A stretch of 38,379 nucleotides of DNA, from contig JAHJRE010000139.1 of NCBI GenBank assembly GCA_018831055.1, forward strand, positions 1 through 38,379, in the 5' to 3' direction. The notes beneath the pieces were generated by a model that made no database searches, was not told where the DNA came from, and worked only from the letters and a program-made list of their open reading frames with translations. The stretch's first letter is position 1, and each line of letters opens with the position of its first letter. This document shows, one piece after another, positions 1 to 38,379 of this stretch. The position numbers were made by a program, and so were the translations under genes. This stretch comes from Bacteroidota bacterium. GTDB lineage: Bacteria > Bacteroidota > Bacteroidia > Bacteroidales > B18-G4.

Positions 1-2
1 CA

Positions 3-296
3 TGGACTTTAACGATTTCTGACAATATTACTGACGACACATCCCATCAATCAATAAATCTTATTCAATTAAAATCTATAAAGTTTATTGGGGAAAATTT
101 TGAAAAAATGACAAATAATAGAAGAGCAATTAAAGCAGAGTTAACTTCTTTGTCAAATGAGAAATCTGAATGGTATATTATAAGTCCCCAAAATAGCCTT
201 TATGGTAAAAAAATTAAAATGGGTTTAGAGATGGATCAATATATTCCAATAGCTAATATTAACAAAGTCACATTTTATTTTCCAGAAAAGAAATAG
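3..296 (+). CDS. C-terminal part of an unidentified protein, cut by the left window edge
   Basis: The reading frame is open from base 3 to the TAG at 294-296 (97 residues), so the ATG at 108 is probably internal and the gene starts outside the window. The visible part is rich in beta-prone stretches (SINLIQLKSIKFI, then IKAELTSLSNEKSEWYII, then YIPIANINKVTFYFPEKK). The pattern of a hydrophobic strand, a short turn and a closing N-I-x-K-V-T-F strand resembles the tails of many small Bacteroidota beta-sheet proteins. I cannot name a family. It converges on the minus-strand gene ending at 331, with 34 bases between them. Confidence 0.55.
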   Translation, partial: WTLTISDNITDDTSHQSINLIQLKSIKFIGENFEKMTNNRRAIKAELTSLSNEKSEWYIISPQNSLYGKKIKMGLEMDQYIPIANINKVTFYFPEKK

Positions 297-330
297 GCAA
301 AGGAGTTAATATTAAAATATCAAACCGTCC

Positions 331-870
331 TTAAGGTGCCACAAATTTAATTTTCTGCTTTTTGCATTTACCCTCCAGATACAGATCGGTATCATAGTCC
401 CTTATCCTAATAACCTCCAACCACAATTCTGTTCCGCCGGGCTGTTTTAAATAATTATAAAACTTGATGGTTGACTCGAATTGAGGGAACAGGACAATAT
501 CTCCTCCTTTAAATCCTGCTTTTTCGAACACTCCACCTTCATTTAAATTGTTGATCATAATTGGTTCTATGGGAGGATTTCTGGATAGATAAGGTGTAGT
601 GATTGTAAAACCATATCTTCTTTCGGTTTTGTTCTGGTACGTATCCAGTAAATAGAAAAATCCTAAAATCAAGCCTCCAAAGAATAAGATTTGCACAAGC
701 CTGTAAAAAAACGTTAGTATGTACTTGATTATAGCGTAGAGTTTAGCTTTGATACGGATAGAACTAATTTTATTAAGGTCATCAACCTGACCATCAGGTG
801 AAAGGGGAGCTTGCATAATTGCCACTCTTCTGGATGACAAAAAGATTATGATGGCTTGTTTCATGCGCAT
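331..870 (-). CDS. Membrane-anchored PDZ-like protein of unknown function
   Basis: The same frame is open to an ATG at 1110, but its first 80 residues look like translated non-coding DNA (aromatic- and lysine-rich, no domain). I prefer ATG 870 (MRMKQ) or ATG 816 (MQAPL), giving 179 or 161 residues plus stop. The frame contains one clear membrane segment (RLVQILFFGGLILGFFYLL). After it comes a PDZ-like core: an I-M-I-N-N-L-N-E-G-G strand, then GVFEKAGFKGGDIVLFPQF, matching the usual 'A..AG...GD.I' PDZ pattern. The likely arrangement is a membrane anchor with a PDZ fold that binds peptide ends, and no protease domain. It is transcribed divergently from the ATPase at 1141. The PDZ call is moderate and the start uncertain. 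Confidence 0.55.
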   Translation of the reverse strand: MRMKQAIIIFLSSRRVAIMQAPLSPDGQVDDLNKISSIRIKAKLYAIIKYILTFFYRLVQILFFGGLILGFFYLLDTYQNKTERRYGFTITTPYLSRNPPIEPIMINNLNEGGVFEKAGFKGGDIVLFPQFESTIKFYNYLKQPGGTELWLEVIRIRDYDTDLYLEGKCKKQKIKFVAP

Positions 871-1058
871 GACGTTATTATTCGGATTTAGAAACAGAAC
901 AATTGTGCCACATATTTTAAGATACTGAAATTTAGCGTAATAGTAGTCCTGCCTGATTGGGATCGCGCGAAAATTGCGAGGGCTTATATATTTTCTATAA
1001 TTTGTGAAAGTATAAAAAACTTTTAGCTGAAACAGGTTAGCATCATACAAACTAAAAA

Positions 1059-1066
1059 CAAAACTA
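1059..1066 (-). promoter_or_regulatory. Possible -7 element for the PDZ-like gene
   Basis: Read on the minus strand this is TAGTTTTG, matching the Bacteroidota -7 consensus TAnnTTTG. No TTG at the -33 distance was found. If real, transcription would start downstream of the ATG at 1110, which supports the shorter starts (870 or 816). Confidence 0.25.
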
Positions 1067-1096
1067 AATAATTTACGTTTATAAAATAAATTATTG

Positions 1097-1104
1097 TACG
1101 TTTG
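1097..1104 (+). promoter_or_regulatory. Possible -7 promoter element for the ATPase gene
   Basis: TACGTTTG matches the Bacteroidota consensus TAnnTTTG and lies 36 bases before the ATG at 1141. An AGGAG at 1123-1127 follows it, 13 bases from the start codon, somewhat far for a Shine-Dalgarno sequence. No convincing -33 TTG was seen. Confidence 0.35.
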
Positions 1105-1140
1105 TAACATAAACTATTTTGCAGGAGTAAAAAATCAAAC

Positions 1141-2349
1141 ATGCTTAAAGAAGTTTTGAAATCAATTTTTCTTTCACAGCAGGAATGGTTGGTGGAAGAA
1201 GATCGGGAAATAACCCGGGATCAGCTTACAGCGTTCACATCGCTTACACCCTTTGGATATATCTTAACGGGAGTAAGACGCTCGGGTAAGACTACCTTAT
1301 TGAAGCAATTGATGCGGCATCATGGTTCGGTTAACTATTTCAATTTTGAGGACAGCCGGACTGCAGGTTTTGAAGTTAATGATTTTTTGGTTGTAGAAGA
1401 ACTTTTTTCTGAGCTTTCCGGTACCCCGCAAATGTTATTTTTTGATGAGATACAAAATGTTACCGGCTGGGAACGGTATATCAGGGATGCTATAGACAGG
1501 AAAAAGACAGTAATAATTACCGGTTCAAATGCCAGGCTTTTAAGCAAGGAGTTGGGTACCAAATTGATAGGACGACACCTTGATTTTGAGGTATTCCCCT
1601 TTTCCTATAATGAGTTCCTGAGGTTTTTCAACCTGCTGCCAGGCCCGGAGTCATTCTCGTCCTTTATCTCAAAAGGGGGATTCCCGGGATTTTTAAATAT
1701 GGGCAACAAGGAGATGTTATCAACCCTGGTTTCGGATATTCTGGTGCGTGATATTTTTTCAAGGTATAATCTGAGGAACCAGGAGGTTTACCGGATGATC
1801 GTACAATTCCTGTTGAGTAATACCGGCAGGGAGGTCTCGTTCAACAAACTGAAAAATACCTTTGAGGTTGGTTCGGCTTCTTCTGTAATGGAATTTCTGA
1901 ATTATCTGATGGATGCTTACCTGATCTTCCTGGTGCCGAGGTACGATACTTCCCTGAAGGTGCAGGCAAAGAATCCGCGTAAAGTATATGGCATTGATCA
2001 GGGGTTGGTCAATTTTTCCTCCGTTTCCGGATCTCCTGACCTGGGAAGATTACTGGAAAATACCGTGTATTTAAACCTCAGGAGGACCAAAAACGAAATA
2101 TGGTATTTTAAGGGCAAAAAAGAATGTGATTTTATCTGCCGTGAAGAAAAAAACAGGTATTCGGCTATCCAGGTTTCCTGGCAGCTTGGCCAGCAAAACG
2201 AAAAAAGGGAAATCGAAGGGCTGCTGGAGGCCATGAACCGGTTAAACCTCTCCGAAGGTACCATCATCACTTTTGACCAGGAAGATCAGCTTGTAAAAGA
2301 AGGAAAGACCATCAACCTGATCCCGGGATGGAAATGGATGGGAACATGA
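1141..2349 (+). CDS. AAA_14 / DUF4143 family ATPase
   Basis: A 402-residue protein with the two-part architecture of the AAA_14-DUF4143 family. The N-terminal P-loop domain has Walker A GVRRSGKT (residues 44-51), Walker B MLFFDEIQ (98-105) followed by W-E-R-Y-I-R-D, and the sensor-like TGSNARLLS that is very typical of the family. The C-terminal half (about 200-360) is DUF4143-like, with 'YGIDQGLVNF' and an 'ENTVYLNLRR...IWYFKGKKECDFI' segment. The family is widespread in bacteria and archaea and often multicopy. Its role is unresolved and has been linked loosely to toxin-antitoxin or DNA-related functions. It is a single gene on the opposite strand to the TIR cluster, with no sign that it belongs to it. 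Length is normal for the family. Confidence 0.92.
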   Translation: MLKEVLKSIFLSQQEWLVEEDREITRDQLTAFTSLTPFGYILTGVRRSGKTTLLKQLMRHHGSVNYFNFEDSRTAGFEVNDFLVVEELFSELSGTPQMLFFDEIQNVTGWERYIRDAIDRKKTVIITGSNARLLSKELGTKLIGRHLDFEVFPFSYNEFLRFFNLLPGPESFSSFISKGGFPGFLNMGNKEMLSTLVSDILVRDIFSRYNLRNQEVYRMIVQFLLSNTGREVSFNKLKNTFEVGSASSVMEFLNYLMDAYLIFLVPRYDTSLKVQAKNPRKVYGIDQGLVNFSSVSGSPDLGRLLENTVYLNLRRTKNEIWYFKGKKECDFICREEKNRYSAIQVSWQLGQQNEKREIEGLLEAMNRLNLSEGTIITFDQEDQLVKEGKTINLIPGWKWMGT

Positions 2350-2365
2350 TAAATTATTAAGATTT

Positions 2366-2434
2366 CTATTCCCTGGAAACAAACGGATTAAATTTCAGCC
2401 TTTCTCCACATTTAGGGTGTCCAATGTCAAACTT
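2366..2434 (-). pseudogene. Relic of a CPxC-tail gene end
   Basis: On the minus strand, after an in-frame TGA, this reads KFDIGHPKCGERLKFNPF plus four more residues and a TAG. It is clearly related to the end of the small gene at 3097-3312 (CPKCKEKLKFNPF). The first Cys of the CPxC pair has become His and there is no start codon. It is a decayed gene end. A third copy of the same tail lies at 8674-8718. Confidence 0.6.
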
Positions 2435-2448
2435 TCATCACCTTCAGG

Positions 2449-2640
2449 TTACATGGATTCACAAAGATCCAGGTGCGTATGGTCCATCTGGTTTTTGTTC
2501 CGTTTTATTACATCCGCGGCTTTGCAGAAAAACTCCACAAACTGCTTGTCCGATAAACCTTTTGCCCATAATAGTACTTCCAGGTCGGTAATTGTTATTA
2601 CTGTTAGATGGTTATGTAAATTCCCATGATATTCAAATAG
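2449..2640 (-). pseudogene. Frameshifted remnant of an unidentified small gene
   Basis: Directly after the TAA of the cREC-like gene the same frame stays open, without any ATG, and reads like protein: LTVITITDLEVLLWAKGLSD followed by KQFVEF. Just after that point the plausible coding frame moves by one base and continues AADVIKRNKNQMDHTHLDLC to ESM and TAA at 2449-2451. One missing base near 2530 would join the two halves into a single helical segment. I read it as a broken gene fragment and cannot name the family. An ORF at 2417-2629 on the plus strand is its shadow. Confidence 0.45.
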
Positions 2641-3057
2641 TTATTTTTTTCCTGAAAATACATAAGCCCAGTTAATATCTGTGGCTTTTTTTAGTTCCTC
2701 CCGCAAACGTTTAAAAGTAATATTAGTACGGATCATCTTTGACAAAGGAACAACATCTGCATCCGGGAGCAACAGTTTAATTTTTTGCGCCCCTGTGGAA
2801 TTCATTGAATGCACAATAACCTTCGGATTTGTTATTTTGGATTTTGCAATAAATTCCGCTACGGCATCACCTTTTCTTATTCCCGCAAGGTCGTAATCCA
2901 GCGAGATTAAATCGAATTGATAAACCTCCAACAGCCGTATGGCCCGCTCTGCAGTATGCACCATTATCCAGGCATGATCTTTATAAAGATCTTTAAGTAT
3001 CTTTTGTCTTTCTTTGGTATCTTCTACTATAAGTATTCTATATACTGGTAAATTCAT
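2641..3057 (-). CDS. Stand-alone receiver-like protein of the cREC (cyclic-phosphate receiver) type
   Basis: 138 residues from ATG 3057. The frame extends to a TTG at 3087, but the fold begins right after this ATG (MNLPVYRILIVEDTKERQ). It has a receiver-like beta-alpha pattern: an acidic patch ED in strand 1, 'HTAERAIRLLEVYQFDLISLDYDLAG' and 'VIVHSMNSTGAQKIKLLL'. The ISLDxDL motif, the preceding T-A-E-x-A-I-x-L-L helix and the VHSxNxxG segment are features I associate with the cREC family (cyclic-phosphate processing receiver) rather than classic CheY-like regulators. No output domain is present. It is the last intact gene of the minus-strand cluster. In the family a role in recognising cyclic-phosphate or nucleotide ligands has been predicted; here that is inference. 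The alternative is an ordinary degenerate receiver domain. Confidence 0.65.
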   Translation of the reverse strand: MNLPVYRILIVEDTKERQKILKDLYKDHAWIMVHTAERAIRLLEVYQFDLISLDYDLAGIRKGDAVAEFIAKSKITNPKVIVHSMNSTGAQKIKLLLPDADVVPLSKMIRTNITFKRLREELKKATDINWAYVFSGKK

Positions 3058-3096
3058 CTTTATTTCTTCTTTCCGTTTTGCTATCAACTTTTGCCC

Positions 3097-3312
3097 TCAA
3101 TTATTTTTGAATACCGGTCCATTATAATCTCCCCCTGCAATAAACGGATTAAACTTTAGTTTCTCTTTGCATTTTGGGCATTCTAAAAGCAGGCCGGGGT
3201 GTTCCCAGGCTTCATCGGGGAGTTCGAGACAGGGGGATTGATCAGGTACTAATAGATACTTTTTCTTAATGGAATCAAGGGTTGCCAACTTACTTTTGTT
3301 TCTCCATAGCAT
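3097..3312 (-). CDS. Small CPxC (zinc-knuckle-like) protein
   Basis: 71 residues from ATG 3312 (MLWRNKSKLATLDSIKKKYL); an in-frame ATG at 3348 would add 12 residues. Either start overlaps the end of the Nudix-TIR gene (stop at 3290), so the two are probably translationally coupled. The body has QSPCLELPDEAWEHPGLLLE and then CPKCKEKLKFNPF. A single CxxC pair plus one earlier Cys is visible, so it may bind metal only as a half-site or dimer. The end of this gene is repeated as relics at 2366-2434 and 8674-8718, the latter sharing 24 identical bases (3137-3160 and 8693-8716). I do not recognise the family. Confidence 0.6.
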   Translation of the reverse strand: MLWRNKSKLATLDSIKKKYLLVPDQSPCLELPDEAWEHPGLLLECPKCKEKLKFNPFIAGGDYNGPVFKNN

Positions 3313-4912
3313 TTTGAATATATCCGAGCAAATTCCTGAAACTGACATCCAATGAATGGCCTGTGATCTGAATATTCTCCCTTGATCTTAATCCTACCGG
3401 CAGATCAATGGGGTTGATGTTTTGAGTCAGGGTAAATAATTCACCTTTTTTATGTTGCGACAATAACAACATCTGAAAGGTTCTCCATTCATAATCAACC
3501 CAACCGGATTCGAAACACTCGATATCTGACCCTATTAATACAAGGCAAACAGACTGTTCCAAAGCGCTGTCAATTGCTTTGGAATATTCACTTGTTCCTA
3601 AAAATTTAATGCTTTTACTGCTGCAAAATACATTATAGTTATTCTTCATCAGGAAATCGTACAATAATTCTGCTATGGCCTGGTCCTTTGACTTGAAACT
3701 AATAAATATATCAAAACAATCTGACCTGCCTATTGTTTTCGGCTTCTGCTCAGACTTTACTATCAATGAATCAATTTGGTTTTTTTCATCTTTTAACCAA
3801 TCCTGATATTTTTTGGCAACTGCGCGGGTTATCGGGCAAAGGTCCAGATCAGTTTTTAATTCAACGGATTCGAGGTATTTGGCATGCTGTTTTTCTGTTC
3901 TGAAATCACTTTTAAAATGTCGTTTTAAATATTGACTTTTTAAAATCCTATCGAATTCCTTTACTGAATATCTTTCTCCGCAATAATAAAAAAACTCAGG
4001 CTCAAATCTATTCAAATGAAGGTTACTAAGAAACTTCTTTACCGGGAAAAGTCCAATTATCCGATCCAAAATAAACCCTTCTGAATGCCCATTCTCCTTT
4101 CTGATAAATCCAACTTCACCATCGTAAAGACTAAATTCCCCTTTTAGATTGATCAGTGCAATCTTATCTATTTCAATGGCATTGTCTTCAGGGGTTATAT
4201 TCACCCAAAACCCATCATGAACATATTGTTCTTTTTCATATTTTAGTTTGAGTATATCATTTCCTTCAATCCATTTCAAAGGGATTGATTTTCTTTTATA
4301 CTTTGAAAGATCATATTTGACCAGTTTCTTATTCCATAACTTCAAAGCTGTTTCCTGTGTGCCACTCATCGTATATTCATTATCAACATCAAAAATGTAC
4401 AGAATCATATTTTCATGATCGGCAATGATAAATTCTTCACTAAATTCACGATAAACAATTCTTAAAGGATTTCTGATATCATCCATATTATTTGCAGCCC
4501 CGTTTGCAATGTTCCAGCCTACAGGGAAAACAGCACGGTAAAACAGGCAGAAGTAGTCATGTCCATTGATCTTCATAATGGGTAATACCCCACCATTGGC
4601 ATAACGAAATGGAAATGATATGCTGTTAAAGTTGTAAGAAAGTATGTGAGGATCTTCTTCGAACTTTCTAAGCTGGTTAATTATCGGATTCTTCTTACCC
4701 TCCTTAAATCTATCAACTAAAAAATCGTTTAACTGATGCCTGGCTTTGGGATCCCTGATAGCCATGGTATTGTTTTCTACTCTGAATTGCAAGCACTTAC
4801 CATTTTCATGGCGTGAAAGTACAAATTCATCAACCAACACCTGGATAAATTCATCATAAGAGTCACCGAACCGATGAATAAAGGGTTGTGATTTCAGGTT
4901 ATTTGTTTTCAT
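3290..4912 (-). CDS. Nudix-like hydrolase fused to a C-terminal TIR domain
   Basis: 540 residues. Around residues 105-165 lies a Nudix-type core: GGVLPIMKINGHDYFCLFYR is a beta-strand pair, then 'NGAANNMDDIRNPLRIVY' runs into REFSEEF (155-161), a good match to the REUXEE heart of the Nudix box. The upstream Gly/Glu part is irregular, so the box is divergent. The C-terminus (399-540) is a TIR domain: CFDIFISFKSKDQ, a GTSEYSKAIDSAL helix and 'ESGWVDYEWRTF', with E475 in the place of the catalytic Glu of NAD-cleaving TIRs. Its TIR is close to that of the TIR-FGE protein at 13556-14869 (shared DIFISFK, LYD, GTSxYxKAI). It may make or consume an NAD-derived nucleotide, with the Nudix part sensing or hydrolysing it. 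It starts 9 bases after the stop of the gene at 4922. Confidence 0.8.
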   Translation of the reverse strand: MKTNNLKSQPFIHRFGDSYDEFIQVLVDEFVLSRHENGKCLQFRVENNTMAIRDPKARHQLNDFLVDRFKEGKKNPIINQLRKFEEDPHILSYNFNSISFPFRYANGGVLPIMKINGHDYFCLFYRAVFPVGWNIANGAANNMDDIRNPLRIVYREFSEEFIIADHENMILYIFDVDNEYTMSGTQETALKLWNKKLVKYDLSKYKRKSIPLKWIEGNDILKLKYEKEQYVHDGFWVNITPEDNAIEIDKIALINLKGEFSLYDGEVGFIRKENGHSEGFILDRIIGLFPVKKFLSNLHLNRFEPEFFYYCGERYSVKEFDRILKSQYLKRHFKSDFRTEKQHAKYLESVELKTDLDLCPITRAVAKKYQDWLKDEKNQIDSLIVKSEQKPKTIGRSDCFDIFISFKSKDQAIAELLYDFLMKNNYNVFCSSKSIKFLGTSEYSKAIDSALEQSVCLVLIGSDIECFESGWVDYEWRTFQMLLLSQHKKGELFTLTQNINPIDLPVGLRSRENIQITGHSLDVSFRNLLGYIQNAMEKQK

Positions 4913-4921
4913 TTTCTGAAT

Positions 4922-6448
4922 TTAGTATTCAATTTTAGTCAGCCTTGTTGAATATTGCAAATCTTGTGAAATTAAACCTAATAGGGTATGATTTTGAAGG
5001 AATTCCAGATTGTTTTCAATAAACCGCCTCAACATGACATATTGAATGCCTCCAACTTCCTTATTGTTGAGAAGAACATCTTTTTGTATTGCGTTGATTG
5101 TTCCCTCACGAACCTTACGTTCATTGCCCGAATCGGCATAGGCAATGATTTTATACCAGCGAAGATAACTCTCTTCACGCTCATCAATAGCTTGTGACTC
5201 GTCAATTTTAAGGATTATGCTAATGTATCCCTCTCGGTCATAGCGCTGGGTGGAACCCTCCTGGATTCTTTTAAGAATTAAAAGGCGTAGGTAAAGCTGA
5301 GCTATTCTTCCTACAGGTCTTTTAGTTTTGTCATCGATGCCTTTAACAGATTCAACAGCTTTTTCAAGGTTTTCAATTGAATTCTTCAGTTCTAAGGTTG
5401 ACTTTGTAATATGCCATTTCCACAAATGGAGGCCCCCAATACTATTATATAAACTGAATATTTGATATGGGTTGTTATTTTCAGATTTAACTTTACTCTG
5501 TGCTATTTCGAGACCCATTTTCATCTTTTTCAATCCTTCATCAGCTGCTACTTTGGAATGGTCACGCTCTGAAATAACCGATCCGAATTTAACGTAATCC
5601 TCGGGTGTAAATTTATATCCTCCTGGTTTACAGTGCAATTTGTCCAAAATTCTGAAGCTTAGATCATATTGCATTTTGAAGTACAGCAATACAGCTATTT
5701 CGACTATCTGCTCACCTTTTAGATCAGAAATCATGCACAGCTCCCCAAGTGCTCTCGCACCAAATAGGCTGTCACCATATTGTTTTATCAGTTCTCCGGG
5801 CTCCTTCTTTTGCTCAACCCATTGTCGTGCTGCCATTTCTTCAAAGATCTTGTTTTCAGTATTTTCGGTTTTTGGCATTTCAATTTCGCTTGCTGAAGCC
5901 TGGTATTGTTGTGTAGGGTTTTGGCATTCAGGGAACACTTTTTCTAGTAAGGCATGTACAGGACTATCCGGTCTTTTTTCCTTTGCAGACATCAGAGCAT
6001 CCTTAAGACGGAGAACTACTTCCTCGACAACCTCCCAGTCAATATCTTTTCCATTATACCTATAGAATATTACCCTCGATAATCTTATGTCAAAAGGAAG
6101 CTCAGTACCCTCCCGGCACATTAAAATAGTTCCGCCTGGTGATAATACATGCCTAATTCCTAATTCGTAATAAACATTCGGATTTCCCAAGGACAAATCT
6201 GCAAGAACGAATGCCCTGTCCCGCAGCTCTTTGAACATTTCAGAATGAATGATGTGTGAGCCTGTTTGCTCATCTGCCCGGATGGGCTCCATGCCGGCTT
6301 CTTCTATCGCACGTCGTATCACAATGCGATAGACCTTGTCAAAATCAAAGTAATGATTAGGTTCATCCGGAATGGGTTTAACGCCAAAGGGCATTACTAC
6401 AAAACACTTATCTTTTGCAATGGCTTTTTCTTCTAATACTGTATTCAT
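4922..6448 (-). CDS. Deoxyribosyltransferase/TIR-like domain plus TPR-like helical repeats
   Basis: 508 residues. The first 150 form a nucleoside-2-deoxyribosyltransferase/TIR-like Rossmann fold: CFVVMPFG (15-22), VIRRAIEEAGMEPIRADEQ, then 'DRAFVLADLSLGNPNVYYELGIRH' (77-100), where E95 sits at the position of the catalytic Glu of this fold. The rest (about 200-500) is a run of amphipathic helices resembling TPR or the DUF4071/'TRAFs-binding' helical region that commonly follows this N-terminal domain. The family recurs next to TIR, caspase and NACHT genes in bacterial conflict loci. It probably binds or hydrolyses an NAD-like or nucleotide substrate, with the repeats as a protein-binding platform. 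It lies 9 bases from the next gene in the operon. Confidence 0.78.
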   Translation of the reverse strand: MNTVLEEKAIAKDKCFVVMPFGVKPIPDEPNHYFDFDKVYRIVIRRAIEEAGMEPIRADEQTGSHIIHSEMFKELRDRAFVLADLSLGNPNVYYELGIRHVLSPGGTILMCREGTELPFDIRLSRVIFYRYNGKDIDWEVVEEVVLRLKDALMSAKEKRPDSPVHALLEKVFPECQNPTQQYQASASEIEMPKTENTENKIFEEMAARQWVEQKKEPGELIKQYGDSLFGARALGELCMISDLKGEQIVEIAVLLYFKMQYDLSFRILDKLHCKPGGYKFTPEDYVKFGSVISERDHSKVAADEGLKKMKMGLEIAQSKVKSENNNPYQIFSLYNSIGGLHLWKWHITKSTLELKNSIENLEKAVESVKGIDDKTKRPVGRIAQLYLRLLILKRIQEGSTQRYDREGYISIILKIDESQAIDEREESYLRWYKIIAYADSGNERKVREGTINAIQKDVLLNNKEVGGIQYVMLRRFIENNLEFLQNHTLLGLISQDLQYSTRLTKIEY

Positions 6449-6451
6449 GTT

Positions 6452-6667
6452 TTAACTTATTTGATAAAATAGTATTTCGGTTTGATCATATCGCAGTAAA
6501 GGGAATCTTCTTTCGCTATGAATAGCGTATACATCTTCAAAAATCATCAGGCCCAGTTGCTCCACCAGCTTCCTTACATTTGGCTTTTTAAAATTTTCTC
6601 CATCCAAATAGAGGGGTTTGGATTGGAAGTAGGAGGCGAGGGTAATATGAACATCTTTTCTTTCCAC
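6452..6667 (-). CDS. Short hypothetical ORF, possibly a remnant
   Basis: 71 codons beginning with a GTG that comes directly after an in-frame TAA. There is no ATG before residue 41. It ends 3 bases before the start of the gene at 6448. The composition is plausible for a protein (VHITLASYFQSKPLYLDGEN, later IHSERRFPLLRYDQTEILFY), but no domain is recognisable. The abrupt opening after a stop suggests the 3' end of a lost gene; a real small GTG-initiated protein coupled to the next gene is the alternative. Confidence 0.3.
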   Translation of the reverse strand: MERKDVHITLASYFQSKPLYLDGENFKKPNVRKLVEQLGLMIFEDVYAIHSERRFPLLRYDQTEILFYQIS

Positions 6668-6787
6668 TTAGTTAAAAGTATGATATATTGATTAAAATTG
6701 TTGAAGCCATTCACTAAAAAAAAGCAATTAGCACTGATTGACCAATAAGAAGAATGTATATGGCAAATCATATGCTTGTTAATTATA

Positions 6788-8617
6788 TCAACCTTCCAAT
6801 TTGCAAATCTTCATTTTGAATTCTTCTGATTTCAATATTATTGGAATTTCATTAATTGCATCAATGTCATACTGTTGTATATCACCTAATTCTGCCCAGG
6901 AAACTAAATTGTCGTGTATTTTCATTTTGTCATTCCGTTTTCCATATTTCCATCCCGACAGAAAACGGTCAGCATTCCAGCGGCGATGTTCCATATTGGC
7001 TAATTGATCGATTAATGTCTTATTATTAGGGAATGGTGACTCAGGCCTTAGATCATTCATATCGCATTTCTCACAACCAATTGCACGAAGTTTTACATCT
7101 ATGTGTGCTGCCAGGCTTCGATTGCTTTGCTTGCATTCTTCACTCAACTGGTTCCATTCAGTCATACAAGATTTTGGTTGTGGCTTTTCAATTTCTTCAC
7201 CCTTTCCCCTTTTTTCTTCATATTTTTTCATTTTCTCTTTGAAGCGTTTTCGTTCTTCCATGAACCACCTGTTATGGAATTTTTCTGCCAGTCTTTCAAT
7301 TTCCTCTTCAATTATATTATTATAATTACATGCATCAGTAAAAGGATCATAAATATGATATTTGTTTTCAGGTTTAACCCATTCAGGGACGGGGACATTA
7401 TCCGGTTTACAGATTACTGTGTTAACATCATTGTTGTATATACTCTTGATTCTATTTAGGGTCATGGTTTGTAAAATAACATCTTCATGGCACAGATAGA
7501 TCACTGAAATCGGTACTTTATTTTTGAATGTATTTATGATTTCCCTTGTGAGAACTTTGGATTTACAGTTGATCAATTCAAGTTCTATCACCTCATTTAT
7601 GTTCTCATATCGATCGAGGTAATGAACTTTAAGTTGATCCATGTTTTGATCAATAACAGTAAGCTGTGTTTTCTTGTCATGCAGAAAATGTGCTGAACGC
7701 CCCATCATTGTTACAAGTGACTGAGCAAATTTATTGAAACCAATGATCAAAATATGTAACGGTGGTGCATTTACATCCCTGACAGGTACAAAAATATCAG
7801 GGGCATATTTCTTGAATACCAGTCGTGCAGCAATTTCATCCGCATTAAAAATCCTACCATCAAAATTGTTTTCAGTAATTTGAAACAATGAATATTCCTG
7901 AACATTATCGATAATCTCAAAATTATCAACATGAGCAAACGCTCTCAACACTTTTTTTGGGTTACTATTTTTCACCAGTATTTTTGCATTCGAAAGAATG
8001 CTGAAGTTTTTTAGATCATTTCCGGTCACTGTAATTAAATCCCTGGCCTCATGTATTCCTGCCCTTATCAATGAGGTATCAATATTGGCATCCTGCCTTA
8101 TTAAAATACAATGAGTTTGATCATCCGTATAAAAGTGGTCAGTCTCAATGGTCGGATCAATAACAACTACTTGTTTATCGTTATCAACCAAATTTTTTAC
8201 AACCCGTTTTCCAATTTCGCCATATCCGCAAACAATGGTGTGATCTTTCCATTTTTTAATGCTTTTCATTTTCGATTCATTTTTCCATAGCCTGAAATAT
8301 GCAGAAACAACCGCCCAAACCAGCGCCAAAGGAAACAACCAGCGGGAGAACCATAACAAGGGATTTTGAATAGCACTCCCAAATTTATCTGTATCATATT
8401 CAAATTGTGATAATTGGAAAGCCTGGTATATGGATTGCTCAATCTTTGCCAGATCATTAAATAATCCCTGGACAGGAGCTGATGATCTTAAATTGTCAAG
8501 AAAACCGGGCCAGCCAAATTTTTCAAGTATAAATCCAAATATGCCAGATACCAGTGCAATACCTCCAAGGATGATTGGAATTCTATAAATTCTGGTTTTT
8601 TTGATTTTTTGCTCCAT
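6788..8617 (-). CDS. Membrane RCK/TrkA-N protein with C-terminal RyR domain
   Basis: 609 residues. Two membrane helices (about 12-31 and 90-110) flank a roughly 55-residue loop, as in a two-helix ion-channel module, although I see no canonical TVGYG filter. A TrkA-N/RCK Rossmann domain follows, with the nucleotide-binding turn VCGYGEIGKRVVKNL (129-143) and a distal acidic residue in VVVIDPT. A second Rossmann unit starts near 288 (LHILIIGFNKFAQSLVTMMG). The C-terminus (about 483-600) is a RyR domain, with its signature MEHRRWNADRFLSGWKYG, then HDNLVSWAEL and a YD-x-INEIP ending. Bacterial RyR domains are found in nucleotide-centred conflict systems and have been proposed as ligand sensors. 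Here it could be the membrane effector opened by a TIR product. 262 bases without an intact gene precede it. Confidence 0.85.
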   Translation of the reverse strand: MEQKIKKTRIYRIPIILGGIALVSGIFGFILEKFGWPGFLDNLRSSAPVQGLFNDLAKIEQSIYQAFQLSQFEYDTDKFGSAIQNPLLWFSRWLFPLALVWAVVSAYFRLWKNESKMKSIKKWKDHTIVCGYGEIGKRVVKNLVDNDKQVVVIDPTIETDHFYTDDQTHCILIRQDANIDTSLIRAGIHEARDLITVTGNDLKNFSILSNAKILVKNSNPKKVLRAFAHVDNFEIIDNVQEYSLFQITENNFDGRIFNADEIAARLVFKKYAPDIFVPVRDVNAPPLHILIIGFNKFAQSLVTMMGRSAHFLHDKKTQLTVIDQNMDQLKVHYLDRYENINEVIELELINCKSKVLTREIINTFKNKVPISVIYLCHEDVILQTMTLNRIKSIYNNDVNTVICKPDNVPVPEWVKPENKYHIYDPFTDACNYNNIIEEEIERLAEKFHNRWFMEERKRFKEKMKKYEEKRGKGEEIEKPQPKSCMTEWNQLSEECKQSNRSLAAHIDVKLRAIGCEKCDMNDLRPESPFPNNKTLIDQLANMEHRRWNADRFLSGWKYGKRNDKMKIHDNLVSWAELGDIQQYDIDAINEIPIILKSEEFKMKICKLEG

Positions 8618-8673
8618 ACTAATCTATGTTTTTTTCGAATTAACATGTTTTATTTTTGCTCATAATAACAGCA

Positions 8674-8718
8674 CTAATACTCATCTCCTCCGGCAATAAA
8701 CGGATTAAACTTTAGTGC
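8674..8718 (-). pseudogene. Relic of a CPxC-tail gene end
   Basis: On the minus strand, after an in-frame TGA, this reads ALKFNPFIAGGDEY and TAG. It copies the tail of the small gene at 3097 (KFNPFIAGGDYNG). The DNA is identical over 24 bases (8693-8716 versus 3137-3160), so the duplication or recombination is recent. The rest of the 8618-8879 gap holds no convincing gene, only a 21-codon open stretch ending KVKDLSVKIIERD near 8763. Confidence 0.6.
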
Positions 8719-8879
8719 TCATCACAATTATGGAATTTGTTCAGTAGAATGTCAGAAAATCATTTATCTTAATCACGTTCAATTATTTTTACCGATAGGT
8801 CTTTGACTTTTGTAATTCTCTTAAAAAATAACTCTTACCACAATATTTCGAGTGTATTTTGATTTGTGCAAGTCTCAAA

Positions 8880-11800
8880 TCAGTTTTTAAAATTATATCC
8901 CTCTTTAATATTGATTTTAAGAATAATATCCTTTATATCCATTGAAATGCTTTCAATTGGATAACTTTCTTCTATTTCTTTCTTCATTGATTCTAGCTCA
9001 ATCTGTTGTTTTTTTGTTACCAAAGCAATATCCCTGAACATTAACAACAATTCAGAGCTTACATTTTTTCCGAAAGCGTTCTTCGTTATATTTGGAGACA
9101 ATCTTGCTGGTGTATAAGCAAGGATATAAACAAAAACAGCTAAATTCTCAGAAATAATTCTTTGCAAGAGTCTTGTTCTCGGAGGAGTGTTAATGGAAGC
9201 TCTTAAAACTCTATAAGCAAGCGATGATCCTTGAGGATGTAGGCTTGTGGTTCTAAATGCGATGCTCTCGATTTCTCTTTTTAAATGTCTTAAAGTTTCA
9301 TCCTGTGCATTTTTAAATTCGATGATCACGAGTTTTTTATTCTCATGGTTGTATACTGTTAATTCATTATTGGCTATTTCAATTTTTGAAGGGATAAAGG
9401 CACCTTTCAAATTCGTATCAAGGTTTATTTTATAATCACTTATCACTGCACCAACAGGAATTTTATGCTTTACTAGTCCTTTTAGGATATCAACATATTC
9501 TGGCTCAGCTAAAAATTTTAGCTCAATGAATTTTATGTAAGCAGGAGTATACAAAGGAAGATTTAGATAGCTAATTTTAAAACGTTCACTACTTTGAGAG
9601 GCGAAATGGCTAATTAAATTATTCGCTTCAGATAAAAGGTCAAAGCGGGTATATGAGTCTTCCTTGAATGGATCCTCAATTAGTGGTTCTATTTTTGAGT
9701 TTCTTAATACATCTAACTTCTTTTTATCGTCCCCCTCAATTCCAGGTTTGATACTTTCAATATTTCGGATAACAGTATTGAATGATTCTGCGATTAACTT
9801 ATTCTCGTTTATTTTAAAATCATTTTGCTCGATATACCAGTTGTTCAATTCGACAACAATTTGCATTTTTCTGTCTGCAGTATTTAAGTAAAAATATGGC
9901 TCATATTCATTGTTAAATTTATAGGAGAATTTCAGGATTTTATCATTTAGTATATTAAGCACAAACTCATTGTCTATTTTCTTTGCATCATCCAGATATT
10001 TGCTGGTTTGAAATTCATTCCAGATTTCCTCATCAATAGAATTTAATGAATCAATAATCCTACTTATCTTCAAATTTCTGCTATCTTGATCCATTTTCAA
10101 TGCAATCTGAAATTGATCTTTTAGTATTTCGTTAATTACTAATTTCTGAATGTCAGATTGAGTTAATGCGGCATAATTTCTTACAAATGACACTTCTTTA
10201 ACATATTCCAGAATCTCCATGCAATTCATATCCTTGGTATGAAACAAATGATGTCTGTATTTATCTATTATGCTATCATTAAGCTCTGCAAGAAATATTT
10301 CGGATAGTTTAATAAAGCCTGCTATATGTTTGAAGCATTCGTTATCCTGAATCATTTGGCCTATCTCCTGGAAATATTCTTTCTGTTCATTTGTAGCCTT
10401 GTTTAAATCATCTATAAGAATCAGTTTGTCTTTATATTTTTCACCATAGTATGCCAGCCTTACGGGAGTATCAGCTAGATCATAAGGAAACAGTTTGTAA
10501 AACTTCTTTAATCTTGCATATCCTGTATCGAATGTTTCAATACTACCAATTTCTTCCAAAGCCAGCTGAAATTCATGAATCGTTTTTAGGTTTTCGTCTT
10601 TAATTTCACCAAAACATTTCCAAAACTCATTAAAAAACTTTGAACATGATAATATTGGATTAATCTTTAGTAAATCTCTGATAATACTAGTGGCACCATC
10701 AAAATTGTTAGAATTTACTGCTTTCCTGAATTCTTCTTGCATATTATCGATATCCTTATCTGTTGTTGTAACTGTATTTTTATAAACCCAAGGAAGAACA
10801 GGATGTATTGTTCCAATTTTTTTATGGAAAAATATACAGTTCATTTCCGAATTAATACCAAAATAAGGTGTTAGAATGATATCATTTTTCTTGATAGAAA
10901 CGTTAAAGCTAACATTTGGCTCTAAAAAAGGCATCATATTTATTCCTGCTTTCCTAAGTTGCATATAGATTTCATGCCAAATCTTTTCACGGACCTCTTC
11001 ATTCCATAGTTTATATAAATCACGAAGTTCTGTAGTTCTGAGAAAAAATGAAGGCCATCCTCTTACTAATGCCTCAAATAATACAGTTTGATTAATTTTT
11101 TTGTGAAATGCAACTCTTTGCTGACGCTTGCTTGCATCCCGCTTTTTATTTAACTTTTCAAATATAACTGGTATATTCTCCTGTAAATATATTGGTAATG
11201 TTTGAGAGTACTTTTTAACTATCTCTTCTAAAGCATATTGTAAGTTATGCCATAAGTCACTTAATGATTTTGTAGTTCTAGGGTTGTAAATATCTCTTAA
11301 ATCTATTGATATAACTGGATCAGGAAGTCTGCTGATTACATCCTGGAAAATTTCCCATATTTTTGGAATGGCATCTCTTTCATCTTCATAATCCAGGATA
11401 AGTATCTCAATCATTTGAATAATCCAATCAAAATCGTGAAAAATAAAGTAAGGTGCTGTTCTTTCAAACCTATCTTTATAACTTGTTGTTCCGTAGTCTA
11501 AATCCTTAATATTCTTTGTATTGCGAGTCCATTTTTCAACGCTGGTTAAAAGTTTCCTAAATTTGTCCTGAATAGCAAAATCCTCAATAACAACTCCTTT
11601 TATTTTTGCATTGTCAAAATCATTTCTCCATGATTGATAATACTCTTCTATTTCCTGGAAATCTATGTCTTTTTTCTTTTGTTCCATTGAGGTTGTAGCA
11701 GTATAATAGTCTCTGGTTCCAGAATAAGGAATAATACTGGTATTCCATACTTCATCTGACATATTTTCTCTATCCCTGATAAGCCCCAAAAGTTCAAAGA

Positions 11801-12533
11801 TGTCATTAACTATCCATTTCCCATAAACTTCAGCTCTTCTTTTAATATCTTGAATTCTAAAACTGTGAAGTGAGTTTGCATGAAGCTTTAGAAGTTTTTC
11901 ATAGATTGCCGTTCTGTAAATACTATGATTAATCTTAAATTGAATTGGCTTATTAAAGTTATTTGTTTTAAATTGCAAATAGTCCAAAAGACCAATATTC
12001 ATTTTATTGTCGCTAATATTACTAATCGTTGCAATCATTTTTGAGCCATTAAACTTCTTGCAAGCTTCAATAGTATTAATTCGAAAATGACTCAATTTTG
12101 CATGCCTTTCATTAACAACTTTTACCAGGCCTGTTTTTTGTTCTAAAACTGAAAGATCATTTCGTAGTTGCCTTAATATCTTTTGGTCTTCATTATTGGT
12201 ATTCTCAGTTTTGATCCATAAGCTTCCCGCTGTAAACAGTTCTAAATTATATGATTTTAGTTGTAGGATAGCTTCAATAAATAATGAAGTAGCTTTTCCG
12301 CAAACATAAGAATTAGAATGACCAGCTTCCATTACTTCAATGATTTGGCCTTTTTCATCCGTATAAAACCATACACTTATGTTACTTCCATTTATTAGTC
12401 CATATGGTTCTTCAGTCCACTCTAATAGTTGAGGTACATTATCCTTTTCGTGAAATGGAGGCATACCAAATGGGTATCTTTTGCCTCTTATTGAATCGAT
12501 TATAGTATGGATCTTTCTTACAAGCTTATTCAT
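8880..12533 (-). CDS. Very large (1217-residue) protein of unknown function
   Basis: I do not recognise the family. The N-terminal 110 residues look beta-rich (SNISVWFYTDEKGQIIEVME), followed by a long, mostly helical, lysine/glutamate-rich middle without P-loop, membrane helix or signal peptide. Near the C-terminus, ELTVYNHENKKLVIIEFKNA (ending about residue 1077) resembles the 'xLVIIEfKN' core of PD-(D/E)xK nucleases, with E and K at residues 1072 and 1074. The upstream Asp is not evident, so a nuclease call is only a suggestion. A conserved-looking helical tail follows (LAYRVLRASINTPPRTRLLQ). The gene starts 10 bases after the stop of the acidic helical protein, implying co-translation and perhaps a complex. 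Base use is AT-rich like the rest of the cluster. Confidence 0.8.
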   Translation of the reverse strand: MNKLVRKIHTIIDSIRGKRYPFGMPPFHEKDNVPQLLEWTEEPYGLINGSNISVWFYTDEKGQIIEVMEAGHSNSYVCGKATSLFIEAILQLKSYNLELFTAGSLWIKTENTNNEDQKILRQLRNDLSVLEQKTGLVKVVNERHAKLSHFRINTIEACKKFNGSKMIATISNISDNKMNIGLLDYLQFKTNNFNKPIQFKINHSIYRTAIYEKLLKLHANSLHSFRIQDIKRRAEVYGKWIVNDIFELLGLIRDRENMSDEVWNTSIIPYSGTRDYYTATTSMEQKKKDIDFQEIEEYYQSWRNDFDNAKIKGVVIEDFAIQDKFRKLLTSVEKWTRNTKNIKDLDYGTTSYKDRFERTAPYFIFHDFDWIIQMIEILILDYEDERDAIPKIWEIFQDVISRLPDPVISIDLRDIYNPRTTKSLSDLWHNLQYALEEIVKKYSQTLPIYLQENIPVIFEKLNKKRDASKRQQRVAFHKKINQTVLFEALVRGWPSFFLRTTELRDLYKLWNEEVREKIWHEIYMQLRKAGINMMPFLEPNVSFNVSIKKNDIILTPYFGINSEMNCIFFHKKIGTIHPVLPWVYKNTVTTTDKDIDNMQEEFRKAVNSNNFDGATSIIRDLLKINPILSCSKFFNEFWKCFGEIKDENLKTIHEFQLALEEIGSIETFDTGYARLKKFYKLFPYDLADTPVRLAYYGEKYKDKLILIDDLNKATNEQKEYFQEIGQMIQDNECFKHIAGFIKLSEIFLAELNDSIIDKYRHHLFHTKDMNCMEILEYVKEVSFVRNYAALTQSDIQKLVINEILKDQFQIALKMDQDSRNLKISRIIDSLNSIDEEIWNEFQTSKYLDDAKKIDNEFVLNILNDKILKFSYKFNNEYEPYFYLNTADRKMQIVVELNNWYIEQNDFKINENKLIAESFNTVIRNIESIKPGIEGDDKKKLDVLRNSKIEPLIEDPFKEDSYTRFDLLSEANNLISHFASQSSERFKISYLNLPLYTPAYIKFIELKFLAEPEYVDILKGLVKHKIPVGAVISDYKINLDTNLKGAFIPSKIEIANNELTVYNHENKKLVIIEFKNAQDETLRHLKREIESIAFRTTSLHPQGSSLAYRVLRASINTPPRTRLLQRIISENLAVFVYILAYTPARLSPNITKNAFGKNVSSELLLMFRDIALVTKKQQIELESMKKEIEESYPIESISMDIKDIILKINIKEGYNFKN

Positions 12534-12543
12534 ATATTTGGTT

Positions 12544-13533
12544 TTAATGGTTTAACTTTATATTTAGAAGTATTGGAATTGCTACCAAACCTTCATTTGA
12601 AAAAGTATTTAAGCTAATTGATTCACCGGCATCCAGACGGGTTAATAGGGCATCCTGATTCAGAAAAAATCTGTCACTTATTGTTTCACCATATAGTCGA
12701 GGAATAAAGCTTAATTTCTGATCCTCTGACATATACGTTGTTGCAATATCCAGACCTACATTTCTACAATATGAAAGAGTGTTCTTAAGGATTTCTTTAT
12801 TCCCGGGATTCTCTTCGGAAACTTGAAGAATTACCTTTGTTACTTGCTCATTGAGATCAACGTTTTGCTTCATTAGCTGACCAACTGTTCTTCCAAAATC
12901 TGAATTTTCATTCATCTGTTCGGCTAGTGTTACCATTACTTCTGTCATATCTGAATTTGACATCAGGTCTTTAAAATGTTTTAACAGAATATCTGGATCA
13001 GGTTCTGTATTATGTTCATTTGGATCAGTTATTCTTTCATAAGATATACGGAGAGCATCACCTTTTAATATTTTATAATCAATATGAGCATCCGTTGGAA
13101 AATCTGGATCAGTTTCCAATATTTGTTTAAGAATCTCACCTGCTCTGTCATCTACATCCAGGTTCATTAATGATAAAACATCTGCTTTCACTACATCATT
13201 TAAGTCTTCACTTAAACTGTCAATTGTATTATCTGATAAAATCTCCTTCATAAGATTTTGAGCATTTGGACAATCAGACAATGTCAGCTTACTAATAATA
13301 TCATATTGAATGTTTGAACCAGGATTGTTAGTATAAACATCAACAAGAGCATTAAAACAATCTGAATTATATGCTGATGAATCCAATCCACTTATTAATG
13401 CATCTACTACTCCAGACTCTAATTTTATATTACCTGCTTCATTATTAACTATTTCGATTGCCTTATCAATTGAAATACTACCTGAAATGTTAAATGATGG
13501 CAGATAAGAACCATCGCCAAATAATCTTTCCAT
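12544..13533 (-). CDS. Acidic, probably helical-repeat protein
   Basis: 329 residues from ATG 13533 (MERLFGDGSYLPSFNISG). The frame extends to a TTG at 13587 inside the previous gene, but the ATG lies 22 bases after that gene's stop and is preferred. The sequence is unusually rich in Asp, Glu and Asn and in amphipathic helices of 15-20 residues with Leu/Ile spacing, for example IEIVNNEAGNIKLESGVVDA and LMKQNVDLNEQVTKVILQVS, suggesting a HEAT/ARM-like solenoid. There are no Cys-rich, membrane or nucleotide-binding motifs. It sits between the TIR-FGE gene and the giant gene at 8880, with gaps of 22 and 10 bases, so an adaptor role for one of them is plausible. Family not recognised. Confidence 0.72.
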   Translation of the reverse strand: MERLFGDGSYLPSFNISGSISIDKAIEIVNNEAGNIKLESGVVDALISGLDSSAYNSDCFNALVDVYTNNPGSNIQYDIISKLTLSDCPNAQNLMKEILSDNTIDSLSEDLNDVVKADVLSLMNLDVDDRAGEILKQILETDPDFPTDAHIDYKILKGDALRISYERITDPNEHNTEPDPDILLKHFKDLMSNSDMTEVMVTLAEQMNENSDFGRTVGQLMKQNVDLNEQVTKVILQVSEENPGNKEILKNTLSYCRNVGLDIATTYMSEDQKLSFIPRLYGETISDRFFLNQDALLTRLDAGESISLNTFSNEGLVAIPILLNIKLNH

Positions 13534-13555
13534 AATATTTGTTATTTGTTTATTG

Positions 13556-14869
13556 CTATTTTTTTCGTTTAACACACCGAAATCCAATTTCTCTATACTT
13601 ATGATTTTTATGTCTTCTATTCCGTTTTGCTACATTTCCATTGTCCCAGGTAAGCCATGAAGGACCTCTTACTACTGCTTTTCTTAAAGTACTATCAATA
13701 TTAACAGGATTGAATTCCGTAGATTCACGATAATAGTTTTTTTCGTAGCCATCCAAACACCACTCACTTACATTACCATTTAGATCAAAGACATTATTGT
13801 GATTCGCTTTAAAGGTTCCAACTGGTGATGTAAAAGGAAATTTATCATTTTTTAGGTCCACAGGCTGATAATCTGGGAAGTACTCCAGGATTGAACTGTC
13901 TGGATAATTCGTCTCAAATGGAAGAAATTGGTATGTCGAGTTATTCTCAGAGTTTCTTGCAGCTGATTCCCATTCTGCTTCAGTTGGAAGTCTTTTATTC
14001 TGACGCTCACAATACAATTTCGCCTCAAACCAGCTTATATTAACAACTGGGTAGTTAGACCATTTTGGATCTGTAAAATAATCCGGCATGTTTGGGAAGT
14101 TTGGGTCAGCAGGAATCTGTATATTCTGCTCCTTGCAATATTTCAGATATTCTCCAACAGTAACTTCATTTTTATCAATCCAAAATGGAGATAGTGTAAC
14201 ATTGTGTGAAGGGTTATCTGAATTAATACCTGACTGACCTATTGTTACTAATCCTCCATTTATCATTTCCATATTTTTCATTTCCCTATCTGGATCTGAT
14301 TTGAAGATATCGCTTATTGGATTCCAGAAATATATAATTGCAGCAGCCAATAGAACAAATAATAATAATTTGACAAGGCCTTTTTGGGGGAAGATTTTAG
14401 GATCGACTATTGGTTCTGAGGGTGAAGGGTTCTCTCCTAATGCATTCCTAATAAAACCTAAGATATTCTCTTTTGATTTATTGCTATGAATAAATGCCTG
14501 GCGTATACGAAGTGGTCGAGGCAGTTCTTCTATTGACATGCCATCAATATATGAATATATTTGACCAACGGGCTTTCTTAAATTTAATATATCATCATAA
14601 AAACTCTCCCATTCAAATTTTACTTGCTCCGATTCTATGTGATCTTTTGAAGTCCCTACAACTATGAGTATGCTTGATGTATCAAGAGCATCATTTATTG
14701 CTTTTTTATATTGAGATGTTCCTGTTTTTTTAATAGATTCATTACTAAAAAACACGGTATACCCAGATTCTGTCAGGTAATCATATAGTTCTTTCGCTAA
14801 CTTACTATCTCTTGTTTGTTTTCCTTTACTATCAAGATTCTTAAATGAAATAAAAATATCGTGTGACAT
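13556..14869 (-). CDS. TIR domain - transmembrane helix - FGE/sulfatase-modifying-factor-like domain
   Basis: 437 residues. Residues 1-145 form a TIR domain: MSHDIFISFK, a YTVFFSNESIKKTGTSQY region and SEQVKFEWESF, where E86 matches the catalytic Glu. A single membrane helix follows (LVKLLLFVLLAAAIIYFW, about 165-182). From about 199 to the end is a formylglycine-generating-enzyme-like (C-type-lectin) fold: NGGLVTIGQSG, HNVTLSPFWIDKNEVTVGEY, NISWFEAKLYCERQNKRLPT, EAEWESAARNS, DLNGNVSEWCLDGYE and a VRGPSW...GFRC end. The Cys pair needed for catalysis in aerobic FGE after RGGSW is absent (RGPSWLTWDNGN), so this is probably a binding domain, not an enzyme. The TIR is closely related to the one in the Nudix-TIR gene. 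Confidence 0.9.
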   Translation of the reverse strand: MSHDIFISFKNLDSKGKQTRDSKLAKELYDYLTESGYTVFFSNESIKKTGTSQYKKAINDALDTSSILIVVGTSKDHIESEQVKFEWESFYDDILNLRKPVGQIYSYIDGMSIEELPRPLRIRQAFIHSNKSKENILGFIRNALGENPSPSEPIVDPKIFPQKGLVKLLLFVLLAAAIIYFWNPISDIFKSDPDREMKNMEMINGGLVTIGQSGINSDNPSHNVTLSPFWIDKNEVTVGEYLKYCKEQNIQIPADPNFPNMPDYFTDPKWSNYPVVNISWFEAKLYCERQNKRLPTEAEWESAARNSENNSTYQFLPFETNYPDSSILEYFPDYQPVDLKNDKFPFTSPVGTFKANHNNVFDLNGNVSEWCLDGYEKNYYRESTEFNPVNIDSTLRKAVVRGPSWLTWDNGNVAKRNRRHKNHKYREIGFRCVKRKK

Positions 14870-14885
14870 AATAATATATATATGC

Positions 14886-15040
14886 TATTTCAATACAAAT
14901 CAATCACCACAAAAAAGGAAATCATTTACTAGAAAGACTTAAAATTGTTCTAATTTATGATTTACCTGCTCCCCTCGGATCAATGCTAACATTAATGTAT
15001 ACTTTCTTTTCCCATCACCGAACATATCCATCTCCACTCC
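14886..15040 (-). pseudogene. 3' relic of a second lipoprotein gene
   Basis: On the minus strand this reads MFGDGKRKYTLMLALIRGEQ then VNHKLEQF, stop, VFLVNDFLFL. It aligns with the end of the lipoprotein at 17601 (SNGIKELYIDVATDLSGSQV then NYKIEQFEVLLVNDSLVYL). Base similarity continues past the stop codon into the leader of the next gene (ATACAAATCAATC is shared at 14892 and 17604). A point mutation made a TAA in place of the Glu codon, and the 5' part is gone. It is joined in another frame to the truncated DUF4062 gene, marking a deletion. Confidence 0.7.
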
Positions 15041-15345
15041 GGAATTATTTCCGGAACAGGTTGCCAGCCATACCGGTTTCCCAGCAATACAAGGAAGTTA
15101 GGTTTTGGAGAAAGTTTTTGGCACCTCGAGATCTCGTTTAGACAAATGTCAACCGTTTTCTGGTTCAACTGTGATTCTTCATTCACCCCCCAGCGTAAAT
15201 CTACTGCCTGGAAACGGGCGCCATTTTCTTCACAAAACTTTTCAAGTCTCGGAAATACATCTTTTTGTAAAATCCATCGCTCCTCTTTCATATCCTTAAA
15301 GGTAGAACTTACAAATACACGGAATACTTTGGTTTGTTGTGGCAT
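14992..15345 (-). pseudogene. Truncated DUF4062 protein (N-terminal part only)
   Basis: 117 codons. The first 100 residues are a clear DUF4062 domain: VFRVFVSSTFKDMKEERWIL, ARFQAVDLRWGVNEESQLNQ, then KTVDICLNEISRC and LVLLGNRYGWQPVPEIIP. DUF4062 is a TIR/deoxyribosyltransferase-like domain normally at the front of proteins of several hundred to more than 1000 residues, often with NACHT and repeat domains. Here everything after the domain is lost: at about 15040 the frame runs out of register into the 3' end of a lipoprotein-like gene and stops after 'WRWICSVMGKESIH'. The start lies 9 bases from the end of the TIR-DUF1566 gene. It could still be expressed as a single-domain protein. Confidence 0.75.
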
Positions 15346-15354
15346 AATATAATA

Positions 15355-17583
15355 TTATTTTTGTTTCTGCAAGAACTCATCAATTAGTTTTACTATATTT
15401 TCAGAAAAATTTTTCTGGTCTTTCAATTCTTTGGTTTTAGCTACTAAGTAATCACCTCCTTGCCTATGGCGATAAACATTTAAGACTCCTTCAACATACT
15501 CTTCCGTGCCCTGATCCAATAATTTTAGAAAATATCTTTCCTCTTCTTCAGGATATTTTTTATTTATTAAATGAAAGGCATACAATCTTGCATACCTGTC
15601 TGTTTCAATTTCTATAAAAGAGGCTATTGTTTTAAAATCTATTTCTAATGGATATTTGTTCAGAGTCATTAATGTAATTGTCTCTGTTCTGATTTTACTG
15701 TCAGGATCTTGCAACAAATCGGATATTTTATCAGAATAATACGTGATTCTAAATTCTTTTAGCGTTTTTATTGCGGTATATCTTATTACTAAGTTAGGAT
15801 CATCAGTTAGCTCAAAAAGTAATTCGATTATCTCTTTATCAGATTTGTTTGATACCTCAGACAAGAATGTGATTGCATCCCTGCGCCCTACAATTGATTT
15901 GCAATGCAATGCAAAAGCCTTGTAAATTTCTGATATTTCATTTTTATTTGAGGGAGAACTTACAGCCCTGAAGTACTTTAAACACTCCAGATGGATTAAA
16001 TCTGTCTCCCTGGGATGCTTGAATTCAACATTGGCCAATAATTGCACATTGTTCATGCACATAGGTGATCTGTAATACGATAATAATTTTAGCACTTTCA
16101 TTACCAGTACCGAATCTTCAGTCTCGTCTTCAATGAGATTACATAATATTTTTATTATCTCCGTATCCCTTTTTAATTTTCTTAAATCACGAAAAACAAG
16201 TTCAGAATTTTTATCTACTATGTTTGTTGAACCACCACTTCCCGGATAATATCCTCCAGAATGACTGAACCGTAAATCCATATCATCGATAATTTCTCTT
16301 ACCTGCTTATCGAGGTTAACATCAATAGAGTTAAAATCGGATTTCCTATTTGCCTCAATTTTATGACCTAGATCATATTTACTGTTCTCTTTATTCTTTT
16401 CCTTACTTGCTTCTTGTAAAAGTTTTTTTATATTTTCTTCTGCAGGGTTGAAGTTTCGAACCCCCATTACATATCTTCCACCAAAAGGTCCTTCTAATAA
16501 GTACTTTCCACTGACAAAATCAATAAGTATCCCCAACTTCTTTCCCTCTACTTCTAAAGTTTTTTCTGTCCAAATTCTCAAAAAATCAGGAAAAATATCT
16601 GTATCTAAAAAAATCTCTTCACCTCCTTCTGCTTTGTGGTACTTAACATCTTGTCTTCTTTGCTTTTTTTTACTGATAATGCTTGTTCCTTCGTCAATAG
16701 TAGGTAATCGCCAATCGCTAAAACCGGCATAGGATATTGCATTTGATGTAGCTATCCAATTTATGGCCTCTTTAAAAAAATAAGCACTATTAGGTAAATT
16801 ACTAATCTGCCACATTAATCGAGTCTCACTATCTATAACAACAGACTCATTGCCAAGTTTTAACTCAACAAATCTGCTTTCTCTAAATTCATCCTTTATT
16901 TTATATGAATTTTCAGATGGTATGGGTTCTATTTTGATTTCTTTTCTTACGTTTTCATTGCCTGGTGAGGTATTTTCTCTTTCTTTATCGAAACTTTCAG
17001 GTTTTGCAATTGCATTCTTATTTTTTTCCGGAGTACCTGATTGTATTTCTTCTGCTTTAGGAGGACTATTTTTACATGATCCTTTGTATTTTATCCTTTC
17101 AATTGTTCTTTCCAATGAGGTTAGAATGCTATTTCTGGCTTTAAGAAAATTTCTTTTCGAGTCAGTAAATTCAATTAAAGGAGTTGGATCTCCTGGGATA
17201 ATTTGGGTCTTTACTAACCAGGATGCTGGATGTCCTGAAGGAAGTGTCCATGGCTCAACTAAAATAGGCACAATCTCTAATGTATTCTCATTATTCCTTT
17301 TTTTAATCCATGGAAGTTCGTTGTTTATTATGAAATCAGAATTTATAAAATCCCTGCTAAGTAATAGAATGGCAATATTTGCTGTATCAATTTCATTCTT
17401 TATTTTTTCCTCATACTCAACTCCGGGTAGAGTCTTTAAATCAGTATCATACCAAATGCTCACTCCCAACCATTTTAGGCTCTGCTCAATAAATGGGATT
17501 AAATTAAATTCGGCTGATTTATCTACCCAAGCAGAATTTTTGTGAGAATAACTTACAAAGATTTTAATTTCGTTATCATTCAT
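15355..17583 (-). CDS. TIR - DUF1566 (Lcl C-type-lectin-like) - HEAT-like repeat protein
   Basis: 742 residues. The N-terminal TIR (1-150) begins EIKIFVSYSHKNSAWVDKSA and has the loop IWYDTDLKTLPGVEYEEKI and 'NSDFIINNELPWI', with E89 as the likely catalytic Glu. It belongs to a different TIR branch from the other two. A charged linker (165-235) leads to a DUF1566 domain (about 245-378): VVIDSETRLMWQ, FKEAINWIATSNAISYAGFS, then DWRLPTIDE, the most typical stretch of this C-type-lectin-like family. From about 480 the protein is helical in pairs of about 30-35 residues (ELTDDPNLVIRYTAIKTLKE, SDLLQDPDSKIRTETITLMT), as in HEAT repeats. No membrane helix is present. The DUF1566 or repeats probably recognise a trigger and the TIR acts on NAD. 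It follows the lipoprotein with a 17-base gap. Confidence 0.88.
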   Translation of the reverse strand: MNDNEIKIFVSYSHKNSAWVDKSAEFNLIPFIEQSLKWLGVSIWYDTDLKTLPGVEYEEKIKNEIDTANIAILLLSRDFINSDFIINNELPWIKKRNNENTLEIVPILVEPWTLPSGHPASWLVKTQIIPGDPTPLIEFTDSKRNFLKARNSILTSLERTIERIKYKGSCKNSPPKAEEIQSGTPEKNKNAIAKPESFDKERENTSPGNENVRKEIKIEPIPSENSYKIKDEFRESRFVELKLGNESVVIDSETRLMWQISNLPNSAYFFKEAINWIATSNAISYAGFSDWRLPTIDEGTSIISKKKQRRQDVKYHKAEGGEEIFLDTDIFPDFLRIWTEKTLEVEGKKLGILIDFVSGKYLLEGPFGGRYVMGVRNFNPAEENIKKLLQEASKEKNKENSKYDLGHKIEANRKSDFNSIDVNLDKQVREIIDDMDLRFSHSGGYYPGSGGSTNIVDKNSELVFRDLRKLKRDTEIIKILCNLIEDETEDSVLVMKVLKLLSYYRSPMCMNNVQLLANVEFKHPRETDLIHLECLKYFRAVSSPSNKNEISEIYKAFALHCKSIVGRRDAITFLSEVSNKSDKEIIELLFELTDDPNLVIRYTAIKTLKEFRITYYSDKISDLLQDPDSKIRTETITLMTLNKYPLEIDFKTIASFIEIETDRYARLYAFHLINKKYPEEEERYFLKLLDQGTEEYVEGVLNVYRHRQGGDYLVAKTKELKDQKNFSENIVKLIDEFLQKQK

Positions 17584-17600
17584 AATTAAATCTTTTAGTT

Positions 17601-18161
17601 TTAATACAAATCAATCTCCAGATAAACCAGCGAATCATTTACCAGCAAGACTTCAAATTGTTCTATTTTATAGTTGACCTGAGACCCTGAAAGATCAGTA
17701 GCTACGTCAATATATAGTTCTTTAATTCCATTTGAATCTATGTCATCATAACCGGAAACCGGACCAATATTAAATGCGGTGTCTTGAGTTACTTTTATGA
17801 TGTTCAATCCCATAGCCCTGCAATAGTTTCCACCAGAAAAATAGGGAAAAGCATAGTAGTTCTCGTAAAGGTATTGCAGGTTTTCGTTTATGTATTCTAT
17901 GGTTGTTTCAAAGAGAAAATAGCTATTTCCAGTTTTTGATAGTTGGACAAAACATTGGTATTCTGATTCGGATGAATTGTCTTTTAATTCAAAGATGTTA
18001 AAGTTGAAGTTTGTAAAATTTTGGGTGTGAATAAGTGTGTTGTCAGTGTTTTTTACTTTATTGCAGTTTTGCTTATTTTGGATATCCTCACAAGAATATA
18101 TAACCATATAAATGGGAATTATCATTATTGAAACGTGCCATATATTCGTTCGGCTTTTCAT
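17601..18161 (-). CDS. Lipoprotein of unknown function
   Basis: 186 residues from ATG 18161; a TTG 10 codons earlier is in frame but gives no better signal. The N-terminus is a lipoprotein signal: MKSRTNIWHVSIMIIPIYMV then IYSC-E-D, with the Cys as the lipidation site. The mature part is a small beta-rich domain (QCFVQLSKTGNSYFLFETTI, GGNYCRAMGLNIIKVTQDTA) ending IDSNGIKELYIDVATDLSGS and a hydrophobic strand. The D-x-D-x-N-G-I-x-E-L pattern resembles a single calcium-binding FG-GAP-like or dockerin-like turn. No family is recognised. It lies between the AAA+ gene and the TIR-DUF1566 gene. A decayed second copy is at 14886-15040. It could be an envelope sensor, but that is inference. Confidence 0.75.
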   Translation of the reverse strand: MKSRTNIWHVSIMIIPIYMVIYSCEDIQNKQNCNKVKNTDNTLIHTQNFTNFNFNIFELKDNSSESEYQCFVQLSKTGNSYFLFETTIEYINENLQYLYENYYAFPYFSGGNYCRAMGLNIIKVTQDTAFNIGPVSGYDDIDSNGIKELYIDVATDLSGSQVNYKIEQFEVLLVNDSLVYLEIDLY

Positions 18162-18249
18162 CCAATAGTAATTTAAACCAAAGATTTTCAACCCTGTAAT
18201 AATCTTGTTGACTCTTTACATAATGATGCAAATTGTCAAAATAATAGTT

Positions 18250-19905
18250 CTATTTTGGATCAGCAATTGAAAACTCTACAATTCTGATCCCTTCCCCAAA
18301 TATCAGCTCATTACTCAGTTTATCACCTGTGAATATAAACTTCAGCGGGTTCCAATATTTTAGCATTATTTGCAGGGTATTTAAGTCTTCGCGTGATTTG
18401 AGTTTGTGTAGGTTGTCGAGAATAAATATTGGATTTTTTTTCTTGCTGAAGTAATGATCAATATAACCGGACATTGCCGCAGCATCAATATCTAACATAA
18501 ATGGCTTGAAGAAGGGAAGCTCTTCCAATTGTGTATATCCTTTATCAATCAGGAATTGAATCATTTGCTTTATGAATGATTTCATCCCCAGTTCTTGCAA
18601 TTCGTGATAGTAAACATCCCTGTCTTTTAGTAAACTTTTACCAGTTAACAAGGCCAATGTTGTTTTTCCTGATTGGGGTTCGCCACTGAGAAAGATATGG
18701 TCCGTTTTTCCAAGAAAATCAATAACATCCTTTATTTCTTCTTCTCTATCATCAGAGGGAATTAACGTATCAGGAAGTTTAAATAGTTTTTCTTTTACCT
18801 TTTCGTCTATGTGGATTTCTTTTTGAACTTTTAATCTGCTTTGAACTGCCTTATACCGGTCATTCCGATTCCCAAAGTTCTCAATGATATTGGCTTCCAG
18901 CAATTTTTTGATCCTATCCTGAGCTGTCCGGCTTTCAAATGAAAAGAGATTATCAATATCCCTTCGCATAAATGGCTTACTGCCAAGTTCTGACAATATC
19001 TGAACCCATTTATCTTTTTCTTCCTGTTTCCAGGTAATATCCAGGTTGTCAAAAGCTGCCTTAATATCTGGATTTATTGGGACAGTCTTCCCAATTGTTT
19101 TGTATTCATTTTCAATTAAAGAAAAGTATTTGTTAAGATTCGAAAGAAATTTTTCTGCATTTGGATCATTTGCATTTATAAGAGCAGCGCGGATAAAATT
19201 GTTCAAATCCCTGAAATTTCCAGGCCAGTTTCTTTTTTCTACCAGAGGGATGAGCAAATCAACTATTTTGTGTTTAAGTTGGTAGACTACTTCATGAAAA
19301 TTTCTATCATTGGAAAGAAAACTATTAACAAAAAAAGAAACTGCTCCAGGTATATCACCCGGACGTTGATCAAGTCCTGGAATTTCAACAACTTGGCCCA
19401 GCCTGAATAAAAGTTGGGGAAGCAGATCATCGGGTGAACTATCGGTAGCACCAATGATAATCACATCTTGGGTGTTATAATGTTTGTTTTCGCCAAGCCT
19501 TGTGGCTTCACCGGGATCAATAGCCCTTAATAAAAGTGCCTGGACATCTTTGGGGAGATGGCCTATCTCATCTAAAAAGAGTACTCCATTTTTAGCCTCC
19601 TCGAATAATCCTTTTCTGTCATTCATGGCACCTGTATAGGATCCTTTTTTATGACCAAACATCTCGCTTCTTGCCATTTCGGATGTGGTGGCAACACAAT
19701 TATACTTTAAATAAATCCCGTGTTTGGAGTGAGATTTTACAAATTCATCATAATAATATTGAGCAATAAACTCCTTCCCAGATCCCGTAGGGCCAAGTAA
19801 TAAGCAATTCTGCCCATGCACTGCGTATTTCCTTATCTGATTGTAAATTCTTTTCATTTTAGGGTCTTTAATAATAAAACCCTTAGTAGGCTGATTGCTG
19901 TTCAT
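18250..19905 (-). CDS. Sigma-54-activator-type AAA+ ATPase with winged-helix-like and second P-loop domain
   Basis: 551 residues. Residues 10-250 are an AAA+ core of the bacterial enhancer-binding class: Walker A GPTGSGKE (38-45), the sigma-54 contact loop GSYTGA (88-93, consensus GAFTGA), Walker B GVLFLDEIG (107-115), and the sensor II region NWPGNFRDL (226-234). There is no receiver, GAF or CARF domain in front and no Fis-type HTH behind. A winged-helix-like segment (about 295-355, with RTAQDRIKKLLEANIIENFG) follows. A second P-loop domain then begins with LSGEPQSGKTTLALL (406-420) and has PIFILDNLHKL as Walker B-like. The second NTPase may act as the sensory part. With a -24/-12 element at the head of the operon, autoregulation is likely. 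The likely Shine-Dalgarno sits in a hairpin (19910-19945). Confidence 0.88.
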   Translation of the reverse strand: MNSNQPTKGFIIKDPKMKRIYNQIRKYAVHGQNCLLLGPTGSGKEFIAQYYYDEFVKSHSKHGIYLKYNCVATTSEMARSEMFGHKKGSYTGAMNDRKGLFEEAKNGVLFLDEIGHLPKDVQALLLRAIDPGEATRLGENKHYNTQDVIIIGATDSSPDDLLPQLLFRLGQVVEIPGLDQRPGDIPGAVSFFVNSFLSNDRNFHEVVYQLKHKIVDLLIPLVEKRNWPGNFRDLNNFIRAALINANDPNAEKFLSNLNKYFSLIENEYKTIGKTVPINPDIKAAFDNLDITWKQEEKDKWVQILSELGSKPFMRRDIDNLFSFESRTAQDRIKKLLEANIIENFGNRNDRYKAVQSRLKVQKEIHIDEKVKEKLFKLPDTLIPSDDREEEIKDVIDFLGKTDHIFLSGEPQSGKTTLALLTGKSLLKDRDVYYHELQELGMKSFIKQMIQFLIDKGYTQLEELPFFKPFMLDIDAAAMSGYIDHYFSKKKNPIFILDNLHKLKSREDLNTLQIMLKYWNPLKFIFTGDKLSNELIFGEGIRIVEFSIADPK

Positions 19906-19909
19906 AAGG

Positions 19910-19945
19910 AATTCCTGCTATTTTCAGGTAAAAATAGCAGGAATT
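19910..19945 (-). promoter_or_regulatory. Perfect 15-bp hairpin covering the likely RBS of the AAA+ gene
   Basis: On the minus strand AATTCCTGCTATTTT pairs without mismatch with AAAATAGCAGGAATT across a 6-base loop (TACCTG). The 3' arm contains AGGA, 7 bases before the ATG at 19905, and the stem ends 4 bases from that ATG. No T-run follows, so it is not a rho-independent terminator for the operon. It would hide the ribosome-binding site and could keep AAA+ synthesis low relative to the upstream GHKL genes, or be an mRNA-processing site. Confidence 0.7.
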
Positions 19946-19971
19946 TTCAAATTAACAAATTTTGGTTAATA

Positions 19972-21894
19972 TTAAGATTGCCTTTCACTCAACATTTGTT
20001 TGATGAGGGCTTTTCTCATTGCAGCAACGGTTTTTTCCTTAACAAAATGATAGAATGGTGAGTACGGCACCAGTAGTTTTTGGCATAAAGCCAGCTCATG
20101 GGCAATATAGGTTAAGGTGTAGTATGCTTTGTGCTCGTTTTTACTATTTACCAGGAATTCGATAAAAGGATGGTTGAGGCGCAATCCAAGTAAGATATCT
20201 GTCCCCATAACATCTTGTTTTTTAGTTTTTTCACCTTCAATACTTACGAAATTTGAAACATAATCTTCAGAAAGAGGTTGCCCTTGCTGATTGAACAATC
20301 CGGTTGAGATATAGGCCCCTTCTTCTTTTACTTCAAAAAAAGTTGCTTGAATATTCCGTACCGATATCCTAATGTTATTTGAAATGGCTTCTTTCACATC
20401 CTTATTTCTGAGAATTTCATTAATTTCGATGATCAACTCAAACTGCTCCCTATCCAGTTTTTTTTCACCTACAAATTTGCAAAGCGGTGTCAGGGCTGAT
20501 TTACTGACGATTTTTCTTTCCACCAGTTCACTGATCATTTTATTGTCATTTTGTATATAATCCAGATCAACAATATCTTTAAAAATGATGCTGAAGATGC
20601 TTTTATAAAAATCGGGAGCTCCATGAAAAGTCAGGCATGGCTCAGGTATGACAATAAAATCATGTTTGAATGCCCCTCCCAACCACCTGAGATTCTTTAG
20701 TCTTTCTGAATAAAATAATGGTATACCTTCAGTTAGCGAATGTTTCATTTCTTCAAGTGACATAAGTTCATATTTATCAGAAAGTTTATAAACTTTTGCC
20801 TTGGCCAAACTTTTAACCACAGCGTTTTTTATAGGATCTTTACTGTCATATTTTTCAGGATCTGCCAGGTAATCCCTTATTGGATACCGAAGAATGTATT
20901 GATTTGCCAGTATCACCTGGCTATCAAATGATCGGTTGAGATGATCATTTAACTTGTCCATCATCATTTTTCGGAGTAAACCAATTGAATAGTCAAAGTT
21001 ATAATCAAGGTAATAGCTGTCGCGGCTAATTGTCAGCCGAAGGTTATTGTTATTGATGGATGCATTATATCCTTTGATATAGGGAATGCCTTTGGCTTCA
21101 AAATCCCTCAAATCGGAGCATATACCATGCCCCCCCTTGGGGAATATTGATAGATCAATGCTCTTGATGTATTCGTATTTGCAAAGTACCGTTATATGCT
21201 CATACCAGCCGCTCCTTTCAAGAAAACCGGAAACAGGGCCCTCATTGTATATTTTCAAACCTTGTCTTTTGGCATCTTCCCATATTGATTGAAAAGGTGC
21301 GCCATTAATGGTCATTTTGCAGGGATAATACCTAAGGCTCTTTTCTGCATAATGCAGACATTTGTCAACACTTGCATTTCTATCGAACCAAACTTCAATA
21401 CGGGTACTGTAATTAATTTCTTTTTTTAATATCTGTATATCAATTTTTGGTTTTCTGTTTGGGTCAGTAATGGTAAAGGTCATTTCAACTACCTGCTTTT
21501 CGCAAAGGGTTGTTACAACAACTTTTTTTGTGTATAATCCTGGATTGAAAATTGAAAAGAAACCAATACCAAACATCCCTATCTTGCTTGAATCTTTATC
21601 CTTATCTGTTCCTCCAAGGGTGAGCAATAGTTTTAGCTTATCAAGGGACAACCCGGTACCATAATCGGTAATACTGATTGTGTTATTTCCCGTTACTATC
21701 TCACCTTTTCTCTCTTCCATGGGAATATCAGAAGAGTAACTATCAATATGGTTTTGGATCAATTCTTTAAATCCTTTTCCCGGATCGCCACCAAACTGGC
21801 TTGTTATGATTTTAGGATAACCCTCATCTACATCTACATCCAATCCTTTATCGAACTGAAAGGATTCGAGAATATTATTAATCTTTTGTTTCAT
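19972..21894 (-). CDS. GHKL (Hsp90-type) ATPase, second of a pair
   Basis: 640 residues with an N-terminal Bergerat ATP-binding fold: N-box FKELIQNHIDSY (42-53; E44, N48, D51), G1 box ITDYGTGLS (75-83), and G2 box KIGMFGIGFFSIF (104-116). The arrangement matches Hsp90/MutL-like GHKL proteins rather than histidine kinases, since there is no H-box. The length is near HtpG, but I see none of the HtpG middle-domain signatures, and the C-terminal 400 residues are unassigned. It lies 29 bases downstream of another GHKL gene of nearly the same length whose sequence is clearly different, so the pair may form a heteromer. Such ATPases clamp on ATP binding and can serve as sensors or remodelling factors. 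Confidence 0.85.
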   Translation of the reverse strand: MKQKINNILESFQFDKGLDVDVDEGYPKIITSQFGGDPGKGFKELIQNHIDSYSSDIPMEERKGEIVTGNNTISITDYGTGLSLDKLKLLLTLGGTDKDKDSSKIGMFGIGFFSIFNPGLYTKKVVVTTLCEKQVVEMTFTITDPNRKPKIDIQILKKEINYSTRIEVWFDRNASVDKCLHYAEKSLRYYPCKMTINGAPFQSIWEDAKRQGLKIYNEGPVSGFLERSGWYEHITVLCKYEYIKSIDLSIFPKGGHGICSDLRDFEAKGIPYIKGYNASINNNNLRLTISRDSYYLDYNFDYSIGLLRKMMMDKLNDHLNRSFDSQVILANQYILRYPIRDYLADPEKYDSKDPIKNAVVKSLAKAKVYKLSDKYELMSLEEMKHSLTEGIPLFYSERLKNLRWLGGAFKHDFIVIPEPCLTFHGAPDFYKSIFSIIFKDIVDLDYIQNDNKMISELVERKIVSKSALTPLCKFVGEKKLDREQFELIIEINEILRNKDVKEAISNNIRISVRNIQATFFEVKEEGAYISTGLFNQQGQPLSEDYVSNFVSIEGEKTKKQDVMGTDILLGLRLNHPFIEFLVNSKNEHKAYYTLTYIAHELALCQKLLVPYSPFYHFVKEKTVAAMRKALIKQMLSERQS

Positions 21895-21923
21895 AGTGTT
21901 TAAATATTATTTTTTCAAATCTG

Positions 21924-23828
21924 TTAATTCAAGCCAAAGTCAAATCCTGAATCCTTAAGTAAATCGCGAATGGATTTTCTCATCTTTTTGAATTCCTTTA
22001 CTTTTAAGATGGATGCGGAATCACTTGAAGTATTTGCTTTTATCATGGCATCTATAAGCAGTAAGTCTTCGCGAGATTCGGCACTCAGAAAAGAAAGTAT
22101 CCGGTTATCTTCAGTTAAGCACATTGCTACTGCCCAATGGCCGGCAAGCTTGGGAGCTGTTGCGGTAAGATTTACCAATTCTTTAACATCAGGATGATGC
22201 AAATTAAGGATTACGGTATTTTGATTGATAATAAAGCGGTGGGTCAAACAAGGCGTTTTTCCATCACGACTTACAAGGTAGTTCACCTTCCAGGTTAAAT
22301 TGTTAAATGCCTTAGCTGCATCCTTCTGCTCAGGTGTGCCGTAATCAGAAATTTTTCCCTGGCCACCAAACAAGCCGAAACCATCGGATTCTCCCATCCT
22401 GTCATATTGCTCGAAAGATGACTTTCCCTTGTTTAATCTTAGAATATCGTCTGCAAGGCCAAGGTTCTGTTGAAAATCAATTTCTTCTTTCGAAAGTTTT
22501 AATCCTGAGGTCGCTGGTGCTTCAATAACTACATCATTAAGGCTTAGATTGATCAACTCTTTTTTAAAATATTCCTGCAAAAATGCTATCCCGCCTTTAG
22601 GTTGATTTTGAAGTAAAATAGGTGCATCAAAAAATGAGTAATCAACGCCGGTATTTTCACTTTCTTCAAGGTAGATTTTTCCGGCCGCAGTAACCAGTTT
22701 TTCCAACCTTACAAGCGATACCCTTTTGTCTGGGTATATTCTGAAAAGCGGAATATTACACCATTGTTTATTATGATCGGGAATTTGGAAAACAAGAGCT
22801 GCGGCTATATCCTCCAGCTCATTTTCCAATCTGGCATACTTACCTGGCTGAGATGTAAAAATGTCCAGTAGGAAATTAAAGTAGTGCGGTATAATATCCT
22901 CCCTTATCTTTCTTGATATGGGGGCAAGAATATATTCATTCCTCAGGCAATGCCGTCCAAACGGCAATTCAAATCCACTGCTATTAATTCGTATTCTCAG
23001 ATGGGGCAATTTCATTTTGTTTGATATATCATGTGATAACAGATTATATCTATCGGAAACCAATACTTTGTTCTGATAAATCTCATTGGCGGCAATGCCC
23101 ACACCTAGTACGACATCGAATTGATATCCATGTAATTGAATGCTATATGACCTTCCATAGTCTTCACTATCAGCCGACCAGTCCTGCCTGATTTTTTCAA
23201 CAACACCATGAATGCCTGTTTCTGGATCAGCCGGAAAATGCAACTCTGTTGTAAAAGGCAAGTAAGAAGTGTATTTCCTCAATATTTTTGATAATTTCAA
23301 CATCACCTCATCGGCTGTTTCCTTTGTTTCGAAGGTAATCTCGAAAAGTGTACCATGAGGAGGAACATCGCTGATACTATATATTTGAATAGGTTCTTCA
23401 GATAATAGGTTGCCAGCTTCGGCAATCCAACATTCCATTCCGTTGGATGTTTTAACTTTGAATTTTTTCTGTCCTGGGATGGCTGCCACGCTTAGTTTCC
23501 CAATCCCAAACTGACCGACAGTTTTACCGGGCGCTCCTTGCTTTCGCGAACGGTAAAGCGTGCAAAAATCAATGATGCCCTGCCTGTCCATTCCATGCCC
23601 ATCATCTGATACAATCACTGTAATTTCACCATCACTGCCTTTTATATATACCTGGCACATGGTGGCCTGTGCATCGTAACTATTTACTACATATTCCCGG
23701 ATCCATTCATTGGGGTCGGTAAACTGGGCGCACATGTCCCTTTTAATATGAGCATTATCGGCCTGGATACCGGCCTCTTGAATTTCGCGTAATGTTGTTT
23801 CGAATTGCTGATTTGATTTTTTATTCAT
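21924..23828 (-). CDS. GHKL (Hsp90-type) ATPase, first gene of the cluster
   Basis: 634 residues. The ATP-binding boxes are clear: N-box EWIREYVVNSYDA (41-53; E45, N49, D52), G1 box VSDDGHGMD (73-81), and G2 box VGQFGIGKLSVAA (104-116), followed by a GTLFEITFET strand typical of the fold. The C-terminal region is unassigned and contains a glycine-rich stretch GESDGFGLFGGQGKISDYGT. No H-box, kinase receiver or membrane helix is present. It starts with ATG after a strong AGGAGG, unlike its neighbours, and a sigma-54-type promoter core lies 40 bases upstream. It is therefore the likely lead gene of the whole minus-strand operon. Its role is probably ATP-driven sensing or assembly with the second GHKL protein. 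Confidence 0.87.
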   Translation of the reverse strand: MNKKSNQQFETTLREIQEAGIQADNAHIKRDMCAQFTDPNEWIREYVVNSYDAQATMCQVYIKGSDGEITVIVSDDGHGMDRQGIIDFCTLYRSRKQGAPGKTVGQFGIGKLSVAAIPGQKKFKVKTSNGMECWIAEAGNLLSEEPIQIYSISDVPPHGTLFEITFETKETADEVMLKLSKILRKYTSYLPFTTELHFPADPETGIHGVVEKIRQDWSADSEDYGRSYSIQLHGYQFDVVLGVGIAANEIYQNKVLVSDRYNLLSHDISNKMKLPHLRIRINSSGFELPFGRHCLRNEYILAPISRKIREDIIPHYFNFLLDIFTSQPGKYARLENELEDIAAALVFQIPDHNKQWCNIPLFRIYPDKRVSLVRLEKLVTAAGKIYLEESENTGVDYSFFDAPILLQNQPKGGIAFLQEYFKKELINLSLNDVVIEAPATSGLKLSKEEIDFQQNLGLADDILRLNKGKSSFEQYDRMGESDGFGLFGGQGKISDYGTPEQKDAAKAFNNLTWKVNYLVSRDGKTPCLTHRFIINQNTVILNLHHPDVKELVNLTATAPKLAGHWAVAMCLTEDNRILSFLSAESREDLLLIDAMIKANTSSDSASILKVKEFKKMRKSIRDLLKDSGFDFGLN

Positions 23829-23833
23829 AGTGT

Positions 23834-23839
23834 CCTCCT
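23834..23839 (-). promoter_or_regulatory. Strong Shine-Dalgarno (AGGAGG) of the operon's first gene
   Basis: AGGAGG on the minus strand, 5 bases before the ATG at 23828. Other starts in the cluster have only A/T-rich leaders, so this marks the head of the operon and fixes the start of the first GHKL gene. Confidence 0.75.
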
Positions 23840-23867
23840 TTTTCTTGCTTTATTTATGTTTGCTTAG

Positions 23868-23882
23868 GCAAGTTGGAGGCCA
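23868..23882 (-). promoter_or_regulatory. Probable sigma-54 (-24/-12) promoter
   Basis: The minus strand reads TGGCctccaacTTGC, which has the core TGGC-N7-TTGC with exactly 10 bases between the invariant GG and GC. The predicted start is about 23856, leaving a leader of about 28 bases that contains the AGGAGG before the ATG at 23828. The third gene of the same operon encodes a sigma-54-type AAA+ activator with the loop GSYTGA. Two independent features therefore agree. Only the A-C after TGGC of the extended consensus is missing. Confidence 0.7.
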
Positions 23883-24143
23883 GAAATTATAGCTTGCTCA
23901 ATACTAAAGTTTTAGGGAGACCAGGTGTTGAAAAATGGTTTGGGAATGCGTGGTTTTTGCGTGAAAATCTTTAATAAAAGCATATTTTAGATGAAGATAT
24001 TTAAAATAGATATTGACTTTAATAGTAAATGGATACCTCTTTTGACAAGTTTTAATAATAGTAAAGGCTTGTTGAAATTTGCAAATGTTGAACCGAAACG
24101 GAAAAGGATTAACCTGTCAGGGACGAGTTCTCCTTAACAAACG

Positions 24144-24205
24144 CTGTCAGGTCCTGCGGATGCTGACAGGTTTGCATCCCGGCAGCACCCGGAGGGTATG
24201 TCGGG
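24144..24205. repeat. Two adjacent REP-like palindromes
   Basis: CTGTCAG (24144-24150) pairs with CTGACAG (24163-24169) around GTCCTGCGGA. Next to it CCCGGCAGCACCC (24178-24190) pairs imperfectly with GGGTATGTCGGG (24194-24205). Both share the 'GGCAG/GTCAG - CC - xxx - GG - CTGxC' design with the hairpin at 34098-34134, so they look like members of one dispersed palindromic family. Confidence 0.5.
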
Positions 24206-24296
24206 CAGGAAGGAAGTAGGAAGGAAATAAGATTGGATAGGGCAGGTTGGAACTCATCCGATGATTATTGAAATCGCCGTGATGCCCAAATTTATT

Positions 24297-24304
24297 TAAC
24301 TTTG
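24297..24304 (+). promoter_or_regulatory. Possible -7 promoter element for leuS
   Basis: TAACTTTG matches the Bacteroidota TAnnTTTG consensus and ends 26 bases before the leuS ATG. The nearest upstream TTG (24268-24270) is 26 bases away, longer than usual. Confidence 0.4.
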
Positions 24305-24330
24305 CAACTTTCCAAAAAGAAAGTTGCGTA

Positions 24331-27117
24331 ATGGACTATAACCACAGGGAAATAGAGGCTAAATGGCAGAAATACTGGAGTGAGAACCAGACCTTCCGGG
24401 CGTATAACCGATCCGGCAAACCCAAATACTATGTTCTCGATATGTTTCCGTATCCTTCAGGAGCCGGACTTCATGTTGGTCATCCTCTGGGCTATATTGC
24501 TTCTGACATATACTCGCGATATATGCGTCACCGGGGTTATAACGTTCTCCACCCCATGGGCTACGATGCTTATGGTTTGCCGGCCGAGCAGTATGCTATC
24601 CAAACCGGCACACACCCTCAGGTCACAACCTTCAAAAATATCGACCGTTACCGGGAGCAGCTCGACAAGATTGGCTTTTCCTTCGACTGGAGCAGGGAGG
24701 TAAGAACCTGCGACCCGAAATATTATAAATGGACACAATGGACCTTCATCCAGCTTTTCCATCACTGGTACAACAACAGTACCGGCAGGGCGGAGCCCAT
24801 CGATGTCCTGATCGGGTTATTTGAGAAAGAGGGCAACAGCGGTATTGATGCTGCCTGCGGCACTGTTGAGCCTTTCACTGCTGATGAGTGGCAGGGTTAT
24901 AGCATACGTGAACAACAGGATATCCTCATGAACTACCGTCTGGCATACCTATCCGACACCTGGGTCAACTGGTGCCCTGCCCTGGGTACGGTACTGGCCA
25001 ACGATGAGGTCAAAGACGGTTTTTCGGAGCGCGGAGGGCATCCGGTGGAGAGAAAGCTGATGAAACAGTGGTCGTTGCGTATCTCGGCCTATGCCCAGAG
25101 GCTGTTGGACGGGCTGGAGCGTATCGATTGGTTTGACAGCCTGAAAGAGGTGCAGCGCAACTGGATTGGCCGTTCTGAAGGAGCATCGGTCAATTTCAGG
25201 ATAGACGGGCATCCGGATAAGCTGCTGGAAGTATTCACCACCCGGCCCGACACTCTTTTTGGTGCAACATTCATGGTTCTGGCGCCGGAACATGAGTGGG
25301 CAGAAGAGATTACTACGAAGGACAAAAGCAACGAAGTAAGCGAATACATAGCCTGGGCCAGGAACCGTTCAGAGCGTGAGCGTCTGACCGAGGTCAAAAA
25401 AATTACCGGTGTCTTCACGGGAGCCTACGGGATCAATCCCCTGAACGGTGCCAAACTGCCCATCTGGATAGCCGATTATGTGCTTTCCGGCTATGGAACC
25501 GGCGCCATCATGGCCGTACCGGGCCACGACAGCCGCGACTTTGCCTTTGCCAGGCATTTCCGTTTGCCCATCATACAGGTAGTTTCACGAAAAGGCGAAG
25601 AGCCCTCCGATCCCTCTTCCTGGGAAGAATCTTATGACGCAAAAGAGGGTGTTATGATCAACTCGGGGTTTATTAACGGGATGGAGGTGATGGATGCCAT
25701 CCGGGCTACTATTACAAAACTGGAGGCAAACGGCACGGGGTACGGACAGGTGAATTTCCGCCTGCGGGATGCCATCTTCAGCAGGCAACGCTACTGGGGT
25801 GAACCCTTCCCGGTCTATTACAAAGACGGTATCCCTTACACGCTCGACGAAAGCGAACTTCCGCTCGAACTACCCGAGGTAGACAAATACCTTCCTACCG
25901 AAAAAGGCGAGCCCCCGCTGGCACGTGCCAAAAACTGGGTCAACAAAGACGGCTACCCGCTGGAAACCAATACCATGCCCGGATTTGCAGGATCCAGCGC
26001 ATATTATTACCGTTATATGGACCCCTGGAACGATCAGGAATACTTTTCGAAAGAAGCCAATGAATACTGGCAGGATGTAGATCTGTATATCGGAGGTGAT
26101 GAGCATGGAACCGGGCACCTTATTTATGCCCGTTTCTGGAGCATGTTCCTTTACGACATCGGGCTGGCCTGCAAGGAGGAGCCCTTTAAAAAACTCATCA
26201 ACCAGGGGAAGATACAGGGCCGCTCCAGCCTGGTTTACAGGATCAAGGGCACAAACACCTTCGTGTCTTTCAATCTGAGAAAAGATCACGACACCGTGGC
26301 ACAGCATGTCGACATCGGCCTGGTTCATAACGATGAACTCGACCTGGAAGGTTTCAAAAAATGGATGCCCGATCTCAAAGATGCAGACTTCATCCTGGAA
26401 GACGGTAAATATATCTGCGGCTGGGAGATCGAAAAAATGTCGAAATCCAAACATAATGTAGTAAATCCTGATGAGTTGATCGGGCAATACGGAGCCGACA
26501 CCCTGCGGCTGTATGAGATGTTCCTGGGCCCCCTGGAACACCATAAACCCTGGGATACACAAGGGATTGAAGGTGTGTTCCGCTTCCTGAAAAAACTGTG
26601 GAGGCTGTTTTACGACGAACATGGTAATTTTAAGGTGAACGACAACGAACCTGTTGCCGCTGAGCTCAAAGCACTTCATCTGACTATTAAAAAGGTCAGG
26701 CAGGATATTGAGCGTTTCTCCTTTAACACCGCTGTGAGCACTTTCATGATCTGTGTCAACGAGCTAACCGATCTCAAATGCCATAAGCGCGCCATCCTGG
26801 AACCCCTGGTAATATTGCTTTCACCCTATGCCCCGCATATTGCGGAGGAGCTATGGAACCGGATGGGGCACCAGGTAACCCTTGAATATGAGCCATATCC
26901 CGACTATAACAACCAATACCTCGAAGAAAGCACCTTCACGTATCCCGTATCGTTCAACGGGAAGCTCAGGTTTAAACTGGAACTGCCTGTGGATATGCCC
27001 GGGGAAGAGATAGAGAAGCAGGTTAAAGCTGCACCCGAAGCCGAACGATGGCTAAGCGGGAAGGAGCCGAAAAAAATCATTGTGGTACCGAACAAGATCA
27101 TCAACGTGGTGGTTTAA
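24331..27117 (+). CDS. leuS: Leucyl-tRNA synthetase
   Basis: 928 residues. This class I aminoacyl-tRNA synthetase charges tRNA-Leu in the cytoplasm. The HIGH motif is HVGH (48-51) within [18 protein letters not shown], and the KMSKS motif is at 702-706, followed by [20 protein letters not shown]. The CP1 editing domain is present, with [19 protein letters not shown] and [15 protein letters not shown] including the conserved Asp that clears mischarged tRNA. Two lineage insertions stand out: one around residues 150-200 ([20 protein letters not shown]) and one before KMSKS ([20 protein letters not shown]), both compatible with Bacteroidota LeuRS. It ends 44 bases before the DUF3108 gene. Confidence 0.98.
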
Positions 27118-27161
27118 TATTTGGCACAGTTTTCGATTCAAGAATACTAACGCCCTTTCCT

Positions 27162-27971
27162 ATGATAAAAAAAACATTGAAGGCCCTGGCTCTTGCACTG
27201 GGTTTTATCGTTTGTTTTTCAGCCTCATCGCCCGAACCCGATCTGCGCAGGATCGCAGATGCACCCTTCCAACGCGGTGAGGTCGGCAGTTACCGTGTTT
27301 TCTATGATTCCTGGCTCACCGCGGGGATCACCGCGGGTGTAGGCACCATTTCCATCCTCGATGAAAAGGAAAAGATCAATGGGAGGGAAACCTATCATAT
27401 CAAGGTGGAGGCCAGGTCGGTAGGGATGTTCAACTGGTTCTTCAAAGTGCGTGATATCTATGAATCGTGGGTGGATACCGAAGCCATCATGCCCTGGAAG
27501 TTTTATCGTTATCAGCACGAAGGTGGTTACAAACGCGAAGAGACCATCGAGATCAACCAATATGAGCAATGGGCGCAAAGCGAGCGTAAAAAAGTGAAAA
27601 CGCCGCCTTATATTCAGGATATCGTTTCCGGATTTTATTACATGCGTACCCTGGATTTCAGCCACGTACAGCCGGAACAAGTCTTTCCCATCGACTTCAT
27701 CCTCGACGATTCCGTCTACCATTCGCGGGTGATATACCAGGGTAAGGAGATCGTGGAAACAAGGATGGGAAGGTTCCGTTGCCTGAAGTTTAAACCCATG
27801 GTAGCGCAGGGTGAGGTCTTTGACGAACCATACCCCATGACCCTATGGGTGACCGACGACAGGAACCATGTGCCTGTGCTCGGGAAATCGGCTGTAATCG
27901 TCGGATCCATCAAAATCGAACTTACTGATATCAAAGGACTGAAATATCCTATGGAAGCCAAACTGGATTGA
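27162..27971 (+). CDS. DUF3108 family exported protein
   Basis: 269 residues from ATG 27162. The frame also opens further upstream inside leuS, but this ATG gives a clean signal peptide (MIKKTLKALALALGFIVCFS). The mature protein is beta-rich and typical of DUF3108: GEVGSYRVFYDSWLTAGI, INGRETYHIKVEARSVGMFN, FFKVRDIYESWVDTEAIMPW and a final LWVTDDRNHVPVLGK strand pair. The family is periplasmic or outer-membrane associated and of unsettled function. In Bacteroidota it often stands near cell-envelope genes; here the alpha-2-macroglobulin-like gene follows after 23 bases, suggesting co-expression. Confidence 0.9.
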   Translation: MIKKTLKALALALGFIVCFSASSPEPDLRRIADAPFQRGEVGSYRVFYDSWLTAGITAGVGTISILDEKEKINGRETYHIKVEARSVGMFNWFFKVRDIYESWVDTEAIMPWKFYRYQHEGGYKREETIEINQYEQWAQSERKKVKTPPYIQDIVSGFYYMRTLDFSHVQPEQVFPIDFILDDSVYHSRVIYQGKEIVETRMGRFRCLKFKPMVAQGEVFDEPYPMTLWVTDDRNHVPVLGKSAVIVGSIKIELTDIKGLKYPMEAKLD

Positions 27972-27994
27972 CTTCCTGAAAAACAAAACACTTT

Positions 27995-30900
27995 ATGAGA
28001 ACAAAACTTTTCATTTTTATTGCCCTTATCAGCATCATGTTGCTGGGATCGGCATTCACAAGCAACAGGAATTCTTCATCAAATAATATTGTAATGCAAG
28101 ACGATGATTACGCCGGTTTATGGAAAGAGGTCGAGGCCCTCAGCAATAAAGGGCTTCCCAGGTCGGCCCTCGACCTGGTGGAAAAGATCCTTGAAAAAGC
28201 CGCTTTCGAAAATAATTACGCTCAATACCTGAAAGCCACGCTGTACAAGCTTAAGCTACAGTCGGACTTTGAAGAGGATTACCTTCCCAAAGCCATACGG
28301 GAGGTACAGGATGAGGCCGGCAAGGCCGGCGAACCGGTGAAACAGATACTTCATTCCGTCCTGGCTGAGTTATACTATGGCTATTATCAGGTCAACCGTT
28401 ACCGTTTCCTGGAAAGAAGCGTCACAACAGGAATGGAGCAGGATGACATTGAAACGTGGGATCTGAAGAAGATCATGGAGGAGATCACCGGAAATTACCT
28501 GGCATCGCTGGATAATGCGGATTTATTGCAGAAAGTAAAACTGGAAAGCTTTGATCCCATCCTGGAAACCAGGGAGGGATCGAAGAGATTCCGGCCAACC
28601 CTGTACGATTTCCTGGCTAACCGCGCCGCCGACTTCTTCATGAATGATGAAAGCGCTTTGACACGTCCGGGTGAGACTTTCGAGATTGACGACCCCGCTT
28701 ATCTTTCTCCGGCAAGCCAATTCTCCGGGATCCAACTGCACACAAGCGATCCATCGGCCCTCAAATTCTATGCACTGGAGATACTCCAGGATCTTATCCG
28801 CTTTCATCTGAACGACAAAAACCCACAGGCACTTGTCGACGCCGATCTCAAACGGCTGAATTTCGTGAAAGACAACGCCATCTTTGCATACAGCGACAGC
28901 CTTTACGTTGGTGCACTTGAAAAGCTGCGTTCCCAGTATACCCGCGACACAGTTTATGCCGAGGTGAGCTACTTCCTGGCAAAACAATACCTCTCCACCG
29001 GAAGCCAATATCAGCCTTACGGAGAGACGGGAAACCAGTGGGACCTTAAAAAGTCGCTCGATTATTGCGTTCAGGCTTTACAAGCTTTTCCAGGATCTTA
29101 TGGAGCCAGGAACTGCCAGGTTATCAAAGAACAGATACTAAATAAGTCACTTTCCATCACTTCCGGCTACGCCGTACCAGGCGGTGAGCCTTTCCTGGCT
29201 CTTCTTTCATTCAGGAATACCGGCAAGGCCTACTTCCGGATCATTACAATGGATTACAGGGAAGACAAGGAAATCCAGGCGAATTACCGCAGGGAGGCAT
29301 TGATAGAGAAGTACAGGAATTTTGACCCATTGATAGAGTTTTCGGTCGATACCCGTGATCCGGGTGACTACCAGAACCACAAAGCGGAAGTGGCCTTCCC
29401 GGCCCTGCCGGTGGGTTATTATGTCGTCCTTGCCTCGACGGAAGCCGGGTTCAACGCGGGAAGCAGCATAGTCGCCTGGCAATCGTTCTGGGCCAGCGAC
29501 ATAAGCTACCTGAGCCAGAAACCGGAATCGGGCGCCACGGATTTCCATGTGCTGAACCGCACAAGCGGCCACCCAATGGAGAATGTTGAGGTCAAATCGT
29601 GGTTCGAAGAATATGATTACCAAAGCAGGAAATACAACTGGACCGAAGGCCCGTCCTACCGGAGCGACGCCCAGGGTTACTTCAGTATCCCTGCATCAGG
29701 CAGTCAGAGCCGCAGGTTCATGCTGGAGTTTATCAAAGACAAGGATAAAATAGTCACACCCAATTATTTCTACCAGAACCCTACTTACCGCAAACAGGAA
29801 AAAACCATCCTGAAAACCTTCTTCTTCACCGACAGGGCCATATACCGTCCCGGACAAACCGTTTACTTCAAAGGGATCATCCTGGAATACGACGGCAAGG
29901 AATACAGGATCAAATCCGGGGAGCCGACAACAGTGAGTTTCCTCGATGCAAACAACCAGAAAGTGTCGGAACAGACCTTTACCACCGGCGATTACGGGTC
30001 CTTCCACGGTTCTTTCATTGCGCCCATGGGAGTGATGAACGGCAACATGCAGATCAAAGATGCTTACGGAAGCGTTGGTTTTTCCGTTGAAGAATACAAA
30101 CGACCCGCTTTTGAGGTCACATTCGAGCCTTTGCAGGGAACCTATAAGCTCAACGAAACCATCCACCTTACCGGGGAGGCAATGGCCTACGCAGGATTTA
30201 ATCTCGACAATGCCAGGGTAAGCTACCGGGTTACACGTCAGGCCAATTTCCCTTACTGGCGCTGGTGGTATGGCTACTTTCCGCAGTCGCAGGTGACCGA
30301 GATTGTTAACGGTGAGACATCTACGGATAAGAATGGGCAATTCCACATCGATTTCAAGGCCATTCCGGATTACTCGGTAAATACCAGGTACAAACCGGTG
30401 TTTACCTATAACATAACGGCCAGCGTTACGGACATCAACGGGGAAACACACGAAAACACCACCACGGTAAGTGTCGGCGCCACGGCCATGATCGTGGAAA
30501 TGACCGTTCCTGAGCAGATCATGAAAGAAGATCCGGGAAAGATCCTTTACACCACGCGCAATCTGAACCGGCAAAAAGTGGAAGCCGGGGGTACCATTAA
30601 GGTCCAACTGCTGAAATCGCCCGAAAAGCCTCTCAGGCAAAGGGAATGGGATCGGCCCGACATTTTCCTGATGAGCAGGGACGAATTCTCCAAAAAATAC
30701 CCGAAAGACATCTACGACAATGAGAACGATCCCTCCACCTGGGAAACGGAAGAGGAAATTATGAGTCTTTCCTTTTCCTCCGGTCGCGATTCCATCCTGG
30801 ATCTTAGTCCTGCAAAACAGTGGAAAACAGGCAAATACCGTATCGTATTAACGGCAAAAGATGCCTTTGGCGAAGAGATCCGGGAAGAGCGATTTTTCAC

Positions 30901-33900
30901 GCTCTATTCAACAACAGCAACCGGGCTTCCGCTTCCTGCCCTGAACTGGTTTGCCATGCACCAGGAATCCGGTGAACCGGGCGAGAGCATATCCCTGTAT
31001 ATCGGTAGCTCGGAAAAGAGTGTTAAAGTCATTTTTGAAGTCCTCAGGGGCGGTGAGGTCAGCAGGAAAGAGTTCATCACCCTCAGCAACGGGCAGAAAA
31101 ATATATCTATTCCCATCCTGGAAGAGGACAGGGGTAATTTTGCCATCAACCTTACCTATGTTTTATGGAACCGTAGTTTCCAGGAACAACGCGTGATCAG
31201 GGTGCCCTATACCAACAAGGAACTGGAGATGGAATTTGCCACCTTCAGGAACAAACTATTACCCGGGCAACAGGAAGAATGGCAGATCAGGATACGCGAC
31301 AGCAAAGGTGAAAAGGTAGCTGCCGAGATGCTTGCTGCCATGTATGACGCTTCGCTGGATGCCTTCCGGGTCAATCAATGGTCGTTTTCGTTGTATGCCC
31401 AGCGCTATTTCTTCCCGGGCTGGAACGAGCGTGATGCTTTTACGACCCGTAACAGTCAGACTTACAGTCCTCCCGGAGGCATCGGAGCTGCCCCCGCAAT
31501 CCGTGAATACGATCAGCTAAACTGGTTCGGGTTCCGTTTTTATTCATATCCCTCGCCAATGATGCTGAAGCAGGGACTGCGAAGCACAGCCATGAATGTA
31601 GAAGATGATTTGGCAGCGGGAGCTGCATTGGAAGTATTTGATGGAGAAGGAGGAGAAAAAGGGGAGCCGGAAACAACCGGTATGGAGTCAGCCCCTCCAT
31701 CTGCACCAGAGCCGGAACCACCCTTGCAGATCCGCCGCGACTTCCGGGAAACCGCATTCTTTTTCCCTGATCTGAAGACCAACGAGGAGGGGGATGTCAT
31801 CCTGTCGTTCACCGTTCCCGAGTCGCTTACCCGCTGGAAGATGATGGGGATGGCCTACACACAGGATCTGAAGACCGGCAGGATGGAGAAGGAGGCTGTC
31901 ACTCAGAAAGACCTGATGGTGATCCCCAATCCCCCCAGGTTTTTCAGGCAGGGCGACCGCATGGATTTCAGCGCCAAGGTTGTCAATTTATCGGATAAGA
32001 CCCTGGAGGGGATGGCAAAGCTGGAGTTCTTCGATGCCATCACCATGAAACCATTACAGATCTTCGCAGGCGATGCAGAAACGCGCACCTTCAGCGTCAG
32101 CAAAGGAAACAGCCAGGCTCTTTCCTGGGAGATAAGCATACCCGGGAACCTTTCCATGCTTACCTACCGCATTGTAGCCACCGCCCGCAACTTCAGCGAC
32201 GGGGAAGAAAAGGCCATACCTGTGCTGACCAACCGCATGCTGGTGACAGAAACCATGCCTATGCCGGTGAACGGCAAGGAGACCAAAGCGTTTACCTTTG
32301 AAAAGCTGGTGAAGCAGGAATCCAAAACATCAGGAAACTACGGCCTGACACTGGAGTTCACTTCCAATCCGGCCTGGTATGCCATACAGGCTCTTCCCTA
32401 CCTGACGGAATATCCCTACGAATGTTCCGAGCAGATATTCAGCCGTTATTATGCCAACAGCATTGCATCGCATATCGCCAATTCCGACCCGAAGATCCGG
32501 AGGGTTTTCGACAGTTGGAAAAGCCTCACACCGGATGCCCTGCAGTCGAACCTCGAGAAGAACCAGGAATTGAAAACGGCTGTTCTGGAGGCCACACCCT
32601 GGGTTCTGCAGGCAAAGAACGAGACGGAACGCAAGCAAAGGATAGGGTTGCTGTTCGACCTCAGCCATATGGCATCCGGACTGAGATCGGCCCTGGGCAA
32701 GCTACAGCAGGCACAGTTGCCCAATGGCGGATGGCCCTGGTTTGAAGGCATGAAGGATAACCGTTACATCACCCAGCACATGGTAACCGGGTTCGGCCAT
32801 CTCGATCACCTGGGCGTGACAGAGATCCGCAATGATGCAGCCACCTGGAACATGCTGACCAAAGCAGTATTCTACCTTGACGACCGTATGCGTGAAGACT
32901 ATGAAGACATCAGTAAGAATTTTGAGAAATTCAGGGAAGAACAGCATATCGGAAGGTTGCAGATACAGTATCTGTATGCGAGAAGCTATTTCCTGGAAGA
33001 CATCAAACTCAGCAAACGGAATGAGGAAGCATTTGCCTATTTCAGGGAGCAGGCCAAGACATACTGGTTGAAGCAGGATAAGTATATGCAGGGCATGATA
33101 GCACTTGCCATGAACCGTCTGGGTGTGAAATCGTTGCCGTCGGAGATCATAGCCTCATTGAAGGAGCACGCCCTGTATGACGATGAGATGGGCATGTACT
33201 GGAGGAAAGAAGGTGGATACTACTGGTATGAAGCCCCGGTAGAGACACAGGCATTGATGATCGAAGCCTTTGATGAGGTGGCCCATGATATGATATCGGT
33301 GGAGAAGATGAAGATCTGGCTGCTGAAGCAAAAGCAGACCCAGGACTGGGAGACCACCAAAGCCACGACAGAAGCCTGTTATGCTTTGCTGCTCCGTGGC
33401 AGCGACCTGTTGGCCAGCGATGAGCTTGTTGAAATTAAGGTAGGGGATAAGGTATTTGATCCCGGGAAGATGGATGGCGTGCAGGTGGAAGCCGGCACGG
33501 GATATTTCCAGACATCCTGGATGGGAGGAGACATTAGCCCGGAGATGGGCCATGTCACCGTGACGAAAAAAGACGAAGGCATTGCCTGGGGAGCCATGTA
33601 CTGGCAGTATTTCGAGGATCTCGACAGGATCACCCCGGCAAAGACACCCTTGAGCATCAACAAGAAGCTTTTTGTGGAAGAGAACACCAAATCCGGGCCG
33701 GTGATAAGAGCACTTGAGGATGGTGAAACCATCAAGGTGGGCGACAGGATCAAGGTCAGGATAGAGATCAGCAGCGACCGCGACATGGAGTTCATCCATT
33801 TGAAAGACATGCGTGCAGCAGGATTTGAGCCTGTAAATGTATTAAGCGGTTACCGTTACCAGGATGGGCTTGGCTATTATGAATCAACCCTGGATGCTTC

Positions 33901-34066
33901 AACGGATTTCTTCATCGGCTTTTTACCACGCGGAACCTATGTATTCGAGTATCCGTTGGTTGCTTCCCAGGCAGGTGATTTCTCCAACGGGATCACAACC
34001 ATACAATGCATGTATGCCCCGGAGTTCAGCAGTCATTCGGAGGGGATACGAGTTAAGATACAGTGA
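27995..34066 (+). CDS. Large alpha-2-macroglobulin-like envelope protein
   Basis: 2023 residues with an N-terminal signal peptide (MRTKLFIFIALISIMLLGSA). A helical N-terminal region (about 30-380) precedes macroglobulin-type beta-sandwich domains, including TFFFTDRAIYRPGQTVYFKG, the typical MG2 'DRAIYRPGQ' signature, and FSVEEYKRPAFEVTFEP. The bait/linker region is rich in Glu, Pro and Ala (ESAPPSAPEPEPP). The A2M domain has FFPDLKTNEEGDVILSFTVP and ESLTRWKMMGMAYT. The thiolester site is CSEQ with Cys 1477 and Gln 1480 in 'EYPYECSEQIFSRYY', so the reactive bond may form. A helical toroid domain and a final MG domain follow. Such proteins are thought to trap attacking proteases at the cell surface. 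The length is long even for bacterial members but common in Bacteroidota. Confidence 0.93.
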   Translation: MRTKLFIFIALISIMLLGSAFTSNRNSSSNNIVMQDDDYAGLWKEVEALSNKGLPRSALDLVEKILEKAAFENNYAQYLKATLYKLKLQSDFEEDYLPKAIREVQDEAGKAGEPVKQILHSVLAELYYGYYQVNRYRFLERSVTTGMEQDDIETWDLKKIMEEITGNYLASLDNADLLQKVKLESFDPILETREGSKRFRPTLYDFLANRAADFFMNDESALTRPGETFEIDDPAYLSPASQFSGIQLHTSDPSALKFYALEILQDLIRFHLNDKNPQALVDADLKRLNFVKDNAIFAYSDSLYVGALEKLRSQYTRDTVYAEVSYFLAKQYLSTGSQYQPYGETGNQWDLKKSLDYCVQALQAFPGSYGARNCQVIKEQILNKSLSITSGYAVPGGEPFLALLSFRNTGKAYFRIITMDYREDKEIQANYRREALIEKYRNFDPLIEFSVDTRDPGDYQNHKAEVAFPALPVGYYVVLASTEAGFNAGSSIVAWQSFWASDISYLSQKPESGATDFHVLNRTSGHPMENVEVKSWFEEYDYQSRKYNWTEGPSYRSDAQGYFSIPASGSQSRRFMLEFIKDKDKIVTPNYFYQNPTYRKQEKTILKTFFFTDRAIYRPGQTVYFKGIILEYDGKEYRIKSGEPTTVSFLDANNQKVSEQTFTTGDYGSFHGSFIAPMGVMNGNMQIKDAYGSVGFSVEEYKRPAFEVTFEPLQGTYKLNETIHLTGEAMAYAGFNLDNARVSYRVTRQANFPYWRWWYGYFPQSQVTEIVNGETSTDKNGQFHIDFKAIPDYSVNTRYKPVFTYNITASVTDINGETHENTTTVSVGATAMIVEMTVPEQIMKEDPGKILYTTRNLNRQKVEAGGTIKVQLLKSPEKPLRQREWDRPDIFLMSRDEFSKKYPKDIYDNENDPSTWETEEEIMSLSFSSGRDSILDLSPAKQWKTGKYRIVLTAKDAFGEEIREERFFTLYSTTATGLPLPALNWFAMHQESGEPGESISLYIGSSEKSVKVIFEVLRGGEVSRKEFITLSNGQKNISIPILEEDRGNFAINLTYVLWNRSFQEQRVIRVPYTNKELEMEFATFRNKLLPGQQEEWQIRIRDSKGEKVAAEMLAAMYDASLDAFRVNQWSFSLYAQRYFFPGWNERDAFTTRNSQTYSPPGGIGAAPAIREYDQLNWFGFRFYSYPSPMMLKQGLRSTAMNVEDDLAAGAALEVFDGEGGEKGEPETTGMESAPPSAPEPEPPLQIRRDFRETAFFFPDLKTNEEGDVILSFTVPESLTRWKMMGMAYTQDLKTGRMEKEAVTQKDLMVIPNPPRFFRQGDRMDFSAKVVNLSDKTLEGMAKLEFFDAITMKPLQIFAGDAETRTFSVSKGNSQALSWEISIPGNLSMLTYRIVATARNFSDGEEKAIPVLTNRMLVTETMPMPVNGKETKAFTFEKLVKQESKTSGNYGLTLEFTSNPAWYAIQALPYLTEYPYECSEQIFSRYYANSIASHIANSDPKIRRVFDSWKSLTPDALQSNLEKNQELKTAVLEATPWVLQAKNETERKQRIGLLFDLSHMASGLRSALGKLQQAQLPNGGWPWFEGMKDNRYITQHMVTGFGHLDHLGVTEIRNDAATWNMLTKAVFYLDDRMREDYEDISKNFEKFREEQHIGRLQIQYLYARSYFLEDIKLSKRNEEAFAYFREQAKTYWLKQDKYMQGMIALAMNRLGVKSLPSEIIASLKEHALYDDEMGMYWRKEGGYYWYEAPVETQALMIEAFDEVAHDMISVEKMKIWLLKQKQTQDWETTKATTEACYALLLRGSDLLASDELVEIKVGDKVFDPGKMDGVQVEAGTGYFQTSWMGGDISPEMGHVTVTKKDEGIAWGAMYWQYFEDLDRITPAKTPLSINKKLFVEENTKSGPVIRALEDGETIKVGDRIKVRIEISSDRDMEFIHLKDMRAAGFEPVNVLSGYRYQDGLGYYESTLDASTDFFIGFLPRGTYVFEYPLVASQAGDFSNGITTIQCMYAPEFSSHSEGIRVKIQ

Positions 34067-34097
34067 ATTTAAAAGGGACTCCATCCCGTATAACTCT

Positions 34098-34134
34098 TCA
34101 TCGCCGGCAGGTCCTTCGGACGCTGCCGGGATGA
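34098..34134. repeat. REP-like hairpin after the macroglobulin gene
   Basis: TCATC-g-CCGGCAGGTCC pairs with GGAC-g-CTGCCGGGATGA around a TTC loop, with about 16 paired bases and two bulged G. It begins 32 bases after the stop codon at 34066. It has no T-run, so a rho-independent terminator is unlikely; it matches the palindromes at 24144-24205. Confidence 0.55.
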
Positions 34135-34162
34135 TGCTACTTTAAAACCTGTCAGCCTTCAA

Positions 34163-34381
34163 TTAGTAAACCACCACCTTTTCCCTCCCCAAAACTTTTT
34201 CTCCTTCCTTCAGCACCACAAAATACACCCCGGGCGGGTAATCTGAAACATCGATCTGGATTTGGGATTGATTGGGAGGCAGGATGAGAGATTTGATTGT
34301 TCTGCCGTAGATATCGAACAAATAAATTGTCGATTCTGTATTCTGTATTCTGTATGTGCAATAGGATATACGATTGAGAAT
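34163..34381 (-). pseudogene. Orphan type IX secretion C-terminal sorting domain
   Basis: On the minus strand, after a TAA, an open frame without ATG reads STIYLFDIYGRTIKSLILPP then QIQIDVSDYPPGVYFVVLKE and ends GREKVVVY with a TAA at 34163. This is the pattern of the Por/type IX secretion type A sorting domain: a strand ending 'DIYGR.I', then 'DVSDYPPGVYFV', then a terminal K-V-V-V. The rest of the secreted protein is missing and its 5' edge runs into the 7-bp repeats. It shows that the organism, or its ancestor, uses type IX secretion. Confidence 0.75.
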
Positions 34382-34478
34382 TTACTATTTACAATGCATT
34401 GACAATATAAAATCGCATATTGCCAATCCTATTGTAAATACAGAATACAGAATACAGAATACAGAATACAGAATACAG
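34333..34478. repeat. Long inverted repeat with 7-bp tandem units
   Basis: Six perfect copies of AATACAG occupy 34437-34478, and about three reverse-complement copies (CTGTATT) occupy 34336-34356. The similarity continues inward: GTGCAATAGGAT at 34356-34367 faces ATCCTATTGTAA at 34426-34437. The two arms are thus complementary over more than 30 bases around a spacer of about 58 bases. No transposase is present. Confidence 0.65.
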
Positions 34479-34502
34479 AATTCCCATTTTCCGCCTTTTT
34501 AG

Positions 34503-34510
34503 TATTTTTG
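34503..34510 (+). promoter_or_regulatory. Possible -7 promoter element for elbB
   Basis: TATTTTTG matches TAnnTTTG and lies 22 bases before the ATG at 34533. No -33 TTG was seen in the repeat-derived DNA upstream. Confidence 0.4.
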
Positions 34511-34532
34511 GGAAAATTTAAAAATTCCAATC

Positions 34533-35180
34533 ATGAAAAAATTTGCAGTCGTTCTGGCTGGTTGCGGGGTCTTCGACGGGGCAGAGATCCATGAGGCCAC
34601 GCTTACGATGCTTGCCATTATGAAACACGGCGGAACCTATGAGGTTTTTGCCCCCGATATTGACCAGTACCATGTGATCAACCACCTGACCGGAAAAGAG
34701 ATGGATGAAAAACGAAACGTACTGGTGGAATCTGCCCGTATTGCACGGGGTAAGATCCGGGATCTTACAGAGTTTCAAGCTTCCGGCTTTGATGCCCTGA
34801 TATTCCCGGGTGGCTTTGGTGCGGCTAAAAACCTCTCTACCATCGCCTTCGACGGCCCGGATGCTTCCGTAAACCCGGAAGTGGAAAGAGCCGTGAAGGA
34901 CATGCTTAAAGCGCAAAAACCCATCGGTGCCTTATGCATTGCTCCTGCAATCATTGCAAAGATCATAGGAGATGTGGTGGTGACCATCGGAACCGATAAG
35001 GGAACCATACAGGTGATCGAAAAGATGGGGGCCACCCATGAGGAAACCGGGCATGGGGAAGTTGTTATCGATGAAGAACATAAGGTGTTTACCACCCCTT
35101 GTTATATGCTGGATGCCAATATCCTGCAGATTGCCGAAGGCGCTGATAATGTCGTGAAAGAAATGATGGAAGCTATGTAA
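34533..35180 (+). CDS. elbB: ElbB-type glyoxalase-like protein (DJ-1/PfpI superfamily)
   Basis: 215 residues, normal length for ElbB. The N-terminus KFAVVLAGCGVFDGAEIHEA and the middle FDALIFPGGFGAAKNLSTIA are hallmark segments of this branch of the DJ-1/PfpI superfamily. The nucleophile elbow is GALCIAPA with Cys 135. The E. coli relative was first linked to isoprenoid synthesis and later shown to have glyoxalase activity in vitro; the physiological substrate is not settled. It acts in the cytoplasm. It is probably a single-gene unit with its own promoter; the next gene starts 87 bases downstream with a separate promoter. Confidence 0.93.
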   Translation: MKKFAVVLAGCGVFDGAEIHEATLTMLAIMKHGGTYEVFAPDIDQYHVINHLTGKEMDEKRNVLVESARIARGKIRDLTEFQASGFDALIFPGGFGAAKNLSTIAFDGPDASVNPEVERAVKDMLKAQKPIGALCIAPAIIAKIIGDVVVTIGTDKGTIQVIEKMGATHEETGHGEVVIDEEHKVFTTPCYMLDANILQIAEGADNVVKEMMEAM

Positions 35181-35194
35181 TGAAAAACTATTTT

Positions 35195-35223
35195 TTGTTT
35201 ATAATGGTTTTTTTTTACATTTG
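35195..35223 (+). promoter_or_regulatory. Bacteroidota-type promoter for the acyl-CoA dehydrogenase gene
   Basis: TTG at 35195-35197 and TACATTTG at 35216-35223 are separated by 18 bases, fitting the -33/-7 (TTG, TAnnTTTG) consensus of the phylum. Transcription would begin near 35230, about 38 bases before the ATG at 35268. Confidence 0.55.
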
Positions 35224-35267
35224 TTTTTCCTTCATGTCACATAAATTTATACACATATAAAATTACT

Positions 35268-36410
35268 ATGAATTTTGCGTATACTGAGGAACAGGAGATG
35301 ATCCGTCAGGCAGCCAGGGATTATGCCCAGCGGGAATTGCTCAAAGACATCCTGGAAAGGGATGCAAAAGCGGAGATTCCATGGCAGCATATTAAGAATC
35401 TCCGGGAACTGGGATTTTTCGGAATGATGGTTTCCCACGAATGGGGAGGAGGAGGGATGGATACACTGTCGTATGTCCTGGCCCTTGAAGAATTATCCAA
35501 AGCAGACGCTGCTACTGCAGTAATCCTTTCTGTTCACAATTCCCTGGCTTGCTGGGGCGTGGAAAAGTATGGGACACAGGAGCAGAAAGAAAAATATTTG
35601 CGATCTCTGGCAAGCGGGGAGAAGCTTGGTGCTTTCCTGCTTTCAGAACCTGAAGCAGGTTCGGATGCTACTCACCAGAAAACGACCGCTGAAGATAAAG
35701 GTGACCATTATCTGGTAAACGGCACCAAGAACTGGATCAGCAATGCCCAGGTTGCTTCGGTTTATCTGGTTATTGCACAAACACATCCCGATAAGAAACA
35801 TCATGGGATCAATGCTCTCATCATAGATAAAGATACCCCCGGGATCTCACTGGCTCCTCATGAAGATAAAATGGGCATGCGGAGTTCCGAAACCCATTCG
35901 GTGATGTTCAGTGATGTGAAGGTTCCCAAAGAAAACCGCATCGGTGATGACGGATTCGGCTTCAGTTTCGCCATGAAGGCCCTGGAGGGCGGACGGATCG
36001 GTATTGCAGCCCAGGCACTCGGAATAGCCGGGGGTGCAATGGAAAGGGCCATTCAATATTCCAAAGAGAGAAAAGCTTTCGGAAAGTTTATCTATGAACA
36101 CCAGGCCATTGCCTTTAAATTGTCCGATATGGCCGTGAAGATTGAAGCAGCCCGGAACCTTATTCACAAAGCCGCATGGTTGAAAGACAACGGCCTGCCC
36201 TACGGCACCATGAGCGCCATGGCTAAACAATATGCCGCGGATATAGCCATGGAAGTGACCACAGAAGCCGTCCAGGTGCACGGAGGCTACGGCTACGTGA
36301 AAGAATATCACGTGGAAAGACTTATGCGTGAAGCCAAACTGACCCAGATATACGAAGGTACCTCAGAAATTCAGAAAATCGTAATTTCGCGGGCATTATT
36401 AAAAGATTAA
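35268..36410 (+). CDS. Acyl-CoA dehydrogenase, short-chain/butyryl type
   Basis: 380 residues, the standard length. This FAD enzyme introduces the alpha-beta double bond into acyl-CoA and passes electrons to ETF. Visible signatures are LSEPEAGSDATHQKTTAEDK (the flavin/substrate loop), NGTKNWISNAQVA, GGRIGIAAQALGIAGGAMER, YSKERKAFGKFIYEHQAIAF, VQVHGGYGYVKEYHVERLMR and the catalytic-base motif QIYEGTSEIQ, with E363 as the base as in the short- and medium-chain families. The two ETF subunit genes follow directly, the typical arrangement for butyryl-CoA-type dehydrogenases used in fatty-acid oxidation or crotonyl-CoA reduction. The direction of use cannot be told from sequence. Confidence 0.95.
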   Translation: MNFAYTEEQEMIRQAARDYAQRELLKDILERDAKAEIPWQHIKNLRELGFFGMMVSHEWGGGGMDTLSYVLALEELSKADAATAVILSVHNSLACWGVEKYGTQEQKEKYLRSLASGEKLGAFLLSEPEAGSDATHQKTTAEDKGDHYLVNGTKNWISNAQVASVYLVIAQTHPDKKHHGINALIIDKDTPGISLAPHEDKMGMRSSETHSVMFSDVKVPKENRIGDDGFGFSFAMKALEGGRIGIAAQALGIAGGAMERAIQYSKERKAFGKFIYEHQAIAFKLSDMAVKIEAARNLIHKAAWLKDNGLPYGTMSAMAKQYAADIAMEVTTEAVQVHGGYGYVKEYHVERLMREAKLTQIYEGTSEIQKIVISRALLKD

Positions 36411-36471
36411 AAATTGTCAAATCTTAATTGTAATAACCCCAGCCATATAACAATATAACAATATAATCCCC

Positions 36472-37218
36472 ATGAAAATCCTAATTTGTATCAGCAACGT
36501 ACCCGACACTACTACCAAGATCAAATTCACCGGTGACAATACAAAATTTGACGCTGCAGGTGTTCAATGGATCATCAATCCCTGGGATGAACTTGCCCTC
36601 ACACGGGCGCTGGAATTAAAAGAAACCGGTACTCCCATTGAGAAGATCACTGTGATGAATGTCGGAGGAAAAGAAACGGAACCTACGCTCAGGAAGGCGC
36701 TTGCCATTGGTGCGGATAATGCCGTAAGGATAGATGCCGAGCCGCTGGATGCTTATTTTGTTGCCTATCAACTGGCTGAAGCTCTGAAGTCGGACCCCTA
36801 TGATATCATCCTTTGCGGGATCGACTCCAGTGATTTTAACGGATCCATGGTGGGTGGGATGCTTGCAGAATTGCTTGACATGCCTTCCGTTTCATCGGTA
36901 TCCAAACTTAACATTGAAGGCTCTGCCATAAAGCTTAATCGTGAGATCGACGGAGGATCGGAAGTCCTGGAAACACAAACTCCCTTTGTTGCCATAGTGC
37001 AGAAAGGCATCGCCCTGGAACCGAGAATTCCTTCCATGAGAGGGATCATGATGGCAAGGCAGAAACCTCTTGAAACAAAAACTCCGGTTGCTGCCGAAGC
37101 TCTTACCTCCTACGTGTCGTTTGAGCTTCCTCCTGCCAAAGCCAAATGCAGGATGGTGGATGCCGAAAATGTAAAGGAGCTGGTCGACCTGCTCCATAAT
37201 GAAGCTAAAGTATTGTAA
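36472..37218 (+). CDS. etfB: Electron transfer flavoprotein, beta subunit
   Basis: 248 residues. It begins MKILICISNVPDTTTKIKF, the typical ETF-beta start with the V-P-D-T segment, and continues WIINPWDELALTRALELKE and ALAIGADNAVRIDAE. The conserved SSDFNGSMVGGMLAELLDMP stretch is followed by 'VEGGSEVLE'-like residues (REIDGGSEVLETQTPFVAIV). The beta subunit binds AMP, or FAD in bifurcating ETFs, and docks with the dehydrogenase. It starts 61 bases after the acyl-CoA dehydrogenase. A short tandem repeat (two copies of ATAACAAT at 36447-36462) lies in its leader. It forms an operon with etfA, 18 bases downstream. Confidence 0.95.
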   Translation: MKILICISNVPDTTTKIKFTGDNTKFDAAGVQWIINPWDELALTRALELKETGTPIEKITVMNVGGKETEPTLRKALAIGADNAVRIDAEPLDAYFVAYQLAEALKSDPYDIILCGIDSSDFNGSMVGGMLAELLDMPSVSSVSKLNIEGSAIKLNREIDGGSEVLETQTPFVAIVQKGIALEPRIPSMRGIMMARQKPLETKTPVAAEALTSYVSFELPPAKAKCRMVDAENVKELVDLLHNEAKVL

Positions 37219-37236
37219 GATTTAATCCTGATAACA

Positions 37237-38214
37237 ATGTCAATATTGGTTTTTACAGAAAACTGGGACGGGCGTTTTAAAAAGCTCAGTTTCGAATTGC
37301 TCACCTTTGCGAAAAAGGTGGCAACCCAGGCCGGAGATGATGTGATAGCACTTTCCATCGGTAAAGTACCCGATGAAGAGTTGGCAAAGCTTGCTGCTTA
37401 TGGCGCTGACCGCATCATTAAAGTTGAAGACGACAGGCTCAACGCCCTCGTAAATAAGGCATACTCCGCAGTGATTGCCCAGGTGGCAGCACAAACGGAT
37501 GCCAATGTTATTATCTTTGCCCACAATTTTACAGGAAAAGCGCTTGCACCCAGGGTTGCCGTGAAAATGAATGCAGGCCTGGTTACTGGGGTTACTGAAA
37601 TTCCTGCGAAAATGGATCCCTTCACGGTAAAGAAAAAGGTCTTTACCAATAAAGCATTTGCAAATGTTGAGGTGAAATCAAGCGTTAAAGTCCTTACCTT
37701 ATTTCAAAACTCCGTGGGTGTTGAAGAAAATCCAGGAAAAGGATCTGTTGAAAGCTTTACCCCCCAATTGAGCGATAAGGATTTCCTGACAAAAGTTGTT
37801 GAAGTTAATAAGGTTACAGGAAAGGTCCTTCTGACCGATGCCGAGATTGTGATTTCAGGTGGAAGAGGGATGAAAAGCCCCGACAAATGGGCTCCCCTGG
37901 AAGAACTATCCGGGTTGCTGGGAGGTGCTTTGGCATGTTCCAGACCTGTTTCCGATGAGGGCTGGAGGCCTCATACTGAACATGTAGGACAGACCGGGAA
38001 AATTATTGCTCCCAACCTATACTTTGCCTTTGGAATCTCCGGTGCAATACAACATCTGGGCGGCGTTAGCTCCTCAAAATGTATTGTTGCCGTCAATACC
38101 GATAAGGATGCACCCATCTTCGAAGCTGCCGATTACGGAATAGTGGGAGATGTGCATGCGGTACTTCCTGAATTTGTACAGGCCGTCAAAGATCTCAAGG
38201 AATCTCAGGGTTAA
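37237..38214 (+). CDS. etfA: Electron transfer flavoprotein, alpha subunit
   Basis: 325 residues. The N-terminal domain ([40 protein letters not shown]) is followed by the C-terminal FAD domain with [60 protein letters not shown] and [20 protein letters not shown], all strongly diagnostic. It holds the FAD that shuttles electrons from acyl-CoA dehydrogenase to the quinone pool or another acceptor. It is the last gene of the acyl-CoA dehydrogenase-etfB-etfA operon in this window. Confidence 0.96.
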
Positions 38215-38306
38215 TACTCCGGTTTAAATAATAAATAGAACCCTGCACTTATCCTGCTTTTCATGTCGTTTAATCAAATTGCCGGTAGGTGCAAGCTTTA
38301 GGTTTG

Positions 38307-38314
38307 TATCTTTG
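38307..38314 (+). promoter_or_regulatory. Possible -7 promoter element for a gene beyond the right edge
   Basis: TATCTTTG matches TAnnTTTG. No gene starts before the window ends at 38379, and a -33 TTG at the right distance was not found. The 165 bases after etfA hold nothing else that I can identify. Confidence 0.3.
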
Positions 38315-38379
38315 GAAAAACTTACAAAAGCCAAACTCCTGACAAGAAACTTTTTAAAGCAATAATTCTATCCCCTGAG

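Follow-up and report, generated by a model that had tools for sequence, protein, structure and literature searches.

The window analysed here, a stretch of 38,379 nt, carries on its minus strand a predicted operon that starts with two GHKL ATPase genes, is rich in TIR proteins and lies beside a leucyl-tRNA synthetase gene. In order from the control region downstream its features are as follows (L023 is the homologous locus in genome G256).

23947-23965, minus strand: predicted upstream activator site TTCACGCAAAAACCACGCA, matched in L023 at equal offset (14/19 identical)
23868-23882, minus strand: predicted sigma-54 -24/-12 element TGGCCTCCAACTTGC, TGGC-N7-TTGC, read from the sequence, at the same -54 offset in L023
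23834-23839, minus strand: Shine-Dalgarno sequence AGGAGG, read from the sequence, GGAGG kept in L023
21924-23828, minus strand: gene 1, GHKL/Hsp90-like ATPase (HATPase_c_3; Pfam E 5.6e-12), 52% identical to L023 gene 1
19972-21894, minus strand: gene 2, second GHKL ATPase with a sacsin-like N-terminus (Pfam E 2.3e-7), 56% identical to L023 gene 2
18250-19905, minus strand: gene 3, predicted sigma-54 activator (Pfam Sigma54_activat E 5e-42, AAA_22 E 3.7e-12)
17601-18191, minus strand: 196-aa protein, no family
15355-17583, minus strand: TIR + Lcl_C (lectin-fold) + HEAT protein (Pfam; ThsB-like TIR in PADLOC)
14992-15345, minus strand: DUF4062 protein (Pfam E 1.1e-12)
13556-14869, minus strand: TIR + FGE-sulfatase (lectin-fold) protein (Pfam)
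12544-13587, minus strand: 347-aa protein, no family, listed TTG start uncertain
8880-12533, minus strand: 1217-aa protein, no family
6788-8617, minus strand: TrkA_N + RyR protein (Pfam), preceded by a 262-nt gap
4922-6448, minus strand: 508-aa protein with a TIR-like N-terminus (PADLOC TIR effector E 1.3e-9), preceded by a 339-nt gap
3290-4912, minus strand: 540-aa protein with a C-terminal TIR (Pfam TIR_2 E 3.3e-10)
2641-3087, minus strand: cREC (cyclic-phosphate processing receiver) protein (Pfam E 5.4e-14)

Intergenic gaps are mostly short. The exceptions, of 122, 262 and 339 nt, may leave space for additional promoters, and the TrkA_N + RyR gene may have its own, given the 262-nt gap before it. 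Gene 2 also matches the NCBIfam model P_loop_sacsin (5.6e-10, under the cut-off). The N-terminal half of the 540-aa protein is possibly NUDIX-like (REFSEE), the NUDIX structure match being at chance level. An 83-aa ORF lies between the further TIR and TIR-like genes and the cREC gene, and a 47-nt stretch from it (KLKFNPFIAGGD/ALKFNPFIAGGD) is present in three copies (window 2371-2417, 3132-3178 and 8688-8734; 64-72% to the reference), two of which resemble broken remnants of the 83-aa ORF gene. A 65-nt stretch at 14911-14975 is 78% alike to 17624-17688, so that sequence from the 3' portion of the 196-aa ORF recurs as a remnant before the TIR-FGE gene; this suggests duplication of a module made up of the 196-aa gene and a TIR-lectin gene. 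A link of the TIR-lectin genes to a diversity-generating retroelement was rejected, since window 1-24330 holds no template/variable repeat pair near the lectin-fold genes and reverse transcriptases occur on other contigs only, none of them nearby. No Rfam RNA was found in the window.

The GC content of the operon region is 34.8% against 49.0% on the flanking housekeeping side; a further comparison of low-GC islands gave 35/34% vs 44/43%. Going by the named homologue in the order, the genome is a MAG of the Bacteroidales. Gene 1 is absent from both sampled genomes of the same genus. Low GC and this absence fit horizontal acquisition beside leucyl-tRNA synthetase, and the immune-like gene set was probably imported.

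The minus strand of the promoter region reads TTTCTGGCCTCCAACTTGCCTAAG. The earlier note had placed a sigma-54 promoter core at the head of the operon, and its components were all confirmed: TGGC at 23882-23879 and TTGC at 23871-23868 with N7 between them, the GG-N10-GC spacing, AGGAGG and the first ATG. The GG-N10-GC core thus stands in the TGGC-N7-TTGC context expected of a sigma-54-dependent promoter. A gap of 39 nt separates the element from the gene 1 ATG (23828), and its position implies a transcription start at ∼23856. The presence of rpoN, on which the earlier note had made its proposal depend, was checked; the gene lies at 62575 on the same contig as the operon and is also found in G256. 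Exact TGGC-N7-TTGC matches number two in the 38-kb window when both strands are scanned, the operon element being one of them, and 146 genome-wide, vs 92 for a reversed control. The exact-match rate of 2.6e-5 per position corresponds to a ∼0.4% chance within a given 150-nt promoter region. By itself the motif is weak evidence because of these 146 sites. The element could be a chance match, with an ordinary housekeeping promoter driving the operon and the AAA+ protein being no transcription activator but a signalling NTPase. The frequency of the 8-base pattern fits such a reading, as do the lack of a detected Fis helix in gene 3 and the presence of sigma-70-like hexamers upstream, though these are not above chance.

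The element gains significance because it is conserved in a homologous locus. Searching 295 genomes of the order with the C-terminal half of the activator as query returned one clear homologue, in G256, a member of another Bacteroidales family (contig DAOWEV010000044.1). The head of the L023 operon has HATPase, HATPase and activator in the same order (52, 56 and 41% identity); the contig ends inside the activator gene, and the comparison is of the operon head in this one pair of loci. Over the 400 nt upstream of gene 1 identity between the two is mostly near random. The sole 7/8-or-better element match in these 400 nt lies at -54 from the ATG in each locus (TGGCCTCCAACTTGC here, CGGCACCATGCTTGC in L023), against a background for such matches of ∼3e-4 per position. 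TGGC/TTGC is kept before the homologous first gene, as the earlier note had anticipated, with the first base changed from T to C. Just upstream of the homologous promoter, at ∼4200-4420 of L023, the translation IFADMQAEWDYLKQIAFPRVEEELQKRRIKLEIVDLRWGVDTTSIQQEDEREANEY* looks by eye like the broken-off start of a DUF4062-type gene. Gene 1 alone as query gave no matches in the genome collection. Neither the activator nor any other searched operon protein was detectable alongside distant HATPase matches in other Bacteroidota, plasmid searches yielded generic activators at most, and viral contigs held no relatives.

The sigma-54 closed complex requires an activator hexamer, and the GAFTGA loop contacts sigma-54. 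The AAA+ core with GSYTGA that had been read from the third gene was borne out by the Sigma54_activat match. Gene 3 consists of this N-terminal core, a putative winged-helix linker and a C-terminal P-loop NTPase (AAA_22, 403-527). Walker A/B, GSYTGA/GSFTGA and the WPGNFR motif are intact, in keeping with the AAA+ core of a bacterial enhancer-binding protein, which has a GAFTGA loop, Walker A/B and a C-terminal lid motif. The core begins as early as residue 11, which leaves no space for a sensor ahead of it, and no CARF domain or other N-terminal sensor was detected in gene 3. As for a DNA-binding domain, no Fis helix was detected, and weak winged-helix matches were obtained with the L023 homologue only. 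The best NCBIfam match is RtcR (179 bits vs a cut-off of 650) and the best PADLOC match RtcR_PspF2 (E 2.5e-50). GSFTGA also occurs in three of the host's own activators, and the genome has at least six canonical sigma-54 activators. GSFTGA and GAYTGA are listed as functional GAFTGA variants (PMC6615313); no description of the exact GSYTGA variant was found in the literature searched. Structure models were of low confidence (mean pLDDT 43 and 31) and were not used.

The strongest evidence for sigma-54 control is a predicted upstream activator site together with a second promoter, both absent from the earlier note. The site TTCACGCAAAAACCACGCA is a tandem YCRCGCA-N4-YCRCGCA, its two half-sites 11 bp apart and the second-to-first start lying 82 nt ahead of the -24 box. 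Comparison with L023 gives TTCRCGCAANNAYCRCGCA at equal offset (14/19 identical, shuffle p=0.002), and the half-sites at the operon promoter change jointly, from CACGCA twice here to CGCGCA twice in L023. The 17-bp core CRCGCA-N4-YCRCGCA occurs exactly twice per genome in both genomes and not at all in a reversed control. Combining the upstream site and promoter into a composite pattern gave, over 393 genomes of the order, four matches in these two genomes (two apiece, with identical spacing throughout) and single matches in nine others (three for the reversed control). The other three composite sites keep GG, with variation at T(-26), TT or C(-12). Among the loci examined, no relaxed match to the upstream site had a -24/-12 element at the right distance. 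The 82-nt spacing at the four sites is in the range of upstream activator sites, which typically lie ∼100 nt away; it fits one study, in which most were within 100 nt of the promoter (PMC4641369), while another places them 100-250 bp away (PMC6615313). A perfect 10-nt inverted repeat, AACCTGTCAG/CTGACAGGTT, lies between the operon promoter and leucyl-tRNA synthetase (24111-24172, 42 nt apart); as an activator site, AACCTGTCAG...CTGACAGGTT was rejected, no such repeat having been found upstream in L023.

No promoter information went into locating the second copies of the core, yet at a distance of exactly 82 nt 3' of the YCRCGCA start each has TGGCATAAAAWATG(A/C). These elements are TGGC-type matches of 6/8 and 7/8 (background ∼3e-3 and 5e-4 per position), and the promoter in our genome has a weak -12 (ATGA). 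In both genomes the genes downstream encode a coiled-coil-type protein and a beta-propeller.

L052 (contig C192), 764-4860: coiled-coil + beta-propeller unit of our genome, with a tandem CRCGCA site and the -24/-12 spacing of the operon
L053 (contig C197), 903-3838: coiled-coil + beta-propeller unit of G256, with a tandem CRCGCA site and the -24/-12 spacing of the operon

The two propellers are homologous (E=4e-12, a single comparison); homology between the two coiled-coil proteins was not detectable. In G256 the site precedes a 94-aa ORF and not directly the coiled-coil gene. In our genome a divergent TIR gene sits at the promoter, with PGDYG and AAA-RyR genes nearby. The bpMoxR model gave a weak match to a gene close to the second unit. 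Against a chance match, which we consider improbable, stand the unchanged offset of the element in an otherwise diverged homologue, a conserved upstream site and, in both genomes, a second, unlinked promoter whose spacing is identical. Control of the operon by sigma-54 is, at the level of sequence, well supported.

Which protein would bind the tandem site is a separate question. Sigma-54 control could be real and the CRCGCA site bound by some other host regulator, whether a sigma-54 activator or a repressor, with gene 3 not the activator of this promoter. The host's canonical activators would supply candidates, and the DNA binding of gene 3 is itself inferred. Against this, of the sampled genomes of the order only the two that have gene 3 show the composite site twice, and gene 3 sits within the controlled operon. 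We regard another regulator as unlikely and favour gene 3, whose binding to the YCRCGCA site is suggested by their co-occurrence.

We thus read the region, with a probability of about 0.72, as controlling a sigma-54 regulon that has at its centre a TIR-rich conflict island acquired horizontally. At TGGC-N7-TTGC, sigma-54 polymerase would rest inactive. Bound to the tandem YCRCGCA site 82 nt farther upstream, the gene 3 activator would open the promoter with its AAA+ motor via the GSYTGA loop. Transcription would then cover the genes of both GHKL ATPases, gene 3 itself and the downstream TIR, RyR and cREC genes, and the unlinked coiled-coil + beta-propeller unit would be switched on too. The trigger is perhaps sensed by the C-terminal NTPase, the GHKL partners or both. 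Because the activator gene sits inside the operon, induction should amplify itself, provided that genes 1 to 3 are transcribed together; a single transcript would cover the operon. Self-amplification is plausible, given the place of the activator gene and an AAA+ core that matches RtcR best. The predicted promoter, upstream site, spacing and second target, like rpoN and the AAA+ motifs, come from sequence and comparison, and a defence (anti-phage) role is suggested by the TIR, RyR and cREC contents only.

The earlier note had likened the operon to RtcR-controlled RNA repair. The likeness holds for the AAA+ core and for the predicted logic of an inducible operon that an NtrC-type AAA+ activator switches on together with sigma-54. 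It fails for the rest of RtcR/rtcBA: the scan of the operon genes revealed no CARF sensor and neither RtcA nor RtcB, the activator gene is inside its predicted target operon, and the activator has an additional C-terminal P-loop NTPase. An RtcR-like operon, in which cyclic-phosphate RNA ends set off the activator and are processed by cREC and the neighbouring proteins, would account for the AAA+ core being nearest RtcR and for a cREC gene at the operon end; cREC occurs in phage neighbourhoods predicted for RNA repair (PMC9503650). Because CARF, RtcA and RtcB were not recognised, the terminal cREC domain is the one feature pointing to RNA repair. An RNA ligase was likewise not found among the genes scanned, the majority of genes encode TIR, lectin-fold or RyR proteins, and cREC has alternatively been proposed to degrade cyclic ADP-ribose (PMC9503650), the kind of product that TIR enzymes make. 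An RNA-repair operon therefore has little probability, and we assign the operon to a variant of sigma-54-controlled conflict systems, not to RtcR/rtc.

Other known systems share parts of this arrangement. RtcR-like CARF-AAA-HTH regulators (PADLOC RtcR_PspF1/2) adjoin restriction-modification systems and are likewise predicted to place defence genes under sigma-54 (PMC4012209); here, in contrast, there is no CARF domain, and GHKL ATPases and TIR/RyR proteins take the place of restriction enzymes as partners. The remark of the earlier note that sigma-54 control of a TIR-rich locus would be unusual stands insofar as no sigma-54 regulon of a TIR-rich island was described in the literature searched, subscription papers being mostly outside the search; for defence genes in general, that predicted precedent exists. 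PspF has AAA+ and HTH domains only (PMC4012209). Like it, gene 3 is an AAA+ activator without an N-terminal regulatory domain and so could be controlled by partner proteins; unlike it, gene 3 has a second NTPase domain after the AAA+ core. The highly regulated NTP-dependent conflict systems (eLife 2020, PMC7159879) are similar multi-gene loci of NTPases with many effector domains, and the weak bpMoxR match is a further likeness; however, PMC7159879 names NtrC-like ATPases once, in its introduction, and 'sigma54' never. We raise, tentatively and with the balance somewhat against it, a sigma-54 activator of a new class, whose C-terminal STAND-like NTPase and two Hsp90-like ATPases together replace the N-terminal sensor and convert infection sensing into a self-amplifying burst of TIR-effector transcription from two unlinked loci.

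The usual view of TIR and STAND immune systems in bacteria is that they are made in advance and activated at the protein level. If the sigma-54 reading is true, a regulon with a strict activator site would keep such an arsenal silent and release it through an energy-dependent switch. The known activator architectures would gain one that has a DNA site of its own, and the unlinked coiled-coil/propeller unit is predicted to belong to the response of the operon. With rpoN, the activator and two promoters, the system would offer a clean handle on what is sensed.
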